Assembly (NCBI RefSeq): GCF_028532485.1
Contig: NZ_CP116942.1
Coordinates: 62,001-126,000 of the forward strand
Direction: 5' to 3'
DNA length: 64,000 nucleotides
DNA from: Iamia majanohamensis
Lineage (GTDB): Bacteria > Actinomycetota > Acidimicrobiia > Acidimicrobiales > Iamiaceae
The notes beneath the pieces were generated by a model that was given only the letters and a program-made list of their open reading frames with translations, had not been told where the DNA came from and did no database searches. Shown here piece by piece: positions 1-64,000 of the stretch. Both the position numbers and the translations under genes were made by a program. Numbering within the stretch: the first letter of the stretch is position 1; each line of letters starts with the position of its first letter.

Positions 1-366
1 GTGGCCCTGGCCTGGGCCGGGGCCGTCCTCCGGGCCGGGGAGGTGCCGGCCCTCCGCCGCGCCCTCGGGCTCCTCGCCCCCGCGGGCCGAATGACCCTCA
101 CCCTCTACCTGTCGCAGTCGCTGCTCGCCTCCTTCGCCTTCAACGGCTACGGCCTCGACCTGGGCGACCGCCTCGGCATCGGCGCCGCCGTGGCCCTCTC
201 GGTCGGCATCTGGCTCGTGCAGGTGGTGCTGGCCACCCTGTGGCTCAAGGCCTTCACCATGGGCCCGGTCGAGGCCCTGGCCCGGGCCGCGGCCTACCTG
301 CGCTGGCCGTCGGTCCGTCGCCGGGCCGAGCCATCTCCCTTGGCGGCCGTGCCGGGCGGCCGCTAG
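1..366 (+). CDS. DUF418 family membrane protein, C-terminal part
   Basis: This is the 3' end of a gene that begins before the window. The visible 121 residues hold a GRMTLTLYLSQS stretch followed by two hydrophobic helices and the short MGPVEALAR segment, which is the usual ending of DUF418 (YeiB-type) proteins: a conserved G-R-M-[AT]-L-[TS] motif, then the final membrane helices and a G-P-x-E motif. Such proteins are polytopic inner-membrane proteins of uncertain function, often suspected to be transporters. The first in-window GTG is not the true start. The gene ends 17 bp before tRNA-Leu. Confidence 0.75.
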   Translation: MALAWAGAVLRAGEVPALRRALGLLAPAGRMTLTLYLSQSLLASFAFNGYGLDLGDRLGIGAAVALSVGIWLVQVVLATLWLKAFTMGPVEALARAAAYLRWPSVRRRAEPSPLAAVPGGR

Positions 367-383
367 GTTCTGGCGTCCCACTC

Positions 384-470
<87 letters not shown>

Positions 471-485
471 GAAGGTCCACGTTGG

Positions 486-515
486 AACCCTCGGCGATCT
501 TCTGCCGAGGGTTCT
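486..515 (+). terminator. Intrinsic-type terminator of tRNA-Leu
   Basis: A perfect 10-bp stem, AACCCTCGGC with GCCGAGGGTT, encloses an 8-nt loop and is followed by CTT. It lies 16 nt after the CCA end of tRNA-Leu, where a transcription terminator is expected. The T run is short, as is common in GC-rich actinobacteria. Confidence 0.75.
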
Positions 516-765
516 TCGCATCCGGGCTCTCTCCCACGGGAGCGGGCCCCTGGGTGCTCGAGCGGCAGCCGAGCTCGGTTCTGCTCTGCGTCCTGAGGGT
601 TCGCGTCTGTCGGTGGCGGCTGCGTCTCGACCCGCTAGGGCCTGGGCGAGCCTGTGGTCATCGGCCCCTCGTTGCGCGGCTCGAACGCATTCGACGACCT
701 CCGGGTCCAGAAGCTCTGCGTAGGATGCCAGTAGAGGGTGATGTTCACCGGAAGGAACTTGGTTC
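516..765. other. Intergenic stretch, no supported gene
   Basis: Between the tRNA-Leu terminator and the SUKH gene I see no reading frame with a convincing start, ribosome binding site or protein-like composition. The sequence is less GC-rich than the core genome around it, which fits an insertion or remnant downstream of the tRNA, but no direct repeat of the tRNA 3' end was found by eye. Confidence 0.4.
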
Positions 766-1281
766 GTGGTGGAGTCGGTACCGATGAGATCGATGGACGA
801 ACTGATCGACCTGATGAAAAGCACCGAACGGCAATACATATCACTTGCCGACAACCCAGTCCCGGGTCTTGCGGTCAACATCCGCTCGGTCAGGGATGAG
901 CTGCCGCATGTGGAGGGCATGGCCCTGCCAGGTGATCTCAAGAAGTTCTGGTCGGCCTGGAGCTCTGTGACTCTGTTTGAAGATGGCGATTATGGTCAGT
1001 GGGGTCTTCACTTCTTCTCGGTCGCCGACAGCCGACGGACGACTGAGCGCGAGCGGTCTGATCGACCCTCCGACTTCCTCAGCAGTGACTTGGTCTTGGC
1101 CGAGTTCCTTGGCGACCTGGAACTGTTGGTGATGGACCGTTCTGGGACCTCCGAGAAGATGCTCATAGCACTACCCCTCGAGTCCAGAGCTCACTGGCCT
1201 GTGGTCGGGGATAGCCTGACGGACTTCCTCAATCGGTATGTTGGGTCCCTAGGAAGGAAGATTTGGGAAAGCTCGGGGTAG
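766..1281 (+). CDS. SUKH (SMI1/KNR4) family protein, orphan immunity-like
   Basis: The 171-residue product has the features of the SMI1/KNR4 or SUKH superfamily: an N-terminal helix, a segment ending LPGDLKKFW where most members have a conserved LP..(L/Y)..F/Y..N motif, and a central acidic strand-rich part with W-G-L. Many bacterial SUKH proteins are immunity proteins that bind and neutralise polymorphic toxins, but others are housekeeping. Here no toxin gene is adjacent. Start: GTG at 766 has a GAAGGAA site about 7 nt upstream; ATG at 784, with GGAG before it, is an alternative. Base composition is clearly less GC-rich than the neighbours, which suggests recent acquisition. Confidence 0.7.
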   Translation: MVESVPMRSMDELIDLMKSTERQYISLADNPVPGLAVNIRSVRDELPHVEGMALPGDLKKFWSAWSSVTLFEDGDYGQWGLHFFSVADSRRTTERERSDRPSDFLSSDLVLAEFLGDLELLVMDRSGTSEKMLIALPLESRAHWPVVGDSLTDFLNRYVGSLGRKIWESSG

Positions 1282-1611
1282 GCCAGTGCCAAACCCGTCC
1301 AGGTACATCGCCGATCAGCCCTCGAGCCACCTAGGCGATGTGCAGGAGGCAGGGCACCCGCATCCCATCGAAGGTGCCTCCCGTCGCCAATGTCGATGTC
1401 GCCAGCACTCCGCTGCACCCAAGCCGATGTTCGACTCGGCCGTCTGCTCCCTGCGCTCCCGCGACCTCTCGATGTTCCGCCTCGCACACCCTGGGATCGG
1501 GCAGTGAACGCTGACCTCGCCGCTGAGTGCGGAGCTTCTTGGTGGGAGGCCCTCTGACGCCGCCCACGAGCCCACACTCTGCATCGCCTGGGTGGATCGG
1601 CACGTCTCCTG
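1282..1611. other. Intergenic stretch, nothing supported
   Basis: About 330 bp separate the SUKH gene from the convergent small membrane protein gene. The open frames here have no ribosome binding site and read as low-complexity or arginine-rich shadow proteins. I see no RNA gene, repeat or clear terminator. Confidence 0.4.
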
Positions 1612-1815
1612 CTAGGTGATGCGGACGACCATGAGCAGTGTCAGGCCCGCAAGCAGGCTCGGTGGCCCGACCCACATGCCCAGCCGTCGCAGCGAACGCC
1701 ACTGGAGATCACCGATGCTTCCAGATGGCGGGCTCCGGTAGGCGAACTCGCCGAAGAACCAGAGGCTGCAGAAGCAAAGACCGAGGACGAGTAGGAACTT
1801 GGTTGCTGTGTACAC
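1612..1815 (-). CDS. Small two-helix membrane protein, unknown function
   Basis: The 67-residue product has two clear hydrophobic segments (about residues 6-24 and 47-65) separated by a short polar loop carrying several arginines, so it is probably a small integral membrane protein. Start: GTG at 1815 with a GAGGG site 5 nt upstream. It lies between the SUKH gene and kdpE in the AT-richer pocket and is not part of the kdp operon by orientation and spacing. I do not recognise the family. Confidence 0.45.
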   Translation of the reverse strand: MYTATKFLLVLGLCFCSLWFFGEFAYRSPPSGSIGDLQWRSLRRLGMWVGPPSLLAGLTLLMVVRIT

Positions 1816-1873
1816 CTGACCCTCGCTCTCTGGCCGTACCCCACGTCCAGCAGATCAGATCTCGGCCGGGCGG

Positions 1874-2584
1874 TCAGGGCCCGCCCTCGGGAGCCGAGAC
1901 GAGGCGGTAGCCCATCCCGGGCTCGGTGGTGAAGTGGCGCGGGCGTGAGGGGTCGACCTCGACCTTGCGGCGCAGGTTCGCCATGTGGACCCGCAGGTAG
2001 TTGGTCTCGGTCTCGTAGGCGGGGCCCCACACCGCCTGGAGGAGCTGGCGCTGGGTGACCAGGCGGCCGCGGTGGCGGGCCAGCTGCTCGACGAGGCCCC
2101 ACTCCGTCGGGGTGAGGTGCACCTCCTCGCCGGCCCGCTGCAGGCGCCGGTCGGCCAGGTCGATGCGGAGCTCTCCCACCTCCACCACCGCCTCCTCGGG
2201 CGTGCCCGGCGCGGCCCGGCGCAGGGCGGCCCGCATGCGGGCCAGCACCTCGTTCATGCCGAAGGGCTTGGTCACGTAGTCGTCGGCCCCGGCGTCGAGG
2301 GCGGCCACCTTGTCGGCCTCGTCGTCGCGCACGGTGAGCACGATGATCGGCACCTCGCTCCAGCCCCGCAGGCCCTCGACCACCTCGATGCCGTCGATGC
2401 CCGGCAGCCCGAGGTCGACCAGCACCAGGTCGGGGTGGCGGTCGGCCGCCACCACCAGGGCCTCCTCGCCGGTCGCGGCCAGGTCGACCTCGTGGCCCCG
2501 GGCCCGCAGGTTGGTGGCCAGGGCCCGACGGATCTGCGGCTCGTCGTCGACGACGAGGACGCGTCCGGCGGGGGGTGGGGTCAC
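1874..2584 (-). CDS. kdpE: KdpE, potassium-stress response regulator
   Basis: An OmpR-family response regulator of 236 residues. The receiver domain has the acidic pair D13/D14, phospho-acceptor D57, T84 and K106; the C-terminal winged helix carries the usual ETNYLRVHMANLRRKVE recognition region. It is expected to be phosphorylated by KdpD and to switch on the kdp ATPase genes when potassium is scarce. It is transcribed away from kdpFABCD, separated by about 150 bp that hold candidate KdpE sites. Start: GTG at 2584, with CACACT six nt upstream resembling the leaderless promoter pattern seen elsewhere in the window. Assignment to KdpE rather than another OmpR regulator rests on sequence and context together. 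Confidence 0.93.
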   Translation of the reverse strand: MTPPPAGRVLVVDDEPQIRRALATNLRARGHEVDLAATGEEALVVAADRHPDLVLVDLGLPGIDGIEVVEGLRGWSEVPIIVLTVRDDEADKVAALDAGADDYVTKPFGMNEVLARMRAALRRAAPGTPEEAVVEVGELRIDLADRRLQRAGEEVHLTPTEWGLVEQLARHRGRLVTQRQLLQAVWGPAYETETNYLRVHMANLRRKVEVDPSRPRHFTTEPGMGYRLVSAPEGGP

Positions 2585-2618
2585 GGGACCAGTGTGACCC
2601 CACCCGGCGTCGACGTGT

Positions 2619-2657
2619 CGTCAAGAACGGGCCGGGGCGCGCCAAGGATGCGTCAAG
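2619..2657. promoter_or_regulatory. Candidate KdpE-binding direct repeats
   Basis: Three similar heptamers lie on the same strand: CGTCAAG at 2619-2625, CGCCAAG at 2640-2646 and CGTCAAG at 2651-2657. Their start-to-start spacings of 21 and 11 bp put them on one face of the helix, as expected for OmpR-family regulators that bind direct repeats as dimers. They sit between kdpE and the kdp structural genes. Binding is inferred. Confidence 0.4.
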
Positions 2658-2731
2658 GCCGTTCCCCCGACGGCGACCGCTGGCTACACCGACGGCGTGA
2701 CCCCTTCCCCGTCCGATCGGAGGCCGAGCTG

Positions 2732-2839
2732 ATGGACGACGTCGCCTTCCTGTCCGTGCTCGTCGTGTTCTTCGCCCTCGCCGTCGCCTACGTGCGCGCC
2801 TGTGACCGCCTGTCCCGGGCCGAGGAGCAGGACCGGTGA
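2732..2839 (+). CDS. 35-residue single-helix membrane protein ahead of kdpF
   Basis: The ORF encodes 35 residues with one hydrophobic helix (about residues 5-20) followed by YVRACDRL and an acidic tail. A GGAG site lies about 10 nt upstream of the ATG. Its TGA overlaps the GTG of kdpF, so the two are translationally coupled. As I recall, small proteins with a similar YVRACDRL ending precede kdpF in other actinobacterial kdp operons, which supports it being a real accessory peptide of the transporter. Function is unknown. Confidence 0.65.
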   Translation: MDDVAFLSVLVVFFALAVAYVRACDRLSRAEEQDR

Positions 2840-2946
2840 GCGGCCAGCTCCTCGCCGTCGCCGTCGACAACGCCGTCGGCCTCGCCCTGGCCGTCGCCGC
2901 CGCCGTGTTCCTCGTCCTCGCCCTCCTCCACCCCGAGCGCTTCTGA
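2836..2946 (+). CDS. kdpF: KdpF, small stabilising subunit of the Kdp ATPase
   Basis: The product has 36 residues: a single hydrophobic helix followed by the terminal LLHPERF, which matches the usual KdpF ending (L.RPE.F). KdpF is a one-helix peptide that stabilises the KdpABC complex in the membrane. The GTG start overlaps the stop of the preceding 35-residue ORF, and kdpA begins 1 nt after its stop. The family is short and poorly conserved, so position directly before kdpA is the strongest evidence. Confidence 0.8.
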
Positions 2947-2947
2947 C

Positions 2948-4666
2948 ATGTCCGGTGGTGCCTTCCTCCAGCTGGTGGCGATGCTCGTGGCCCTCGCCGT
3001 CACGGTCCCCCTGCTCGGGCGGTACATGGCCGCGGTGTACGGGGCCCGCGACGATGGCAGCGCTCCGGGCGACCGGGTGTTCCTCCCCGTCGAGCGCTCG
3101 CTGTACCGCCTCTTCGGCGTCGACCCCGAGCGCGAGCAGCGCTGGAACGTGTACGCCCTCTCGCTCCTCGCCTTCAGCGTCGCCAGCGTCGCCCTGCTCT
3201 ACGCCCTCCTGCGGCTCCAGCCGGTGCTGCCGTTCAACCCCACCGACATGCCGGCCGTGGAGCCGGGGGTGGCGTTCAACACCGCCGTCAGCTTCATGAC
3301 CAACACCAACTGGCAGGCGTACGGCGGCGAGGCGACCCTCAGCCACCTGAGCCAGATGGTGGGCCTCACGGTGCAGAACTTCGTCTCCGCCGCCGCCGGC
3401 ATGGCCGTGCTGGTCGCCATCGTGCGGGGCATCACCCGCCAGGGGCAGGACACCCTGGGCAACTTCTGGGTCGACCTCACCCGCACGGTCCTGCGCATCC
3501 TGCTCCCCCTCTCCTTCGTCGTGGCTCTCGCGCTCGTGTCCCAGGGCGTGATCCAGGACCTCTCCGGCTTCGAGGAGTACACCGCGGTCGACGGCACCGA
3601 GCAGGTCGTCCCGGGCGGGCCGGTGGCCAGCCAGGTGGCGATCAAGCAGCTCGGGACCAACGGGGGAGGGTTCTTCAGCTCCAACTCCGCCGTCCCGTTC
3701 GAGAACCCGAACCCCATCTCGGGCTTCGTCGAGAACTGGGCCATCCTCGCCATCCCGCTGGCGTTCCCGATCACCTACGGCCTGCTCGTGCGGGATCGAC
3801 GCCAGGGCCAGGTCCTCCTCGGCGTGATGCTCGCCCTGTGGCTGGCGGCGGTGCTGGCCACGACCTTCGCCCAGACCGGGGGGAACGCCGCGCTGCCGGC
3901 GGGCGTCGACCAGTCGATCTCCGCCGAGCTGGCCGGCGGCGGCTCCCTGGAGGGGGCCGAGACCCGCTTCGGCTCGGCCGGCTGCGGCCTGTGGGCGGCG
4001 AGCACCACCGGTACCTCGAACGGCTCGGTCAACTGCCTGGTCGACTCCAGCACACCGGTCGGCGGCATGGTCCCGATGGTCAACATGATGCTGGGCGAGG
4101 TGTCGCCCGGCGGCGTCGGCGTCGGCCTCATGGGCCTGCTCGTCTTCGCCCTCCTGGCGGTGTTCATCGCCGGGCTCATGGTCGGGCGGACACCCGAGCT
4201 CCTGGGCAAGAAGATCCAGGCCCAGGAGGTGAAGCTGGCCATGCTCTTCCTGCTGGCGGCGCCCCTGATGATCCTCGGCTTCTCGGCCGCCTCGGTGGTG
4301 ACCGACGCCGGCCTCGACGGCATCCAGGACCCGGGCGCACACGGCCTCAGCGAGGTGCTCTACGGGTTCTCCTCCGGCGCCGGCAACAACGGCTCGGCCT
4401 TCGCCGGCCTCGCGGCCGCCGACACCTGGTACGCCACGACCATCGGCATCTCCATGCTGGTCGGCCGCTTCTTCCTCATCATCCCGGCGCTGGCCATCGC
4501 CGGGTCGCTCGGCCGCAAGCGGAGGGTCCCCGTCACCGACGGCACCTTCCCGACCCACACGCCGCTGTTCGGCGGCCTCGTCACCGGCGTCGTCCTCATC
4601 GTCGGCGGCCTGACGTTCTTCCCGGCCCTCGCCCTCGGCCCCATCGCCGAGGCGCTCGCCCTCTAG
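2948..4666 (+). CDS. kdpA: KdpA, potassium-binding channel subunit
   Basis: The 572-residue membrane protein has the four pore-loop regions of the SKT/KdpA family, seen as [17 protein letters not shown], an [11 protein letters not shown] region and GAGNNGSAF. It selects potassium and passes it to the ATPase subunit KdpB within the KdpFABC complex. About ten hydrophobic helices are visible, as expected. Start: ATG directly after kdpF, supported by the conserved early segment [10 protein letters not shown]. It is the second large step of the kdpFABCD operon and its length is typical. Confidence 0.97.
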
Positions 4667-4677
4667 GAGCCGCACCG

Positions 4678-6783
4678 ATGACCACCACCATCGCCACCGG
4701 ACCGGAGCCCACACGCCCGCCCGAGGGGCAGCCCGGGTCCGGCGCCCGGGACCGCCACCCCCTGCCCACCCGGTCGATCTTCGACCGCGCCATCCTCGGA
4801 CGGGCGGCGGGGGAGGCCTTCGCCAAGCTCGACCCGCGCACGCTGGCCCGCAACCCGGTGATGTTCGTCGTCGAGGTGGGCGCCGTCCTCACCACGGTCC
4901 TGTGGGTCCGCGACGTGCTCGACGCCGGCTCGGAGCCCAACACCTTCGCCGGGCTGGTCACCGCCTGGCTCTGGTTCACGGTGCTCTTCGCCAACTTCGC
5001 CGAGGCCGTGGCCGAGGGCCGGGGCAAGGCCCAGGCCGCCACGCTCCGGAGGACCCGCAGCGAGACCATGGCCCGCGTCCGGGGAGCGGACGGCACGATC
5101 GAGGAGCGGCCCTCCACGGCCCTGGTCGTCGGCGACGAGTGCGTCGTCACCGCCGGCGAGGTGATCCCCGGCGACGGCGACGTCGTGGAGGGCATCGCCA
5201 CGGTGGACGAGTCGGCCATCACCGGCGAGTCCGCCCCGGTGATCCGGGAGTCGGGCGGTGACCGCTCGGCGGTGACCGGGGGCACCAGGGTGCTGTCCGA
5301 CGAGATCGTCGTGCGGATCACGGCCGAGCCGGGCGCGACCTTCCTCGATCGGATGATCGCCCTGGTCGAGGGCTCCGCCCGCCAGAAGACGCCGAACGAG
5401 ATCGCCCTGTCGATCCTGCTCGCCGGCCTCACCCTCATCTTCCTGCTGGCGATCGTCGCCCTCCAGCCCTTCGCCATCTACTCCGGGGACGAGCAGACCC
5501 TGATCGTGCTCGTCGCCCTGCTGGTCTGCCTGATCCCCACGACCATCGGCGGCCTCCTCTCGGCCATCGGCATCGCCGGCATGGACCGGCTGGTCCAGCG
5601 CAACGTGCTGGCCATGAGCGGCCGTGCCGTCGAGGCGGGGGGCGACTGCAGCACGCTGCTGCTGGACAAGACGGGCACCATCACCTTCGGCAACCGCCGG
5701 GCCACGGGCCTGCACCCGGCCCACGGCGTCGACCCGGCCCGCCTGCGCGAGGCGGCGCTGCTGTCGAGCCTGGCCGACGAGACCCCCGAGGGTCGCTCGA
5801 TCGTCGAGCTGGCCGGCGACGACGCCACCCGGCCCGGCACCACCGGCGCCGACTTCGTGGAGTTCTCGGCCTCGACCCGCATGAGCGGCATCGACCTCGC
5901 CGACCGCTCCATCCGCAAGGGCGCCTCGGACGCCGTGGCGCGCTGGCTCGACCAGTACGAGCAGCGGATCCCCGACGAGGTCGTCACCACCACGTCGCGG
6001 ATCTCCGACGACGGAGGCACCCCGCTGGTCGTGGTCGAGGACGCCACGGTGCTCGGCGTCGTCGCGCTGACCGACGTGGTGAAGCCGGGCATGAGGGAGC
6101 GCTTCGAGGAGCTCCGCGCCCTCGGCATCCGCACCGTCATGATCACCGGCGACAACCCTCGCACCGCGAAGGCCATCGCCGCCGAGGCCGGGGTCGACGA
6201 CTTCCTGGCCGAGGCGACGCCCGAGGACAAGATGGCCCTGATCCGCGAGGAGCAGCAGGGGGGCAACCTCGTCGCCATGACGGGTGACGGCACCAACGAC
6301 GCCCCGGCGCTCGCGCAGGCCGACGTCGGCGTGGCCATGAACACGGGCACCCAGGCGGCCAAGGAGGCCGGGAACATGGTCGACCTCGACAGCGACCCGA
6401 CCAAGCTGATCGAGATCGTCCAGATCGGCAAGCAGCTGCTCATCACCCGGGGGGCGCTGACCACCTTCTCGATCGCCAACGACGTGGCCAAGTACTTCGC
6501 CATCATCCCGGCGATGTTCATCGTCGCCTACCCGCAGCTCGACGAGCTCAACGTCATGGGCCTCGACTCGCCCGAGTCGGCCATCCTCTCGGCGGTCGTC
6601 TTCAACGCCCTCGCCATCGTGGCCCTCATCCCGCTCGCCCTCCGGGGCGTCCACCTGCAGGCCGCCACCGCCTCCGAGGTCCTGCGGCGCAACCTGCTGA
6701 TCTACGGGCTCGGCGGTCTCGTCACCCCGTTCATCGGCATCACGCTCATCGACCTCGTCATCTCGACCCTGGGGATCGTCTGA
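4678..6783 (+). CDS. kdpB: KdpB, P-type ATPase subunit
   Basis: The 701-residue catalytic subunit of the potassium-importing P-type ATPase. Visible motifs are TGESAPV in the actuator domain, the phosphorylation loop DKTGTIT with catalytic D330, and [11 protein letters not shown] near the C-terminal hinge. It hydrolyses ATP to drive potassium uptake through KdpA. The ATG at 4678 has an AGGAG site 7 nt upstream that overlaps the kdpA stop codon; much longer in-frame extensions upstream are antisense-like shadow of kdpA. Its last base overlaps the kdpC start (ATGA), so the two are translationally coupled. Confidence 0.97.
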
Positions 6784-7352
6784 TGCTCCGACAGGCACGA
6801 CCGGCGCTCGTCGCCCTCGCCCTCTTCACCGTCCTCACCGGGCTGCTCTACCCGCTGGCGGTCACCGGCATCGCCCAGGCCGCCTTCGGCGACCAGGCGG
6901 ACGGGTCGCCGCTCGTCGTCGACGGCGAGCGCCGCGGCAGCGAGCTCATCGCCCAGCCCTTCGAGGGCGAGGAGTGGTTCCAGCCCCGGCCCTCTGCCGT
7001 CGCCTACGACGCCGCCTCCTCGGGGGCCTCCAACCTCGGCCCGCTCAACCCCGAGCTGCTGGCGACCATCGACGAGCGCACCGCCGCCTACCGCGAGCGC
7101 AACGAGCTCCCCGAGGGCACGAAGGTGCCCGTCGACGCCGTCACCGCATCAGGGTCGGGGCTCGACCCGCACATCTCCCCCCGCAACGCCGAGCTCCAGG
7201 CCCCCCGGGTGGCCGAGGTCCGCGGCCTCGCGCCGTCCCAGGTCGAGGCCCTGGTCGAGCGCCACACCGAGGGCCGGTCCCTCGGTGTGCTGGGCGAGCC
7301 CCGGGTCAACGTGGTCACCCTCAACGCCGACCTGGACCGGCTGGCAGGCTGA
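6783..7352 (+). CDS. kdpC: KdpC, accessory subunit of the Kdp ATPase
   Basis: The 189-residue protein has one N-terminal membrane helix (about residues 8-30) with the conserved VLTGLLYPL segment, then a soluble extracytoplasmic part containing QPRPSA, SGASNLGPLNP and the C-terminal DPHISPRNAELQ..RVAE region typical of KdpC. It assists ATP binding by KdpB and completes the KdpFABC complex. The ATG overlaps the kdpB stop; kdpD follows 6 bp later, so the sensor is co-transcribed with the pump. Confidence 0.96.
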   Translation: MLRQARPALVALALFTVLTGLLYPLAVTGIAQAAFGDQADGSPLVVDGERRGSELIAQPFEGEEWFQPRPSAVAYDAASSGASNLGPLNPELLATIDERTAAYRERNELPEGTKVPVDAVTASGSGLDPHISPRNAELQAPRVAEVRGLAPSQVEALVERHTEGRSLGVLGEPRVNVVTLNADLDRLAG

Positions 7353-7358
7353 GCGGCG

Positions 7359-9872
7359 ATGTCCCGCGGCCGGTTGCGCATCTACCTCGGTGCGGCACCA
7401 GGCGTCGGCAAGACCCACGCCATGCTCGGCGAGGGGGCGCGGCGGGCCGCACGGGGCACCGACGTGGTGGTCGGCTACGTCGAGACCCACGGCCGCCCCC
7501 AGACCGAGGCGCAGCTGGAGGGCCTCGAGGTCGTGCCCCGACGCCGCCTGACCCACCGGGGCACCGCCTTCGAGGAGATGGACCTCGATGCCGTCCTGCA
7601 GCGCGCCCCCGACGTCGCGCTCGTGGACGAGTACGCCCACACCGACGTCCCCGGCTCGCGGCACGCCAAGCGGTGGGAGGACGTCGAGGAGCTGCTCGAC
7701 GCGGGGATCGACGTCATCTCCACGCTGAACATCCAGCACCTCGAGTCGCTCAACGACGTCGTCGAGTCGATCACCGGCATCCAGCAGCGGGAGACCATCC
7801 CCGACGACGTCGTCCGGGCCGCGGACCAGGTCGAGCTGGTCGACATGACGCCCGAGGCCATCCGTCGGCGCATGGCGCACGGCAACATCTACGCGCCCGA
7901 GAAGGTCGATGCGGCCCTCGCCAACTACTTCCGGCCGGGCAACCTCGGCGCCCTCCGGGAGCTGGCCCTCCTGTGGGTCGCCGACCGCGTCGACGAGGGG
8001 CTCCAGCGCTACCGCTCGCAGCACGACATCGGGCGTCCCTGGGAGACGCGGGAACGCATCGTGGTCGCCCTCACGGGGGCGCCCTCCGGCGAGCAGCTCA
8101 TCCGGCGGGCGGCCCGCATCGCCGAGCGCTCCCGCGGCGAGCTGCTCGGCGTCCACATCCGGGCCAGCGACGGCCGCACGGACGCACCCCCCGAGCTGCT
8201 CGAGCGCCACCGGGAGCTGCTCGGCGACCTGGGCGGGGAGTACCACGAGCTGGTCGCCGACGACGTGGTGGAGGCCCTCGTGCGCTTCGCCCACGACGAG
8301 AACGCCACCCAGGTCGTGCTCGGGGCCAGCCATCGCAGCCGGTGGGCGGAGATCACCCGGGGATCGGTCGTCAACCGGACGGTCCGACGCTCCGGCGACA
8401 TCGACATCCACGTCATCTCGACGGGCGAGCGCGCCGAGGAGCCGCGGCCCGCCGTCCCCCGCCGCCTGCTCACCGGCCTCCCGCCCCGCCGGAGGGCCGC
8501 GGGCTGGGCCATCGCCGTGCTCGGTCCGGCCCTGCTCACCCTCGTCCTCGCCAACAGCCGCGGCGCGCTCGACCAGGGCAGCCTGTTCCTGCTCTACCAG
8601 GTCGTCGTCCTCGTGGCCGCGACCGTCGGCGGCGCGCTGCCGGCGGCCGCGGCGGCGGTCCTCGCCTCCGCCGCGCTCAACTGGTACTTCACCCCGCCCT
8701 TCTACACGTGGACCATCGACCAGGCCGACGACGTCCTCGCCCTCGCCATCTTCGTGGTGGTCGGGGTGCTCTACGGCCTCCTCGCCACGGCCTTCGCCCG
8801 CCGCACGCTGGTGGCCCGGCGCAGCCGCTTCGAGGCCGAGGCCCTGGCGCGGGTCGCCGCCGGCCTCGCCTCCGAGAGCGACCCGCTGCCCGCCGTGCTC
8901 GACCGCATCCGCACCACGCTCCGCCTCGACGGCATCTCGGTCCACACCGATCCGGACGGTCCGGCGGTGGCCTCGGCGGGGACCGAGCCGCCCGCCAGCG
9001 GCGCCGACGTCGAGGTGCTCGCCTTCGACGGAGGTGTCGTCCGCATCGCCGGTGCGCTCGACGGCGACGACCGGAGCATGGTGCGGGCGTTCACCAGCCA
9101 CCTGGCGGGGGCCGTGGAGCGCCGCGCCCTGCAGGGCGAGGCCGACCGCGTCGAGACGCTCGCAGCCGCCGACGCGCTCCGGACCGCCATCCTGCGCGCC
9201 GTGTCCCACGACCTCCGGACGCCGCTGGCGTCGGTGAAGGCCTCGGTCTCCAGCCTCCGCCAGAGAGACGTCGACTGGTCCGAGCCCGAGCGGGAGGACT
9301 TCCTCGCCACCATCGAGGAGGAGGCCGACCGCCTCGACGCGGTGATCGGCAACCTCCTCGACGCCAGCCGCCTGGAGGCGGGCGCGATCGAGCCGGCGAC
9401 CCAGCACGTGGCGGTCGAGGACGTGGTCGCCGGGGCGCTCCGGTCGATCAGCGGCCTCGACGCCCACCCGCTCGACATCGACGTGTCCCCCGAGATCCCG
9501 CTCGTCCGCGCCGATCCCGGCCTGCTGGAGCGGGCCCTGGCCAACGTGGTGGCGAACGCGGTGGCCGCCTCGCCGCCGGGGGTCGCGGTGCGGGTCGCGG
9601 CCAGCAGCCTCGGCGACGAGGTGCAGCTGCGCGTCATCGACCGCGGCCCCGGCGTGGCCGAGGCCGACCGGGAGCGGATGTTCCAGCCGTTCCAGCGCCC
9701 GGGAGATGCACCGGCCGGCAGCGGGGTGGGCCTGGGCCTCGCGGTGGCGCGGGGGATCGTCGACGCCATGGGCGGTCGGGTGGCCGTCGAGGACACCCCC
9801 GGCGGCGGCCTGACGATGGTCATCGGGCTGGTGGCCGCGCCCGATGCCGACGTGCGCCCCGGGGGCGGGTGA
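7359..9872 (+). CDS. kdpD: KdpD, potassium-stress sensor histidine kinase
   Basis: The 837-residue sensor shows the full KdpD order: an N-terminal KdpD domain with Walker A-like GAAPGVGKTH and the DEYAHTDVPGSRH motif; a USP-like domain beginning RIVVALTGAPSGE; a four-helix DUF4118 membrane block (about residues 380-480); a GAF-like linker; then HisKA with VSHDLRTPL (phospho-acceptor H617) and a HATPase domain with GVGLGLAVARGI. It is expected to phosphorylate KdpE. Length is slightly under the E. coli protein. It follows kdpC in the same operon, whereas kdpE is divergent, an arrangement that lets KdpE control both units from one intergenic region. Confidence 0.96.
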   Translation: MSRGRLRIYLGAAPGVGKTHAMLGEGARRAARGTDVVVGYVETHGRPQTEAQLEGLEVVPRRRLTHRGTAFEEMDLDAVLQRAPDVALVDEYAHTDVPGSRHAKRWEDVEELLDAGIDVISTLNIQHLESLNDVVESITGIQQRETIPDDVVRAADQVELVDMTPEAIRRRMAHGNIYAPEKVDAALANYFRPGNLGALRELALLWVADRVDEGLQRYRSQHDIGRPWETRERIVVALTGAPSGEQLIRRAARIAERSRGELLGVHIRASDGRTDAPPELLERHRELLGDLGGEYHELVADDVVEALVRFAHDENATQVVLGASHRSRWAEITRGSVVNRTVRRSGDIDIHVISTGERAEEPRPAVPRRLLTGLPPRRRAAGWAIAVLGPALLTLVLANSRGALDQGSLFLLYQVVVLVAATVGGALPAAAAAVLASAALNWYFTPPFYTWTIDQADDVLALAIFVVVGVLYGLLATAFARRTLVARRSRFEAEALARVAAGLASESDPLPAVLDRIRTTLRLDGISVHTDPDGPAVASAGTEPPASGADVEVLAFDGGVVRIAGALDGDDRSMVRAFTSHLAGAVERRALQGEADRVETLAAADALRTAILRAVSHDLRTPLASVKASVSSLRQRDVDWSEPEREDFLATIEEEADRLDAVIGNLLDASRLEAGAIEPATQHVAVEDVVAGALRSISGLDAHPLDIDVSPEIPLVRADPGLLERALANVVANAVAASPPGVAVRVAASSLGDEVQLRVIDRGPGVAEADRERMFQPFQRPGDAPAGSGVGLGLAVARGIVDAMGGRVAVEDTPGGGLTMVIGLVAAPDADVRPGGG

Positions 9873-9909
9873 GGGTGACGGGCTCCGACCGGGCGCGGCC
9901 GAGCCGCCT

Positions 9910-10080
9910 GTGCTGCCGGACGGGTACCTCGAGGTGCCCGTCGTGTGGGGGCCGACCGAGCTCGGTCGGCTCGTGATGCGGAGCGGCTCGTCCCGGGCCT
10001 TCTCCCTGGAGGAGCGCCGCACCGTGGTCGCGGTGGCGGACACCTTCGCCGCCGGCCTGGGAGCCGCGGCCTCCCGCTGA
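9910..10080 (+). CDS. Small GAF-like ORF downstream of kdpD
   Basis: An ORF in a different frame overlaps and follows the end of kdpD. The part from GTG 9910 encodes 56 residues; an ATG at 9844, inside kdpD, would give 78. The sequence GPTELGRLVMRSG followed by FSLEERRTVVAVADTFAAGL looks like the last strand and helix of a GAF domain, as seen in many sensor kinases. It may be a small partner protein, or the remnant of a duplicated sensor. There is no strong ribosome binding site, so translational coupling or non-expression are both possible. Confidence 0.4.
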   Translation: MLPDGYLEVPVVWGPTELGRLVMRSGSSRAFSLEERRTVVAVADTFAAGLGAAASR

Positions 10081-10090
10081 CAGGGTGGGG

Positions 10091-10936
10091 TCAGGTGGCG
10101 GTGCGGAGCTGGTCGAGGACGACGGGGTCGATGCGGCCGCCGTCGTGCCAGCGCTCCTCGAAGTTCTCCCGGCCCATCCAGTCGTACAGGTCGCGCCACA
10201 GGTCGCCGGTGGCGTAGCCCGCGGTGCCGAGGCGGGTGCGGAGCTCGTCGGCCAGGGCCTCGTCGGGGGTGACCAGCTCGTCCTCGGGCGTCGACCCGAA
10301 GTAGAGGTCGTGGAGGTCGAGCATCCGCAGCAGGTCGTCGATCGGCTCGGGGGAGTCGTCGCTGCGCAGGTCGACGTGGACGTCCGTGGCCCCGCCGTAG
10401 CCGGCCCCCTCCCGCACCACCAGCACGGCTGCGGCCTGCTTGCCCCGGGGGTCGCCGCCGGCGTCCTGGCCCCGGGCCAGGGCCTCGACCAGCCGCCGGG
10501 CCAGGGCCTGCTCCGGTGACGAGGCCCGCCACGAGGCGAGCATGGCCTCCACCACCTCGGGCCCGGCCAGCATGTTGCCCTGCACCGCGACCGAGCCCGC
10601 CTCGGTCTGCTCCGCGTGCCCGCCGGCCCAGGGCTGGCAGCGGTCACCGGTGAAGGTGGCGGCCGCGCCCTCGGCGTCGACGACGCCGGCCTGGCGCTCG
10701 GCGCGCTGCGGGTCCTCGGCGAAGAAGCGCCGGAGCAGCTCCGAGGCGCCCAGCCCGTCGCGGAGGAGGTCGACCCCGTCGGTGCGCAGGGCCAGGTTGC
10801 CGTAGGCCTGGGTCGCGACCGCCCCGGCCCCGGCGGCCGCCGCGGGCACGTAGGCCCCGGCGGCGAGGAACTTGCTCGCCACCGCGACGCCCCAGGTGGT
10901 GCGGCCGGGGTCGGCCCCGACGATGGAGAAGGTCAC
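10091..10936 (-). CDS. DUF1028 family protein (Ntn-hydrolase-like)
   Basis: The 281-residue protein matches the DUF1028 family throughout: MTFSIVG at the start, GVAVASKFLAAGAYVP, GAVATQAYGN, a CQPWAGGH segment, VQGNMLAGPEVVEAM and GGDPRGKQAAAVLVVR. DUF1028 proteins have an Ntn-hydrolase-like fold and are thought to be peptidases or amidases; the substrate is unknown. The C-terminal about 70 residues (from PIDDLLRML) form the usual extension. Start: GTG at 10936, six nt after TAGGCT, the leaderless pattern. It converges on the kdp operon with only 10 bp between. Confidence 0.9.
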   Translation of the reverse strand: MTFSIVGADPGRTTWGVAVASKFLAAGAYVPAAAAGAGAVATQAYGNLALRTDGVDLLRDGLGASELLRRFFAEDPQRAERQAGVVDAEGAAATFTGDRCQPWAGGHAEQTEAGSVAVQGNMLAGPEVVEAMLASWRASSPEQALARRLVEALARGQDAGGDPRGKQAAAVLVVREGAGYGGATDVHVDLRSDDSPEPIDDLLRMLDLHDLYFGSTPEDELVTPDEALADELRTRLGTAGYATGDLWRDLYDWMGRENFEERWHDGGRIDPVVLDQLRTAT

Positions 10937-10942
10937 CGGCCC

Positions 10943-10948
10943 AGCCTA
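10943..10948 (-). promoter_or_regulatory. Leaderless -10 hexamer of the DUF1028 gene
   Basis: TAGGCT on the minus strand ends six nt before the GTG at 10936. The spacing places the transcription start on or next to the start codon. Confidence 0.5.
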
Positions 10949-11115
10949 CGGACGGGCCCGCGACGGGCCATCGGGCCCGCCCGCGGGCCCGTCGTCCCGA
11001 GGCGGCCGGCCCCGCCGGGCCCACCTGGCGCTCGCTGCCGGGATCGCGGGACGGGCCCGGCCCGGAGCACTACGTTGCGCCCGACCGATCGGCGGACCAC
11101 AGAGGGGCCCAGGAC

Positions 11116-14013
11116 GTGCACACACGGATCGAGCAGAGCCGCCGGCGGCGCGTGGGCGTGGCCCTCGCCGCCTGGACCCTGGGCCTGGCCCCCCTGGCGG
11201 TCATGGCCGCGGCGGCGCCCTCGGGCGCCCAGGAGGCCTCCGCCGTGGCCACCTCCATCCCCGCCCCCGGCTCGGCCACGTCCTCGCCCGAGACGACGGT
11301 GACCCTCACCGGCGTCGCCCCCGAGGCGGTCGGCGACCTCACCGTCACCGGCTCCGAGACCGGCCCCCACGCCGGCACCCTCACCGCCCTCCCGCAGGGC
11401 CGGGGGGCCACCTTCACCCCCGACGCCCCCTTCGCCGCGGGCGAGGAGGTCGAGGTCTCCTCGACCGTCCCGGTGGCCGGTGCCGAGGGCACCACCTTCA
11501 CCTTCACCGTGGGCACCCCCGCCCCCGACCCCGGGTTCCTCGTCGGCGACGAGGCCGAGGACGCCGCGCCCGACACCGCCCCCGACGGGCGGGCCGGCAC
11601 CCCCAAGGCCGGGCCCACCTACGGCACCCGCCCGGACCTCCGCCCGCCGGAGATCTCCATCGGCACCCCGGCCACCACCACCGCCGAGGGCCTGCTCTTC
11701 TCCACGCCCCGTGCCGCCGGCGACGGCAGCACCGACCAGGGCGTGATGATCTACGACGACCAGGGCGAGGTGGTGTGGTTCCGGCCCCAGCTCGACCCCG
11801 GCGCCGTGGTCGGCAACGCGGTGGTCACCACCTGGGCCGGCGCGCCCGCGCTGACCTGGTTCGAGGGCACCGCCCCCTACGGGGCGGGCAGCTACCGGGG
11901 CGAGTGGGTCGTGGTCGACAGCACCTACCGCGAGGTGGCCCGCATCGGCATGGCCAACGGCTACCGGGCCGACATCCACGACATCGAGCTCACCGACGAC
12001 GGCACCGCCTACCTCATGGCCTACAACCCGCTGGTCTGCACGGGCGTCGCCCCCCTCGACACCTGCCGCCCGGGCGCCACCGTGCTCGAGGGCGTGCTCC
12101 AGGAGGTCGACGTGGCCTCGGGCCAGGTGCTGTGGGAGTGGCACAGCCTCGACCACGTCCCGATGAGCGACAACTACCTCGACCCGGCGAGCAACCTGGT
12201 CGACTACTTCCACCTCAACTCGGTCGACATCGACGACGACGGCGGCGTGCTGCTCACCGCCCGCTCCACGTCGGCCATGTACAAGCTCGACCGGGCCACC
12301 GGCGAGGTCCTCTGGACCTTCGGCGGCAAGCGCACCTCGTTTCCGAACGTGGTGGGCAGCCCCGGACCGCCCGACGGGCCGGACTACCCCCACGACGTGG
12401 AGGCCCGCGGCGGCGGCTCCTACAGCTGGTTCGACAACGGCGTGCGCCGGGGCGGCCCGGCCCGGGCCGACATCGCCACCCTCGACCCCGCGACCGGCAC
12501 CGCCACCTTCACCAAGAGCCTCCAGCGCCCCGCCCCCCTCGACGCCCCCAGCCAGGGCAACATGCAGCCCCTGCCGACCGGCGGGAACCTGGTGTCGTGG
12601 GGCAACCGGGGCGTGGTCACCGAGTTCGGCCCCGCCGACCAGGTGGTCTTCGACGCGTCCCTCCTGGGCGTGTCCAGCTACCGCCAGTACCGCCAGGAGT
12701 GGGTGGGTGCCCCGACGTCGCTGCCCGCGGCCCGGGCCGATGCGGCCCCCGGGGGCACGGCCGTGCGGGTGAGCTGGAACGGCGACACCCGCACCGCGCA
12801 GTGGCGGATCCTGGCCAGGTCCTCCACCGGCTCGCTGAGCCCGGTCGCCACCGTCGCCCGCGACGGCTTCGAGACCGCGGCCACCATCCCCGGTCGCCCC
12901 CAGCGGGTGGTCGTGGAGGCCCTCGACGGGGGCGGGCAGGTCATCGGCCGCTCCGCCCCGGTGGCGGGCGCGGCCTGGTTCACCGAGACCGCCGGGCCGT
13001 CCGTGTCCGGCACCTACCGGCCCCTGGTGGGCGACTTCGGCGGCGGGCGCAACGACGACGTCGTCTACTACCAGCCCGGCACCGGGCCGGACTTCCTGCA
13101 CGTCTCCGACGGCGCCGGCGGCTTCGCCTCGACCCTGCTGCCCCGGGTCAACGGCGACTACACGCCCCTCGTCGGCGACTTCGTGGGCGACGACCGCGAC
13201 GAGGTGCTCTGGACCCGCCCGGGCCTCGGGCCGGCCTCGCTGTGGCGCTTCGACCTCCGCCCCCGCGACCAGGCGGTCGGCGTGGCCAGCGCCGGGCTGC
13301 TGGTGCCCGCCGCGGTCAACCGGTCGCTGGTCCTCGACCACCGCCCGTCCTACGGCGGCGGCCACGACGAGGTCCTCTTCTACGCGGTGGGCAACGGCCG
13401 CGACAGCGTCGAGCGCTTCTCCTGGCCCGCCGGCCAGCCCCTCGTGCGCACCACCCGCACCGTCGGCGTGGGCGGCCTCTACAACCCCATCATCGGTGAC
13501 TACGACGGCAACGGCCAGGCCGACGTCCTCTGGTACGCCCCGGGCTCGGCGCCCGACTACATCTGGCTCACCCAGGGCGACGACGACGGCTCGACCGGCC
13601 AGCGCTCGGTCCGGGTCGCGATCAACGGCGACTACCAGGCCTTCGCCAGGAACTTCGCGGGCGGCGAGGAGCGTGACGAGGTGGCCTTCCTGGCGTCGGG
13701 CCCGGCGCCCGACCACCTGTGGACCTTCGACGCCGCCGGGCGGCCCACGTCCACCAGCGCCCCCACCTCGGGGGTCGGCCTGGGCATGCCGCTCGACGGG
13801 GCACCCGACGTGCTCATGACCTGGGTGCCCGACACCGCGCCGGGCATCACCCAGCTGGCGCCCGGCACCCCCACCAGCCGGTCCACCGGCAACACCGCGG
13901 TGGCGTCGGGCTACTACCCCATCATCGGCGACCTGGTCGGCCCGGTGGGCGGCTCCGACGTGCTCTGGTACGCAGCCGGCGGCCGCCCCGAGCGCCTCGA
14001 CGTCTCCGGGTAG
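11116..14013 (+). CDS. Secreted arylsulfotransferase-family protein with FG-GAP-like repeats
   Basis: The 965-residue protein begins with a signal peptide (MHTRIEQSRRRR, a hydrophobic core, cleavage near SGA-QEA). A short beta domain follows, then from about residue 175 an arylsulfotransferase-like beta-propeller (Arylsulfotransferase_2/ASST type) with HDIELTDDGTAYL, FHLNSVDIDDDGGVLLTAR, GEVLWTFGGK and a QGNMQPLPTGGNLVSWG segment. After a fibronectin-like linker, residues about 630-965 hold repeats of the form G.Y.PLVGDF.G...DEVLWY.PG..PD.LW, similar to FG-GAP/VCBS blades. It is probably exported. Classical ASST enzymes transfer sulfate between phenols; whether this one is catalytic is uncertain because the active-site histidines were not assigned. 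Confidence 0.8.
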   Translation: MHTRIEQSRRRRVGVALAAWTLGLAPLAVMAAAAPSGAQEASAVATSIPAPGSATSSPETTVTLTGVAPEAVGDLTVTGSETGPHAGTLTALPQGRGATFTPDAPFAAGEEVEVSSTVPVAGAEGTTFTFTVGTPAPDPGFLVGDEAEDAAPDTAPDGRAGTPKAGPTYGTRPDLRPPEISIGTPATTTAEGLLFSTPRAAGDGSTDQGVMIYDDQGEVVWFRPQLDPGAVVGNAVVTTWAGAPALTWFEGTAPYGAGSYRGEWVVVDSTYREVARIGMANGYRADIHDIELTDDGTAYLMAYNPLVCTGVAPLDTCRPGATVLEGVLQEVDVASGQVLWEWHSLDHVPMSDNYLDPASNLVDYFHLNSVDIDDDGGVLLTARSTSAMYKLDRATGEVLWTFGGKRTSFPNVVGSPGPPDGPDYPHDVEARGGGSYSWFDNGVRRGGPARADIATLDPATGTATFTKSLQRPAPLDAPSQGNMQPLPTGGNLVSWGNRGVVTEFGPADQVVFDASLLGVSSYRQYRQEWVGAPTSLPAARADAAPGGTAVRVSWNGDTRTAQWRILARSSTGSLSPVATVARDGFETAATIPGRPQRVVVEALDGGGQVIGRSAPVAGAAWFTETAGPSVSGTYRPLVGDFGGGRNDDVVYYQPGTGPDFLHVSDGAGGFASTLLPRVNGDYTPLVGDFVGDDRDEVLWTRPGLGPASLWRFDLRPRDQAVGVASAGLLVPAAVNRSLVLDHRPSYGGGHDEVLFYAVGNGRDSVERFSWPAGQPLVRTTRTVGVGGLYNPIIGDYDGNGQADVLWYAPGSAPDYIWLTQGDDDGSTGQRSVRVAINGDYQAFARNFAGGEERDEVAFLASGPAPDHLWTFDAAGRPTSTSAPTSGVGLGMPLDGAPDVLMTWVPDTAPGITQLAPGTPTSRSTGNTAVASGYYPIIGDLVGPVGGSDVLWYAAGGRPERLDVSG

Positions 14014-14095
14014 CGCCAGCGGTCTGACTGGACGCTCCCTCGTCGGGTAGTGCGTCCTGCGTCACACCACCGCCGCAGCCCAGGAGGCACCACCC

Positions 14096-14332
14096 ATGGC
14101 CGACGACCAGCACGAGGTCTCGAGCTCGACCGCGACCATCGGCCAGGCGGTGAAGCTGGTGATCGCCGTCGTGATCCTCCTCGCCCTGGTGGCCCTGGCG
14201 GTGGCCAACTCCGACGAGGTGCCCGTCGACTGGCTCCTCGGCGACACCGACCTGCCTCTCATCGTGGTGATCCTGGGCTCGGCCGTGGCCGGCGCCCTCA
14301 TCGCCGCCCTGCTCCGGCGCCGGCGGTCCTGA
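14096..14332 (+). CDS. LapA-like (DUF1049) small membrane protein
   Basis: The 78-residue protein has two membrane helices (about 18-38 and 52-72) separated by ANSDEVPVDWLLGDTDLPL, the signature loop of LapA/YciS (DUF1049) proteins, and ends in RRRRS. In proteobacteria LapA helps regulate lipopolysaccharide assembly; actinobacterial members have no assigned role. Start: ATG with an AGGAGG site 8 nt upstream, one of the clearest Shine-Dalgarno sequences in the window. Confidence 0.8.
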   Translation: MADDQHEVSSSTATIGQAVKLVIAVVILLALVALAVANSDEVPVDWLLGDTDLPLIVVILGSAVAGALIAALLRRRRS

Positions 14333-14380
14333 CCCTGACGCCCGCCTGACCGCCCCGGCCCCCGACCGCGGCCCGCTCGG

Positions 14381-14386
14381 TACCGT
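14381..14386 (+). promoter_or_regulatory. Leaderless -10 hexamer of the HAD gene
   Basis: TACCGT is followed by six nt and then the GTG start at 14393, the same geometry as at other genes of the window. Confidence 0.45.
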
Positions 14387-14392
14387 CACGAC

Positions 14393-15019
14393 GTGGACCC
14401 GCTGGTCGACCTGCTCCTCCTCGACGTGAACGGGGTGCTCTACGACTACGACCCGGAGGTGCGGGTCGCGGCCCTGGGCCGGGCCCTCGGCGTCGGGCCC
14501 GACGCCGTGCGCGACGCCCTCTTCACCAGCGGGCTGGAGGATGCCTCCGACGCCGGCGAGGTGGGCCCCGACGAGTACCTCGCCGAGGCCGGACGCCGGC
14601 TCGGCACCCCCCTCGACCGGGAGACCTGGGCCGCAGCCCTGGCCGGTGCGGTCACCCCGGTGCCGGACGTCCTCGCCGTCGTCGAGGCGGTCATCGGCCG
14701 GGTGCGCTGCGCCACCCTCTCCAACAACGGGCTGCTCGTGCGCGAGATGGTCGACCGGGTCTACCCCGACCTGGCCCGCCTCGGCGTCGAGGTCCACGTG
14801 GCGGCCGAGTTCGGCGAGGCCAAGCCCGACCGCGACGTGTACCTCGACGCCTGCGAGCGGTGCGGCGCCGACCCGACCCGCACCGCGTTCGTCGACGACA
14901 AGGAGGCCAACGCCCGGGGCGCGGCGGCCGCCGGTCTGCACGCCCACCACCACCGTGACGTCGACGGGCTGGCCACCTTCCTCTCCGACCTCGGCCTCCC
15001 CGTCGACGCGGGGCGGTGA
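14393..15019 (+). CDS. HAD-superfamily hydrolase (HAD-IA, YihX-like)
   Basis: The 208-residue protein has HAD motif I as LLLDVNGVLYD (nucleophile D11), motif II near TLSNNG, motif III lysine in GEAKPDRDVY and motif IV as FVDDKEANARGAAAAG. This set fits subfamily IA phosphatases of the YihX type, which dephosphorylate sugar phosphates. The second acidic residue of motif I is N13 instead of aspartate; some HAD-IA members vary here, but it could reduce phosphatase activity. Start: GTG at 14393, preceded by TACCGT. It stands alone between the LapA-like gene and the antiporter. Confidence 0.8.
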   Translation: MDPLVDLLLLDVNGVLYDYDPEVRVAALGRALGVGPDAVRDALFTSGLEDASDAGEVGPDEYLAEAGRRLGTPLDRETWAAALAGAVTPVPDVLAVVEAVIGRVRCATLSNNGLLVREMVDRVYPDLARLGVEVHVAAEFGEAKPDRDVYLDACERCGADPTRTAFVDDKEANARGAAAAGLHAHHHRDVDGLATFLSDLGLPVDAGR

Positions 15020-15106
15020 CCGGCGGCGACGTCGGTGGGTCCCGGCCCTGAGGGCGCCGTCTGACGATCCGCCCGCCTGGGTGCGCCGGTGGATCATCAT
15101 CGCGGC

Positions 15107-16408
15107 GTGGAGTCGCTCGACCTCGACCTGGCCCTCGTCGCCCTGCTGGTCGTCGGCTTCGGGCTCGTGTCGGCCCGGGCGGCCCGGAGCCTGGTGTCGG
15201 GGCCCATGGCCTTCGTCGCCTTCGGGATCCTCATCGGCGGCGAGGGCCTCGACCTGCTCGGCGTCGAGGTCGACGCCGCCATCCTCGAGGTGCTGGCCGA
15301 GGTCACCCTGGCCCTCGTCCTGTTCACCGACGCCACCCGCATCGACCTCCGCGAGGCCCGCAAGGACGCATCCCTCCCGGGGCGGCTGCTCGGCATCGGC
15401 ATGCCGCTCACGATCGCCGCCGGCCTGGGCGTGGGGCTGCTGCTGCTCACCGACCTGCGGGTCTGGGAGGCGGCCCTGCTGGCCGCCATCCTCGCCCCCA
15501 CCGACGCCGCCCTCGGCCAGGCGGTGGTCACCGATCGGTCCATCCCCGTCCGCATCCGCCAGTCGCTCAACGTGGAGAGCGGGCTCAACGACGGCATCGC
15601 CGCCCCCGTGGTCACCGTGTGCCTGGCCCTCGCCGCGGTCGAGATCGACAGCGGCAGCGCCGGCACCTGGGTGCGCTTCGGCCTGGAGCAGATCGGCTTC
15701 GGGCTGGCCGTCGGCGTCACCACCGGCGCCCTCGGCGGGTGGCTGCTGCGGACCTGCAGCGCCCGCGGGTGGGTGACGGGCACGTTCCGGCAGCTGTCCA
15801 CCATGGCCCTGGCCCTGGTCGCCTACGGGTTCGCGGGGGCAGCCGGGGGCAACGGCTTCATCGCCGCCTTCACCGCCGGCATCGCCTTCGGGTTCGTGGC
15901 CCGGGGCCTGACCGACGAGATCGAGGACTTCGCCGAGGACGAGGGCCAGCTGCTCACGCTGCTCACCTTCCTCTTCTTCGGGGCCTCCCTGGCCGGGCCC
16001 GCCCTCGGGGACATCACCTGGCGCATCGTCGCCTACGCCGTGCTCAGCCTCACCCTCGTGCGCGCCGTGCCGGTGGCCCTCAGCCAGCTCGGCGCCGGCC
16101 TGCGCCGGGAGACGGTCGCGCTGATGGCCTGGTTCGGCCCCCGCGGCCTGGCCTCCATCGCCTTCGTGCTCATGGTGCTGGAGGAGGCCGACCTGCCCGG
16201 GACCGAGACGATCCGCCTCACCGTCACCTGCACGGTGCTGCTGAGCGTGGTCGCCCACGGCGTGAGCGCCCGCCCCCTGGCCCGGGCCTACGGCCGGCGC
16301 ATGGCTGCGGCCCAGCGCCACGACGAGGAGATGCCCGAGCACCGGCCCAGCCCCGACCTCCCCACCCGGGCCGGCGCTGCGCCCCCGCCCGCGCGCGCCG
16401 ACCGGTAG
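15107..16408 (+). CDS. CPA1-type sodium/proton antiporter
   Basis: The protein has about 12 hydrophobic helices and CPA1 hallmarks: LAPTDAALGQAVVTD in the fifth helix (the ND/TD ion-site region), SLNVESGLNDGIAAPVV in the sixth and a conserved GPRGLASI in the tenth. It should exchange sodium or potassium for protons at the cytoplasmic membrane. GTG at 15107 gives a start MESLDLDLALVALL close to the first helix; an in-frame GTG at 15089 would add six residues. The C-terminal about 35 residues are charged and proline-rich, with no regulatory domain visible. Confidence 0.88.
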   Translation: MESLDLDLALVALLVVGFGLVSARAARSLVSGPMAFVAFGILIGGEGLDLLGVEVDAAILEVLAEVTLALVLFTDATRIDLREARKDASLPGRLLGIGMPLTIAAGLGVGLLLLTDLRVWEAALLAAILAPTDAALGQAVVTDRSIPVRIRQSLNVESGLNDGIAAPVVTVCLALAAVEIDSGSAGTWVRFGLEQIGFGLAVGVTTGALGGWLLRTCSARGWVTGTFRQLSTMALALVAYGFAGAAGGNGFIAAFTAGIAFGFVARGLTDEIEDFAEDEGQLLTLLTFLFFGASLAGPALGDITWRIVAYAVLSLTLVRAVPVALSQLGAGLRRETVALMAWFGPRGLASIAFVLMVLEEADLPGTETIRLTVTCTVLLSVVAHGVSARPLARAYGRRMAAAQRHDEEMPEHRPSPDLPTRAGAAPPPARADR

Positions 16409-16413
16409 GCGCC

Positions 16414-17040
16414 CTACCGCGGCTCGCGGGCCTCGTCGAACACCTGGCGGGCCGCCGGCCGCCACGTCTCCGCCGGAGAGGTGGCGTCGTCCCAGCCCTC
16501 GGTCTCGGCGAGGGCCCACTCGGCCCAGCGCCCGAGGAGGTCGTGGTGCTCGACGATGAGGCGGAAGGCGAGGGCGTTGACGTGCAGCCTCTCGGGGAAG
16601 GCGCCGCCGTCGTCGGCCACCTGGTCGTCGGCCATCTCGGCCAGGTCGTGGCGGGCCTCCCGGGCCTGGTCGCGCACGGCCTCCAGCGCGCCGCGCAGCT
16701 GCTCGAGGTCGCCCTGGTCGGCGAAGAGCACCCGCAGCGCGCCCTCGATCTCGAGGCTCGCCGGGGCCGGGGTGGTGCCCAGCCAGGCGCGCAGGGCCTC
16801 GCGACCGCGGGGGGTGATCGAGTAGGTGGTCCGGCGCCGTCGCCCGACCGCCCCCTCCTCGGCGGTGGCGTAGCCCGCCGCCACCAGGCGCTTGGGCTCG
16901 TCGTAGATCCGTCGCTCGGCCCGGGGCCAGACGTAGCCGAGCGTCCGGGTCATCTGCTGGGCCAGCTCGTAGGGCGTCCAGTCGCGCAGGGCGAGCAGGC
17001 CCAGGACCGAGTACGAGGTGGTCGAGAGGGTGGGGGGCAT
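16414..17040 (-). CDS. PadR-family transcriptional repressor
   Basis: A PadR-type winged-helix protein: N-terminal SVLGLLALRDWTPYELAQQM, then the wing with GRRRRTTYSITPRGREALRAWL, followed by a helical dimerisation domain including HHDLLGRWAEW. The ATG at 17040 has an AGGAG site 5 nt upstream; the ATG at 17061 would start without a clear site and inside the operator. It is divergent from the PIG-L deacetylase gene, and a large inverted repeat lies between them, so it most likely represses both. The ligand is unknown. Confidence 0.88.
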   Translation of the reverse strand: MPPTLSTTSYSVLGLLALRDWTPYELAQQMTRTLGYVWPRAERRIYDEPKRLVAAGYATAEEGAVGRRRRTTYSITPRGREALRAWLGTTPAPASLEIEGALRVLFADQGDLEQLRGALEAVRDQAREARHDLAEMADDQVADDGGAFPERLHVNALAFRLIVEHHDLLGRWAEWALAETEGWDDATSPAETWRPAARQVFDEAREPR

Positions 17041-17054
17041 CCCATCTCCTGCTG

Positions 17055-17083
17055 TTGACATGGTGCGGATGTCAGCATATATC
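17055..17083 (+). promoter_or_regulatory. Sigma70-type promoter of the PIG-L gene
   Basis: A perfect TTGACA (17055-17060) is separated by 17 bp from TATATC (17078-17083), pointing toward the deacetylase gene at 17126. This is the best consensus promoter in the window. The PadR operator covers its spacer and downstream side. Confidence 0.65.
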
Positions 17084-17110
17084 TACCGCCAGATGCTGAC
17101 ATCAGCACCA
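17061..17110. promoter_or_regulatory. Palindromic operator between padR-type gene and PIG-L gene
   Basis: An 18-bp arm, TGGTGCGGATGTCAGCAT (17061-17078), is repeated in inverse at 17093-17110 with one mismatch, around a 14-bp spacer; the inner 10 bp, ATGTCAGCAT and ATGCTGACAT, match perfectly. PadR repressors bind such long dyads (often ATGT...ACAT) in their own promoter. Position over the promoter implies repression. Confidence 0.75.
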
Positions 17111-17125
17111 TCGAAGGGAGATGCC

Positions 17126-17899
17126 ATGTCCACCACCCCACCGACCCGGGACCACGTGGTCGTCGTGGTCGCCCACCCCGACGACGAGTCCTTCGGGTGC
17201 GGCTCGCTCATCGCCCGGGCCGTCGCCGCCGGCCGGCCCGTCACCGTCGTCTGCGCCACCCGCGGCGAGGGGGGCGAGCGCCTCCCCGACCCCGCCACCG
17301 ACCACCTCCCCCTGGCCGAGGTGCGCGAGGCCGAGCTCCGGGCCGCCGCCGCGGTGCTCGGCGTGGGGGCGATCGAGGTCCTCGGCCACCGCGACTCGGG
17401 CTTCGACGGGCCGGTGGCGCCGGGCGCCCTCGTGGCGACCGACGTCGCCACCCTGGCCGAGGAGCTGGGCGGGCTGCTCGATCGCCTGGCGCCGACCGAG
17501 GTCGTGGTGCTCGACGGGCGCGACGGCCACCGCGACCACCTCCACGTGCTCGCCGCGGTCGAGCGGGCGCTGGCCGCCCGACCCGGCGTCCGCCTCGTCG
17601 AGTCGTGCCTGGCCGCCAGCCTCATGCGGCGGTGGGTCGAGGAGGTGCGCGGGGCCCAGCCCGACACGGCCTACCTCGAGCTCGACCCCGACACCCTCGG
17701 TCGCCCCGACGAGGAGCTGACCGCCCTCGACACCAGCGCCCACCTGGAGGTGCGGGAGCGGGCCATCGCCTGCCACCGCTCGCAGCGCTCCCCGTTCGAC
17801 GACCTGTCACCGGAGCTGCGTCGGGCCTTCCTCGGCACCGACCACGTGGTCGTGCGCGAGGAGGTCGCGGCCGCGCCCACCGCCACCCGGCCCGGCTGA
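17126..17899 (+). CDS. PIG-L family deacetylase
   Basis: The 257-residue protein starts with the zinc-binding AHPDDE motif (H17, D19, D20) and contains DGRDGHRDHLH, the second metal/catalytic segment of the PIG-L (LmbE) superfamily. These enzymes deacetylate N-acetylglucosaminyl groups, for example in mycothiol biosynthesis (MshB, Mca), but the exact substrate here cannot be read from sequence. Start: ATG at 17126 with GGGAG 5 nt upstream; an ATG at 17121 is out of frame. It is controlled by the divergent PadR regulator through the shared operator. Confidence 0.88.
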   Translation: MSTTPPTRDHVVVVVAHPDDESFGCGSLIARAVAAGRPVTVVCATRGEGGERLPDPATDHLPLAEVREAELRAAAAVLGVGAIEVLGHRDSGFDGPVAPGALVATDVATLAEELGGLLDRLAPTEVVVLDGRDGHRDHLHVLAAVERALAARPGVRLVESCLAASLMRRWVEEVRGAQPDTAYLELDPDTLGRPDEELTALDTSAHLEVRERAIACHRSQRSPFDDLSPELRRAFLGTDHVVVREEVAAAPTATRPG

Positions 17900-17926
17900 C
17901 CGCGGCCCGGACGGCATGCTCGGGCG

Positions 17927-18688
17927 GTGCTGATCGACCGCGCCGCCGTGGTGGCCCGGCTGGCCGCGGCCGGGTGCGTCGCCCCCGACGAGGAGGCCGA
18001 CGCCCTGCTCGCGGCCGGGCCCGACGACGCGACGCTGGCGGCGTGGCTCCGGCGTCGGGAGGACGGCGAGCCGCTCGCCTGGCTCACCGGCACCACCACC
18101 TTCGCCGGCCGGGCCCTCCACGTGGCCCCGGGCACCTACGTCCCCCGGCCCCGGACCGAGGACCTGGCCCGCCGGGCCGCAGGCGCGCTGCCGCCCGGGG
18201 GTCGGGCCGCCGACCTGTGCACCGGGGTCGGCGCGGTCGCCGCCGCCCTGCGGGCCGCGGTGCCGTCGGCGACGGTGGTGGGCACCGACCGGGACCCGGT
18301 GGCCGCGGCCTGCGCCCGGCGCAACGGCGTGGCGACGGTGGTGGCCGACCTGGCCGCCCCCCTCGGGGGTGACGGGGCCTGGGACGTGGTCACCGCGGTG
18401 TGCCCCTACGTCCCCACCGGTGAGGTCGCCTTCCTCCCCCGGGACGTCCAGCGCCACGAGCCCCGCCCCGCCCTCGACGGCGGCCCCGACGGCCTCGCCG
18501 TCGCCCGCCGGGTCGTCGGGGCCGCAGCCCGCCTGCTGCGCCCCGGCGGCCGGCTCCTCCTGGAGCTGGGGGGCCACCAGGACGAGGCCCTCGCCAGAGA
18601 CCTGGCCGCCGCCGGGTTCACCGCGGCCGAGCCGTGGCACGACGACGACGGCGACCTCCGCGGCCTCACCGCCCGCCGCACGGCATGA
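17927..18688 (+). CDS. PrmC/HemK-like methyltransferase with altered catalytic motif
   Basis: The 253-residue protein has an N-terminal helical part, the segment EPLAWLTGTTTFAGR, then a Rossmann methyltransferase fold with DLCTGVGAVAAAL (SAM-binding motif I) and a C-terminal LRPGGRLLLELGGHQ. This order is that of PrmC, which methylates the GGQ glutamine of release factors. The catalytic NPPY motif, however, is VCPY here (AVCPYVPTGEV), so the protein better fits the PrmC-related group whose substrate is not established. GTG start at 17927. No release factor gene is nearby. Confidence 0.75.
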   Translation: MLIDRAAVVARLAAAGCVAPDEEADALLAAGPDDATLAAWLRRREDGEPLAWLTGTTTFAGRALHVAPGTYVPRPRTEDLARRAAGALPPGGRAADLCTGVGAVAAALRAAVPSATVVGTDRDPVAAACARRNGVATVVADLAAPLGGDGAWDVVTAVCPYVPTGEVAFLPRDVQRHEPRPALDGGPDGLAVARRVVGAAARLLRPGGRLLLELGGHQDEALARDLAAAGFTAAEPWHDDDGDLRGLTARRTA

Positions 18689-18709
18689 CGGGTGCGCCAG
18701 CCGGGTGGG

Positions 18710-18895
18710 CTAGGGGAGCACGGCGCCGGCGAGGGCCACGAGAGCCCACCCGACGGCGATCGTCAACACGACGGCGGCAGCCACGGCGAAGGGGTTCCCC
18801 CGGTCACCCGGTCGCCTCACCGCCCAGAGGCGGACGCCCCCGACTGCGATGAGGGCCCCGATCACGAGCCCGTAGGCCGCGACCGTCGCGCTCAC
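18710..18895 (-). CDS. Small two-helix membrane protein
   Basis: The product has 61 residues with two hydrophobic helices (about 5-22 and 38-60) joined by AVRRPGDRGNPF. The GTG at 18895 overlaps the stop of the upstream 72-residue ORF in a GTGA arrangement, so the pair is translationally coupled; a longer frame upstream reads as shadow. I do not recognise the family, and the partner gives no functional hint. Confidence 0.5.
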   Translation of the reverse strand: MSATVAAYGLVIGALIAVGGVRLWAVRRPGDRGNPFAVAAAVVLTIAVGWALVALAGAVLP

Positions 18896-19110
18896 GTGTC
18901 CCCCGGACGCCAGTCGTCGCCGTCCCAGCGATGGAGCTGGCCATGGTGGTCGACGAACGTCGGCGCCGATGGCCCAGCCCGTCGGACCCACACCATCCGG
19001 GCTCGGTCCAGCTCCCACACGCTCCCCGTCGCCCCGTCAAGCTCGAGGACCCGCCCGCGGTACCTCGGGCTGATCCAGGCCGAGCAGGGACGCTCGTCCG
19101 GATGCTCCAC
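18892..19110 (-). CDS. Small soluble protein of unknown function
   Basis: This 72-residue ORF is rich in tryptophan and arginine, with LELDGATGSVWELDRARMVWVR and a C-terminal VDHHGQLHRWDGDDWRPGD-type segment of the kind seen as W-rich tail motifs in secreted or surface proteins. GTG start at 19110 with an AAGGGGG site about 8 nt upstream. Its stop overlaps the start of the following membrane protein gene. Function unknown. Confidence 0.5.
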   Translation of the reverse strand: MEHPDERPCSAWISPRYRGRVLELDGATGSVWELDRARMVWVRRAGPSAPTFVDHHGQLHRWDGDDWRPGDT

Positions 19111-19165
19111 CCCACCACCCCCTTCCGATCGTCGACGGCCGTCGTGGGAGGGTCTGGCACCCCTG

Positions 19166-19400
19166 ATGGGGCACTATTCGCGAATGGACTCCGAGGCTGG
19201 CAAGGAGATCGTCGACTTGGCCGTGATCGCGCGCCAGTTGGAGAAGCAGCAGATGCGTCGTCTTCCTCCGACTGCTCGATGAGATCCACTCCGGCTATCC
19301 AGAGTGGGCCCACGCAGTCGAGCACCGACGTCAGTATGGACAAGCATCCTCAGCATCACTGATCGAAGACAGATCAGAAGTCATTGACTTAAAATCTCGG
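19166..19400 (+). pseudogene. Possible frameshifted small gene
   Basis: From the ATG at 19166 (GGGAGGG about 14 nt upstream) a protein-like frame runs MGHYSRMDSEAGKEIVDL... to residues RRL, then a single extra base in CTTCCTCC near 19264-19269 shifts the frame to stop TGA at 19282. Skipping that base continues in LRLLDEIHSGYPEWAHAVE..., which also looks like real protein. I infer a remnant or frameshifted gene of unknown family; its true 3' end is unclear because the frame then runs antisense to the lipoprotein gene. Confidence 0.3.
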
Positions 19401-19747
19401 CCTGGAGTTAGAAGAACCTCTGGCGAATGGTTAACGAACTGCGCCTCACCTTCAGTGAACGCGATGGAGGCGGCGGCGTCGCCACCTGGCAGCCGGCCAA
19501 ACGTGCCGCTGTACAGCACGCTCTTGTCACTAAGTGAAGAACGGCGCTTCAATTCGACTTCCGTCCCTGCAACTGACGCAGTCAGGGGTCTAACCTCGCG
19601 AGTTCCGCACGTAACTGCAACAACCTCGACCGAGTCTCCAGCCAACCGGGCAAGCAGAAACCGATCAGGCGGTGCCGGATCTGGCTGCTGGGAGCAGCCA
19701 AGTGCAGCCATGCTCAAGGCGACTACGGCCAGCGCTCGCGTCAGCAT
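19331..19747 (-). CDS. Small lipoprotein, probable immunity protein of the RHS toxin
   Basis: The 138-residue product begins with a lipoprotein signal: MLTRALAVVALSMAALGC, lipobox ALGC with Cys18 as the lipidation site. The mature part is an apparently beta-rich domain of no family I know. Its ATG lies inside the end of the RHS gene: the overlap is ATGCTGA, so start and stop interlock and the two are translationally coupled. In polymorphic toxin systems the gene directly after the toxin tip normally encodes its immunity protein, hence the inferred role; membrane anchoring outside the cytoplasm would suit a toxin that acts at the envelope. Composition is AT-richer than the core genome. Confidence 0.65.
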   Translation of the reverse strand: MLTRALAVVALSMAALGCSQQPDPAPPDRFLLARLAGDSVEVVAVTCGTREVRPLTASVAGTEVELKRRSSLSDKSVLYSGTFGRLPGGDAAASIAFTEGEAQFVNHSPEVLLTPGRDFKSMTSDLSSISDAEDACPY

Positions 19748-22700
19748 GGCACTAGCACGGGCACGTAACAGGCAAGCGGGGTCCCCGCGTCTTCATGAGA
19801 TTCGCTCAACTCTGCATCCGTGAGCTCCTCTGTATTGGTGGGATCGGCGGCATCTGCCTTCAACGCAGCGATCAGCTCCGGGAAGTCATAGTTTGGCCCG
19901 AGGAGTAGTTGCCCCTGCGAGATTGCCCAGTTGCCTGACCTCCGATCTTGTTCACTGGCGCCGAGCCGGCCGCCAGCTTCAGCAACGTCAAGAACAGACC
20001 GTGCCTTTCCTTCGCTCGCGTAGAACCCAGTGGCAATCCAGCCTGTGACGTGCCGAGCCATGCCGCGATCGTCGATCCAATCCTTTCGCCACCCGGTATG
20101 ACCGTCGACTGGCCGAGGAGGCGGGACGACCTGAGGTTGCGGGTAGCCCAATGCGTTTGATTCGTAGGAGTACCCGGAGATATCTCTTGCCGCGTCTCTA
20201 AGCGCTCGTCGTGTTGCACATGCCGACAGAGACTCGAAACCATTCTTCACACTTCCAGCGGCTCGACATTCTTGTCGCTTCTGAACCTCGTACCGCCTGA
20301 GTCGACCGACGTACTCGTCGAATGCCGTTCGACCCATCGCTTGATCGTTCGGCCGAAGTCCTGTTGGGTCAGTTTGGTTGATTGGATCGTTGTCGGTGTA
20401 GTGGTATGGGTTGTTGACGGTGGTCGTTCCGTCGACTCCGTCGAGTGGGTCGGGGCTGAGGAATGTGCCGCTGGCGGGGTCGTATTCGCGGTTGCGGAGG
20501 TGGATGAGGGTGCCGGCGTGGAGTTCGCTGCGGTAGCCGTAGTCGATTCCTCCGCTGGCGGGCCCGCCGTTGCCCCAGGGGTCGTAGGTGGTCGCTTGGG
20601 TGGCGTCCGCAGTGGCAGGGGTTTCGAGAGCGGAGCCGTAGATGTCGTGGACGATCCGGCCGGTGCAGTTGGTTCCAGTCGCGCAGTCGACGCGGATGAG
20701 GTCGGGCCCATAGACGGCTGTGGTCTCGTTGGCTTGGCCAACGCTGCCGGTCCAGACCGGCTGAGGTACGTCGAGGGTGGTGTCCCAGACGATGTTCGTC
20801 GTGTCGGTGACGGTGCCGTTGACGGTGGTGGTGAGGCTGCTGAAGCGGCCATCGCCTCGGGTGGCGCGGGCGATCTCGGTGACCCCGGAGGGGCTGGTGG
20901 TGCGTTCTCCGGTGAGGTTCCCGTGGGCGCCCCAGAACCACTGGTGAGCGTTGGCGCCGCCGTTCCAACCTTCCCTCACCCTCCGGCCGGAGTCGTCGTA
21001 CTGGTAGTTGTGGTTGACGCCAGCCACCGTACGGCGGGTCAGCTGCGATGCTGCGTCCCACTGGTAGGTGGTGGTCGTGGTTCCGACGGTGCTGGTGGTG
21101 CGGCGGCCGAGCTCGTCGTACGCGTAGATCTCGTCGTCACCGGTGCTGCGGTCGACCTCGAGCAGCTGTCCCGCGTCGTCGTAGTCATAGGTGGTGGTCA
21201 CCCCGCTGGTGGCTTCGGTGGCGACGCGTCCGGCGTCGTCGTAGGTCACCGCAGTGGTCTTGGTGGGGGTGCCGCCGGCGGCCTCCTCGTAGGTCGAGAC
21301 CAGCCCGGTTGTGGCATCGAGGGTCCAGGTGCGACTGTGGCCGCCGATCTGGTCCTGGTCGATGAGGTTGCCGTCATCGTCATAGACGTTCTCGGCCACA
21401 TCGACCCAGGTGCCGTTGTCGTCTTGTTGCACCTTCGAGAGGTTGCCGTTGGTGTCGTAGACGTTCTTGTACCGGCTGCCATCGGGGTAGGTGATGACGG
21501 TGCGTCGACCGGCTGCATCCCAGGCCCAGGCCAGGTCCTCGCTGCCGGTACCGTCAGCGCCCGTGACCTGGCCGGTCTTGTTGTAGTACCACAGCATCGT
21601 CCCAGAGCTGTCCACCATCTTGGTGCGGCGACCTTCTTCGTCATAGGTGTAGGCCGTCGGTGTCCCGGACGCGTAGGTCACCGACGTGACCTGGCCGGCT
21701 GCGTCGTAGCCGTAGGTCTCGGTCCGCCCAGCCCCGTCGGTGCGCACGTTCAGTCGGCCCAGGCTGTCGTAGGTGTAGCTGGTGGTCCGGTCCAAGGGGT
21801 CGATCTCGGCGGTGACCCGATCGGCGAGGTCGTAGTGCCATTCCCGTTCACCGGTCATGGCATCGACGCGCAGGACGCGGTTGCCGCGGGTGTCGTAGTC
21901 GTAGGTGGTCTCTCGGCCCAGGGGGTCGGTCACCGAGGTCACCCGTCCCATCCCGTCATGATCCCAGGTCACGGTGCCGCCGGTGGCGTCAGTGCGGGTC
22001 GCGAGGTCGCCGCGGGGGCTGTAGGTGTTGGTCGTCAGCCCTGATGCCGGGTCATCGACGGTGAGGACCTGACCGGCGTCGTCGTAGGTGGTGGTGGTGA
22101 CCCGGCCCTCGGGGGAGGTTTCGGTCACCACCCGGCCGTCCGCGTCATAGGAGTAGGTGGTAGTCGCTCCGGAGGGTTGCTCGGTGGTGATCAGCCGGCC
22201 TGCGGTGTCGTAGGAGTAGCTGGTGGTCCGCCCGGTGGCGTCGGTCTCGGAGGCCAGCCGGCCGCCAGGGGTGTAGGTCTGAGTGGTCACACCGCCCCGG
22301 GCGTCGGTGGTGGAGACCCGTCGACCGCTGGTGTCGTAGGCGAAGGTGGTGGACTCGCCGGTGCGGTCGACGGTCTCTTCGACCAGACCGTCGGCGTTGT
22401 AGATGGTGGTGGTGGTGTGGCCGAGGGGGTCGGTCTCTGCGGTGACCCGTCCCCAGTCGTCGTAGGTGGTCTCGGTGAAGTCGCCGTTCTCGTCGGTGAC
22501 CTTGGTGAGGCGGCCCTCGGTGTCATAGGTGTAGCCCGTCTCGACCCCGGTCGGATCGGTGGTCGAGGTGAGCCGGCCGAGGGCTCCGTAGGTGTGGGTT
22601 GTGGTCGCCAGCTCGGCGGGCACCGCCGGGTCGCCGGTCTGTTCGACCACGACGTCCCCCGAGCGGTCCATCTTGGTGATCGAGGACACGCCGGTCGGGT

Positions 22701-22767
22701 CGGTGACGGTGCGAACCTCTGAGATCTCGGGCGCTTCGCTCCACCCGGCGTCGCCGGCCCTCGCCAC
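19741..22767 (-). CDS. RHS/YD-repeat polymorphic toxin, 5'-truncated
   Basis: The frame holds some 25 YD repeats of the form Y(D/S)Y...G(R/N)...T...G, then the RHS core ending with LDGVDGTTTVNNPYHYTDNDP and DPTGL. The last 204 residues (about 805-1008) form a separate, AT-richer tail, the expected toxin domain. RHS proteins encapsulate such tails in a YD-repeat shell and deliver them to neighbouring cells. The open frame extends upstream without a stop to 22875, where an IS3-family end begins, so the true N-terminus with export signals is lost; GTG 22767 is only the first available start. The gene is therefore probably not functional as a delivered toxin, although the tail and immunity gene are intact. 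Confidence 0.85.
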   Translation of the reverse strand: MARAGDAGWSEAPEISEVRTVTDPTGVSSITKMDRSGDVVVEQTGDPAVPAELATTTHTYGALGRLTSTTDPTGVETGYTYDTEGRLTKVTDENGDFTETTYDDWGRVTAETDPLGHTTTTIYNADGLVEETVDRTGESTTFAYDTSGRRVSTTDARGGVTTQTYTPGGRLASETDATGRTTSYSYDTAGRLITTEQPSGATTTYSYDADGRVVTETSPEGRVTTTTYDDAGQVLTVDDPASGLTTNTYSPRGDLATRTDATGGTVTWDHDGMGRVTSVTDPLGRETTYDYDTRGNRVLRVDAMTGEREWHYDLADRVTAEIDPLDRTTSYTYDSLGRLNVRTDGAGRTETYGYDAAGQVTSVTYASGTPTAYTYDEEGRRTKMVDSSGTMLWYYNKTGQVTGADGTGSEDLAWAWDAAGRRTVITYPDGSRYKNVYDTNGNLSKVQQDDNGTWVDVAENVYDDDGNLIDQDQIGGHSRTWTLDATTGLVSTYEEAAGGTPTKTTAVTYDDAGRVATEATSGVTTTYDYDDAGQLLEVDRSTGDDEIYAYDELGRRTTSTVGTTTTTYQWDAASQLTRRTVAGVNHNYQYDDSGRRVREGWNGGANAHQWFWGAHGNLTGERTTSPSGVTEIARATRGDGRFSSLTTTVNGTVTDTTNIVWDTTLDVPQPVWTGSVGQANETTAVYGPDLIRVDCATGTNCTGRIVHDIYGSALETPATADATQATTYDPWGNGGPASGGIDYGYRSELHAGTLIHLRNREYDPASGTFLSPDPLDGVDGTTTVNNPYHYTDNDPINQTDPTGLRPNDQAMGRTAFDEYVGRLRRYEVQKRQECRAAGSVKNGFESLSACATRRALRDAARDISGYSYESNALGYPQPQVVPPPRPVDGHTGWRKDWIDDRGMARHVTGWIATGFYASEGKARSVLDVAEAGGRLGASEQDRRSGNWAISQGQLLLGPNYDFPELIAALKADAADPTNTEELTDAELSESHEDAGTPLACYVPVLVPC

Positions 22768-22875
22768 CTCGTAGGTCGTGGTGTTGCCGGCCGGATCGAT
22801 GACCGAGGCTGTCTCACCGTCGAGGAAGTAGCTGTAGACAGTTGCGAGGTGGTCGACGCCGTCGAAGAGCGGATG
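22768..22875 (-). other. RHS coding remnant up to the IS boundary
   Basis: Thirty-six further in-frame codons, reading HPLFDGVDHLATVYSYFLDG and then VIDPAGNTTTYEV, continue the YD-repeat protein up to the left end of the IS3 element. They show that the RHS gene was interrupted here rather than starting at 22767. Confidence 0.8.
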
Positions 22876-22899
22876 GGACTGCCGCGCGTGGGGGTGACA
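22876..22899 (+). repeat. IS3 left terminal inverted repeat
   Basis: This 24-nt arm starts GGACTGCCGCGCGTGG and ends GACA. It matches the reverse complement of the right arm except at two positions. Confidence 0.85.
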
Positions 22900-22943
22900 T
22901 CTGATCTGTGGTGCCGCGAGGTGCTGCTGGAAGGATGTTCACC

Positions 22944-23270
22944 ATGCCCAAGCCCTATCCCCGTGAGTTCCGCGAGGACGTGATCCGGGTGGCCCGGGGC
23001 CGCGAGCCGGGGGTCCACCTCAAGGACGTGGCCGCTGACTTCGGGATCTCGGAGTCGTGTCTGAACAACTGGCTCAAGACCGCCGATGTCGAGGACGGCA
23101 TCCGCCCGGGCACGACCGCGGCGGAGAACGAGGACCTGAAGGCGGCCAGGCGTCGGATCAGGTTGCTCGAGCAGGAGAACGAGGTCCTCCGCCGGGCCGC
23201 TGCGTACCTGGGGCAGGCGAACCTCCCAAAAGGGGCTCAACTGACGCTCTCGGGGGTCGCTGAGCGCTGA
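22944..23270 (+). CDS. IS3-family transposase OrfA (C-terminus altered by ISL3 insertion)
   Basis: The product has an HTH_Tnp_1 fold: MPKPYPREFREDVIRVA, DFGISESCLNNWL, then a leucine-zipper-like coiled coil (RRRIRLLEQENEVLRR) used for multimerisation and end binding. ATG 22944 has GGAAGG about 9 nt upstream; ATG 22935 is closer but lacks spacing. In the intact IS, OrfA would end LPKG-stop and a -1 slip on the AAAAG stretch would make OrfAB. The nested ISL3 element entered exactly there, so OrfA now ends with ten foreign residues and the fusion transposase cannot be made. Confidence 0.88.
   Translation: MPKPYPREFREDVIRVARGREPGVHLKDVAADFGISESCLNNWLKTADVEDGIRPGTTAAENEDLKAARRRIRLLEQENEVLRRAAAYLGQANLPKGAQLTLSGVAER
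23227..23234 (+). repeat. ISL3 target site duplication, left copy
   Basis: CCAAAAGG directly precedes the ISL3 left end and recurs directly after its right end at 24629-24636. Eight bp is the normal ISL3-family duplication length. Confidence 0.85.
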
Positions 23271-24628
23271 TCGTGGGGGGCTGGTCCGCGAGCGCACGCC
23301 GCCCTCTCCCTACGTTGCCTGGCTGTCTAGGACAGTCAACGTGGAAGGGACGGCGTGCGCGTCAGCAAGGTACTCAAGGCGATCTGTGGGTTCTCCCGTG
23401 AGGTCGTGGTCATCGGCGTCGGGGTCATCTCCGGGCCCCGTCCGGTGCTGGAGATCCATGTCCGCTCGAAGCTGCGGCGTCGGGGCCGGTGCGGGCGTTG
23501 CGGCCAGCTGGGGTCGTGGTTCGACAACGGGGGCGGGGCCCGCCGGTGGCGCCATGTTGATGCCGGGTTCGCGACCGTGGAGCTGGTGGCCGTGGGCCGC
23601 CGGGTCGACTGCACCGGGTGCGGGCCGACCGTCGCCGCGGTGCCGTGGGCCCGTCACGACTCGGCGTTCACCCGGGCGTTCGAGGACCTGGTGGTCCACG
23701 ACGCCATCGTCGGCAACAAGGCGGCCGCTGCGGTCCGCTACGGCATCAGCTGGCGGGCGGTCAACAACGCCTGTGTCCGCCTGGCCACCGAGGCGCTGGA
23801 TCGGGTCGACCTCCTCGACGGAGTCACCGCGATCGCCATCGACGAGGTCAAGTACAAGAAGGGCCAGCGGTACCTGACCGTCGTCTGCGACCACGCCACC
23901 GGCAAGGTGATCTGGGCGGCCAAAGGCCGCTCCCGGGCCACGGTCGGCCAGTTCTTCGATGCCCTCGGCGACCGCGCTGATGGCCTGGAGTTCGTGACCG
24001 CCGATGGGGCCGCCTGGATCCGTGACGTCGTGGCCGTCCGAGCCCCGAACGCCATCGTCTGCCTGGACACCTTCCACGTCATCGGCTGGGCCATCGACGC
24101 CCTCGACGTGGTCCGCCGCCAGGAATGGAACCGTCTCCGCCAGGCCGGAGCCGCCGGGGCCGCCAAGGAGTTCAAGGGGCTGCGGTTCCTGCTCCGCCGG
24201 AACTGGGAGAACCTCGCGCCCGGTCAACGCGCAGTGATCGATCGCCTCGCTCGAGCCAACCGGCGCACCTTCCGGGCTCACCAGCTCAAGGAGGAGCTGC
24301 GTGACATCTTCGCCCTGCCACCCACCGCCGCCCGCTGGGCGCTCGACCAGTGGCTGGCCTGGGCGTCACGATCGAAGCTCGCCCCCTTCGTCCGCCTCGC
24401 GAGGACGATCCGGACCTACCGGCCCTCCATCGAAGCCACCCTCGAATGGCGGCTCACCAACGGCATCGCCGAGTCCAACAACGCCAGCATCGGCCGCATC
24501 CGCACCAACGCCCGCGGCTTCCACGACCCCCACGCCTTCATCACCATGATCATGCTCGACCGCGCCGGCCTCAACCCCCAGCTCCCCTGGGATCACGCCG
24601 CATGACCCCCGACACCGTCAGTTGTCCC
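23235..24628 (+). mobile_element. ISL3-family insertion sequence
   Basis: A 1394-bp element with imperfect 13-nt ends, GGCTCAACTGACG on the left and GGGACAACTGACG as the inverse of the right, flanked by 8-bp direct repeats CCAAAAGG. It carries one transposase gene reading rightward. Removing the element and one repeat copy restores the IS3 OrfA/OrfB frameshift region seamlessly, which fixes the boundaries. The clean duplication suggests a comparatively recent insertion, later than the IS3 copy. Confidence 0.9.
23355..24605 (+). CDS. ISL3-family transposase
   Basis: The 416-residue protein has an N-terminal zinc-finger region (CGRCGQLG and a later CTGCG), a helix-turn-helix segment around AAVRYGISWRAVNNA, then the DDE-type catalytic core: AIDEVKYKKGQRYLTVV with the first Asp, TADGAAWIRD with the second, and GIAESNNASIGRIRTNARGF around the Glu. 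Length and order are typical for ISL3. Start: GTG at 23355 with GGAAGGG upstream. All catalytic segments are intact, so this copy may still be active. Confidence 0.93.
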   Translation: MRVSKVLKAICGFSREVVVIGVGVISGPRPVLEIHVRSKLRRRGRCGRCGQLGSWFDNGGGARRWRHVDAGFATVELVAVGRRVDCTGCGPTVAAVPWARHDSAFTRAFEDLVVHDAIVGNKAAAAVRYGISWRAVNNACVRLATEALDRVDLLDGVTAIAIDEVKYKKGQRYLTVVCDHATGKVIWAAKGRSRATVGQFFDALGDRADGLEFVTADGAAWIRDVVAVRAPNAIVCLDTFHVIGWAIDALDVVRRQEWNRLRQAGAAGAAKEFKGLRFLLRRNWENLAPGQRAVIDRLARANRRTFRAHQLKEELRDIFALPPTAARWALDQWLAWASRSKLAPFVRLARTIRTYRPSIEATLEWRLTNGIAESNNASIGRIRTNARGFHDPHAFITMIMLDRAGLNPQLPWDHAA

Positions 24629-24636
24629 CCAAAAGG
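24629..24636 (+). repeat. ISL3 target site duplication, right copy
   Basis: Second copy of CCAAAAGG, identical to 23227-23234, immediately after the ISL3 right end. Confidence 0.85.
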
Positions 24637-24639
24637 CTG

Positions 24640-25515
24640 ATGTACCCGCTCGTGCGCGAGCTCGCCGTCGACGGGATCCCTGTCGTGGTGTCGTGTCGGG
24701 TACTTGGTCTTGCTCGCGCCGCCTACTACCGCTGGTTGCTCGCCCCGTTCAGCGACGCCCAGCTCGACGAGGCCTACCTCGCGAACGCGATCTTCGACGC
24801 GCATCGTGACGACCCCGAGTTCGGGTACCGGTTCCTCGCCGATGAGGTCCGCCTCGCCCATCGCGACGTGTCGGATCGGGTGGTGTGGCGGATCTGTCGG
24901 GACAACGCCTGGTGGTCGTGCTTCGGCAAGCCCAAGGCCCGCAAGGGTTCCAAGCCCGGTGCCCCGGCTCACGACGACCTGGTCCGCCGGGACTTCACGG
25001 CCACTGAGCCGAACGAGCTGTGGCTCACCGACATCACCGAGCACCGCACCCGCGAGGGGAAGCTCTACCTCTGCGCCATCAAGGACGTGTTCTCGAACCG
25101 GATCGTCGGCTGGGCCATCGACTCGAAGATGAAGGCCCGACTCGTCGTCGCCGCGGTCGAGATGGCCGTCGCCCGCCGCGACGGTGACGTCGCGGGCTGC
25201 ATCGTCCACTCCGACCGGGGCAGCCAGTTCAGAGCTCGGAAGGTCCATCGGGCGTTGGCCCGCCACGGCCTGGTCGGATCCATGGGCCAGGTCGGCTCCG
25301 CCGGCGACAACGCCGCCATGGAGTCGTTCTTCGCCCTCCTCCAGCGCAACGTGCTGGACCGCCGCACCTGGGCCACCCGCGACGAGCTCCGCGTCGAGAT
25401 GGTCACCTGGATCGAACGCACCTACCACCGCCGCCGACGCCAGGCCCGCCTCGGCCGGTTGACCCCCATCGAGTTCGAGATGATCATGACTCCACAGACG
25501 GCAACCGCCGCCTGA
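24640..25515 (+). CDS. IS3-family transposase OrfB (DDE integrase domain)
   Basis: The product begins MYPLVRELAVDGIPV, has the IS150-type HTH_21 segment (DPEFGYRFLADEV), and the rve DDE core: NELWLTDITEHRTREGKLYL with the first Asp, IVHSDRGSQF with the second and DNAAMESFFALLQR with the Glu. It is normally made as an OrfAB fusion by -1 frameshifting; the inserted ISL3 element separates the two halves. ATG 24640 is only an internal methionine in that sense; there is no good independent ribosome site. Confidence 0.9.
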   Translation: MYPLVRELAVDGIPVVVSCRVLGLARAAYYRWLLAPFSDAQLDEAYLANAIFDAHRDDPEFGYRFLADEVRLAHRDVSDRVVWRICRDNAWWSCFGKPKARKGSKPGAPAHDDLVRRDFTATEPNELWLTDITEHRTREGKLYLCAIKDVFSNRIVGWAIDSKMKARLVVAAVEMAVARRDGDVAGCIVHSDRGSQFRARKVHRALARHGLVGSMGQVGSAGDNAAMESFFALLQRNVLDRRTWATRDELRVEMVTWIERTYHRRRRQARLGRLTPIEFEMIMTPQTATAA

Positions 25516-25522
25516 CCACCAC

Positions 25523-25546
25523 TGTCCCCTCCACGCGCGGCAGTCC
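25523..25546 (-). repeat. IS3 right terminal inverted repeat
   Basis: Inverse partner of 22876-22899; ends CCACGCGCGGCAGTCC. Followed directly by the recombinase remnant. Confidence 0.85.
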
Positions 25547-25993
25547 GCCATCCCAATCGACGTCCTCAAGGCCGAGCAGGCACGAGTCCGCAGCGAGCTG
25601 ACCCACGCCGAGAGCCAACTGGCCGGGGCCTCAACCCGCTTCGAGGAGCTGGAAGCGGCCTGGGCAGCAGCCATCGAGCTGGCCGGGGTCTGCGGTGAGG
25701 CCTACCTGCTGGCCGACGACCAGCTCAGGCGACGGTTCAACCAGGCCTTCTTCAAGAAGCTGCTCATCTCCCAGGATCAGGTCGGCGGAGCCGAGCTCAG
25801 AGAGCCCTTCCGGGCGCTGCTGGCACCCAAGGCCACGGAGGTCGCTGACGGGAGCGAGGAGGGCTCTGAGACGGGTGTCAGAGACGAAGACAACCCTGGC
25901 CGGCGGTACCTCAGGGAGGCTCCGACGACACAGGGTTGTCATAAGGAACGTTTGGCACCCCCGACGGGATTCGAACCCGCGTTGCCGGCTTGA
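25547..25993 (+). pseudogene. Large serine recombinase, C-terminal remnant
   Basis: An open frame without a start continues from the IS right end: AIPIDVLKAEQARVRSELTHA, a coiled coil, then LLADDQLRRRFNQAFFKKLLI and LREPFRALLA. This is the characteristic C-terminal region (coiled-coil motif and tail) of large serine recombinases/integrases; the catalytic and zinc-ribbon domains are missing. The reading frame runs on into the tRNA-Glu gene on the other strand and stops at 25993 inside it, which is common for integration modules inserted at a tRNA 3' end. Its 5' part was lost on the side of the IS, as for the RHS gene. Confidence 0.8.
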
Positions 25994-26028
25994 AAGGCCG
26001 GTGTCCTGGGCCGCTGGACGACGGGGGC
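25953..26028 (-). tRNA. tRNA-Glu (anticodon TTC)
   Basis: Read on the minus strand the acceptor GCCCCCG pairs with CGGGGGT (G-U at the end, as in other actinobacterial tRNA-Glu), followed by G and an encoded CCA. The anticodon stem CCGGC/GCCGG encloses CTTTCAA, giving anticodon TTC. The T arm is GCGGG-TTCGAAT-CCCGT. 76 nt with CCA. The recombinase remnant overlaps its 3' half on the opposite strand. Confidence 0.97.
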
Positions 26029-26099
26029 GGGACCGCGCGGAGGCGGCGGGGCGACCGTAGCCGCAGCCGGGCCGGGCGCCTCGCAGCGATCGGCCCCCT

Positions 26100-26621
26100 T
26101 CAGTCCTCGCCGGCCTCCAGGGCTCGGACCGCGTAGGCCACCAGGGCGCTCAGCAGGTCGTAGAGCTGCCAGGCCGCCAGCCGACGGCGGGCCTCCTCCA
26201 CCGCGGCGGGGTCGTCGGAGGCCTCGAGCACCGCCTCGGCCTCGGCCACGTCGGCCTCTCCGTCGTCGTTCCCCTCGATGCCGAGGCGCTCGCCCAGCAC
26301 CAGGCGCAGGGCGTTGACGCCCTGCATCCAGGCCACCATGCGCTCCTCGTCCATGGGTTCCTCGGCCCGCTGGTCGAGGGCGCCGAGCGCGGCCCGCCGG
26401 GAGTCGCGCAGGCGCGCCCCCTGCTCGATCTGCCAGGCCGCCTCGGCCAGCACGTCCTCCTCGTGGGCCGGCGGGAACAGGCGGCGCAGGCCGCTGTCGG
26501 CCGAGGGGTCGTCGAGGAGGGGGTCGAGCTGGGCGGCCAGGGCCCGGACCAGGTCGAGGGTGTCCTCGTCGAGGCGCAGGACGTAGGTGCCGTCGCGCCG
26601 CCGCTTGATGGGGCGGAGCAC
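26100..26621 (-). CDS. DUF2017 family protein
   Basis: A 173-residue, mostly helical acidic protein: [45 protein letters not shown], a [18 protein letters not shown] segment and a helical C-terminus [20 protein letters not shown]. This matches DUF2017, a family found almost only in actinobacteria and typically encoded directly after clpS. The position here, 36 bp downstream of clpS on the same strand, agrees. A role linked to Clp proteolysis is inferred only from that association. Confidence 0.85.
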
Positions 26622-26657
26622 CTCAGCGACCGCCGACGGGGGTGGGCCGGGCCGGGG

Positions 26658-26957
26658 TCACGGCTGCTTCTCCATGGTCGCCCACAGGCCGTGCTCGTGG
26701 AGCCGGAACACGTCGAGCTCGGCCTTCTCCCGGGGCCCGGAGGACACGATGGCCCGGCCCTCGTGGTGGACCTGGAGCATGAGGTGGTCGGCCTTGGCCT
26801 TCGAGTACCCGAACAGCTTGCGGAACACCCAGGCCACGTACTGCATCAGGTTGACCGGGTCGTCCCAGACCACCACCTGCCAGGGCCGATCGACCTCGGC
26901 GTCCTCGTCGGTGGAGGGCTCGAGGACCTCGAGGGGGGCCACCTCCGTCGTCGACAT
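26658..26957 (-). CDS. clpS: ClpS, N-end rule adaptor for Clp protease
   Basis: The 99-residue protein has a disordered N-terminus and the ClpS core: [24 protein letters not shown] (the V-W-D-D-P-V-N strand forms the N-degron pocket), [20 protein letters not shown] and [18 protein letters not shown]. ClpS delivers proteins with destabilising N-termini to ClpAP or ClpCP. ATG 26957 has GGAGG 8 nt upstream; a GTG one codon earlier is possible. It forms a pair with the DUF2017 gene. Confidence 0.93.
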
Positions 26958-26990
26958 CACCCCATCCTCCCAGGCCGGGGCGGCGGGAGG

Positions 26991-27974
26991 CTACGTGGCG
27001 GGCTGCGGTGCGCCGGACCGACCGGCGTCGGACCCGGCCCTCGCCCCCACGGCCGCGACGGGCAGCGGCTCGGACAGGGCCAGCAGCAGCCGCAGCGACG
27101 CGGCCCAGACGAGCATGGCCCCGAGGACGTGCAGGCCGACCAGCAGCTCGGGCACCCCGGTGAGGTACTGGAGGTAGCCCAGCCCGCCCTGGAGCACCAG
27201 CACCGCGAGCAGGGCCGTGCCCCGCTCCATGGCCGCAGAGCCGGCCATCTCCCGGCGCATGCGCAGCACCAGGGCCACCACCACGGCGAGGAACACCCAG
27301 GTGAGCCCGCTGTGGAGCATGGCCACGGAGCGGACGGCCACGTCGAGGCGCTCGGCGTCGAGGTCGCCGGCGTGGGGCCCGGCGCCGGTCACGAGGGTGC
27401 CGGCCAGGATCACCAGGGCCGCCATGGCGACCGCGGCGCGGGCCAGGCGCAGGCCCACCCGCCCGACCACCGGGGTGGTCCCCTCGGGGCCGCCGTCGGG
27501 GCCGTCGGGGCGGCTGGCCCGGTGGTGCAGCACCACCGCGTCGGCCACCAGCAGGCCGGAGACGAGGAAGTGGCCCTGGACCACGATCGGGTGGACGTCG
27601 AGCTTGACCACGAGGGCGCCGAGGAGGACCTGGGCGACGACGCCGGCCACCAGGCCCCAGGACAGCCAGACCAGGTCGCGCCGCCGGGGGCCCCGCCGGC
27701 GCAGCGACCCGAGCACGGCGAGGACGACCGCCACCGACACCAGCCCGGTGATGAGGCGGTTCCCGAACTCCACCCAGGCGTGGTGCGACGACGCGCCGTG
27801 GGGCACGAGCTCGCCCGGCTCGCACCCCGGCCACGTCGAGCAGCCCAGCCCGGACCCGGTGAGGCGGACGGCGGCGCCGGTGACCACGATGGCGACCAGC
27901 GACCACAGGGCGACGAGGGTGATCCGCCGGTAGGCGGCGGGCGAGAGGGTGGGGGCCCGCTCGAGCACGTTCAC
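26991..27974 (-). CDS. ctaA: CtaA, heme A synthase
   Basis: The 327-residue protein has eight membrane helices in two four-helix halves. Diagnostic parts are [16 protein letters not shown] (conserved cysteine pair region), [17 protein letters not shown] with the heme-ligand His and catalytic Glu, [25 protein letters not shown] and [10 protein letters not shown]. It oxidises heme O to heme A for the aa3-type oxidase. It is divergent from ctaB over about 180 bp. Start: GTG with TAGCCT six nt upstream, suggesting a leaderless transcript. Confidence 0.94.
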
Positions 27975-27980
27975 GTCGCG

Positions 27981-27986
27981 AGGCTA
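27981..27986 (-). promoter_or_regulatory. Leaderless -10 hexamer of ctaA
   Basis: TAGCCT on the minus strand, then six nt, then the GTG at 27974. The divergent ctaB has the same hexamer at its own start. Confidence 0.5.
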
Positions 27987-28138
27987 CGGGCGGGCCGACC
28001 GGCCGGGCCAGGCGGGCAGCCGGTGCCAGGGCTCCCGTGCCGGTGCCGGCACGGGCCGTCGCCGTCGGCGGCCCGGCTCGCGCCGGCCGGGGAGCGCGAG
28101 ACCGTCGCTCCCCTTTGGCCCCCTCGCGGATGCGGCAG

Positions 28139-28144
28139 TAGCCT
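28139..28144 (+). promoter_or_regulatory. Leaderless -10 hexamer of ctaB
   Basis: TAGCCT followed by seven nt and the GTG start at 28152. Confidence 0.5.
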
Positions 28145-28151
28145 CGCCGCC

Positions 28152-29174
28152 GTGACCTCGCCGACCACGGGTGCCGCCACCCCCGTCCGCCCGGCGCCCG
28201 GTCGCAGCTCCCTCCTGCGCCGAGGGCCTGTCGCCGGCCACCGCCCGGTCGTCGAGCGCCCCGCCCCCCTGGCCGGCGAGGCCGCGGACCAGGGCGAGCC
28301 GACCCGGTCCAAGGTCGCCGCCTACGTCGCCCTCACCAAGCCCCGCATCATCGAGCTGCTGCTCGTCACCACCGTCCCCACCCAGGTGGTGGCGGCCCGG
28401 GGACTGCCCTCGGGCTGGCTCGTGCTGTGGACGGTCCTGGGCGGCGCCCTGGCCGCGGGTGGGGCCAACACCATCAACATGGTCGTCGACCGCGACATCG
28501 ACCGGCTGATGAAGCGGACGCGTGGCCGGCCCCTCGTCACCGGCGAGATCAGCCCCCGCGCCGCGCTCACCTTCGCCATCGCCCTCGAGGTGGCGTCCTT
28601 CGCCCTCCTGTGGGGCGCGGTGAACCTGCTCTCCGCGGTGCTGGCCGTCTCGGCCACCCTCTTCTACGTCTTCGTGTACACGCTGTGGCTCAAGCGCACG
28701 TCGACCCAGAACATCGTCATCGGCGGGGCCGCCGGCGCCGCCCCCGTGCTCATCGGCTGGTCCTCGGTCACCGGCTCCCTCTCCTGGGCGCCGGTCGTCC
28801 TCTTCGCCGCCATCTTCCTGTGGACCCCGCCCCACTTCTGGTGCCTGGCGGTCCGCTACCGCGACGACTACGCCGCGGCCGACGTGCCCATGCTCCCGGT
28901 GGTGTCGAGCATGCGGGCGGTCACCCTCCGCATCGTCGGCTACACCGCCCTGCTCTGGGCCACCACCCTCCTCTTCGCCCCCGTCGCCGACATGGGCACG
29001 CTCTACCTGGTGGCCGCCATCGTCCTCGGCGGCGCCTACCTGGCCCTCACCATCGACCTCGCCCGCGACCCCGACCCGGGCAAGGCCATGCGCCTGTTCC
29101 ACTGGTCGATCACCTACGTGACGCTCCTGTTCGGGGCCATGGCGCTCGACCAGCTGCTGGTGGGGGCGTCGTGA
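28152..29174 (+). CDS. ctaB: CtaB, protoheme IX farnesyltransferase
   Basis: A 340-residue UbiA-superfamily prenyltransferase. Visible motifs: [42 protein letters not shown] with the first D-rich site (NMxxDxDxD type), [17 protein letters not shown] and [23 protein letters not shown] with the second. It makes heme O from heme B, the step before CtaA. GTG 28152 gives a 60-residue polar N-terminus before the first helix, somewhat long but common in actinobacteria; the large in-frame extension further upstream is shadow. It heads the oxidase gene cluster. Confidence 0.94.
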
Positions 29175-29240
29175 GCGGTGCCCGCAGAGGCACCCGGACG
29201 GGGGCCCAGCCCGATTTCCCGGGCGATCCGAGGCCCTGTG

Positions 29241-29246
29241 TAAGGT
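29241..29246 (+). promoter_or_regulatory. Possible promoter of the oxidase cluster
   Basis: TAAGGT preceded by TGTG forms an extended -10-like element about 80 nt before the first oxidase gene. No convincing -35 hexamer is seen, so this is tentative. Confidence 0.3.
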
Positions 29247-29328
29247 CCGAGCCGACCGCAATCGCCTTCCCACCGGGCGGCGTCCCGACCCGCTCGCGGG
29301 GGGCGTCGCTGACGAGGTCCACGCGTCG

Positions 29329-30909
29329 ATGACAGCAACCCAAGCACCCCCGGCAGCCCCTGCGCCCGAGGCGACGGCGACCCCCCGCACCACGGCCCCG
29401 GCCACCGGCCTGGCCGGGATCCTCGGCTCCGCCGACCACAAGGTCATCGGCCGCCTCTACCTCGGCGCCGCCATCGCCTTCGGGGCCGGCACGGCCGTCA
29501 CCGGCCTGCTCGGCGGGCTCCAGCGGGTCGACTCCTCGATCCTCGACGGCGACGTCGCCCCCCAGGTCCTCACCTTCCACGTGACCTCGGCGGTGCTGCT
29601 CGCCGTGGCCCCCGCCCTCCTCGGCCTGGCCATGGTCCTCGTGCCCCTCCAGGTCGGGGCCCGGGCCATCGCCTTCCCCCGTGCCGCGGCCGCCTCCTTC
29701 TGGGGCTACCTCGTGGGCGCCGGGCTCACCGTGGCCGCCTACGCCATCAACGGCGGACCCGGCGGCGGGCGCAGCGACGCCGTCGACCTGTGGACCGCGG
29801 CCTGGGCCCTCGTCACCGTGTCGCTCCTCCTCGGGGCGGTCTGCGTGGCGACCACCGCCCTCGCCGTGCGCACCCGCGGCCTCGGCCTCGACCGGGCCCC
29901 GATGTTCACCTGGTCGATGCTGTGCTCCTCGGTGGTGTGGCTCCTCACCCTGCCGGTCCTGGTGGCCGTGCTGATCGTGATGTTCATCGACCACCGGTTC
30001 GCCGAGATCCTCTTCGAGCCGGGGCCCGTGGCCACCTTCGCCCGGGTCTCCTGGGTCGGCCAGCAGCCCCAGGTGTACGTGTTCGCGGTGCCGGTGCTCG
30101 GGATCGCCCTCGACGCCGTGGCCACCGCCACCGGCGCCCGCATGGCCAACCGGGCCGCGGCCCGGGTCGCCATCGGCGCCTTCGCCGTGCTCGGGGTCGG
30201 GTGCTTCGCCCTCACCGCCATCTCGCCCGAGGCGGCCGACCAGCCCGTCACCAAGGGCATGGCCCTGCTCGCCCCCCTCCCGGTCCTCGCCGTGCTCGGC
30301 GTGGCCGCCACGGCCCTGCGGGCGGGGCGCCCCAAGCCCACCAGCGGCCTGGTCGGCGGGGTGGTGGCCCTGCTCGTGCTGCTGCTGGCCACCCTCGTCG
30401 GGGCCGCCACCGCCTTCGAGGGCGCCCTCGAGCTGGCCGGCACCCAGTGGGGCACGGCCCAGTCCCAGCTCACCCTCGTCGCCGTGGTCATCGCCGGGGT
30501 CGCCGGCCTGTACCACTGGTCCACCAAGGTCTTCGGCCGGGTCGCGAGCGAGGGCGCGGGGCGCACCGCCCCCCTGGTGCTCGCCCTCGGGGCCGTGGTG
30601 CTCGCCGTCCCGCAGTGCATCTCGGCCCTCGCCGGTGACGCCGAGGAGAAGGTGGCGGGCATCGAGGGCCTGAACGTGGTCGCCCTCGTCGGTGCCGTCA
30701 TCGTGGTCCTCGGCGGCCTGCTCGCCCTCTCCGGCCTCGTCGGCCGGCGCCCGGCCGACGTGCCCGCCGACCCCTGGGGTGGCCAGACCCTCGAGTGGGC
30801 CACCGCCTCGCCGCCCCCCTTCGGCAACTTCGACGCCGAGGTCCCCGAGGTCACCTCCGCCGAGCCGCTGCTCGCCGCCCCCGCCGACGACGAGGAGGCC
30901 TCCGTCTGA
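29329..30909 (+). CDS. Heme-copper oxidase subunit I paralogue lacking active-site ligands
   Basis: The 526-residue protein is recognisably related to cytochrome c oxidase subunit I: ADHKVIGRLYLGAAIAF, a helix II with one His (LTFH, H84), the conserved LVPLQVGARAIAFPR..A.SFW and, near the end, GLYHWSTKVFGR corresponding to G.YYWWPK.FG. But the CuB/heme a3 site is gone: the usual GHPEVY reads QQPQVY (245-250), no WAHH pair is present, and the HFHY segment before GLYHW is replaced by AQSQL. It has about 12 helices. It probably cannot reduce oxygen; a structural, assembly or regulatory role in the complex is possible. It is the first of eight co-directional genes and overlaps the next by one base. 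Confidence 0.8.
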   Translation: MTATQAPPAAPAPEATATPRTTAPATGLAGILGSADHKVIGRLYLGAAIAFGAGTAVTGLLGGLQRVDSSILDGDVAPQVLTFHVTSAVLLAVAPALLGLAMVLVPLQVGARAIAFPRAAAASFWGYLVGAGLTVAAYAINGGPGGGRSDAVDLWTAAWALVTVSLLLGAVCVATTALAVRTRGLGLDRAPMFTWSMLCSSVVWLLTLPVLVAVLIVMFIDHRFAEILFEPGPVATFARVSWVGQQPQVYVFAVPVLGIALDAVATATGARMANRAAARVAIGAFAVLGVGCFALTAISPEAADQPVTKGMALLAPLPVLAVLGVAATALRAGRPKPTSGLVGGVVALLVLLLATLVGAATAFEGALELAGTQWGTAQSQLTLVAVVIAGVAGLYHWSTKVFGRVASEGAGRTAPLVLALGAVVLAVPQCISALAGDAEEKVAGIEGLNVVALVGAVIVVLGGLLALSGLVGRRPADVPADPWGGQTLEWATASPPPFGNFDAEVPEVTSAEPLLAAPADDEEASV

Positions 30910-31553
30910 TGTCCGCCGCCACCGCCGTGTCCGACGAGGCCCTCGACATGGTCCCGGACGTCGCCGAGCCCGGCGCGACCCGGCCCCGCGTGCTGCTGAT
31001 GGGCACCGCCCTCGTGGCCGCCGCCATCGTCGTGCTCTTCGCCGGGCTGATCGGCCTCTACCTGGCCACCCGCCACGCCGTGATCACCGGGCCCGCCGTC
31101 GACGGCGAGGCCCCGGTGTGGTTCGTCGACGGCACCATCCCCCTCACCCCGGGCACCATGGCCCTCGGCACCATGCTGCTGTCGTGCCTCACCATGTACT
31201 GGGCGGTCGACGCGGTGGGGCGCAACGACCGCCTGAACGCCTACCTGGCCCTGGGCCTCACCCTCTTCTTCGGCGCCGCGGTCATCAACGCCACCTCCTT
31301 CCTCTACACCCAGGCCGGCATCCCGCTCGAGGGCGAGACCAACCCGGCCGGGATGCTCTTCTACGCGGTGACCGGCGCCCACCTGGCCCTGCTGATCGGC
31401 GCCATGGTGTTCGCCGCCCTCATGACCTTCCGGACCCTCGGCGGCGAGTACGCCGGGCGCGACCGCGACGGCATCACCGCCGCCAGCATGATCTGGTACC
31501 TGACCACGGCCATCCTCGGCGTCATCTGGTACGCCGTCTACGTGACCAAGTAG
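30909..31553 (+). CDS. Divergent cytochrome c oxidase subunit III-like protein
   Basis: A 214-residue protein with about five to six helices and the subunit III pattern: PRVLLMGTALVAAAIVVLFAGLIGLYLATR, TPGTMALGTMLLSCLTMYWAV, NPAGMLFYAVTGAHLALLIGA and a C-terminal IWYLTTAILGVIWYAVYV where normal CtaE has WHFVDVVW. The conserved histidines of that last motif are replaced. Its ATG overlaps the stop of the subunit I paralogue, so these two are translated as a pair. The bona fide CtaE lies further down, so this is a second, divergent copy partnering the inactive subunit I. Confidence 0.78.
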   Translation: MSAATAVSDEALDMVPDVAEPGATRPRVLLMGTALVAAAIVVLFAGLIGLYLATRHAVITGPAVDGEAPVWFVDGTIPLTPGTMALGTMLLSCLTMYWAVDAVGRNDRLNAYLALGLTLFFGAAVINATSFLYTQAGIPLEGETNPAGMLFYAVTGAHLALLIGAMVFAALMTFRTLGGEYAGRDRDGITAASMIWYLTTAILGVIWYAVYVTK

Positions 31554-31565
31554 CGAGGGACGCAC

Positions 31566-32411
31566 GTGCTCACCACCGGTTCCAAGTGGTTCTTCGGCCT
31601 CGCCGCGGCCGCGTTCGCCGGGGCCCTCGTCTACGGCGGCGCCACCAACCCGAGCGACGTCGGCATGGACACCTTCACCGGCGTCCTCACCTTCGGCTAC
31701 AAGGGCGGCGTCGGCGACCACCTCGGCTACGCCGTGCTCATGAGCATCGCCGGGGCCAGCCTGTTCCTCGGCGCCACCACCGCCGCGTTCCGCGACGCCT
31801 CGGTCGAGGCCGAGGCCCAGCTGCTCGAGCGGGAGACCGTCCCCGAGGTCCTCGCCCCCGCCCACGGCAGCTACTGGCCGGTCATCGGCGCCTTCGGCGC
31901 CGGCTGCCTGGTCGTCGGGCTGGTCACCACCTCGCTGCTCGTCATCCTCGGCTTCCTCGTGCTCGGCGCGGTCGTGTTCGAGTGGGGCATCTCGGCCTGG
32001 GCCGAGAAGGCCACCGGCGACGACGCGGTCAACCGCTCCATCCGCCGCCGGGTGATGATGCCCGTCGAGGTGCCGGTGCTCGGCGCCCTCGGCATCGCGG
32101 TGTTCGTCCTGGCCGTGTCGCGGATGCTCCTGGCGCTGCCCAAGCTCGGCGTCTACCTCCTCTTCGGCCTGGTGCCCCTCGCCGTGCTGATCGTCGCCTT
32201 CGCCCTTTCCGCCCGACCCCGGATCAACCGGTCGCTCGTGGCCGGGCTCTGCATCGTCGGCGGCGTGGCGGTCCTCGCCGGGGGCGTGGTCAGCACCGCG
32301 GTCGGCCCGCGCGAGATCGAGGAGCACCACGAGGAGGAGGAGAGCGAAGGTGCACCCCTCCTCGCTCCCGACGCCCCCGTCACCGCCACGGCCCCGGGGA
32401 CCACCCGATGA
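31566..32411 (+). CDS. Polytopic membrane protein in the oxidase cluster
   Basis: A 281-residue protein with about seven hydrophobic helices. The N-terminal TTGSKWFFGLAAAAFAGALVYGGAT and the central SYWPVIGAFGAGCLVVGLV resemble actinobacterial cytochrome oxidase subunit IV-type segments, so it may be an accessory subunit. It ends in an acidic, histidine-containing tail (EEHHEEEESEG). GTG start at 31566 with a GAGGGA site 8 nt upstream; its stop lies 35 nt before ctaC. I cannot place it in a named family with certainty. Confidence 0.65.
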   Translation: MLTTGSKWFFGLAAAAFAGALVYGGATNPSDVGMDTFTGVLTFGYKGGVGDHLGYAVLMSIAGASLFLGATTAAFRDASVEAEAQLLERETVPEVLAPAHGSYWPVIGAFGAGCLVVGLVTTSLLVILGFLVLGAVVFEWGISAWAEKATGDDAVNRSIRRRVMMPVEVPVLGALGIAVFVLAVSRMLLALPKLGVYLLFGLVPLAVLIVAFALSARPRINRSLVAGLCIVGGVAVLAGGVVSTAVGPREIEEHHEEEESEGAPLLAPDAPVTATAPGTTR

Positions 32412-32446
32412 GCCCTTCCGTCCCCACCTCTCGCACAGGAGCCCGC

Positions 32447-33670
32447 ATGTCCCTCCTCCGTCGGGTCCGCACCGTGGCCCCCGCCGTGGGCGCTGCGCTG
32501 CTGATCACCGCCTGCGCCTCCGACGCTCCTCAGGACACCCTGAAGCCCGAGGGCACCTACGCCCGGACGATCGACAACCTGATCGACCCCGTCTTTGCCA
32601 TCGCTGGGGTGGTGTTCGTCGTCGTCCTCGGCGGCGCGGTGTTCATCGCCTTCCGGTTCCGGGCCCGCGACGACGAGCACTTCGACGACATGCCGGCCCA
32701 GGTCCACGGCAACAACACCCTGGAGATCGGGTGGACGATCCTGCCTGCCATCGTCCTCCTGGTGGTCGGCGTGTTCAGCGTCATCGCCATCTTCGACCTC
32801 AACGAGGAGCCGCCCGAGGACTCGGTGAAGGTCCAGGTGGTCGGCCAGCAGTGGTGGTGGGAGTACCGCTACGACCTCGATGACGACGGCGTCTACGACG
32901 AGATCGTCACCGCCAACGACCTCGTCATCCCGGCGGGCGAGAAGGTCGCCCTCGAGATCACCGCCCGCGATGTCATCCACTCCTTCTGGGCGCCCCGCCT
33001 CAACGGCAAGCGGGACGCGGTGCCCAACCGGCGCCACCCCTGGAACATCCAGGCCGACGAGCCCGGCGAGTACGTCGGCCAGTGCACCGAGTTCTGCGGC
33101 CTCTCCCACGCCGAGATGCGTCTCAAGGTCATCGCCCTGCCCCGCGACGAGTACGACACCTGGGTGGAGGAGCAGCAGGTCGACGCCGAGCCCTACGCCG
33201 AGGACGACACGTCCCAGGAGGCCGAGGGCTACCGGGTCTTCACCGGCCAGCTCTGCGCCAGCTGCCACCTCATCGAGGGCGTCAACGACGAGAACTTCGA
33301 CGACTCCGTGGTGCCCGAGTTCAACCGCGACATCAACGGAGGGCCCGGGACGATCCTCGACCCCGAGCTGCAGGCCAGCCGGCATGCGCCGAACCTCACG
33401 CACCTCATGAGCCGCACCACCTTCGCCGGGGCCAAGTTCGACCTGCGGCGCGACACCGAGGAGTGCGAGGCGCTGGGTGTCGACTGGGCGGACACCGAGG
33501 AAGGCGTCGACCGGTGCCTCGACCGCGGCGCCCTCGAGGCATGGCTGCGCAACCCGCCGGCCGAGAAGGCGATGGACGCCGACGGAGACCCCATCCGCGG
33601 CATGCCCAACCTGAACCTGTCCGAGGAACAGATCGACCAGCTGGTCGCCTACCTGACGACGCTCAAGTAG
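32447..33670 (+). CDS. ctaC: CtaC, cytochrome c oxidase subunit II with heme c domain
   Basis: A lipoprotein signal (LLITAC, Cys23) precedes two membrane helices and the cupredoxin domain with QWWWEYRY, DVIHSFWAP and the CuA site GQCTEFCGLSHAEM. A C-terminal class I cytochrome c domain has CASCH at 270-274 and the distal methionine probably in IRGMPNL. This is the caa3-type arrangement, in which subunit II receives electrons through its own heme c. ATG 32447 has AGGAG 7 nt upstream and leads straight into the lipobox; ATG 32408 overlapping the previous stop would add 13 residues. Confidence 0.95.
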   Translation: MSLLRRVRTVAPAVGAALLITACASDAPQDTLKPEGTYARTIDNLIDPVFAIAGVVFVVVLGGAVFIAFRFRARDDEHFDDMPAQVHGNNTLEIGWTILPAIVLLVVGVFSVIAIFDLNEEPPEDSVKVQVVGQQWWWEYRYDLDDDGVYDEIVTANDLVIPAGEKVALEITARDVIHSFWAPRLNGKRDAVPNRRHPWNIQADEPGEYVGQCTEFCGLSHAEMRLKVIALPRDEYDTWVEEQQVDAEPYAEDDTSQEAEGYRVFTGQLCASCHLIEGVNDENFDDSVVPEFNRDINGGPGTILDPELQASRHAPNLTHLMSRTTFAGAKFDLRRDTEECEALGVDWADTEEGVDRCLDRGALEAWLRNPPAEKAMDADGDPIRGMPNLNLSEEQIDQLVAYLTTLK

Positions 33671-33683
33671 GTCGGAGGCCCCC

Positions 33684-35684
33684 ATGACCACCACCACCGG
33701 ACCCCTCGCCCTCCCCTCCGGGGAGGAGCCCGGGCACAACCCGCTCGGCGTGTTCGCCCGGCCCCGCGCCGCCAAGGGCTGGCGCAGCTGGGTCAGCACC
33801 GTCGACCACAAGCGCATCGCCATCATGTACGGCGCCGCGTCAGTGGTCTTCTTCTTCATCGGCGGGGTCGAGGCCCTTCTCATCCGGGTCCAGCTGGGCA
33901 CGCCGAACGGCACCGTGCTGTCAGCCGACGCCTACAACCAGGTGTACACGATGCACGGGACGACCATGATCTTCCTGGTCGTCATGCCCCTCGGCGCCGC
34001 GTTCATGAACTACCTGATCCCGTTGCAGATCGGGGCCCGCGACGTCGCCTTCCCCCGTCTCAACGCGCTCAGCTTCTGGACCTTCCTCGGCGGCGGCATC
34101 CTGCTCAACTCGTCGTGGCTCCTGGGCGGTGGTGCCGACGGCGGCTGGTTCAACTACGCCCCCAACAACGGTGTGGTCTACTCGCCATCCCACGGCATCG
34201 ACTTCTGGACGATCGGTCTCCTCATCACGGGCATCGCCTCGCTGGTCGGCGCCATCAACCTGATCGTGACCTGCCTCAACCTGCGGGCGCCGGGCATGAC
34301 CCTGTTCCGCATGCCGGTCTTCACCTGGATGAGCCTGGTCACGCAGTTCCTGCTGCTGTTCGCCGTCCCCGTCATCACTGCGGCGCAGTTCCTGCTGCTG
34401 TTCGACCGGCTCTTCGGGGCCCGCTTCTTCGACGTGAGCGCCGGCGCCGACCCGCTGCTCTGGCAACACCTGTTCTGGATCTTCGGCCACCCGGAGGTCT
34501 ACATCATGATCCTCCCGGCCTTCGGCATCATCTCCGAGATCATCCCGGTGTTCAGCCGCAAGCCCCTGTTCGGCTACCCCTTCATGGTCTTCTCGGGCAT
34601 TGCCATCGGCTTCATGGGCTGGGGTGTGTGGGCCCACCACATGTTCACCTCGGGCATCGGGCCTCTGTCGGTGGCCGCCTTCTCGATCTCGACCATGTTC
34701 ATCGCCGTGCCCACCGGCGTGAAGATCTTCAACTGGCTGGCCACCATGTGGGGTGGGCGCCTGAAGTTCGAGTCGCCGCTCCTGTACTCCATCGGGCTCG
34801 TCACCATGTTCACCATCGGAGGCCTGTCCGGCGTCACCCACGCCGTGGCCGCGTCGGACACCCAGCAGACCGACACCTACTACATCGTCGCCCACTTCCA
34901 CTACGTGCTGTTCGGAGGGGCCATCTTCGGCTTCATCGGAGGGATGTACTTCTGGTGGCCGAAGGTGTTCGGCCATCGCCTGAACGACCGGGTCGGCAAG
35001 GTGAACTTCTGGATCCTGCTCATCGGCTTCAACCTCACCTTCGGACCCATGCACATCCTGGGCCTCCAGGGCATGCCCCGCCGGACCTACACCTACCGGG
35101 ACGGCTACGGGTTCAACTTCTGGAACTTCATGAGCACCGTCGGCGCCTTCATCATCGCCGTGTCGTTCCTCGTGTTCGCGTGGAACATCTACCGCTCGTG
35201 GCGGGCCCACAAGAAGGCCGGCAGCCTGGCGATGGCGGCCGACCCGTGGGACGCCCGCTCCCTCGAGTGGACCATCCAGAGCCCGACCCCGGCCCACAAC
35301 TTCGACGTGACGCCGACGGTCCACCGCCTCGACGACTTCTGGCACCGCAAGTACCGGGAGAACGCCCAGGGCAAGCTCGTCCGCATCGCCACCTCCGAGG
35401 AGCTGGTCCAGCCCGGCAACCCCGAGGGCGTCCACCTGCCGTCGCCGTCGTACTGGCCGCTGGTGATCTCGGTGGGCCTGCCCTTCGTGGGCTGGGGCCT
35501 CATCTTCAACCTGTGGCTCTGCGCCGTCGGCGGCCTGCTGATCCTGGCCGGCATCTACGGCTGGGTGCTCGAGCCGGCCACCGATCCGGGCGAGGACCAC
35601 GGGCCCGACGACCACGCTCCCGAGGAGCCCACCGACGAGGGCGGCACCGCCGCCGAGCCCGAGGAGGCTGCGCTCGTTGACTGA
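33684..35684 (+). CDS. ctaD: CtaD, cytochrome c oxidase subunit I
   Basis: A 666-residue subunit I with all ligands: YTMHGTTM (low-spin heme His), GHPEVYIMILP (CuB His and cross-linked Tyr), GVWAHHMF (two CuB His) and VAHFHYVLFGG (heme a3 and heme a His). After the usual 12 helices, a C-terminal part from about 590 adds PSPSYWPLVISVGLPFVGWG and a second hydrophobic segment, then an acidic tail; this resembles a fused subunit IV-like hairpin, as known in some actinobacterial CtaD proteins. It reduces oxygen to water and pumps protons. GGAGG lies 6 nt before the ATG. It overlaps the ctaE start. Confidence 0.96.
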   Translation: MTTTTGPLALPSGEEPGHNPLGVFARPRAAKGWRSWVSTVDHKRIAIMYGAASVVFFFIGGVEALLIRVQLGTPNGTVLSADAYNQVYTMHGTTMIFLVVMPLGAAFMNYLIPLQIGARDVAFPRLNALSFWTFLGGGILLNSSWLLGGGADGGWFNYAPNNGVVYSPSHGIDFWTIGLLITGIASLVGAINLIVTCLNLRAPGMTLFRMPVFTWMSLVTQFLLLFAVPVITAAQFLLLFDRLFGARFFDVSAGADPLLWQHLFWIFGHPEVYIMILPAFGIISEIIPVFSRKPLFGYPFMVFSGIAIGFMGWGVWAHHMFTSGIGPLSVAAFSISTMFIAVPTGVKIFNWLATMWGGRLKFESPLLYSIGLVTMFTIGGLSGVTHAVAASDTQQTDTYYIVAHFHYVLFGGAIFGFIGGMYFWWPKVFGHRLNDRVGKVNFWILLIGFNLTFGPMHILGLQGMPRRTYTYRDGYGFNFWNFMSTVGAFIIAVSFLVFAWNIYRSWRAHKKAGSLAMAADPWDARSLEWTIQSPTPAHNFDVTPTVHRLDDFWHRKYRENAQGKLVRIATSEELVQPGNPEGVHLPSPSYWPLVISVGLPFVGWGLIFNLWLCAVGGLLILAGIYGWVLEPATDPGEDHGPDDHAPEEPTDEGGTAAEPEEAALVD

Positions 35685-36372
35685 GACCTACACCACCGAG
35701 GGGGAGCTGGCCGATGCCCGCACCCTCGAGCAGGAGGCGGAACGCTTCCAGGCGGAGCGCGACGTCCACCTGGGCGCCTACCACGAGGGCGAGGACCACG
35801 ACCACACCCTCACCAACACCGGCATGTCGAACGAGAAGCTGGGCATGTGGGTGTTCCTCGGCTCGGAGTGCCTGCTCTTCGGCGGGCTCATCTCCACGTT
35901 CCTGCTCTACAAGACCAACAACCTGGCCGGCGGCCCCGTGCCCCGGGACCTCTACGACATCGAGCTCACCTCGATCTCGTCGTTCGTGCTGCTGATGTCG
36001 TCGCTCACCATGGTGCTCGGCGTCTCCGCCATCCAGCGGGGCGAGGAGGCGCGGATGCGCCTCTGGCTGATCACCACCGCCGTGCTCGGCTCGGTGTTCA
36101 TCTCCGGGCAGGTCTACGAGTTCCAGGTCTTCGTCGAGGAGGGCATGGGCTTCACCACCAACGCGGCCTCGTCGGCCTTCTTCGCCCTCACCGGCTTCCA
36201 CGGCGTCCACGTCACCCTCGGGATCGTGATGCTGCTGTCGGTCGTGGTCCTGTCGGTCGCCGGACGGGTCCCCCGGGCCCGGGCCGAGGCGGTCGAGATC
36301 GTCGGCCTGTACTGGCACTTCGTCGACGTGGTCTGGGTGCTGATCTTCACCATCGTCTACCTGATCCCCTGA
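35677..36372 (+). CDS. ctaE: CtaE, cytochrome c oxidase subunit III
   Basis: The 231-residue protein has a soluble N-terminal about 50 residues with several His and then the subunit III helices: KLGMWVFLGSECLLFGGLIS, SSFVLLMSSLTMVLGV, FFALTGFHGVHVTLGI and the closing LYWHFVDVVWVLIFTIVYLI. These conserved parts contrast with the altered copy at 30909. The start is TTG at 35677, inside the end of ctaD, with GAGGAGG about 9 nt upstream, so translation is coupled to subunit I. Confidence 0.93.
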   Translation: MTETYTTEGELADARTLEQEAERFQAERDVHLGAYHEGEDHDHTLTNTGMSNEKLGMWVFLGSECLLFGGLISTFLLYKTNNLAGGPVPRDLYDIELTSISSFVLLMSSLTMVLGVSAIQRGEEARMRLWLITTAVLGSVFISGQVYEFQVFVEEGMGFTTNAASSAFFALTGFHGVHVTLGIVMLLSVVVLSVAGRVPRARAEAVEIVGLYWHFVDVVWVLIFTIVYLIP

Positions 36373-36382
36373 GAGGTCCGAG

Positions 36383-36721
36383 ATGAGCGACGTCGCCACC
36401 GACCCGAGCGTGTCCGTCGCGGACGCCGAGGGCGAGGTCCACCACGAGCACGCCAGCGACCTGATCTACATCAAGCTGGCCGTGCTGCTGGCGGTGCTGA
36501 CCGCTGCGGAGGTCGCCTGGCCCTACCTCATCGAGGACGGCCCGTTCCTCATGTGGCCGCTCCTGGTCATGATGGTGGTCAAGTTCGTCCTCATCGCCGC
36601 GTACTTCATGCACCTGAAGTTCGACTCCAAGATCCTGACCCGCATCTTCTACTCGGGGCTCCTGCTCGCGGTGAGCGTCTACGTCGTGGCCCTGCTGACC
36701 ATGCACGTGTTCGACGTCTGA
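36383..36721 (+). CDS. ctaF: CtaF, cytochrome c oxidase subunit IV
   Basis: A 112-residue protein with three hydrophobic helices, IYIKLAVLLAVLTAAEV, a central LMWPLLVMMVVKFVLIAAYFMHLKFD and a final helix ending TMHVFDV. The KFVLIAAYFMHLKFD segment is the mark of the prokaryotic cytochrome C oxidase subunit IV family (COX4_pro). It stabilises the oxidase complex. It lies 10 bp after ctaE with a GAGGT-like site before the ATG, in the same operon. Confidence 0.88.
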   Translation: MSDVATDPSVSVADAEGEVHHEHASDLIYIKLAVLLAVLTAAEVAWPYLIEDGPFLMWPLLVMMVVKFVLIAAYFMHLKFDSKILTRIFYSGLLLAVSVYVVALLTMHVFDV

Positions 36722-36737
36722 GCCGACCACCGCGCCC

Positions 36738-37742
36738 GTGACCCCGTCCCCCCTGCTCGCCGCCGTGGAGGCCATCGACGTCTGGCGGTTCCAGATCCAC
36801 CCCGAGGTGTGGCTGCTGGTCGGGAGCCTGGTGGCCCTCTACGTCTACGCGGTGCGGGTGGTCGGCCCGAAGGTGGTCCCCGAGGGTCAGCCGGTGATCA
36901 CCGGTCGCCAGCGGGCCGCGGCCATCGCCGGCATCGTGCTGCTCTGGCTGGCCTCGGACTGGCCCATGCACGACATCGGCGAGGAGTACCTCTACGTCGT
37001 CCACATGGTCCAGCACACGATCCTGACCCTGGTCGTGCCGCCGTTGGCCCTGATCGCCACCCCTCGCTGGCTGGCCGACCTGGTGCTGGGCCAGGGCCGG
37101 GTCCGACGGGTCGTGCGCATCGCCTCGCTGCCGGTGGTCGCGGGCATCGCCTACAACGTCGCCATCATGGGCGGCCACTGGCCCGCCCTGGTCAACGCCT
37201 CGGTGGAGATCGGGCCCCTGCACTACGTCGTCCACGTGGTGCTGGTCGCCACCGCGGTGATGATGTGGATGCCGATCTGCGGGCCCGTCGCCGAGTGGCG
37301 GATCAGCCCCCCCGCGCAGATGGTGTATCTGTTCCTCATGTCGATCGTGCCCACCGTGCCCGGCGGCTGGCTCACCTTCGCCGACAACGCCGTCTACACC
37401 GCCTACGACACCCCTCAGCGGGCCTTCGGCATCAGCGTGGTCGACGACCAGCAGGCCGCCGGCGCGTTCATGAAGATCAGCGCCGGCAGCTGGCTGTGGG
37501 TGATCATCACCGGCATGTTCTTCGTGTGGGCCTTCCGCCACCAGCGCGAGGAGGCCGCGCGCGACCGGGCCCGCCTGGCGCGGGTGCCGGTCCCGGCCGG
37601 CACCGCCCCCGCGCCCGCGGAGGGCGAGGCGGACGGCGACGCGCCGACGAGCAGCGCGCTCACCTACGAGCACGTGGCCCAGGCCTTCGCCGAGACCGAC
37701 CCGCCCCCCGAGCCACCGTCGCCGCCGGCGCCCCCCGGCTGA
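36738..37742 (+). CDS. ctaG: CtaG-like (caa3_CtaG) oxidase assembly protein
   Basis: The 334-residue membrane protein has seven helices and the caa3_CtaG pattern: FQIHPEVWLLV, SDWPMHDIGEEYLYVVHMVQHTILTLVVPPL, HYVVHVVLVATAVMMWMPI and MVYLFLMSIVPTVPGGWLTF with IWGL-type partners. This family helps insert copper into caa3 oxidases. The C-terminal about 70 residues are disordered and proline-rich. The GTG at 36738 follows ctaF by 16 bp, consistent with a shared transcript. Confidence 0.87.
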   Translation: MTPSPLLAAVEAIDVWRFQIHPEVWLLVGSLVALYVYAVRVVGPKVVPEGQPVITGRQRAAAIAGIVLLWLASDWPMHDIGEEYLYVVHMVQHTILTLVVPPLALIATPRWLADLVLGQGRVRRVVRIASLPVVAGIAYNVAIMGGHWPALVNASVEIGPLHYVVHVVLVATAVMMWMPICGPVAEWRISPPAQMVYLFLMSIVPTVPGGWLTFADNAVYTAYDTPQRAFGISVVDDQQAAGAFMKISAGSWLWVIITGMFFVWAFRHQREEAARDRARLARVPVPAGTAPAPAEGEADGDAPTSSALTYEHVAQAFAETDPPPEPPSPPAPPG

Positions 37743-37749
37743 CGACGGC

Positions 37750-38511
37750 GTGACCGCCCCCGCCCCGGCGCCCCCGCGCGCTGCGCCCACCGCCCGACGG
37801 ATCTCGGCCCAGCTCCGCATGGAGCTCCGGCTCACCCTGCGTCGGGGCGAGTCGGTGCTGCTCACGTTCCTCATCCCGGTGCTGATCCTGGTGTTCTTCA
37901 GCCTGGTCGACGTCCTGCCCACCGGCACCGAGGACCCGGTCGACTTCCTCCTGCCCGGCGTCCTCGCCCTGGCCGTCATCTCCTCGGCCATGACCGGCCC
38001 GGCCATCGCCACCGGCTTCGAGCGCTCCACCGGGGTCCTCAAGCGCCTCGGGCTCACCCCCCTCTCCCGCCGGGACCTGCTGGTCGCCAAGCTCGGCGCC
38101 GTCTTCGTGGTGGAGCTGCTCCAGGTCGTCCTCCTGCTGGCGGTCGGCCTGGCCCTGGGCTGGGACCCGAGTGGCGGGCTGGTGGTGGCCGCCCTGGGGA
38201 TGGTGGTGGCCACCGTCGGCTTCGCCGGCGTCGGCATGGTGATGGCCGGGACCCTCCCCGCCCTCACCACCCTGGCCCTGGCCAACGCGGTCTACCTGGT
38301 GCTGCTCTTCCTGGGTGGCGTGGTGGTCCCCCTCGACGAGCTGCCCGGCGCCCTGCAGGTCGTGGCCCTCGCCCTGCCCTCCGGTGCGCTGTCGGAGATC
38401 ACCCACGGCGCCCTCGAGCACACCGGCGTGCCCGGTGTGGCCTGGCTCGTGCTGCTGGGCTGGGCCGTGGCCGCGCCCCTGGCGGCCGCCCGCCTGTTCC
38501 GCTGGGAGTGA
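37750..38511 (+). CDS. ABC-2 type transporter permease
   Basis: A 253-residue protein with six helices and the ABC-2 layout: a cytoplasmic start RRISAQLRMELRLTLRRGESVLLTFLIP, GTEDPVDFLLPGVLALAV, the cytoplasmic ERSTGVLKRLGLTPLSRRDLLVAK coupling region and a closing YLVLLFLGGVVVPLDELPGALQ. It is the membrane part of an exporter or resistance transporter. Its ATPase partner is almost certainly the convergent gene at 38551-39510, an unusual tail-to-tail arrangement. It follows ctaG by 7 bp and so may be transcribed with the oxidase genes. Confidence 0.85.
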   Translation: MTAPAPAPPRAAPTARRISAQLRMELRLTLRRGESVLLTFLIPVLILVFFSLVDVLPTGTEDPVDFLLPGVLALAVISSAMTGPAIATGFERSTGVLKRLGLTPLSRRDLLVAKLGAVFVVELLQVVLLLAVGLALGWDPSGGLVVAALGMVVATVGFAGVGMVMAGTLPALTTLALANAVYLVLLFLGGVVVPLDELPGALQVVALALPSGALSEITHGALEHTGVPGVAWLVLLGWAVAAPLAAARLFRWE

Positions 38512-38550
38512 CCCCGGCGCGCGGGGCTGCGGCCCTGCGGGGTGCGGAGC

Positions 38551-39510
38551 TCAGCGCTGCGGGGTGCGAGGGCGACGCGCCGCGTCGACCCGGACCACGG
38601 GGGTCTCGCCGGTGATGGTCGTGAGGCGGAGGAACACGTCCTCCAGCGACTGGCGCCCGGCCCGCAGGTCGGCGAGGGGCAGGTCGTGGGTGGCCAACCA
38701 GCCGGTGAGGGCGTTGATGTTCGAGGGCGTGGCCTCGGCCGCGACCACGTACTCGCCCGGTGCCACCTCGTCCACGGCCACGAGGAGGGTCTTGCCCAGC
38801 GCCGCGGTGTCGAGGCCGGGTGGGGCGCCGAAGCGGATCTCGTGGCTGCCCGCGGCCCGCATCAGCTCGGCGGGCGACCCGCTGGCCACCACCCGCCCCC
38901 GGTCGATGATGACCACGCAGTCGGCGACCTTCTCGGCCTCCTCGAGGTCGTGGGTGGTGATGAGCACGGCCAGCCCCGCGGTGCGGAGGTCGGCGATGAG
39001 CTGGCGCACGAGCAGGCGGCCGGAGGGGTCGATGCCGGCGGTGGGCTCGTCCAGGATCACCACGTCGGGCCGGCCCACGAGGGCGAGGGCGAGGGACAGG
39101 CGCTGCTGCTCGCCGCCCGAGAGGGTCCGCCACTCGGCCCGGGCCTTGTGGCTGAGCCCGACCCGCTCCAGCACCTCGCCGGGCGGGGCCGGGTCGGCGT
39201 GGAAGGCAGCGACCAGGTCGAGCACCTCGCGCGCCCGGGCCCCGGGGTAGACGCCGCCCTGCTGGGGCATGGCGCCCAGGTGGGGCATGAGCGCGGCGTG
39301 CTCGGCGGCGGGGTCGAGGCCCAGCACCCGCACCCGGCCCTCGGTCGGGGTCAGGAGGCCCTCGAGGGTCTCGACGGTGGTGGTCTTGCCCGCCCCGTTG
39401 GGGCCGAGCAGGGCCAGCACCTCGCCCCGCTCGAGCTGGAAGGAGACGCCGTCGACCGCAGCCTCGGGACCCCGGTGCACGACGATGTCGTCCACCTCCA
39501 CCGCTGCCAT
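38551..39510 (-). CDS. ABC transporter ATP-binding protein
   Basis: A 319-residue ATPase: Walker A GPNGAGKTTT, Q-loop near GAMPQQGGVYP, signature LSGGEQQRLSLAL, Walker B VVILDEPTAGID and switch His in TTHDLEEAEKVAD. The C-terminal about 90 residues form a DUF4162-like extension common in ABC-2 exporters. The neighbouring permease lacks an ATPase and this gene lacks a permease, so they form a set. Start: ATG at 39510 with TAGCGT six nt upstream. Confidence 0.9.
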   Translation of the reverse strand: MAAVEVDDIVVHRGPEAAVDGVSFQLERGEVLALLGPNGAGKTTTVETLEGLLTPTEGRVRVLGLDPAAEHAALMPHLGAMPQQGGVYPGARAREVLDLVAAFHADPAPPGEVLERVGLSHKARAEWRTLSGGEQQRLSLALALVGRPDVVILDEPTAGIDPSGRLLVRQLIADLRTAGLAVLITTHDLEEAEKVADCVVIIDRGRVVASGSPAELMRAAGSHEIRFGAPPGLDTAALGKTLLVAVDEVAPGEYVVAAEATPSNINALTGWLATHDLPLADLRAGRQSLEDVFLRLTTITGETPVVRVDAARRPRTPQR

Positions 39511-39516
39511 GGGGCG

Positions 39517-39522
39517 ACGCTA
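39517..39522 (-). promoter_or_regulatory. Leaderless -10 hexamer of the ABC ATPase gene
   Basis: TAGCGT on the minus strand, six nt, then the ATG at 39510. Confidence 0.5.
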
Positions 39523-39703
39523 CCGCCACGGCCCCTGGGCCCAGAACGTCGTCACACGCTGCCACCAACCCGGGGGCCGCCCACCCTCGGCGACCCCCTC
39601 GTCCTGGTCCGTGGTGGCGGCGTCCGGGCACCGGGATCCCGGACCGGTGCGCAGGGGTGGGGCGGTACCGGGAACGCCCGGGGGAGGGCCCGACGAGGCC
39701 CAC

Positions 39704-39709
39704 TAGCGT
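39704..39709 (+). promoter_or_regulatory. Leaderless -10 hexamer of serS
   Basis: TAGCGT, six nt, then the GTG at 39716; the same hexamer and spacing as on the divergent ABC gene. Confidence 0.5.
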
Positions 39710-39715
39710 GCGGCC

Positions 39716-41005
39716 GTGCTCGACATCCGCCGCATCCGTGCCGACCCCGACGGCATCGCCGAGGCGCTGGCCCGCAAGGGTGTCGACCCCGACGAGGTCC
39801 GGGCCGTGCACGACCTCGACGTGCGCCAGCGCGACCTCGCCTCCCGGCGCGACGACGTGCGGCGCCAGGTGAAGGGCCTCTCGGCCGACGTGGGCCGGCT
39901 CCACCGCGAGGGCAACGCCGAGGAGGCCGAGGCCCTGCGGGTCGAGAGCCGGCGGCTGGGTGAGGAGGAGGCCCGCCTGGCGGCCGAGGCCGACGCCGTC
40001 GCCGCCGACATCCGCGACCGGCTGCTCGGCCTCCCCAACGACCCCCACCCCGACGTGCCCGTGGGCGCCGATGAGCGCGACAACCCGGTGCTCCGGGTGA
40101 GCGGCACCGGCCCCGACCGCTTCGCCGAGCACCAGCGCGTGCCGCACTGGGAGGTGGGCGAGGCCCTCGGCATCCTCGACCTCGAGCGGGCGGTGAAGAT
40201 CTCCGGGGCCATGTTCACCATGCTCCGCGGCGCCGGGGCCACGCTGTCGCGGGCCCTGTGCCAGCTGGCCCTCGACCGCAACGCCGATGCCTTCGAGGAG
40301 ATCCGGCCGCCCAGCCTCGTCACCACCGCCACCCTCACGGCGTCGGGCCAGCTCCCCAAGTTCGCCGACGACGCCTACGCCATCGAGCGCGACGGCCTGT
40401 GGTGCATCCCCACCGCCGAGGTGCCCCTCACCTCGCTCGCGGCCGGCGAGGTGCTGGCCGAGGCCGACCTGCCGGTGCGGCTGATGGCCTACTCGCCGTG
40501 CTACCGGCGGGAGGCGGGGTCGGCCGGCCGCGACACCCGTGGCCTGCTGCGCACCCACGAGTTCGACAAGGTCGAGATCCTGGCCTACGCCACCGCGGCC
40601 CAGGCCCCGGACCTGCTGGAGGAGATGCTGGGCCGGGTCGAGGCCGTGGTCGACCTCCTCGGGCTCACCCACCGGACCATCGAGATCTGCACCGGCGACC
40701 AGGGCCAGAGCCACCACCGCAGCTTCGACGTCGAGGTCTACGCCCCGGGCTGCGACCAGTGGCTCGAGGTCTCGTCGGTGTCCTGGTTCTCGGACTACCA
40801 GGCCCGCCGGGCCCAGATCCGCTACCGGCCGAGCGAGGGCAAGGGCAACGAGCTGGTCCACACCCTGAACGGCTCGGCCCTCGCCGTCCCCCGGGTGTGG
40901 GCCGCGCTGGTCGAGACGCACCGCCGGCCCGACGGCGGCGTCGACGTGCCCGAGCCCCTGCGGCCCTACATGCGCGGCATCGACGTCATCGCCCCCCCGG
41001 CCTGA
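39716..41005 (+). CDS. serS: Seryl-tRNA synthetase
   Basis: A 429-residue class II synthetase. Residues about 25-110 form the long antiparallel coiled coil that grips the tRNA-Ser variable arm (RQRDLASRRDDVRRQVKGL...); the catalytic core has motif 2, YSPCYRREAGSAGRDTRGLLR (about 258-278), the motif-loop HEFDKVEI, and motif 3, EVSSVSWFSDYQARR with the ATP-contacting segment LNGSALAVPR nearby. It charges tRNA-Ser with serine. Length is standard. Its stop overlaps the start of the following methyltransferase gene. Confidence 0.97.
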   Translation: MLDIRRIRADPDGIAEALARKGVDPDEVRAVHDLDVRQRDLASRRDDVRRQVKGLSADVGRLHREGNAEEAEALRVESRRLGEEEARLAAEADAVAADIRDRLLGLPNDPHPDVPVGADERDNPVLRVSGTGPDRFAEHQRVPHWEVGEALGILDLERAVKISGAMFTMLRGAGATLSRALCQLALDRNADAFEEIRPPSLVTTATLTASGQLPKFADDAYAIERDGLWCIPTAEVPLTSLAAGEVLAEADLPVRLMAYSPCYRREAGSAGRDTRGLLRTHEFDKVEILAYATAAQAPDLLEEMLGRVEAVVDLLGLTHRTIEICTGDQGQSHHRSFDVEVYAPGCDQWLEVSSVSWFSDYQARRAQIRYRPSEGKGNELVHTLNGSALAVPRVWAALVETHRRPDGGVDVPEPLRPYMRGIDVIAPPA

Positions 41006-41658
41006 TGCCCGGGACCGTCACCCACCTCGACCGGGTCGACGCCGCCCCCGACGGGCGGCCGCCGGACCCCTACGCCTCGGCCGACCACCCCATGCGCCGC
41101 CTGACCGAGCAGGTGGCCGTCGACCCCGGCACCTGGGACGACGCCCAGCGGCGTCAGGTCGCCGGCTTCTTCGACGAGCTGGCGCCCGAGTGGCACACCC
41201 GGGCCGGGCCCGACTGCGACGCCCCACTGCGCGACGCCTTCGGGCGCGGCGTGCCGGGGTCGCTGGCCGGACCCGCGGCCGAGGTCGGCTCCGGCATCGG
41301 CCTCACCTCGGCCACCGTCGCCGCCCGCTTCACCCCCGCGCTGGCCGTCGAGGTGGCGCCGGAGATGCTGCGCCGCTCGCCGGCCGGGCCCGCCCACCGG
41401 GTCCTCGCCGACGGCGCCCGCCTGCCCGTGGCCGACGGCGCCCTGGCCGCGGTGGTGCTGATGAACGCCTTCCTCTTCGGCCCCGAGTGCGACCGGGCGC
41501 TCGGCCCCGACGGCGTGGTGGTGTGGATCAACAGCCGGGGACCCTCGACACCGATCCACCTGCCGGCCGAGGCCGTGGTCGACGCCCTCCCCGGGTCGTG
41601 GGTCGCCACCGCGTCCGAGTGCGGCTCGGCCACCTGGTGCGTGGCCCGACGAGGCTGA
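41005..41658 (+). CDS. SAM-dependent methyltransferase, class I
   Basis: The 217-residue protein has the class I fold: motif I AAEVGSGIGLTSATVA, a motif II acidic position in ALAVEVAPEM, LADGARLPVADGALAAVV in the third strand and a closing GVVVWINSRGPSTPIHLP. The Methyltransf_11-like order points to a small-molecule or RNA methyltransferase, but the substrate cannot be told. Its ATG overlaps the serS stop (TGATG), so it is coupled to serS; that association alone does not define a role. Confidence 0.8.
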   Translation: MPGTVTHLDRVDAAPDGRPPDPYASADHPMRRLTEQVAVDPGTWDDAQRRQVAGFFDELAPEWHTRAGPDCDAPLRDAFGRGVPGSLAGPAAEVGSGIGLTSATVAARFTPALAVEVAPEMLRRSPAGPAHRVLADGARLPVADGALAAVVLMNAFLFGPECDRALGPDGVVVWINSRGPSTPIHLPAEAVVDALPGSWVATASECGSATWCVARRG

Positions 41659-41680
41659 GTCCGGGGAAGTTCGCCCGGCC

Positions 41681-42796
41681 CTAGCGGGCCCGGTGCCGGG
41701 CCACCTCGTGGAGGTGCTCGGCCGACAGCACGCCCAACAGGGTCTCGTCGCCGTCGACCACCGCGACCCAGCCGGCGTCGTCGAGCAGCAGGGCGGCGAA
41801 GGCATCCTTCAGGGTGTGGTCCTCGCCCACCCGGGCGTCGAGGGCCACCGCCGCGTCGCCCACCGTGCGCCCGGCGGCGGCGTCGCCCTCGGTCGCCGAG
41901 CGGCGCAGCACGCCGACCAGGCGACCGTCGTCGACCACGGGGGCGTGGACCCAGCCGGCGTCGTCGAGGCGCCGTCGGGCCTCGGCGAGGGGCAGCGCGA
42001 CCTCGAGGGTCACGGCCGGCACCTCCAGGTCGGTGCGCTCCAGGGTCATCACGTCGAGGCGCTTGAGGCCCCGGTCGGCGCCCACGAAGTCGGCCACGAA
42101 GTCGGACCCGGGGTCCGACAGGATCTCGTTGGGAGTGCCGAAGCGGGCCAGCTCGCCGCCGACGTCCATCACCGCGATGCGGTCGCCGAGGGTGACGGCC
42201 TCGTCGATGTCGTGGGTGACGAACACGATCGTCTTGCGCACGGTCTCCTGGAGCCGGAGGAACTCCCGCTGGAGGCGGTCGCGGCTGATCGGGTCGATGG
42301 CGCCGAAGGGCTCGTCCATCAGCAGCACCGGCGGGTCAGCAGCGAGGGCCCGGGCCACCCCCACCCGCTGGCGCTGGCCGCCGGAGAGCTGGTGCGGGTA
42401 GCGGTCGCGGTAGTCGGCCGGGGGCAGGCCGACGAGCTCGAGCAGCTCGTCGGTGCGGTCGCCCACCCGGGCCTTGTCCCACCCGAGGAGGAGGGGGACG
42501 GTGGCCACGTTGTCGGCCACCGTGTGGTGGGGGAACAGGCCCACCTGCTGGATCACGTAGCCCATGCGGCGCCGCAGGCCCACCGGGTCCACGTCGGTGA
42601 CGTCCTCGCCGTCGAGCAGGATGCGCCCGGCGGTCGGCTCGATGAGCCGGTTCACCATGCGCATGGTGGTGGTCTTGCCGCAGCCCGAGGGGCCCACGAG
42701 GATGCAGATGTCGCCCTCGGGGACCTCGAGGGACAGCTCCCGCACTGCGACCTGTCCGTTGTCGTAGCGCTTGGTGACCTTGTCGAGGGTGATCAT
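41681..42796 (-). CDS. Osmoprotectant-type ABC importer ATPase with CBS domains
   Basis: The 371-residue protein matches OpuCA/ProV-type ATPases: Walker A VGPSGCGKTT, signature LSGGQRQRVGVARALA, Walker B LLMDEPFGAIDP, switch THDIDEAV. From about 255 a C-terminal pair of CBS-like domains follows, including the HAPVVDDGRLVGVL and VAVVDGDETLLGVLS segments, which in relatives sense ionic strength. It powers uptake of glycine betaine, choline or carnitine-type solutes. ATG 42796 has GAGG about 6 nt upstream; the long frame beyond it is shadow. It is divergent from its permease and binding-protein genes. Confidence 0.92.
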   Translation of the reverse strand: MITLDKVTKRYDNGQVAVRELSLEVPEGDICILVGPSGCGKTTTMRMVNRLIEPTAGRILLDGEDVTDVDPVGLRRRMGYVIQQVGLFPHHTVADNVATVPLLLGWDKARVGDRTDELLELVGLPPADYRDRYPHQLSGGQRQRVGVARALAADPPVLLMDEPFGAIDPISRDRLQREFLRLQETVRKTIVFVTHDIDEAVTLGDRIAVMDVGGELARFGTPNEILSDPGSDFVADFVGADRGLKRLDVMTLERTDLEVPAVTLEVALPLAEARRRLDDAGWVHAPVVDDGRLVGVLRRSATEGDAAAGRTVGDAAVALDARVGEDHTLKDAFAALLLDDAGWVAVVDGDETLLGVLSAEHLHEVARHRAR

Positions 42797-43042
42797 GGAG
42801 GACCTCGGTCGGCGGTGCCGCCGCCGGAACCCGCTCGGGTGACCGTCCCGGGGTCCGTTGGCATCGGTGTGCGGGGAGGCTACCGTCACCGCCGAATCCC
42901 ACCTGACCCAGCGATCGCACCGTGGCGGTCGATCGGACGGACGACCCGGGGCGCGCAGGACGCGGGAGGGCACCGTGCAGCACGAGCAGCGCATCGCAGC
43001 GGCCGACCCGTCGTGCCCCACCGGCCGGGGACCGGAGCCGAC

Positions 43043-43813
43043 GTGACCCTGGCGTCGGCCCTCGTGCTGGGACGGGTCACCGACCGGTGGTGGTGGGGCG
43101 AGTGGGTGGGCCGGCCGTCCAACCGCGAGCTCATCGTCGACGCCACCCGGGAGCACGTCATCCTCACCGTGGCCGCGGTGCTGATCGGCCTGGTGCTGGC
43201 CGTGCCCGCCGCCATCACGGTGCTCCGCCACCCGGCGCTCAAGGGCTGGGTGCTCGGCACCTCGGGCGTGCTCTACACCATCCCCTCGCTCGCCCTCTAC
43301 GCCATGCTCGTGCCCTACACCGGGTTGTCGCGCACCACCGCGCTGGTGCCGCTGGTGCTCTACACGCTGCTCATCCTGGTGCGGAACACCCTCACCGGCC
43401 TGGAGCAGGTCCCCGACGACGTGCGCGACGCGGCCGACGGCATGGGCCTCAGCCCCCGCCAACGGCTGTGGAAGGTCGAGATCCCCCTGGCCCTGCCGTC
43501 GATCATGGCCGGCATCCGCATCGCCGCGGTCAGCACCATCGGCCTCGTCACCATCGCCGCCCTGGTGGGGCTGGGCGGCCTGGGCCAGCTGATCCTCGTC
43601 GGCCTCAACCGGCCCATCCGCACCGCGGTCACCGTCGGCATCGCCCTGTCGATCATCCTCGCCGTGGGCGCGGACGTGGCCCTGGCCGCGCTGGGCCGGA
43701 AGCTGACGCCGTGGTCGGTGCGGCGCACCCGCACCGGCCGGCGGGTCCTGGTCGAGGACCCCGAGGCCGCCGACGAGGTCGCCACCCTGCCCGACGGGGC
43801 GGTGGGCGCATGA
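43043..43813 (+). CDS. Osmoprotectant ABC importer permease 1
   Basis: The 256-residue protein has five to six helices and the BPD_transp_1 fold; the EAA-type cytoplasmic loop reads VPDDVRDAADGMGLSPRQRLWKVEIPLALPSIMAGIR, as in OpuCB/OpuCD. It forms the channel with the second permease. GTG 43043 has GGAG 5 nt upstream and gives a short N-terminal amphipathic region before the first helix at about 35. It is followed at once by the second permease. Confidence 0.9.
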   Translation: MTLASALVLGRVTDRWWWGEWVGRPSNRELIVDATREHVILTVAAVLIGLVLAVPAAITVLRHPALKGWVLGTSGVLYTIPSLALYAMLVPYTGLSRTTALVPLVLYTLLILVRNTLTGLEQVPDDVRDAADGMGLSPRQRLWKVEIPLALPSIMAGIRIAAVSTIGLVTIAALVGLGGLGQLILVGLNRPIRTAVTVGIALSIILAVGADVALAALGRKLTPWSVRRTRTGRRVLVEDPEAADEVATLPDGAVGA

Positions 43814-43838
43814 GCACCCGCACCGGGGCGGACGCCTG

Positions 43839-44606
43839 ATGGGCCAGCTCGTCGACCTCCTGGACTGGCTCCGCGACGCCGCCATGTGGCGCGGCTCGAG
43901 CGGGGCCGGGGCCCGCATCGTCGAGCACGTGCAGATCTCCGCCGTGGCCGTGGTCGCGGCCGTGCTCATCGCCGTGCCGCCCGCGCTGTGGCTCGGCCAC
44001 AAGCGCCGCTTCGGCCTCCTCGCCATCAACGTCTCCAACGTGGGCCGGGCCATCCCCTCCTTCGCGGTCCTGGTGCTCGGCACCCAGATCCTGGGCCTGC
44101 TGGAGAAGCCGATCATCGGCTCGGTCAGCGTGTTCGTCGCCCTCGTGCTGCTGGCCGTGCCGCCCATCGTGACCAACACCTACGTGGGCATGGCCGAGGT
44201 GCCCGACGACGTGCGCGACGCGGCCCGGGGCATGGGGCTCTCCGAGGGCCAGCTGGTCCGCCGGGTCGAGGTGCCCCTCGCCATCCCGCTGATCATGGCC
44301 GGCATCCGCACCTCCGCGGTCCAGGTCGTGGCCACCGCCACCATCGCCGCCGTCCTCGGCTTCGGCGGCCTGGGCCGGTTCATCATCGACGGCTACGCCA
44401 CCCGCAGCTCCGGGGGCTACACCGACGTGCTCGCCGGCGCCGTGCTGGTGGCCGGCCTGGCGCTGGTGACCGAGGGCGTCCTCGGCCTGCTCCAGCGGGC
44501 CCTCACCCCCAAGGGCCTCCGCAAGGCGGACCGCGAGCAGGGCGCCCTCCCCGACGACGACGAGATCGAGGTCGACACCGCCGCCGAGGTCCCGGTCGCG
44601 GCATGA
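43839..44606 (+). CDS. Osmoprotectant ABC importer permease 2
   Basis: A 255-residue paralogue of the preceding permease, with the loop VPDDVRDAARGMGLSEGQLVRRVEVPLAIPLIMAGIR and about five helices. The pair of unlike permeases plus one ATPase and one binding protein is the OpuC layout. ATG 43839 follows the first permease by 25 bp. The C-terminal about 40 residues are acidic and soluble. Confidence 0.9.
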   Translation: MGQLVDLLDWLRDAAMWRGSSGAGARIVEHVQISAVAVVAAVLIAVPPALWLGHKRRFGLLAINVSNVGRAIPSFAVLVLGTQILGLLEKPIIGSVSVFVALVLLAVPPIVTNTYVGMAEVPDDVRDAARGMGLSEGQLVRRVEVPLAIPLIMAGIRTSAVQVVATATIAAVLGFGGLGRFIIDGYATRSSGGYTDVLAGAVLVAGLALVTEGVLGLLQRALTPKGLRKADREQGALPDDDEIEVDTAAEVPVAA

Positions 44607-44643
44607 CCACACCCCTCTGCACCACCAACGAAAGGGCAGTGAC

Positions 44644-45615
44644 GTGACCACCACGAACCGCCGGCGCCTCGCCGGCGTCCTCCTCCTCCCGCTGTTGGCC
44701 CTGGCCATCGCCGGGTGCACCGACAGCGACGACGACAGCACCGAGTCCACCGGCTCGGGCGACAGCGGGTCGAGCTCGGTCGAGTTCGAGTTCCGTCCGC
44801 TCGACGCCGGCGGCCCCAACACCAAGGCCGCCCTGGAGAGCGGCGACATCGACATCGCCCTGCTCTTCTCCTCCGACGGCGCCATCGCCGCCAACGACTG
44901 GGTCGCCCTGGAGGACGACGAGGGCCTCCAGCAGGCCGAGAGCTTCGTGCCCGCCATCCGCACCGAGGCCACCAACGACGACATCGACGCGGTGCTGAAC
45001 GCCACGAGCGAGGGCCTCACCGACGAGATCGTCCAGGAGTCGGTGGCCCGGGTCTCGATCGACGGCGACAACCCCGAGGCCGTCGCCGCCGACGTGCTCG
45101 AGGAGATCGGCGCCCCCGGCGACCTCACCGCCGAGGGCTCGATCAACGTGGGCAGCGCCAACTTCGCCGAGTCCAGCTTCACCGCCCAGCTCTACGGCCA
45201 GGCCCTGGAGGCGGCCGGCGTCGACGTGACCTACACGCCCGACATCGGTGCCCGCGACGTCTACTTCGCCGCCCTGGAGAGCGGTGAGGTCGACCTCGTC
45301 CCCGAGTTCACCGGGTCCCTGGCCGTGTTCCTCGATGAGAGCGCCGAGGTGAGCTCGGACCCCGACGAGATGCTGGAGACCGCCCGCACCCTCGCCGAGG
45401 AGCGCGGCGTCACCCTGCTCGACGCGGCCCCGGCCCAGAGCGCCAACACCTTCGTGGTCACCCAGGAGACCGCGGACGAGTACGGCCTCGCCGCCGTCTC
45501 CGACCTGGCCGACGTGGACGAGGCCCTCACCCTGGGCGGCCCGCCGGAGTGCCCCGAGCGGCCCTTCTGCATCCCCGGCCTGGAGGAGACCTACGGCCTG
45601 AGCTTCGCCTCCTAG
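44644..45615 (+). CDS. OpuAC-type substrate-binding lipoprotein with permuted domain order
   Basis: A lipoprotein signal ends in AIAGC (Cys25). Residues 46-155 carry what is normally the second half of an OpuAC/ProX-type protein (FRPLDAGGPNTKAALESGDIDIALLF...VALEDDEGLQ...), while residues 166-323 carry the normally first half (INVGSANFAESSFTAQLYGQALEAAG...AALESGEVDLVPEFTG...GLEETYGLSF). The protein therefore ends exactly where its first domain would continue. This is a circular permutation of the usual order; domain dislocation is known between some betaine-binding proteins (B. subtilis OpuAC versus E. coli ProX), but I do not know this exact form. It should feed the adjacent importer. Confidence 0.85.
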   Translation: MTTTNRRRLAGVLLLPLLALAIAGCTDSDDDSTESTGSGDSGSSSVEFEFRPLDAGGPNTKAALESGDIDIALLFSSDGAIAANDWVALEDDEGLQQAESFVPAIRTEATNDDIDAVLNATSEGLTDEIVQESVARVSIDGDNPEAVAADVLEEIGAPGDLTAEGSINVGSANFAESSFTAQLYGQALEAAGVDVTYTPDIGARDVYFAALESGEVDLVPEFTGSLAVFLDESAEVSSDPDEMLETARTLAEERGVTLLDAAPAQSANTFVVTQETADEYGLAAVSDLADVDEALTLGGPPECPERPFCIPGLEETYGLSFAS

Positions 45616-45631
45616 GACCTGCGGCACGCGC

Positions 45632-45660
45632 GTCCCCGCCCGGCCGGCCCGGGCGGGGAC
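45632..45660 (+). terminator. Hairpin terminator after the importer operon
   Basis: GTCCCCGCCCGG and CCGGGCGGGGAC form a perfect 12-bp stem with a 5-nt loop, 17 nt after the binding-protein stop. No T run follows, as is often so in this GC range. Confidence 0.6.
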
Positions 45661-45705
45661 CGCTCCGCGGCGACGGCCCCCGGCGTCGGGCGCCATGATC
45701 GGGGG

Positions 45706-46371
45706 GTGATCGACGAGCCCGATGCGCCCGCCCCCCTCGACCTGAGCGCCGTCCGCGAGCAGTACCAGTCCGAGGGCATCCGCCGCACCGACCTGTTCCC
45801 GGACCCCCTCGACCACTTCCGGGCCTGGTACGCCGAGTGGGCCGCCACCGAGCCCTTCGACCCCGCGGCGGTGGCCCTGGCCACCGCCACCCCCGACGGG
45901 CGGCCCTCGGTGCGCTTCGTGCTCGTCCGCCGGGTCGACCACGGCTTCTGCTTCTTCACCGACACCACCAGCCGCAAGGGCGCCGAGCTGGCCGCCAACC
46001 CCCAGGCCGCCCTCTGCTTCGGGTGGATCGCCCTCAGCCGCCAGGTCCGGGCCGTGGGCCCGGTGGAGCCCCTCACCGACGCCGAGGTCGACGACTACTG
46101 GGAGCACCGGCCCCGCGGCAGCCGCCTCTCGGCCGTGGCCTCGGCCCAGAGCCAACCCGTCGCCGACCGCGAGGCCCTCGAGCACCGGCGCGAGGAGGTC
46201 GCCGCCGCGGCCGGCCCCGACGGACCGATCGAGCGGCCCGCGGGCTGGGGCGGCTACCGCCTGGTGCCCGAGGAGGTCGAGGTCTGGCAGGGCCGGGCCG
46301 ACCGCCTCCACGACCGCTTCCTCTACACCCGCGCCGGCGACGCCTGGGCCCTGCAGCGGCTCATGCCTTGA
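45706..46371 (+). CDS. pdxH: Pyridoxamine 5'-phosphate oxidase
   Basis: A 221-residue flavoenzyme: REQYQSEGIRRTDLFPDPLDHFRAWYAE, RPSVRFVLVRRVDHGFCFFTD (FMN contacts), SRKGAELAANPQAALCF, QSQPVADREALEHR and the C-terminal PAGWGGYRLVPEEVEVWQGR..RLHDRF, all as in PdxH. It makes pyridoxal phosphate from pyridoxine or pyridoxamine phosphate. GTG start with CATGAT six nt upstream, a looser form of the leaderless pattern. It stands alone after the importer. Confidence 0.95.
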   Translation: MIDEPDAPAPLDLSAVREQYQSEGIRRTDLFPDPLDHFRAWYAEWAATEPFDPAAVALATATPDGRPSVRFVLVRRVDHGFCFFTDTTSRKGAELAANPQAALCFGWIALSRQVRAVGPVEPLTDAEVDDYWEHRPRGSRLSAVASAQSQPVADREALEHRREEVAAAAGPDGPIERPAGWGGYRLVPEEVEVWQGRADRLHDRFLYTRAGDAWALQRLMP

Positions 46372-46506
46372 TTCGACGTCACTCGCTCGCTGGCGCTCGC
46401 TCCGTTCCGTCGAGCTGAGGGGGCTCGCTGCGCTCGCACCGAGGGATCCCGGCGGTCGGGGGCTCGTGCCTCGCCCCCTCTCCGCCTCTCCCGGGGGAGA
46501 CCCCCG

Positions 46507-46792
46507 GACCCCCAGCGGCAGAGCCGGCCCGCACGACCTCGGTGTGGTCTCTCGTCGCTGGTCGGAGGACCCCAGCGGCAGAGCCGGTCCGGACGACCTC
46601 GGTGTGGTCTCTCGTCGCTGGTCGGAGGACCCCAGCGGCGGAGCCGGCCCGGGCGACCTCGGTGTGGTCTCTCGTCGCTGGTCGGAGGACCCCAGCGGCG
46701 GAGCCGGTCCGGGCGACCTCGGTGTGGTCTCTCGTCGCTGGTCGGAGGACCCCAGCGGCAGAGCCGGCCCCCACGTCTCGGTGTGGTCTCCC
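46507..46792. repeat. 60-bp tandem repeat, about five copies
   Basis: A unit of exactly 60 bp, with the core ACCTCGGTGTGGTCTCTCGT and a CCCAGCGGCAGAGCCGG part, recurs in register about five times; the first and last copies diverge. The inner copies differ only at a few positions (for example GGCAGAGCC or GGCGGAGCC). Because 60 is divisible by three, several frames stay open, but no start, ribosome site or sensible protein supports coding. It fills most of the 484 bp between pdxH and ccdA. Confidence 0.9.
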
Positions 46793-46855
46793 TCCGCGGG
46801 TCGGAACACGACTCGCGGGCGCCTGGGGCGGTGGCACCGTCCCAGGGCGGCGGGG

Positions 46856-47701
46856 TCAGTGGCGGCTGCTGTTGGTCCTCACGGCGACGACCAGGGCCAC
46901 CACGGCGACGAAGAGGGCGAGGACGAGGCCGACCTCGACGCCGCCGGCGGACTGGACCGCGGAGGAGATGTCGGCCGACCAGCCGGTGACCCGGTCGACC
47001 ACCGGGTCCGACCCGCCCCCGCTCGCCAGGCGGAGCTCGGTGTAGCCGTACCAGACGAGGTAGACGCCGGTGACGACGAGCAGGCCGCCGGCGATGCGGC
47101 TGGCATAGGCTGAGGCCCGTCGGGCGGTGCGGGCCAGCGAGCCCCGGGCCAGGGCCACCGACACCGACAGGGCCACCAGGACGAGGGTGAACCCGGCCGC
47201 GAAGCCGGCCAGCTGGGTCAGCCCGGTGACCCAGCTCTGGCCGAAGGTGGAGCTGACGTAGGCCAGGAAGATGCCGAGGGCGCAGGACACCGACACCACG
47301 GCGTAGGACATGCCGTAGAGGACCATGGTCGCGATGCCCCGGCCCTTCCCGCCGCGGTCGAGGCGGGGGACCGGCAGCTTCAGGTCCCGCCCGAGCAGCA
47401 GGGCCAGGCCCACGCCGGCCAGGGCCAGGCCCACGACCGGCGTGATCCAGGGCGTCACCTCCTCGACCTGGGCCGACGCCGCGGTGGCGAGCAGGCCGAG
47501 GACGCCGAACACGACGACGAAGCCGAACGACACGCAGAGGGCCACCACCACGGCCCGGGCCACCGCCGCCCCGGTGGAGCGCTCGTCCTCGTCGCCCGAG
47601 ATGTACCAGCCCAGGTAGGCCGGGAGCATGGGGAGGGCGCAGGGGTTGACCGTCGCCACCATCCCTGCGGTGAAGGCGAGGCCGAGGCGGGCGTCGGCCA
47701 T
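46856..47701 (-). CDS. ccdA: CcdA-like cytochrome c biogenesis/thiol transport protein
   Basis: The 281-residue protein has six to seven helices and the CcdA pattern: GMVATVNPCALPMLPAYLGWYI with the first redox Cys, and YAVVSVSCALGIFLAYVSS with the second. CcdA passes electrons from cytoplasmic thioredoxin to extracytoplasmic thiol proteins, needed for heme attachment to cytochrome c. ATG 47701 overlaps the stop of the thioredoxin-like gene (TGATG), so the two form a coupled pair. Heme c is required by the CtaC subunit encoded elsewhere in this window. Confidence 0.9.
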   Translation of the reverse strand: MADARLGLAFTAGMVATVNPCALPMLPAYLGWYISGDEDERSTGAAVARAVVVALCVSFGFVVVFGVLGLLATAASAQVEEVTPWITPVVGLALAGVGLALLLGRDLKLPVPRLDRGGKGRGIATMVLYGMSYAVVSVSCALGIFLAYVSSTFGQSWVTGLTQLAGFAAGFTLVLVALSVSVALARGSLARTARRASAYASRIAGGLLVVTGVYLVWYGYTELRLASGGGSDPVVDRVTGWSADISSAVQSAGGVEVGLVLALFVAVVALVVAVRTNSSRH

Positions 47702-48435
47702 CAGCCGCACTCCTGGAGGCTGCCGCCGAGGAGGGACTGGCCGATCTTCTCGCACAGGCGCTCGGCGGAGACCTTGCGCTGGATGGTGTCGACCACCGTG
47801 CCGTCCGGGAGGATCAGCACCGTGGTGGGGAAGTTGGTGACCCCCAGGGCCCGGGTCAGCTCCCCCTCGGTGTCGCGCACCAGGTCGTAGGTCACCCCGG
47901 TGCGGTCGGCCAGGGCCTGGGCCGCCTCGGGCTCGTCCTGGATGTTGACCCCGACGAAGGCGACGTCCTCGCCCAGGGAGGTGTGCACCGCCTCCAGGTC
48001 CGGCATCTCGTCCACGCAGGGCTGGCACCACGAGCCCCAGAAGTTCACCACCAGCGGCTGGCCCTGGTAGTCGCCCAGGGTCACCTCGGTGCCGTCGAAG
48101 CGGGTGAGGGGGACCTGGGGGGCCTCCTCGGCCGGGGTCAGCTCGCCCAGCGCCAGGTCGGGGGGGTCGTCCTCCGCGGTGAGGCGGCTGACGACGAGCC
48201 CTGCGGCCAGGGCCGCGACCAGGGCGACGAGGGCGCAGATCAGCAGGGTCCGCCCGTCGAGCACCCGTCGGGGCCCGGCCGGGACCTCGGGCCCGTCGCC
48301 GTCGGCCTCGGGGTCGGGCGCGGCGGCCACCTCGTCGTCGGCGCCGGCCTCGTCCGCAGCCCCGGCGCCGTCGTCGTCGGCGCGGGTCTCGACGGGGTCG
48401 TCGGCGCCCTCGTCCTGCGGTCGACGGCGGGGCAT
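47701..48435 (-). CDS. TlpA/ResA-like membrane-anchored thiol-disulfide oxidoreductase
   Basis: From ATG 48435 the 244-residue protein has an acidic disordered N-terminus, one membrane helix (about residues 62-83), and a thioredoxin-fold domain with VVNFWGSWCQPCVDEMPDLE (WCQPC active site) and the cis-Pro in TNFPTTVLI. It is expected to reduce apocytochrome c or other exported thiols using electrons from CcdA. A longer start at 48474 is possible, but 48435 is supported by TAGCCT eight nt upstream. Confidence 0.9.
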   Translation of the reverse strand: MPRRRPQDEGADDPVETRADDDGAGAADEAGADDEVAAAPDPEADGDGPEVPAGPRRVLDGRTLLICALVALVAALAAGLVVSRLTAEDDPPDLALGELTPAEEAPQVPLTRFDGTEVTLGDYQGQPLVVNFWGSWCQPCVDEMPDLEAVHTSLGEDVAFVGVNIQDEPEAAQALADRTGVTYDLVRDTEGELTRALGVTNFPTTVLILPDGTVVDTIQRKVSAERLCEKIGQSLLGGSLQECG

Positions 48436-48443
48436 GGGGCCCG

Positions 48444-48449
48444 AGGCTA
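48444..48449 (-). promoter_or_regulatory. Leaderless -10 hexamer of the tlpA-like gene
   Basis: TAGCCT on the minus strand, eight nt, then the ATG at 48435. Confidence 0.45.
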
Positions 48450-48487
48450 CGGGGCCCCGACCCGCCCCGGCCATGCGGGGCCGGCCC

Positions 48488-49081
48488 TCAGGGAGCGGGC
48501 AGGAGCAGGGCGGCCACGTCGTCGGCCCGGCGACGGGCCAGCGCGTCGAGCGCCTCGCCCTCCACCAGGGTCGACTCCACCATCAGGGCGAACAGCGTGC
48601 CGGCCACGGTGCGGGCGGCCAGGCCCGGCGCCGCGGTGATCTCGGGCACGACCCGCACCAGGGCCTCGCCCAGCACCTCCTCGATGGTGCGGCGGAGCTC
48701 GTCGCCCACGTCGCGGGCGGTGGGGTCGCCGTGGATGGCCTCGCTCAGCAGCAGCCGCCAGATGGGCGCCTCCTGCTCGGCCCCCTCCCACATGGCGAGG
48801 ACGAGGGCGACCAGCCGCTCGGCCGGGGCCATCCGCAGGTCGGGGACCGGGAGGTGGGCCAGCTGGGCGTCGTAGCGGCGCTCCTCGATGACGGCGCGGA
48901 GGAGGGCCTCCTTGGACGGGAAGTAGTGGTAGATCGCGGCCACGTTGAGCTCGCACGCCCCGGCCAGGGCCCGCATGCTCGTGCCCGAGGCCCCCTTCTC
49001 GGCCATGAGGGCGAGGGCCACGTCGAGGATGTGCTCGCGCTGGCCCCCCCGGGAGGGGGCCGGGGGGACGGCCGTGGTCAC
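48488..49081 (-). CDS. TetR-family transcriptional regulator
   Basis: A 197-residue TetR protein: HILDVALALMAEKGASGTSMRALAGACELNVAAIYHYFPSKEALLRAVIEE is the N-terminal DNA-binding domain with the canonical Y-H-Y-F-x-S-K-E ending. The C-terminal ligand domain is helical and unassigned. It follows the P450 gene by 28 bp on the same strand, so it is likely to control that operon through the palindromes upstream of the P450. GTG start at 49081. Confidence 0.88.
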   Translation of the reverse strand: MTTAVPPAPSRGGQREHILDVALALMAEKGASGTSMRALAGACELNVAAIYHYFPSKEALLRAVIEERRYDAQLAHLPVPDLRMAPAERLVALVLAMWEGAEQEAPIWRLLLSEAIHGDPTARDVGDELRRTIEEVLGEALVRVVPEITAAPGLAARTVAGTLFALMVESTLVEGEALDALARRRADDVAALLLPAP

Positions 49082-49109
49082 CGCCGGGCCGCCGTCGGCC
49101 CGCCGCCGG

Positions 49110-50360
49110 TCACGAGGCCACCGGGTCGGTGACCGGGGTGAACACGGCGGGCAGGCTCTCGATCCCGAGCACCAGCGTGGACCGGTTGCGGTGCACCTTC
49201 CCCGGCTCCGCGGCCCGGATGTCGCCCAGGCGGGACAGCAGCTGCTCGAACACGACCTTCACCTCCAGCCGGGCCAGGTTGGCACCCAGGCAGTAGTGCG
49301 TGCCCGCCCCGAAGGCCAGGTGGTTGTTGGGCGACCGGTCGACCACGAAGTCGTCGGGGCGCTCGAAGACCCGATCGTCGCGGTTGGCCGACTGGTAGAG
49401 CATGAGGATCCGGTCGCCGACCTCGATGCGCTGGCCGTGCACCTCGTGGGCCGTGGTGCAGGTGCGCATGAAGGTCATCACCGGCGTGGTCCAGCGGATG
49501 ATCTCGTCCACGGCCAGGTCCATCAGGCCGGGGTCGTCGAGCAGGCGCTGGCGCTGGTCGGGGAAGCGGGTGAGGGCGAGGAGCCCGCCGGAGATGGCGT
49601 TGCGGGTGGTCTCGTTGCCGGCCACCAGCAGGAGGGTGAGGAACATGAGCAGCTCGTCGTCCTGCAGGGCGCCGTCGCCGTAGAGGGCGGGGTCGCCGGA
49701 CTTGAGCTCCTTCTCCAGCCCGCCCTCGTCGAAGGCGCGGGTGAGGATGCCGATGATGTCGTCGGTGGCCTGCTCCCGGCGCTGGGGGATGAGCTCCATG
49801 CACACCTCGGCGAACTCGCCGAAGGCCACCGCGGCGGCGTCGAGCTCGGGCCCGCCCGGGTCGGCCCCGTCGCCGGCCATCATGGCGTCGGACCAGCGGT
49901 ACATGCGGTCCCGGGTCTCGGGGTCGAGGCCCATCATCTCCGAGATGATGATGAGCGGCACGTGGGCGGCCATCTCCTCCACGAAGTCGATCTCGCCCCG
50001 CTCCTGGACCTCGTCGATGATGCTGTCGGCCAGCTCGCGGATGTGGGGGGTGAGCTCGCGGACCCGGCGGGGGGTGAAGCCCCGGTTGATGAGGCGGCGC
50101 TGGCGGGTGTGCTCGGGGTCGTCGAGGGCGATGAGCGACATGTCGGCGGCCACCTTGGGCCGCACCCCCTGGGCCGCCGACCACAGGTCCGACCGGCGCG
50201 ACACCTCGAACACGTCGGCGTGGCGGCTCACGACCCACAGGTCGTTGGGCTCGTCGCGGTACAGGGGCGCCTCGTCCCGGAGCCAGCGGTAGGTGGACCA
50301 CGGGTCGTCGTAGAGCGCGGGGTCGAGGATGTCGATGGCGCGGTCGGTGGAGGAGGGCAT
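49110..50360 (-). CDS. Cytochrome P450
   Basis: A 416-residue bacterial class I P450. The I-helix motif is LLVAGNETTRNAI, the K-helix ExxR is EIIRW, and the heme loop is FGAGTHYCLGANLARLE with ligand Cys357. It should hydroxylate a hydrophobic substrate, which the sequence does not reveal; a ferredoxin and reductase must be supplied from elsewhere since none is adjacent. ATG 50360 follows the operator region directly; the longer in-frame start at 50543 runs through the operator palindromes and is rejected. Confidence 0.94.
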   Translation of the reverse strand: MPSSTDRAIDILDPALYDDPWSTYRWLRDEAPLYRDEPNDLWVVSRHADVFEVSRRSDLWSAAQGVRPKVAADMSLIALDDPEHTRQRRLINRGFTPRRVRELTPHIRELADSIIDEVQERGEIDFVEEMAAHVPLIIISEMMGLDPETRDRMYRWSDAMMAGDGADPGGPELDAAAVAFGEFAEVCMELIPQRREQATDDIIGILTRAFDEGGLEKELKSGDPALYGDGALQDDELLMFLTLLLVAGNETTRNAISGGLLALTRFPDQRQRLLDDPGLMDLAVDEIIRWTTPVMTFMRTCTTAHEVHGQRIEVGDRILMLYQSANRDDRVFERPDDFVVDRSPNNHLAFGAGTHYCLGANLARLEVKVVFEQLLSRLGDIRAAEPGKVHRNRSTLVLGIESLPAVFTPVTDPVAS

Positions 50361-50381
50361 CGTCCGAGGCTCGCGCCTCAA

Positions 50382-50411
50382 CGAACGTTCGGTCAAGGTG
50401 AACGCTCGTTC
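50382..50411. promoter_or_regulatory. TetR-type operator palindromes upstream of the P450
   Basis: CGAACGTTCG (50382-50391) is a perfect palindrome and GAACGCTCGTTC (50400-50411) is a second, with GAACG/CGTTC arms. Two closely related dyads about 19 bp apart are typical TetR-family sites. They lie 22-51 bp upstream of the P450 start codon. Confidence 0.65.
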
Positions 50412-50530
50412 AGGGGTGCTCGCGACCGTTTGCACGCCGGGAGCGCGGGGTATGTCGTGCGGGTCCCCCGAACGAGCGACGGCCGGCCCCTCCCCCCCGA
50501 GCCGGCGGTCGCCTTCCTGGCGGGAACCAC

Positions 50531-50565
50531 CGACGCCCACCACGGCCCTGCCGCGGTGGGCGTCG
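50531..50565 (-). terminator. Hairpin terminator after csoR
   Basis: CGACGCCCACC and GGTGGGCGTCG make a perfect 11-bp stem with a 13-nt loop, 12 nt past the csoR stop on the minus strand. It separates csoR from the P450 operon downstream. Confidence 0.6.
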
Positions 50566-50576
50566 CGCGTCCGGCC

Positions 50577-50861
50577 CTAGCTGCGGACCAGGCGGGCCAC
50601 CGCCGCGGTGGCCTCGGCCACGATGCGGTCGACCTCGGCCGGGTCGCCGTCGCGGGCGGCGTCGGCCACGCAGTGGCGCACGTGCTGGTCGAGCAGGCCG
50701 AGGGCGACGCTGTTGAGGGCGCTGCTGACCGCGCTGATCTGGGTCAGCACGTCGATGCAGTAGGTGTCCTCGTCGACCATGCGCTGGAGGCCCCGCACCT
50801 GGCCCTCGATCCGGCGGAGCCGCCGGGCGTAGTCGTCCTTGTCCATGGAGTAGCCGGGCAT
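50577..50861 (-). CDS. csoR: CsoR-type copper-sensing repressor
   Basis: The 94-residue DUF156 protein is all-helical and has the copper-sensing triad C35, H60 and C64 in DEDTYCIDVLTQ and DQHVRHC, the same pattern as mycobacterial CsoR. Without copper it should block transcription; Cu(I) binding releases it. ATG 50861 has GGAGG about 5 nt upstream. A G-tract palindrome typical of CsoR boxes lies 30-44 bp upstream, indicating autoregulation. No copper pump or chaperone gene is in the window. Confidence 0.9.
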   Translation of the reverse strand: MPGYSMDKDDYARRLRRIEGQVRGLQRMVDEDTYCIDVLTQISAVSSALNSVALGLLDQHVRHCVADAARDGDPAEVDRIVAEATAAVARLVRS

Positions 50862-50890
50862 CGGACCTCCGGGGGTCGGGCTCCATAGGG

Positions 50891-50905
50891 TACCCCCGGG
50901 GGGTA
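50891..50905. promoter_or_regulatory. CsoR-type operator
   Basis: TACCCCCGGGGGGTA is a near-perfect G/C-tract palindrome with TAC/GTA ends, the known layout of CsoR/RcnR boxes. A possible -10 (TACCCT on the minus strand) overlaps its downstream edge. Confidence 0.7.
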
Positions 50906-50926
50906 GGGGGTCGGCGCGCTCCCGGC

Positions 50927-51903
50927 TCAGGGGCCGTGCACCCGGCCGGTCCAGGACCGGCCGTCCCACCAGCGGTGGCGCCCGGCGGCCCAGGGGTCGG
51001 GGTACCAGCCCGCGGGGCGGGTGGGGGCGGGCAGGGGCGCCGGGCCCGAGCGCCCGGCGCGGGAGGCGAGCACGACCGCGCCCACCGCCACCGCGACGCC
51101 GCCGAGCAGCCACGCCAGCACGACGAGGCCGGGGCCGGCGCCGCCGCCGACCGCGCCGACGGTGCCGCCCGACGAGCCCGACCCGGCGTCGAAGCTCTCG
51201 TCGAGGACCGCGGCCCGGGCCCACCGGGGCGTGTAGCCGGTGTCGGGCACGACCCGGTGGGGGTCGGCCCCGAAGGCCTCGGTGTCGACGTCGGCCAGCA
51301 GCGGGGCCAGGTCGGCGGGGACCGGGGTGGTGGCGTCGTCGGTGACCCACCACACCGCGTCCTGGGCCCGTGCGGTCGGCGCCTCCTGGGCCGCCACCGC
51401 CCGCAGCACGGTGGGCAGCGGCTCCTCGGCCGGGCCGAGGTGGCGCAGCGGGGTGGCCTCGGACGGGGCGCCGTCGTCGGCCTCGGTGCAGTACACGACC
51501 AGGGTGTGGCTGCTCTCGCCGGGCGGGACCATGAGGGTCGGGGTCCCGCCGTCGGTCGCCACCTGGGCCAGGGTCGGGTCGTCGACGGGGCCGCCCACGG
51601 CCACCGTCTGGTCACCGGCCTCGTCGGTGGCCAGCAGGGTGCCGAAGGGCACCGCGACCGGTGCCGCCGCACCCGTGGCGTTGCTGACCTCCACGACCAC
51701 CTGCATGTCCTCGGCGCCGGCGAAGTCGGTGGTCGCGGTGGCGGTGAGGCCGGGGACCTCGCCGTCGAGGAGGGGACCGAGCGCCGCCGGCGGGGCGGGG
51801 GCGTCCTGGGCGCCGGCCGCGGCCGGGACCGCCAGCACCGCCAGGGCCGCGGCGGCGACGGCGGCCAGCAGGCGGAGGGGCGAGGGCGGGGGCGGCGGGC
51901 CAT
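50927..51903 (-). CDS. Secreted, membrane-anchored DUF2510 protein with 5' frameshift
   Basis: The protein frame carries a signal-peptide core (LRLLAAVAAAALAVLAVPAAAGAQ), an extracytoplasmic about 220-residue domain, one membrane helix (VVLAWLLGGVAVAVGAVVLA) and a cytoplasmic DUF2510 motif, AGWYPDPWAAGRHRWWDGRSW. The frame has no start codon. ATG 51903 with GGGAGG 5 nt upstream begins MARRPRPRP in another frame; adding one base in the C-rich run near 51876-51880 joins it to LRLLAAV and gives a perfect signal peptide. So either a single-base deletion has broken the gene or the sequence has an error. Confidence 0.6.
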
Positions 51904-52063
51904 CGGGGCCTCCCGGGGGTGGGGACGTCCCGACCGTACCCCGGCCCCCGGTCCCGGGGCGGGGCGGGACCGGGGGGAGCCCTCCCCGGCGCCCGACGGG
52001 GGGTCCGGCCAGCCCGGCGCCCCCTAGGGTGCGGCCGTCCTGCCCGCCGCCCCGAGGTCCGCC

Positions 52064-53554
52064 GTGCCCCGCCCCGCGCGCTCCACCGTCGCCGCCCTGG
52101 CCGCGGCCGGCGCCGTGGGCGCGGCCGTGCTCTGGCGCCGCCGGGGGGCGTCCCCCGCCGGGCCCGCCCCGGTGGTCGGGGGGACCTCCTCGCTGGCCCG
52201 CAACGCCCGGCTCGGGGCCGTGGGGGTGCGGTCGTCGGCCCGCTACGCGACCCACCGGGCCCGGCGCACCTTCGCCGCCGCCGAGCGGCGGGAGGCCCTC
52301 GACACCGCCTTCCAGATGCGCACCGCGGAGGAGGTGGCCGCCACCCTCGGCGACATGAAGGGCGCCCTCATGAAGCTCGGCCAGATGGCGTCCTACCTCG
52401 ACCAGGGCCTGCCCGAGCCCGTGCGCGACGCCCTGGCCCAGCTCCGCACCGCGGCCCCGCCCATGGCCCCGGAGCTGGCCGCCGGGGTGGTCGCCGAGGA
52501 GCTGGGCGCCGAGCCCGAGGAGGTCTTCGCCGAGTGGGACCCGGTGCCCATCGCCGCGGCCTCGATCGGGCAGGTCCACCGGGCCCTCACCCGCGACGGG
52601 CGGGCCGTGGCGGTGAAGGTCCAGTACCCCGGTGTGGCCGGCGCCATCGAGTCCGACCTGGCCAGCGCGGGCGTCCTCTTCAGCGGCATGGGCACCGCGT
52701 TCCGCGGCCTCGAGCCCGGTCCCCTGGTCGAGGAGCTGCGCGCTCGGCTGCTGGAGGAGCTCGACTACGCCCTCGAGGCCGAGAACCAGGCCCTGTTCGC
52801 CGACTTCTACCGCGACCACCCCTTCATCCACGTGCCCGACGTGGTGCCCGAGCTGTCGACGGCCCGGGTGCTCACCACCGAGCTGGCGGTGGGCCGCACC
52901 TTCGAGGAGGTGGTGGCCTCCGACCAGGCCACCCGCGACCGGGCCGCCGAGGTCATCTACCGCTTCGTGTTCCGCAGCCTCTACCGCCTCCAGGCCTTCA
53001 ACGGCGACCCCCACCCGGGCAACTACCTCTTCGGCGACGACGGCCGGGTGACGTTCCTCGACTTCGGGCTGGTGAAGCGGTTCACCGACGCCGAGCTGGC
53101 CGACTTCTCCGAGATGGTCCAGGCCATGGCCGTCGACCGCGACCCGGCCTGGTTCCGGCGCACCATCGAGCGGGTCGGGCTCCTGCCGCCGGGCCACCCC
53201 GCCAGCGACGCCGAGCTCATGGAGTACTTCGGCCACTTCTACGAGCTGGTCGACGCCGAGGGGCCCTCCACCGTCACCAGCGCCTACGCCAGCGAGTCGG
53301 TGCGGCGCATCTTCGACCCCACCGGGCCCTACGCCGAGATCCAGAGGGCGGCCAACCTGCCCCCGGCCTTCGTGATCATCCAGCGGATCAACCTCGGCCT
53401 CTACGCCATCATGGGCGAGCTCGGGGCCACCGCCGACTGGCGGGGCATCTGCGAGGAGCTGTGGCCCTTCGTCGACGGCCCGCCCCGCACCGCGCTGGGC
53501 GAGCAGGAGGCGGCCTGGGCGGCCGGCCGGGCCGCAGCGCGGGCGCCCTCCTAG
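52064..53554 (+). CDS. ABC1/AarF/UbiB-family kinase-like protein
   Basis: A 496-residue protein of the atypical ABC1 kinase-like family: the KxGQ motif appears as [18 protein letters not shown], the A-rich loop as [11 protein letters not shown], then [23 protein letters not shown], the [12 protein letters not shown] catalytic-type loop and [10 protein letters not shown] (DFG). The N-terminus has a hydrophobic helix. Relatives support quinone biosynthesis or lipid metabolism. GTG start at 52064. It precedes ppk2 by 41 bp. Confidence 0.9.
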
Positions 53555-53583
53555 GCGGCCCGGCACCCCCGCGCGACCGGCCC

Positions 53584-53589
53584 TACGCT
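53584..53589 (+). promoter_or_regulatory. Leaderless -10 hexamer of ppk2
   Basis: TACGCT, six nt, then the ATG at 53596. Confidence 0.5.
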
Positions 53590-53595
53590 GCCGCG

Positions 53596-54360
53596 ATGGG
53601 CCGCATCGACGACCTCGACCTGTCGCTGCGGCTCAGCCGCGACGACTACGACCAGCGCCTGGCCGCGGCCCAGGAGCGCCTCGTCCAGCTGCGGCTCACC
53701 CTCGGCGGCCAGCTGGGCGGCGAGCTGGGCCCCGGCCTGCTGCTCATCTTCGAGGGCAAGGACGCCTCGGGGAAGGGCGGTGCCATCAAGCGGGTGGTGG
53801 AGCGCCTCGACCCCCGCCACTACCGGGTCGACTCCTTCGCCGCCCCCACCCCCGACGAGAAGCGCCACAACTTCCTCTGGCGCTTCGCCCACCGGGTGCC
53901 GGGCCAGGGCGGGATGGTCGTGTTCGACCGGAGCTGGTACGGCCGGGTGCTCGTCGAGCGGGTGGAGGGCTTCGCCACCGAGCGGCAGTGGCGCCGGGCC
54001 TACGACGAGATCGTGCGCCACGAGGAGATGCTGGCCCGCGAGGAGCTGCTCATCGTGAAGTTCTGGCTCCACATCTCCGACGACGAGCAGGCCCAGCGCT
54101 TCGAGGACCGCGAGGGCGACCCGCTGAAGCGCTGGAAGCTCACCGACGAGGACTGGCGCAACCGGGAGAAGGCCGACCAGTACCGGGAGGCGGCCGAGGA
54201 GATGTTCGCCCTGACCGACCACGGCCTGGCCCCGTGGGTCGTGGTCCCGGCCGAGCAGAAGCGCTGGGCCCGGGTCGCGGTGATCGAGCACGTCATCGGC
54301 CACGTCGAGGACGGCATGCGCCGCTGGGGCATGGAGGTGCCCGACCCCCTGGAGGGCTGA
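53596..54360 (+). CDS. ppk2: Polyphosphate kinase 2
   Basis: The 254-residue protein is a complete PPK2: Walker A FEGKDASGKGGAIKR, lid-region AAPTPDEKRHNFLWR, Walker B-like MVVFDRSWYGRVLVERVEGF and the C-terminal EDPLKRWKLTDEDW-type segment (here GDPLKRWKLTDEDW). PPK2 transfers phosphate between polyphosphate and nucleotides, mostly regenerating NTPs. Its size fits class I. The ATG lies six nt after TACGCT, so it may have its own leaderless promoter despite following the ABC1 gene closely. Confidence 0.95.
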   Translation: MGRIDDLDLSLRLSRDDYDQRLAAAQERLVQLRLTLGGQLGGELGPGLLLIFEGKDASGKGGAIKRVVERLDPRHYRVDSFAAPTPDEKRHNFLWRFAHRVPGQGGMVVFDRSWYGRVLVERVEGFATERQWRRAYDEIVRHEEMLAREELLIVKFWLHISDDEQAQRFEDREGDPLKRWKLTDEDWRNREKADQYREAAEEMFALTDHGLAPWVVVPAEQKRWARVAVIEHVIGHVEDGMRRWGMEVPDPLEG

Positions 54361-54427
54361 GGCGTCGGGTCCGGCGGCGCGTCCCTGGCGGCCGGGTGCC
54401 CGGTCAGGTCGCCCGGAGGGGCCGGGG

Positions 54428-55162
54428 TCAGGCCTTCTCGAAGACGAGGAGGAGCTCGAAGGAGCCCTCGTCCTCGATGCTGGCCACGAACGGCGGGGAG
54501 CGGACCTCGATGTCGTGGTCCGCCAGCACCACCGGCACCGGCTCGACCGTCGCCACCCGGATGGTGTCCCCCTCGACCTGGGCCTCGAGCGGCACGGTGA
54601 CCGGCGTGGCCACCCCGTGCAGGGTCAGCTCGCCCACCGCGTCGACGGTGGCGGTGAACCCGTCGGCCGGGTCGCCGCCGAGGTCGAGGGGCTCGGTGAG
54701 GGTGAAGGTGGCCTCGGGGAACTCGCTCGTCTCGAGCCCGTTGTCCTCCATGGCCCCGGCCCGGTTGCCCACGTTGCCGGTGGGCGGGTCGTCGGTGAAC
54801 TCCAGGGCGGTCAGGTCCACGACCACGTCGGCCGCCGTCACCTCCGAGCCGTCGACGGTCAGCGAGCCGTCGACCTCCGGGCTGCGACCCACCGCGGTGT
54901 GGCTGATGGCCCCGGCGAACTCCTCCTCGATCCGGAACCCGGCGGTGGTGTCGCCGCCGGTGCGGACCACCCACTCGCCGTCGTAGGTGTCGGGCGCGTC
55001 GCCGACGGGCTCGCCGGACCCCTCGGACCCGGAGTCGAGGCTCAGCTCCTCGGGGGCGTCGTCGCGGACGACGAACCAGTACACCCCCGCTCCCACGAGC
55101 ACCACCACGACCAGGAGCGCACCGACCAGCTTCTTGCCCATCGGGGCAGTCTGGTCGACCAC
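54428..55162 (-). CDS. YceI-family lipid-binding protein, membrane-anchored
   Basis: A single N-terminal helix (about 9-30) anchors a YceI beta-barrel: DGEWVVRTGGDTTAGFRIEEEF, SEVTAADVVVDLTALEF, ETSEFPEATFTLTEPLDL, GELTLHGVATPVTVPLEA and a C-terminal VRSPPFVASIEDEGSFELLLVFE. YceI proteins bind polyisoprenoid-like lipids outside the cytoplasm. GTG 55162 has GGAG about 7 nt upstream; ATG 55141 would shorten it by seven residues. No operon partner. Confidence 0.85.
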   Translation of the reverse strand: MVDQTAPMGKKLVGALLVVVVLVGAGVYWFVVRDDAPEELSLDSGSEGSGEPVGDAPDTYDGEWVVRTGGDTTAGFRIEEEFAGAISHTAVGRSPEVDGSLTVDGSEVTAADVVVDLTALEFTDDPPTGNVGNRAGAMEDNGLETSEFPEATFTLTEPLDLGGDPADGFTATVDAVGELTLHGVATPVTVPLEAQVEGDTIRVATVEPVPVVLADHDIEVRSPPFVASIEDEGSFELLLVFEKA

Positions 55163-55227
55163 CCCCGGCTCCGCCGGTCGGCCCCGGCGTGGCCCCGGCC
55201 ACGATCGGCCTCAGCGGCGGGCCCCGG

Positions 55228-55281
55228 CGAGCTGGCGCGGGATGTGGTCGCCGGGGCCACCGGATGCCGTACCGGTACGGC
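55228..55281. repeat. Intergenic repeat unit with a 16-bp palindrome
   Basis: GAGCTGGCGCGGGATGTGGT and the following CGCC..CCACCGGATG resemble the 62-bp units at 56555-56730. It ends in GCCGTACCGGTACGGC (55266-55281), a perfect 16-bp palindrome. It lies between the YceI gene and the acyltransferase gene. Confidence 0.6.
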
Positions 55282-55287
55282 TCCCGG

Positions 55288-56463
55288 TCAGCGGCGAGCC
55301 CCGGTGGGCAGCTCGTGGCGGGCGAAGGTGCGGACCAGCACGGCCAGCACCAGCCCGGGCAGCACCACCCAGACGGGGCGGAGGGCCCACCAGGTGGGGG
55401 TGGCCTCCGACGGCAGGGTGAGCCCGAGCGCCAGGGCCGCGCCGATCACCGCGACCAGGGCGGTCATGTGCCAGGCGAAGACGGTCATGGCCACCGCGTT
55501 GACGCCGACCACGACCCGCCAGGGGCCCCGCCGGGCCAGCAGGCGCTCGAGGCGGGGCCGGAGCAGGAGGACGAGCCCGGTCTGGAGCACGGCCAGGGCG
55601 GCGATGCAGGCGGTGGTGGGGAACATGTTGCTGACGGCCTCGCCCCGGACCGCGACCATCGACGAGGGGTAGGGCCCGACCGTGGTGAGCAGGGCGAGGG
55701 CGGCCACGCCGGCGGCCACGAGGCCCACGTGCGCCCACCGGCCCCAGGCCACCAGGGTGCCGTCCCGCCACAGGTAGCCCAGCTGGTGGGCGAAGACCCA
55801 GACCAGGGCGGTGGTGACCAGGCCCCAGGCGTCGACGCCGGTGGTGAAGCGGAGGGCGTCGGCGCCGGCCATGCCGGCGACGAGGAGCCCGAGGGTGGCC
55901 CACGGGGCCCGGCGGTGGGCCCGGAGGGTGAGGGGGGCGACCAGGAGCACGGCGGTGTAGGTGCCGAGGAACCAGAGGGGCACGAACACGACCAGGCCCC
56001 ACGAGAGCACCGACGGCACGTCGACCACCAGGCGGACCAGGGTGTCGCCCACGGCCCAGGCCGCGACGAACACGCCGAGGGGTCGGCCCAGGCGGGCCAG
56101 GCGGCCCCGGACGAAGGCCGACCAGGTGCCCCGGCCCCGGCGCTCCAGGGCCTCGAAGGACGCCATGGTGGCGAACCCGCCCACCACGAAGAAGGCCGGC
56201 ATCACCTGCAGCACCCACGTGGCCAGCCAGGCGCCGGGGAGGGTGTCGATGGGGTTGGGCATGGTGAGGGCGCCCTGGCCGTCGACGTGGGTGATCGAGA
56301 AGGTCCAGTGCCAGAGGACGACCACCACGATGGCCAGGGCCCGCACGGCGTCGACGGTGCGGTCCCGGCTGTCGGGGGTGGCGTCGACCATCCCGTCGAC
56401 GGTGAGGCCGGCGGGCGCGGCGGGCGCCTCGGTCGGGGGAGGGGTGGTCGGTGCTGCGGTCAT
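55288..56463 (-). CDS. Acyltransferase 3 family membrane protein
   Basis: A 391-residue protein with about ten helices: RDRTVDAVRALAIVVVVLWHWTFS (the conserved R..D..R....L.V...H start), PAFFVVGGFATMAS, RGRLARLGRPLGVFV, VPLWFLGTYTAVLL and a closing WHMTALVAVIGAAL. Acyltransferase_3 enzymes acylate sugars, peptidoglycan or antibiotics at the membrane. ATG 56463. It is bracketed by related intergenic repeats on both sides. Confidence 0.87.
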   Translation of the reverse strand: MTAAPTTPPPTEAPAAPAGLTVDGMVDATPDSRDRTVDAVRALAIVVVVLWHWTFSITHVDGQGALTMPNPIDTLPGAWLATWVLQVMPAFFVVGGFATMASFEALERRGRGTWSAFVRGRLARLGRPLGVFVAAWAVGDTLVRLVVDVPSVLSWGLVVFVPLWFLGTYTAVLLVAPLTLRAHRRAPWATLGLLVAGMAGADALRFTTGVDAWGLVTTALVWVFAHQLGYLWRDGTLVAWGRWAHVGLVAAGVAALALLTTVGPYPSSMVAVRGEAVSNMFPTTACIAALAVLQTGLVLLLRPRLERLLARRGPWRVVVGVNAVAMTVFAWHMTALVAVIGAALALGLTLPSEATPTWWALRPVWVVLPGLVLAVLVRTFARHELPTGARR

Positions 56464-56557
56464 GGCCTCGACGATGCCCGGGGCCCCGGCCGCCCCTCCT
56501 CGGGTCCATCCCCCAGATCCCCCTGGGGACCCCCCAGACCCCGCGCCCCCTCCCGAG

Positions 56558-56732
56558 CTGGGCCGTGATGTGGTCGCCAGGACGACCGGATCCCGCGCCA
56601 GTTCGTCGACGTCCTCGAACTGGGCCGGGATGTGGTGCCCAGGACGACCGGATCCCGCGCCGGTTCGCCGACGTCCTCGAACTGGGCCGGGATGTGGTGC
56701 CCAGGGCGACCGGATCCCGCGCCGGTCCGGCT
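56558..56732. repeat. 62-bp tandem repeat, nearly three copies
   Basis: Units starting at 56558, 56620 and 56682 share CTGGGCCGGGATGTGGTG and ACCGGATCCCGCGCC; the last is incomplete. Within each unit GATGTGGTCGCC and GACGACCGGATC form an imperfect hairpin (9 of 12 pairs). A related single copy lies on the other side of the acyltransferase gene at 55228. Not coding. Confidence 0.85.
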
Positions 56733-56777
56733 GTCCGCTCGGACCGGTCAGGGGGGTCCGGGCGGGGAGGGGGAGGA

Positions 56778-57776
56778 CTAGTGGCGGGGGTCGGCGGCCA
56801 GGCGGCGGCGGCTGGGGGCGGAGCCGACGTCGGCCACGTGCACCAGGGCGTCGCCCTGGCTGACCTGGGGGTTCCGGGTGACGCCGATGACGATGCCCTC
56901 GAAGGGGGCCTGCACCCGACCCCGGCTCTGGCCGTGGGCGTCGGCGATGGCGCCCAGCTCGTCGCCCCGGGCCACCCGGGCGCCCAGGGTGGTGGTGAGC
57001 CGGAACAGGCCGCTGCGGCGGGCCCGCACCCACGAGCTGGCCTCGACCAGGCGGGTCGCCGGGGCCGGGTCGCCGTCGGCCCGCATCTCCAGCTGGGCCA
57101 GGACCCGCAGGACCCCGGCCACCCCCGCGTCGATGGCGAACTCGTCGAAGCGGTGGGCCTCGCCCGCCTCGTAGAGCAGGATCGGGATGCCCCGCTTCAC
57201 GCACGCGGCCCGCAGCGAGCCGTCGCGGAGGGCGGCGTGCATGGTGATGGGGGCGGCGAAGGAGCGGGCCAGGGCCATCGTCGTGGGGTCGTCGGTGGCG
57301 CAGCGGATCTGGGGCAGGTTGCTGCGGTGGTGGGAGCCGGTGTGGAGGTCGATGCCGACGTCGGCCCGGTCGACCACCTCGGTCATGAACAGGTGGGCCA
57401 GGCGGGAGGCGAGCGAGCCCCGCCGGGAGCCGGGGAACGACCGGTTGAGGTCGCGCCGGTCCGGCAGGTAGCGGGACGCGGTGATGAACCCGAACACGTT
57501 GACCACCGGCGCGGCGATCACGGTGCCGGCCAGGTTGCGGGCCCGCAGCTCGCGGAGCACCAGGCGGATGATCTCCACCCCGTTGAGCTCGTCGCCGTGG
57601 ATGGCCCCCGAGAGCCACACGGTGGGCCCGGGGCGGGCCCCGTGCACGACCGAGAGGGGGAGGGAGAACGAGCTGCCGGTGGGCAGGGTGGCCACGGGCA
57701 GCTCGATGCTGGCCTTCCGGCCCGGGAGGACCTCCTGGCCGCCGATGGTGAGCGGGGCCCGCCGGGGCGCGGCCAT
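56778..57776 (-). CDS. Succinylglutamate desuccinylase/aspartoacylase family protein
   Basis: The 332-residue protein has the M14-like AstE/AspA core: GAIHGDELNGVE with zinc ligands H60 and E63, LPDRRDLNRSFPG, GIDLHTGSHHR with H145, and LLYEAGE with the likely catalytic Glu. A C-terminal barrel-like domain (about 240-332) includes GRVQAPFEGIVIGVTRNPQVSQGDAL, a biotinyl-like fold common to this subgroup. It would hydrolyse an N-acyl amino acid or trim glutamates. It follows rimK by 10 bp in the same operon, so a function connected with poly-glutamate tails is likely. Confidence 0.85.
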   Translation of the reverse strand: MAAPRRAPLTIGGQEVLPGRKASIELPVATLPTGSSFSLPLSVVHGARPGPTVWLSGAIHGDELNGVEIIRLVLRELRARNLAGTVIAAPVVNVFGFITASRYLPDRRDLNRSFPGSRRGSLASRLAHLFMTEVVDRADVGIDLHTGSHHRSNLPQIRCATDDPTTMALARSFAAPITMHAALRDGSLRAACVKRGIPILLYEAGEAHRFDEFAIDAGVAGVLRVLAQLEMRADGDPAPATRLVEASSWVRARRSGLFRLTTTLGARVARGDELGAIADAHGQSRGRVQAPFEGIVIGVTRNPQVSQGDALVHVADVGSAPSRRRLAADPRH

Positions 57777-57786
57777 GGGGCGGTGG

Positions 57787-58692
57787 TCAGGCCTTCCGGG
57801 TGCGGCCGGGCCGGCGGAGGGGCTGGTTCTTCTCCACGTACTCGATCACCTTGCCGGCCACGTCGACGCCGGTGGCCTTCTCGATGCCCTCCAGCCCGGG
57901 CGAGGAGTTGACCTCCATCACCACGGGGCCGTGGTTCGAGCGCAGCAGGTCGACGCCCGCGAAGCCGAGGCCCATGAGCTTGGCCGCCCGGGTGGCGGTG
58001 GAGCGCTCCTCGGGGGTGAGCTTGATCTTCTCGGCGCTGCCGCCCTGGTGGATGTTGGAGCGGAACTCGCCGGGGGCGCCCTGGCGCTTCATGGCCGCCA
58101 CGGCCCGGCCGCCGATGACGATGACCCGGATGTCGGCGCCCTTGGCCTCCTTGATGAACTCCTGGACGAGGATGTTGGCGTCGAGCTGGCGGAAGGCGCC
58201 GATGACCGACTCGGCCGCCTTCTTGGTCTCGGCCAGCACCACGCCCATGCCCTGGGTGCCCTCCAGCAGCTTGACCACCACCGGCGCCCCGCCGACGGTG
58301 TCGAGCAGGCCGTCGATGTCCTTGGTCGAGTGGGCGAAGCCGGTGACGGGGAGCCCGATGCCCTCCTGGGCCAGGATCTGCAGGCAGCGGAGCTTGTCGC
58401 GGCTGCGGTTGATGGCCTGGCTCTCGTTGGCCGCGAAGGTGCGCATGACCTCGAACTGGCGCACCACGGCGGAGCCGTAGAACGTGTGGGTGGCGCCGAT
58501 GCGCGGGATGACGGCGTCGACCTCGTCGAGTTCGCCGCCCTGGTAGATGATCGCCGGCCGGTGGGCGGTGATGTTCATGTAGCAGCGCAGGTAGTCGATG
58601 ACCCGGACGCTGTGGCCCCGCGCCTCGCCCGCCTCCTTGAGGCGCTTGGTCGAGTACAGGCCGCTGTTGCGGGAGAGGATGAGGATCTTCAC
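57787..58692 (-). CDS. rimK: RimK-family alpha-L-glutamate ligase
   Basis: A 301-residue ATP-grasp ligase: start [58 protein letters not shown] (ATP loop), [30 protein letters not shown] and a C-terminal [19 protein letters not shown]. In E. coli RimK adds glutamates to ribosomal protein S6. The GTG at 58692 overlaps the stop of the preceding rimB-like gene (GTGA), giving strong coupling. Confidence 0.95.
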
Positions 58693-59189
58693 GAGCGCCC
58701 GACCCTACCGTCCGGGTCCGGCGCCGCCCCGGGGCGTCCGGTCAGGAACGAGCGGCCCGGGTCGACGAGCACCCGACGGCGCAGCGCCGCCCGTCCCAGC
58801 AGCATCCGGAACCCCATGGCGTCGCGCCGGGTGAGGGTGACGTCGATGGCGACGCGGGTGGCGCCGAGGTCCAGGGTCGTGGTGATCACCGGTCGCTCCT
58901 CGACCTGGCCGTTGGACGAGCGCACCTTGCGCCAGCCGGCCAGGGGGGCGGTGGCGACGACCTCGGTGCGGGTGTCGCGCTGCACGGGGTGGACGACGAA
59001 GCGCACCACCGGCGTGCCGTCGGCGTCCTCGTCGACCTGGTCGAGGTCCCATGCGTGGAGCGACGAGGTGGCTGCGCCGGTGTCGACCTTGGCCTTGATC
59101 GCGTCGACCCCGAGGTCGGGGAGGGCCACCCACTCCCGCCAGCCGACCGTGGGGCGGGGCCGACGTCGGCGGGGGGACGGGGGAGCCAC
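58689..59189 (-). CDS. RimB-like (PF05618) retropepsin-type protein
   Basis: The 166-residue protein has [29 protein letters not shown], where D36-T37-G38-A39 is an aspartic-protease-like active-site motif, then [39 protein letters not shown]. This family is annotated as putative ATP-dependent zinc protease or RimB; in Pseudomonas RimB acts together with RimK on ribosomal S6. GTG 59189 lies 7 nt after TAGCGT, so this gene may have its own promoter at the end of the upstream ORF. Its stop overlaps the rimK start. Confidence 0.87.
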
Positions 59190-59196
59190 CCCGGCG

Positions 59197-59202
59197 ACGC
59201 TA
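59197..59202 (-). promoter_or_regulatory. Leaderless -10 hexamer of the rimB-like gene
   Basis: TAGCGT on the minus strand, seven nt, then GTG 59189. It overlaps the stop region of the preceding gene. Confidence 0.45.
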
Positions 59203-59778
59203 CCGGTCGGCCTCGGTGCCGCCCTCGGGCCACGGGCTCGTGGTCGGGGCGGTCGGCGGCGCGGCGAGGGCGTCGGGTCCGGGCGAGGCCAGGACCGCAG
59301 CCCGCCAGGCCCGGCGCCGGCGGGGCCGGACCACCAGGACCTCCACCGCGAAGGCGGCCAGCCCGAGGAGGGTGCCGACCACCACGAGCCCCCCGGCGGG
59401 CACGGCCCGGACCGCCACCCGCTCCCGGCACGGCTGGTCGCGCGCGGCCTGGGCGGTCTCGGCGTCGAGGGTGAGGGGCTCGCCGTCGGGCCCGAGGATC
59501 CGGTCCTGGGCGTCGGGGATGACGTCGAGGCGGCCGGCGGCGAGGTAGGCCGCCGGTGCGCCGCAGTCCTGCACGCCGGGGGTGCGGACCGGCAGGGTGG
59601 CGAGGACGAGCGCGGCCAGGAAGCAGACCAGGGCCACCGCGGCCAGGGCCACCGAGGCGCGCCCCAGCGCCGTCGGGGGCAGGGCGTCGGGGCCCGCCGC
59701 CAGGTCGGGCGGGGCCGGGCCGGGCCCGGGGTCGGCGACGGCGTCGGGCGCAGCGTCCACGGCCGGGCAGCCTCGCAC
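59200..59778 (-). CDS. Two-helix membrane protein upstream of the rim operon
   Basis: A 192-residue protein with a proline-rich N-terminus, one helix at about 42-63, an extracytoplasmic loop with a Cys pair (QDCGAP and RDQPCRERV), and a second helix at about 128-150 before a basic cytoplasmic tail. It lies 11 bp upstream of rimB on the same strand. I do not recognise it; an in-frame GTG at 59760 is an alternative start. Confidence 0.55.
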   Translation of the reverse strand: MRGCPAVDAAPDAVADPGPGPAPPDLAAGPDALPPTALGRASVALAAVALVCFLAALVLATLPVRTPGVQDCGAPAAYLAAGRLDVIPDAQDRILGPDGEPLTLDAETAQAARDQPCRERVAVRAVPAGGLVVVGTLLGLAAFAVEVLVVRPRRRRAWRAAVLASPGPDALAAPPTAPTTSPWPEGGTEADR

Positions 59779-59809
59779 ACGGGGCCCGGCGACCCGTGCC
59801 CGGGGGGCA

Positions 59810-59960
59810 GGGGCCGGCTCCGGTGGGAGGGTGGATCCCGGAGCCGGCCCCTGGTCCGGCGGGACGCTCCCGCGGCGGCGCTCGTGGTGTCGCCGCGGGT
59901 GGGATGAGACGACCCGCCGGGTTGCCGCTCCATCGGCGCCGGGGGGCGTGATGTGAGCGC
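59810..59960. other. Hairpin-rich intergenic region
   Basis: GGGGCCGGCTCCGG (59810-59823) pairs perfectly with 59838-59851 across a 14-nt loop, and CCCGCGGCG (59869-59877) pairs with 59891-59899. A third, weaker GC hairpin lies near 59940-59965. No ORF spans them. They lie before the membrane protein and rim genes on the minus strand and before the 90-residue ORF on the plus strand, so they could act as an RNA leader or a small RNA. Confidence 0.5.
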
Positions 59961-60026
59961 CCCGGGCGGGGCGGGGAGGCCACCCACGGGCGCGCCGCCG
60001 ATGCCCGGACGGGCGGGGAGCGGCCG

Positions 60027-60032
60027 TAGCCT
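60027..60032 (+). promoter_or_regulatory. Leaderless -10 hexamer of the 90-residue ORF
   Basis: TAGCCT, six nt, then GTG 60039. Confidence 0.5.
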
Positions 60033-60038
60033 CGGGCC

Positions 60039-60311
60039 GTGGACGTCCTCGCCGCCCTGGTCGTGCCGGTGCTGGCCGCGGCCGACGACGCCGGGGGCGG
60101 GGGCGCCGGGTTCTTCCTCGGCGAGGACCTCCTGGCCTACCTGCTGCTGGCCTTCGGCGGGGCCATGCTCGTGGGCAACCTCCTGGCCGTGCTGCGGCCC
60201 CCGCCGGCCCGGGCCGCCGAGGGCACCCGGGCCCCGGTGGGGCGCAGCCTGGTCATGGCCGGCCTGGGCGGTGTGGCCGCCGTCTGGGCCCTGGCCAGCC
60301 TCGTCCGCTGA
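60039..60311 (+). CDS. Small membrane protein
   Basis: The 90-residue product has three hydrophobic segments: an N-terminal LAALVVPVLAA that could be a signal or helix, LLAYLLLAFGGAMLVGNLLAVL and VMAGLGGVAAVWALASLV. It is probably a small integral membrane protein. GTG start preceded by TAGCCT at the leaderless spacing, which supports expression. Family not recognised. Confidence 0.6.
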   Translation: MDVLAALVVPVLAAADDAGGGGAGFFLGEDLLAYLLLAFGGAMLVGNLLAVLRPPPARAAEGTRAPVGRSLVMAGLGGVAAVWALASLVR

Positions 60312-60375
60312 GCCCGCCCCTGGCCGGTGACCGGTGTGGGCCTGGCCCACCCTGATCAGCCGACGAGCACCCCGG

Positions 60376-60816
60376 TCAGGACGGGGCGTTGGTGCGGGGT
60401 CGGGCCCGGGCCCGACGGGCTCCCCGGACCACCAGCACCACGATCAGGGCGAGGCCGCCCACCAGCACGCCGAAGAGGGCGGTCTGCTCCCAGCCGCCGG
60501 GGTCGCCCGGCTCCTCGGGGGCCTGGCCCTCGCCGGGGCGGGGGATGATCCCGGGCCGCCCCGCCGACTGCTGGGCGGCCAGGCACTGGGCGTCGTCGGG
60601 CGCGCAGGCCTGGGTGGTGGCCGTGGGCTGCGGGTCGCCGGAGTCGCCGGCCACCACCGCGGCGAGCACGATGAGCACGCCGAGGACGCCGAAGAAGGCG
60701 GCGCCGGCCACGACGATGGTCCGTCGCTCGCGCGCCGAGGTGGGGGTCGGCGACGGCGTCACCGCCGGGGAGGGGCGGTCCTCGTCGGTCGGGCCGGCGT
60801 CGGCGGGCGCGCTCAC
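60376..60816 (-). CDS. Two-helix membrane protein of unknown function
   Basis: A 146-residue protein: a proline/threonine-rich N-terminus, a helix at about 35-57 (TIVVAGAAFFGVLGVLIVLA), a linker with two Cys (QACAPDDAQC) and a second helix at about 112-130 before an arginine-rich end. This design resembles the protein at 59200-59778. GTG 60816 has CACACT seven nt upstream. No family recognised. Confidence 0.55.
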   Translation of the reverse strand: MSAPADAGPTDEDRPSPAVTPSPTPTSARERRTIVVAGAAFFGVLGVLIVLAAVVAGDSGDPQPTATTQACAPDDAQCLAAQQSAGRPGIIPRPGEGQAPEEPGDPGGWEQTALFGVLVGGLALIVVLVVRGARRARARPRTNAPS

Positions 60817-60869
60817 GGCCCCCAGTGTGCCAGTGCCGCCCCGCCGGCCACGGGCCGGGGACGGCGGGC

Positions 60870-61322
60870 TCAGCCCCCGGGCGGGCCCTGGCCCGGCTCC
60901 CAGCCGGGGGCGGCCAGGCGGAAGCCGGCGAAGGAGAAGGCGGGGCTGACCGTGCAGCTCACCAGCACGGCGCCGCCCACGGGGCGGGCGGCCTGCCAGG
61001 CCCCGGCCGGCACCCGGCCCTGGGGGCGCTGGCCGGCGGCCAGGTCGGGGCCCAGGCGCTGGGTGTGGGTCGGCCCGTCGTCGGACGGGGCGACCAGCAG
61101 GTCGAGGGGGGCGCCGGCGTGGTGGTGCCACACCTCCACCGCGTCGACGGTGTGCCAGTGCGACGCCTGGTCGGCCTCCAGCAGGAAGTAGATGGCGGTG
61201 CCGGTGCCCCGGGACCCGTCGGCGGGGGCGTCGCGCCACGTCTCGGCGAACCACCCGCCCTCGGGGTGGGGCTCGAGGCCCAGGGCCTCGATGGCGGCGG
61301 CGGGGTCCAGCGCGGCGGGCAC
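60870..61322 (-). CDS. Cupin domain protein, DUF985 type
   Basis: The 150-residue protein has the DUF985 cupin pattern: ALGLEPHPEGGWFAETWRD, GTAIYFLLEADQASHWHTVDAVEVWHHHAGAPL with the metal-binding histidines, and VPAGAWQAARP with the closing SCTVSPAFSFAGFRLA. The family's reaction is not known; a sugar- or small-molecule-binding role is suspected. GTG 61322 is preceded by CAACCT six nt upstream, a loose version of the leaderless pattern; longer starts lie in the hairpin region and are rejected. Confidence 0.85.
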   Translation of the reverse strand: MPAALDPAAAIEALGLEPHPEGGWFAETWRDAPADGSRGTGTAIYFLLEADQASHWHTVDAVEVWHHHAGAPLDLLVAPSDDGPTHTQRLGPDLAAGQRPQGRVPAGAWQAARPVGGAVLVSCTVSPAFSFAGFRLAAPGWEPGQGPPGG

Positions 61323-61347
61323 GACCCCAGGTTGCCCCACGGGATGT

Positions 61348-61401
61348 CCGTACCGGTGACGCCTCCCCGTCACCGGCGGCGGGGACCCTTCACCGGTACG
61401 G
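61348..61401 (-). terminator. Hairpin after ogt
   Basis: CCGTACCGGTGA (61348-61359) pairs perfectly with TCACCGGTACGG (61390-61401) around a 30-nt loop that itself can fold. It begins 2 nt past the ogt stop on the minus strand, so terminator-like; the arm sequence resembles the palindrome at 55266. Confidence 0.5.
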
Positions 61402-61403
61402 GC

Positions 61404-61925
61404 TCAGGTGCCGCCGAGGGGGAGGGCGGCGGCGCCGGACTCGTGGTCGAGCAGGCGCCGCTTCACCTCGAGGCCCCCGGCGAACCCGGTGAGGGAGCCG
61501 TCCGCGCCCACCACCCGGTGGCAGGGGACGACGATCGACAGCGGGTTGCGGCCGATGGCCGCCCCCACGGCCCGGGCCCGGCCCCGGTCGCCCACCGCGG
61601 CCTCGGCCACGTCGCCGTAGGTGCGGGTGCGGCCGTGGGGGATGGCGGCCAGCGCCTGCCACACCGCCTGCTGGAAGGCGGTGCCGGCCGGGTCGAGGGG
61701 CAGGTCGAAGTCGGTGCGGTCGCCCGCGAACCACTCCTCCAGCTGGTCGGCCGCGGCGACCAGGACGGGGTGGTCGGGGTCCTCGGGGATGGCCTCGGGC
61801 AGGGGGACCCGCCCGGTGCGCTCGTCGGGCCAGAGCACGGCGCGCAGGCCGGCGTCGGAGGCGACGAGGGTGAGCGTCCCGATGGGCGAGGCCAGGGTGC
61901 GGCGGTGCAGGTCGGTGGGGGTCAT
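61404..61925 (-). CDS. ogt: Methylated-DNA-protein cysteine methyltransferase
   Basis: The 173-residue protein has FQQAVWQALAAIPHGRTRTYGDVA, RAVGAAIGRNPLSIVVPCHRVVG with acceptor Cys135, and GLEVKRRLLDHE. It repairs O6-alkylguanine by taking the alkyl group onto the cysteine, a single-use reaction. Its ATG overlaps the stop of the AlkA-type gene (ATGA), so the two alkylation-repair genes are translated together. Confidence 0.94.
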   Translation of the reverse strand: MTPTDLHRRTLASPIGTLTLVASDAGLRAVLWPDERTGRVPLPEAIPEDPDHPVLVAAADQLEEWFAGDRTDFDLPLDPAGTAFQQAVWQALAAIPHGRTRTYGDVAEAAVGDRGRARAVGAAIGRNPLSIVVPCHRVVGADGSLTGFAGGLEVKRRLLDHESGAAALPLGGT

Positions 61926-63394
61926 GGGGTCACGCTCCAGAGGTGCAGGGTGGCGTAGGCCCGCCACGGGCGCCAGGCCGCGGCCCGGGCCGCCACGGCG
62001 GCGGGGGCGGCGGCCGGGGCCCCGGCGAGGTGGGTGAGGGTGCGCCGCACGCCGAGGTCGGTGGCGGGGAAGGCGTCGGGGTCGCCCAGGGCCCGCAGGG
62101 CGATGCACTCCGCGGTCCAGGGGCCGATGCCGTCGAGGGCGAGCAGGGCGGCGCGCGTGGCGTCGCGGTCCGCGCCGGTGTCGAGGTCGACCCGGCCGTC
62201 GGCCACCGCCCCGGCCAGGCGGACCAGGGCCCGGCCCCGGCTGCGGACCATGGGCAGGGTGGCGGGGTCGACGGCGGCCACCGCCTCCGCGGTGGGGAAC
62301 AGGTGGGTGAGGCCGCCGTCGGGGGCGGGCAGGGGCCGCCCGGTGGCGGCCACGAGGCGGCCGATCACGGTGGAGGCGCCGGCGACGGAGATCTGCTGGC
62401 CGACGACCGAGCGCACCGCCACCTCGAAGCCGGCGACGGTGCCCGGCACCCGCAGGCCCGGTCGGGTGCGCACCAGGGGGCCGAGCAGGGCATCGGCCCC
62501 CAGGTGGGCGTCGATGGCGACGGGATCGGCATCGAGGTCGAGCAGGCGGCGCAGGCGGGCCACCGCGGCGGTGAGGTCGCGCCCGTCGCCCAGGCGCAGG
62601 GTGGCGGCGATGTGGTCGTCGGCCGGGACGAGGGTGGCGGTGGCCGGGGCGTGGGGGAGGTCGAGGGTGCGCCGGAACCCGGTCACCGTGCCCTCGGCGT
62701 CCCGCTCGGCCTCGCCCACCCCGGCCACCGCGTGGTCGGCGAGGAAGCGGAGCAGGGCGTCGGCGTCGAGGGGGCGGCGGTGGGCCAGGCGGAGGCTGAG
62801 GGTGCCCGGCGTCGGGGGCTGGGTCGGGCCCCGGCGGCCGGCGGCCCGGAGCCCGCCGGGGGTGCGGTCGTACACGGCCCGGACGGTGTCGTTGAACTGG
62901 CGGATGCTGCCGAACCCGGCGGCGAAGGCGACATCGGCGAAGGAGAGGTCGGTGGTCTCGATGAGGGTGCGGGCGGTCTGGGCCCGCTGGGCCCGGGCCA
63001 GGTCGCGGGGCCCGGCGCCGAGCTCGGCCACGAGGAGGCGCTGGAGCTGGCGGGCCGAGTAGCCGAGACGGCAGGCCAGCCCGGCCACGCCCTCGCGGTC
63101 GACGACGCCGTCGGCGATGAGCCGCATGGCCCGGGCCACGACGTCCGCGCGGGCATCCCACTCCGGCGAGCCGGGGCTGGCGTCGGGCCGGCACCGCTTG
63201 CACGAGCGGAACCCGGCGCCCTGGGCCGCGGCCGGGGTGGGGAAGAAGCGGACGTTGGCCCGCTTGGGGGTGACGGCGGGGCAGCTGGGCCGGCAGTAGA
63301 TCCCGGTCGAGGTGACGCCGATGGTGAACCACCCGTCGAAGCGGGGGTCGCGGCTGCGCACCGCGGCGTAGCAGCGCTCGGGGTCCTCGATCAC
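61922..63394 (-). CDS. AlkA-type DNA-3-methyladenine glycosylase fused to Ada-like N-terminus
   Basis: The 490-residue protein is multidomain. Residues 1-80 hold an Ada zinc domain (IYCRPSCPAVTPKRANVRFF and SCKRCRPD, four cysteines); 85-180 an AraC-type helix-turn-helix (LACRLGYSARQLQRLL, FADVAFAAGFGSIRQFND); then an AlkA N-terminal domain and from about 310 the HhH-GPD glycosylase with VVGQQISVAGA, LLALDGIGPWTAECIALRAL and the catalytic Asp in FPATDLGVRR. It should excise alkylated bases and may also act as an alkylation-responsive regulator. GTG 63394 is chosen; ATG 63445 is possible. Confidence 0.92.
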   Translation of the reverse strand: MIEDPERCYAAVRSRDPRFDGWFTIGVTSTGIYCRPSCPAVTPKRANVRFFPTPAAAQGAGFRSCKRCRPDASPGSPEWDARADVVARAMRLIADGVVDREGVAGLACRLGYSARQLQRLLVAELGAGPRDLARAQRAQTARTLIETTDLSFADVAFAAGFGSIRQFNDTVRAVYDRTPGGLRAAGRRGPTQPPTPGTLSLRLAHRRPLDADALLRFLADHAVAGVGEAERDAEGTVTGFRRTLDLPHAPATATLVPADDHIAATLRLGDGRDLTAAVARLRRLLDLDADPVAIDAHLGADALLGPLVRTRPGLRVPGTVAGFEVAVRSVVGQQISVAGASTVIGRLVAATGRPLPAPDGGLTHLFPTAEAVAAVDPATLPMVRSRGRALVRLAGAVADGRVDLDTGADRDATRAALLALDGIGPWTAECIALRALGDPDAFPATDLGVRRTLTHLAGAPAAAPAAVAARAAAWRPWRAYATLHLWSVTP

Positions 63395-63483
63395 GGGGCC
63401 CAGTGTCGCCCCTCCGACGAGGGCTGGCTGGCGGGCATCGGACATGGGGGTGAGGCCCCGGTCCACGGGCACACTGCGATCCC

Positions 63484-63948
63484 ATGAGCCCCTCCATCGC
63501 CACCACCGACGAGGTCGACAGGGACGCCCTGCTCGACTTCGTCCGCCCTCGCCACCGCCACATCCTCACCACCACCCGGCGCGACGGCACCCCGCAGATG
63601 TCGCCGGTGAGCGCCGGGGTCGACCCCGACGGCCGCATCGTGGTCGCCACCTACCCCGAGCGGGCCAAGGTGGCCAACCTGCGCCGCCACCCGCAGGCCA
63701 GTGTGGTGGTGCTCTCCGACGAGTGGGACGGCCCGTGGGTGCAGGTCGACGGGCCGGCTGAGGTGCTCGACCTGCCCGAGGCCCTGGAGCCCCTCGTCGA
63801 GTACTTCCGGTCGATCGCCGGCGAGCACTCGGACTGGGACGAGTACCGGGAGGCCATGATCCGCCAGGGCAAGTGCCTGGTGCGGATCACCCCCGAGCGA
63901 TGGGGGCCGGTGGCCACCGGCGGCTTTCCGCCCCGCCTGGCGGACTGA
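63484..63948 (+). CDS. PPOX-class (F420- or FMN-dependent) oxidoreductase
   Basis: A 154-residue split-barrel protein: RHRHILTTTRRDGTPQMSPVSAGVDPDGRIVVATYPERAKVANLRRHPQASVVVL is the cofactor-binding part of the pyridoxamine oxidase-like fold, and DEWDGPWVQVDGPAEVLDLPEAL follows. This matches the PPOX-class F420-dependent reductase group, common in actinobacteria; substrate unknown. ATG at 63484. It is divergent from the AlkA-type gene. Confidence 0.88.
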   Translation: MSPSIATTDEVDRDALLDFVRPRHRHILTTTRRDGTPQMSPVSAGVDPDGRIVVATYPERAKVANLRRHPQASVVVLSDEWDGPWVQVDGPAEVLDLPEALEPLVEYFRSIAGEHSDWDEYREAMIRQGKCLVRITPERWGPVATGGFPPRLAD

Positions 63949-63951
63949 GGC

Positions 63952-64000
63952 TCAGTAGCGCTCGCGGCGGGCGGTGACCTTGCGGCCCCGGAGGGTCGTG
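63952..64000 (-). CDS. 3' end of a minus-strand gene, unidentified
   Basis: On the minus strand an open frame enters from beyond the window and ends TTLRGRKVTARRERY-stop at 63952. Fifteen residues are too few to name it. The very short gap to the preceding stop and the basic C-terminus make a real gene end likely. Confidence 0.4.
   Translation of the reverse strand, partial: TTLRGRKVTARRERY

Follow-up and report, generated by a model that had tools for sequence, protein, structure and literature searches.

A cytochrome oxidase subunit I paralogue without an oxygen-reduction site in the caa3 oxidase locus of Iamia majanohamensis and its relatives

Introduction

Aerobic respiration has subunit I as its defining catalytic subunit. 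In the stretch of DNA analyzed here (the window, 64,000 nucleotides from Iamia majanohamensis), a gene for a subunit I paralogue whose oxygen-reduction site has been dismantled stands in the same cluster as an intact oxidase. What is such a gene kept for? A first-pass annotation of the window read it as a pseudo-enzyme retained beside a working oxidase, perhaps as a structural or assembly partner, perhaps as a heme-b-only electron carrier. We found no description of such a paralogue in the open-access (PMC) literature that we searched. From the sequence comparisons reported below, a structural or assembly role appears plausible.

Results

The oxidase locus

The paralogue, which we designate CtaD', opens a trio of genes (CtaD', CtaE' and X) that is flanked by ctaB on one side and by an intact ctaC-ctaD-ctaE operon on the other (Table 1). 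The stop codon of CtaD' overlaps the ATG of CtaE' (TGATG), and CtaD' forms one module with this CtaE-like gene and X. In the alignment, all ligand motifs are found in the product of the window's ctaD. This intact gene had been placed directly downstream of the paralogue; its start actually lies 2.8 kb away, at 33684, with CtaE', X and ctaC intervening. The ctaA gene occupies the matching position in many relatives' loci.

Judged by eye, the neighborhood also contains a large YD/RHS-repeat protein (19741-22767, minus strand), transposase-like ORFs (22908-23270 and 23355-25515; IS3-like, ISL3-like) that precede the oxidase cluster and, adjoining ctaA, a small ClpS-adaptor-like ORF (26658-26960, minus strand). 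Elsewhere in the same genome, a second, ordinary CtaC-CtaD pair is encoded at about 326 kb, close to a cytochrome b gene at 330 kb, and another cytochrome b lies near 4168 kb.

Table 1. Genes and motifs of the oxidase locus, in window coordinates
Feature	Position	Strand	Description and evidence
ctaA	26991..27974	-	COX15/CtaA heme A synthase, divergent neighbor; Pfam COX15-CtaA 82.9 bits
ctaB	28275..29174	+	UbiA-family heme O synthase, the gene immediately before CtaD'; Pfam UbiA 222.3 bits
CtaD' (psI)	29329..30909	+	Subunit I paralogue without oxygen-reduction site; COX1 161.6 bits
His84 codon	29578..29580	+	Surviving helix-II low-spin heme His position; alignment, residue list
QQPQVY in place of GHPEVY, helix VI	30061..30078 (residues 245-250)	+	Sequence, alignment
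Helix X segment TAQSQLTLV in place of VAHFHYV	30454..30480	+	CAG at 30466
CtaD' cytoplasmic C-tail (DPWGGQTLEW...NF)	30766..30870	+	Conservation 0.64 in the members without the heme pair; cytoplasmic by the usual subunit I topology
CtaE' (psIII)	30909..31553	+	Subunit III paralogue
X	31566..32411	+	CtaF-like four-helix part fused to three-helix membrane part (Y-like)
Y-like part of X	32019..32303	+	Without copper domain in the window copy
ctaC	32447..33670	+	Has the CuA motif (C-x3-C-x3-H-x2-M) plus a fused cytochrome c domain (CASCH); start codon tentative
ctaD, intact, with CtaF-like C-terminal extension	33684..35684	+	COX1 528.8 bits, Cyt_c_ox_IV 31.3 bits
ctaE	35677..36372	+	COX3 72.8 bits
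cox4	36383..36721	+	COX4_pro 40.1 bits
ctaG	36738..37742	+	Caa3_CtaG 122.6 bits

Fold and ligand positions of CtaD'

The identification of the gene as a subunit I paralogue is confirmed. The ORF is intact, begins with ATG and encodes 526 aa, and in the profile comparison with subunit I families its product matches Pfam COX1 (PF00115) at 161.6 bits, against a cut-off of 34.8, over positions 2-436 of 436. A sequence search of the PDB with CtaD' returned 41 distinct sequences at E ≤ 1. The AlphaFold model has a pLDDT of 91.2 and a pTM of 0.93; Foldseek aligns CtaD' with subunit I of the mycobacterial aa3 oxidase at a TM of 0.84 (E 8.1e-20), and VIA aligns it with bo3 subunit I at a Z of 40.9 and an rmsd of 2.5 over 487 residues. 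CtaD' is a subunit I of the heme-copper oxidase superfamily, homologous over the whole domain. Its score of 186.7 bits against the CtaD equivalog NCBIfam TIGR02891 lies below the curated cut-off of 670.75.

The motif changes noticed at first reading are borne out by the alignment: GHPEVY reads QQPQVY, as the sequence itself shows, and the HH pair of the CuB site and the HFHY segment are gone, with PLQVGARAIAFPR retained together with the late FGR landmark and a single histidine of helix II (His84). The three CuB histidine positions in helices VI and VII are occupied by Gln, Leu and Thr, and the axial histidine position of heme a3 in helix X by Gln. The bis-His pair of the low-spin heme is incomplete, with His84 kept and its helix-X partner replaced by Gln. 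In addition, the D-channel entry Asp has become Ala and the K-channel Lys has become Val. An alternative alignment that restores the ligands is ruled out: because CtaD' has only four histidines in total (37, 84, 222 and 396), no alignment can supply the six that serve as metal and heme ligands. The window's CtaD' is without the catalytic features of a heme-copper oxygen reductase.

The loss of the helix-X histidine looks recent. A relative from the same genus (locus L204, genome G856), in which the low-spin heme pair is still complete, has TAQSHLTLV with a CAC codon, versus TAQSQLTLV with CAG at 30466 in the window. A sequencing error at that single base is possible, although the window's genome is one contig of 4.58 Mb.

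Sampling, tree and gene order

A scan of genome contigs yielded 30 loci, ordinary oxidases among them, and a class-level search covered 395 genomes, from whose further matches a chosen part was fetched; part of the added loci was chosen by their X matches. In one round, CtaD' was called from ORFs of at least 400 aa that scored at most 350 bits to CtaD. We dropped the copies of the window gene (L003, L006 and L037), L074 and L077 (contigs of L010 and L013), L215 (the same as L021), two fragments of CtaD from L186 and one from L208, and L201 because of its shortness. CtaD' is not complete in L191 or L022, the full copy of L022 being in L119, and four of the fetched candidates (L116, L117, L122 and L126) are ordinary oxidases. 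The final set has 106 CtaD' sequences, of which 104 can be scored, the helix-II column being absent from L021 and L219. The named loci are Acidimicrobiales, Acidimicrobiia or Actinomycetota MAGs.

In both the 68-row and the 104-row trees, CtaD' forms a single clade beside CtaD with an SH-aLRT of 100. The earliest branches agree between the CtaD' and CtaD parts of the 68-row tree, the CtaD part being unresolved at its base; vertical descent fits this, the branches being longer in CtaD'. An origin from another oxidase type is not favored, the clade standing apart from all others in the 68-row tree, but the branches that would connect it with any one subunit I family are weak.

Gene order is as expected in 102 of the 104 loci scored (L020 and L218 are out of order); two of the 106 rows were not recognized by the scoring rule. 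The neighbors of CtaD' include CtaE' in 104 loci, X in 103, a same-strand ctaB in 102 and ctaC in 101. At ten loci outside the order (L169-L172, L177, L178 and L180-L183), CtaD' is absent from the stretch fetched; seven of them (L169, L171, L178 and L180-L183) have ctaC-ctaD-ctaE-cox4-ctaG there. By eye, metal ABC transporter-like and sialidase-like secreted genes lie between X and ctaC in L020 (11400-16095) and L119 (5360-10050), an insert that belongs to one early-branching group.

Stepwise loss of ligands

Not one of the 104 scorable CtaD' sequences, the window's included, has two or three CuB histidines, a loss too consistent for chance; a single one is left at the helix VI position in five and at the two helix-VII positions in one and two. 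The heme a3 histidine is kept in 13, the helix-II histidine in 41 and the second helix-X histidine in 33, and the complete low-spin heme pair is kept in 27 and absent in 77. In contrast, 72 of the 74 rows labeled ctaD have all six histidines; of the other two, one is partial and the second, L023, is without a helix-X histidine and represents another oxidase type. The low-spin pair is present in 7/7 and 10/14 members of the two earliest CtaD' branches, and the a3 histidine in 7/14 of the second. Parsimony on the best tree gives 8 changes of the low-spin pair, and an irreversible-loss model gives 15 losses. Because this last heme site changes repeatedly while the gene persists, we infer that the role under selection is not redox in most CtaD' proteins.

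CtaE' and X

CtaE' scores close to the Pfam COX3 cut-off of 23.8 bits (24.1 in one search, 23.1 in another) and reaches 31.7 bits against NCBIfam aa3_CtaE_Actin, whose cut-off is 190. X of the window has seven long helices. A profile of 69 X sequences found the actinobacterial COX polypeptide 4 (CtaF, 7q21_F) in the PDB at E 7.6e-5, and Pfam Cyt_c_ox_IV is matched at E ≤ 0.1 in 12 of the 69 members, the window's X not among them. Foldseek returned nothing for X at E < 0.001, with CtaF as the best match at E 0.14. In VIA, X aligns with CtaF at an rmsd of 6.1 over 81 residues and a Z of 7.3, a value within the chance range of helical proteins; likewise, the overlay of X residues 100 to ~157 on residues 12-71 of bovine subunit III has a Z of ~6, in the chance range for such proteins. 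In Mycobacterium smegmatis, CtaE and CtaF jointly form the equivalent of subunit III and mediate III-IV contacts (PMC8361435). With a weakly CtaE-like CtaE' and a putatively CtaF-like X, the trio reads as a subunit I plus a complete subunit III.

The C-terminal, Y-like half of X is homologous to a separate membrane-anchored blue-copper protein of other caa3 operons in the phylum, where it is encoded by its own gene after ctaG (L146-L156, L171, L178 and L180-L183). Both of the separate proteins tested (L146 and L148) give a copper-domain match, and a protein of this kind is a possible electron donor to the oxidase. In most early-branching members of the family, X itself ends in a domain with the blue-copper pattern (7/7 and 11/14 members of the first two branches), and Pfam Cupredoxin_1 is matched in X of L020 and L088. 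Overall, the pattern is found in 19 of the 103 members with both genes, and the Pfam domain in 7/69. The window's X ends shortly after its last helix, with neither a cupredoxin domain nor the H...C..H..M copper pattern. A second group of X proteins (about 367-384 aa) carries a C-terminal extension without the pattern; in the one representative tested, L101, no Pfam cupredoxin was found. Among the 103 members, the heme pair in CtaD' and the copper pattern in X occur together in 17, the heme pair only in 10, the copper pattern only in 2 and neither in 74. By independent pairs this association is not significant, with only four copper changes on the tree.

Co-occurrence with the caa3 oxidase

Co-occurrence was scored in 198 genomes of the order, with X, which served as the marker for the trio, called at E ≤ 1e-20 and caa3-type CtaD at ≥62% identity to the window's; the other CtaD matches listed have ≤53% identity, and the number of CtaD-positive genomes is a lower bound, as short pieces are missed. 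Among the matches listed, 123 genomes have both X and caa3-type CtaD, 10 only X, 2 only CtaD (G765 and G851) and 63 neither (Fisher p 3e-38, a value that ignores shared ancestry). X is present in 123 of 125 CtaD-positive genomes and absent from 63 of 73 CtaD-negative ones among these matches, in agreement with the earlier idea of a pseudo-enzyme kept with the oxidase. In five of the ten X-only genomes (L094, L184, L186, L189 and L209), the trio has an incomplete CtaD next to it, truncated where the contig ends or broken into two reading frames. In one assembly, G772, CtaD (L186 1641-3820) is split over two frames by a sequencing error or a real break. At 14 loci from X-less members of the order, one in each of 12 of the 65 X-less genomes and two in order genomes outside the sample, the other, aa3-type oxidase is the sole one present; the window's genome carries this second oxidase as well. 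Rate covariation was uninformative, the partial correlation of CtaD' being 0.69 with CtaD, 0.63 with CtaE' and 0.70 with X.

Constraint is distributed differently in CtaD' and CtaD. In the 77 CtaD' sequences without the heme pair, loop conservation averages ~0.61 on the cytoplasmic and 0.41 on the periplasmic side (length-weighted, by hand), versus 0.82 and 0.83 in 62 CtaD sequences; the sides are assigned by the usual subunit I topology, which we take to hold for CtaD'. With the cytoplasmic N terminus (0.44) and linker (0.36) added, the cytoplasmic mean falls to ~0.55 (CtaD 0.74). Conservation in these CtaD' proteins peaks in the II-III loop (0.77), followed by the C-tail (0.64), the IV-V loop (0.63) and the III-IV loop (0.60), the last of which is periplasmic yet well conserved. 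The least conserved are the XI-XII (0.31) and VII-VIII (0.33) loops, and four of the six periplasmic loops fall between 0.31 and 0.41. The periplasmic side of subunit I is where subunit II docks with its CuA. The bias between the faces thus implies that the subunit II side of CtaD' has lost more constraint than the cytoplasmic side.

Selection on CtaD'

Decay into pseudogenes would agree with the progressive loss of ligands and with the pace of CtaD' evolution: its tree distance is 2.59 versus 1.41 for CtaD, about twice as fast, and its dN/dS exceeds that of CtaD in 11 of the 12 pairs with both genes (the exception is L088/L098). However, in line with the purifying selection that the first-pass annotation had proposed to look for, CtaD' has dN/dS < 1 in 16/16 pairs (0.09-0.63 by NG86 without composition correction; two pairs share L009 and two share L020), and its top values come from pairs in which CtaD is also high. 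Furthermore, among the matches listed, the sole CtaD' row with an internal stop (G320) has it at the gene's own end, and the family is a single clade with conserved gene order. A length of ≥480 aa in 104 of 106 CtaD' is weak evidence, since ORFs shorter than 400 or 250 aa were left out. The dN/dS and stop-codon evidence disfavors decay, which we regard as scarcely credible. With the CuB site absent from 104/104 sequences and dN/dS below 1, the description of CtaD' as a pseudo-enzyme beside a working oxidase is supported.

Discussion

We see about an even chance that CtaD', CtaE' and X represent a duplicated complex IV core that has been retained next to the caa3 oxidase as its structural, non-catalytic partner. 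A core made of subunit I and the two-part subunit III (CtaE and CtaF) would have been duplicated, and the copy would then have lost its metal sites stepwise to become a cofactor-free shell. The trio would bind the caa3 enzyme, or dock it to the cytochrome bc complex, with the cytoplasmic and subunit-III sides as putative contact surfaces, and it would serve as a scaffold or as one half of a dimer rather than as a redox carrier. We favor this reading because of the linkage to the oxidase, the complete I plus III composition and the conserved cytoplasmic face, through which the trio probably acts.

The main rival is an assembly or maturation factor that would keep CtaC, CtaE or the factors for cofactor insertion in position during construction of the caa3 enzyme and depart afterwards. 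Co-occurrence and gene order fit such a factor equally well: the trio directly follows ctaB in 102/104 loci, often adjoins ctaA and shares its cluster with ctaG, and X is a near-obligate companion of caa3-type CtaD among the matches listed. An assembly role also makes no demand for a redox site. A whole duplicate of subunits I and III would nevertheless be large for a chaperone, and the seven outside-order loci have caa3 genes without CtaD' in the stretch fetched. We regard assembly as rather unlikely, if the most serious of the alternatives.

Electron exchange between the blue copper of X and the low-spin heme of CtaD', with the window copy a degenerate form, would explain why heme pair and copper pattern occur together in 17/103 members, why both features concentrate in the two branches that diverge first and why the pair survives in the same-genus relative L204. 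The window's CtaD' has the helix-X Gln, though, its X is without the copper domain, and the pair is absent in 77/104; with four copper changes, moreover, independent pairs give no significant link between heme and copper. As a general account, electron transfer is improbable. The heme-b-only carrier envisaged in the first-pass annotation is ruled out for the window's CtaD' by the same Gln but may fit the 27 of 104 sequences with both low-spin histidines, and early-branching relatives may have such a role. Just as improbable is some non-respiratory job (an ion path, a sensor, or lipid or quinone handling) for a CtaD' that is merely cotranscribed with the oxidase. The loss of D- and K-channel residues in the window copy and the diverged periplasmic loops would suit it, but the presence of X in 123/125 genomes with caa3-type CtaD and its absence from 63/73 without, among the matches listed, speak against it, as does the CtaF-like part of X.

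A structural partnership may extend further. We tentatively propose, with more doubt than confidence, that throughout the order a live caa3 unit is paired with a dead, cofactor-free one, which would have passed through a low-spin-heme and blue-copper stage before both cofactors were lost in many lineages because selection acts on the structural role alone. The data suggest that a "dead" oxidase twin can be a lasting partner of the living enzyme in many bacteria of one actinobacterial order. If true, we would have here one of the few documented conversions of a respiratory enzyme into a scaffold, with living intermediates for a series in which CuB, heme a3, the low-spin heme and the copper were lost. 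The structural-partner reading predicts a hetero-dimeric or shell-bearing complex IV, and oxidase counts taken from COX1 matches in Acidimicrobiia metagenomes would be too high.

Comparison with known systems

CtaD' has the same fold from end to end as subunit I of the A-type reductases (mycobacterial aa3, Thermus caa3 and Escherichia coli bo3), and it has the PLQ-G--FPR loop and the DPW-G-TLEW C-tail in common with CtaD. Unlike CtaD, it is without CuB, heme a3, a complete low-spin set and the D- and K-channel residues. CtaE and CtaF are the closest known counterparts of the rest of the trio: CtaE' weakly matches COX3/CtaE models, and for X a profile match links its N-terminal part with CtaF. 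X differs from CtaF in its fusion to three further helices, whose homologue in other groups of the phylum forms part of a distinct blue-copper protein of the membrane.

The Fox cluster of Sulfolobales likewise contains a pair of subunit I paralogues (FoxA and FoxA'). The excerpted text of PMC10654088 makes no mention of ligand loss in the Fox subunit I-like genes. A functional analogy may be drawn with cytochrome bd, in which CydB is a duplicated partner of CydA, the two form a pseudo-twofold pair and all three hemes lie in CydA (PMC8324918, PMC6853902). The CtaD' trio beside the caa3 oxidase would resemble the heme-free CydB beside CydA in function only, as the families are unrelated. Unlike the pairing of CydB, that of CtaD' is a proposal drawn from genomic linkage, and its gradual loss of cofactor sites is still visible among living relatives.
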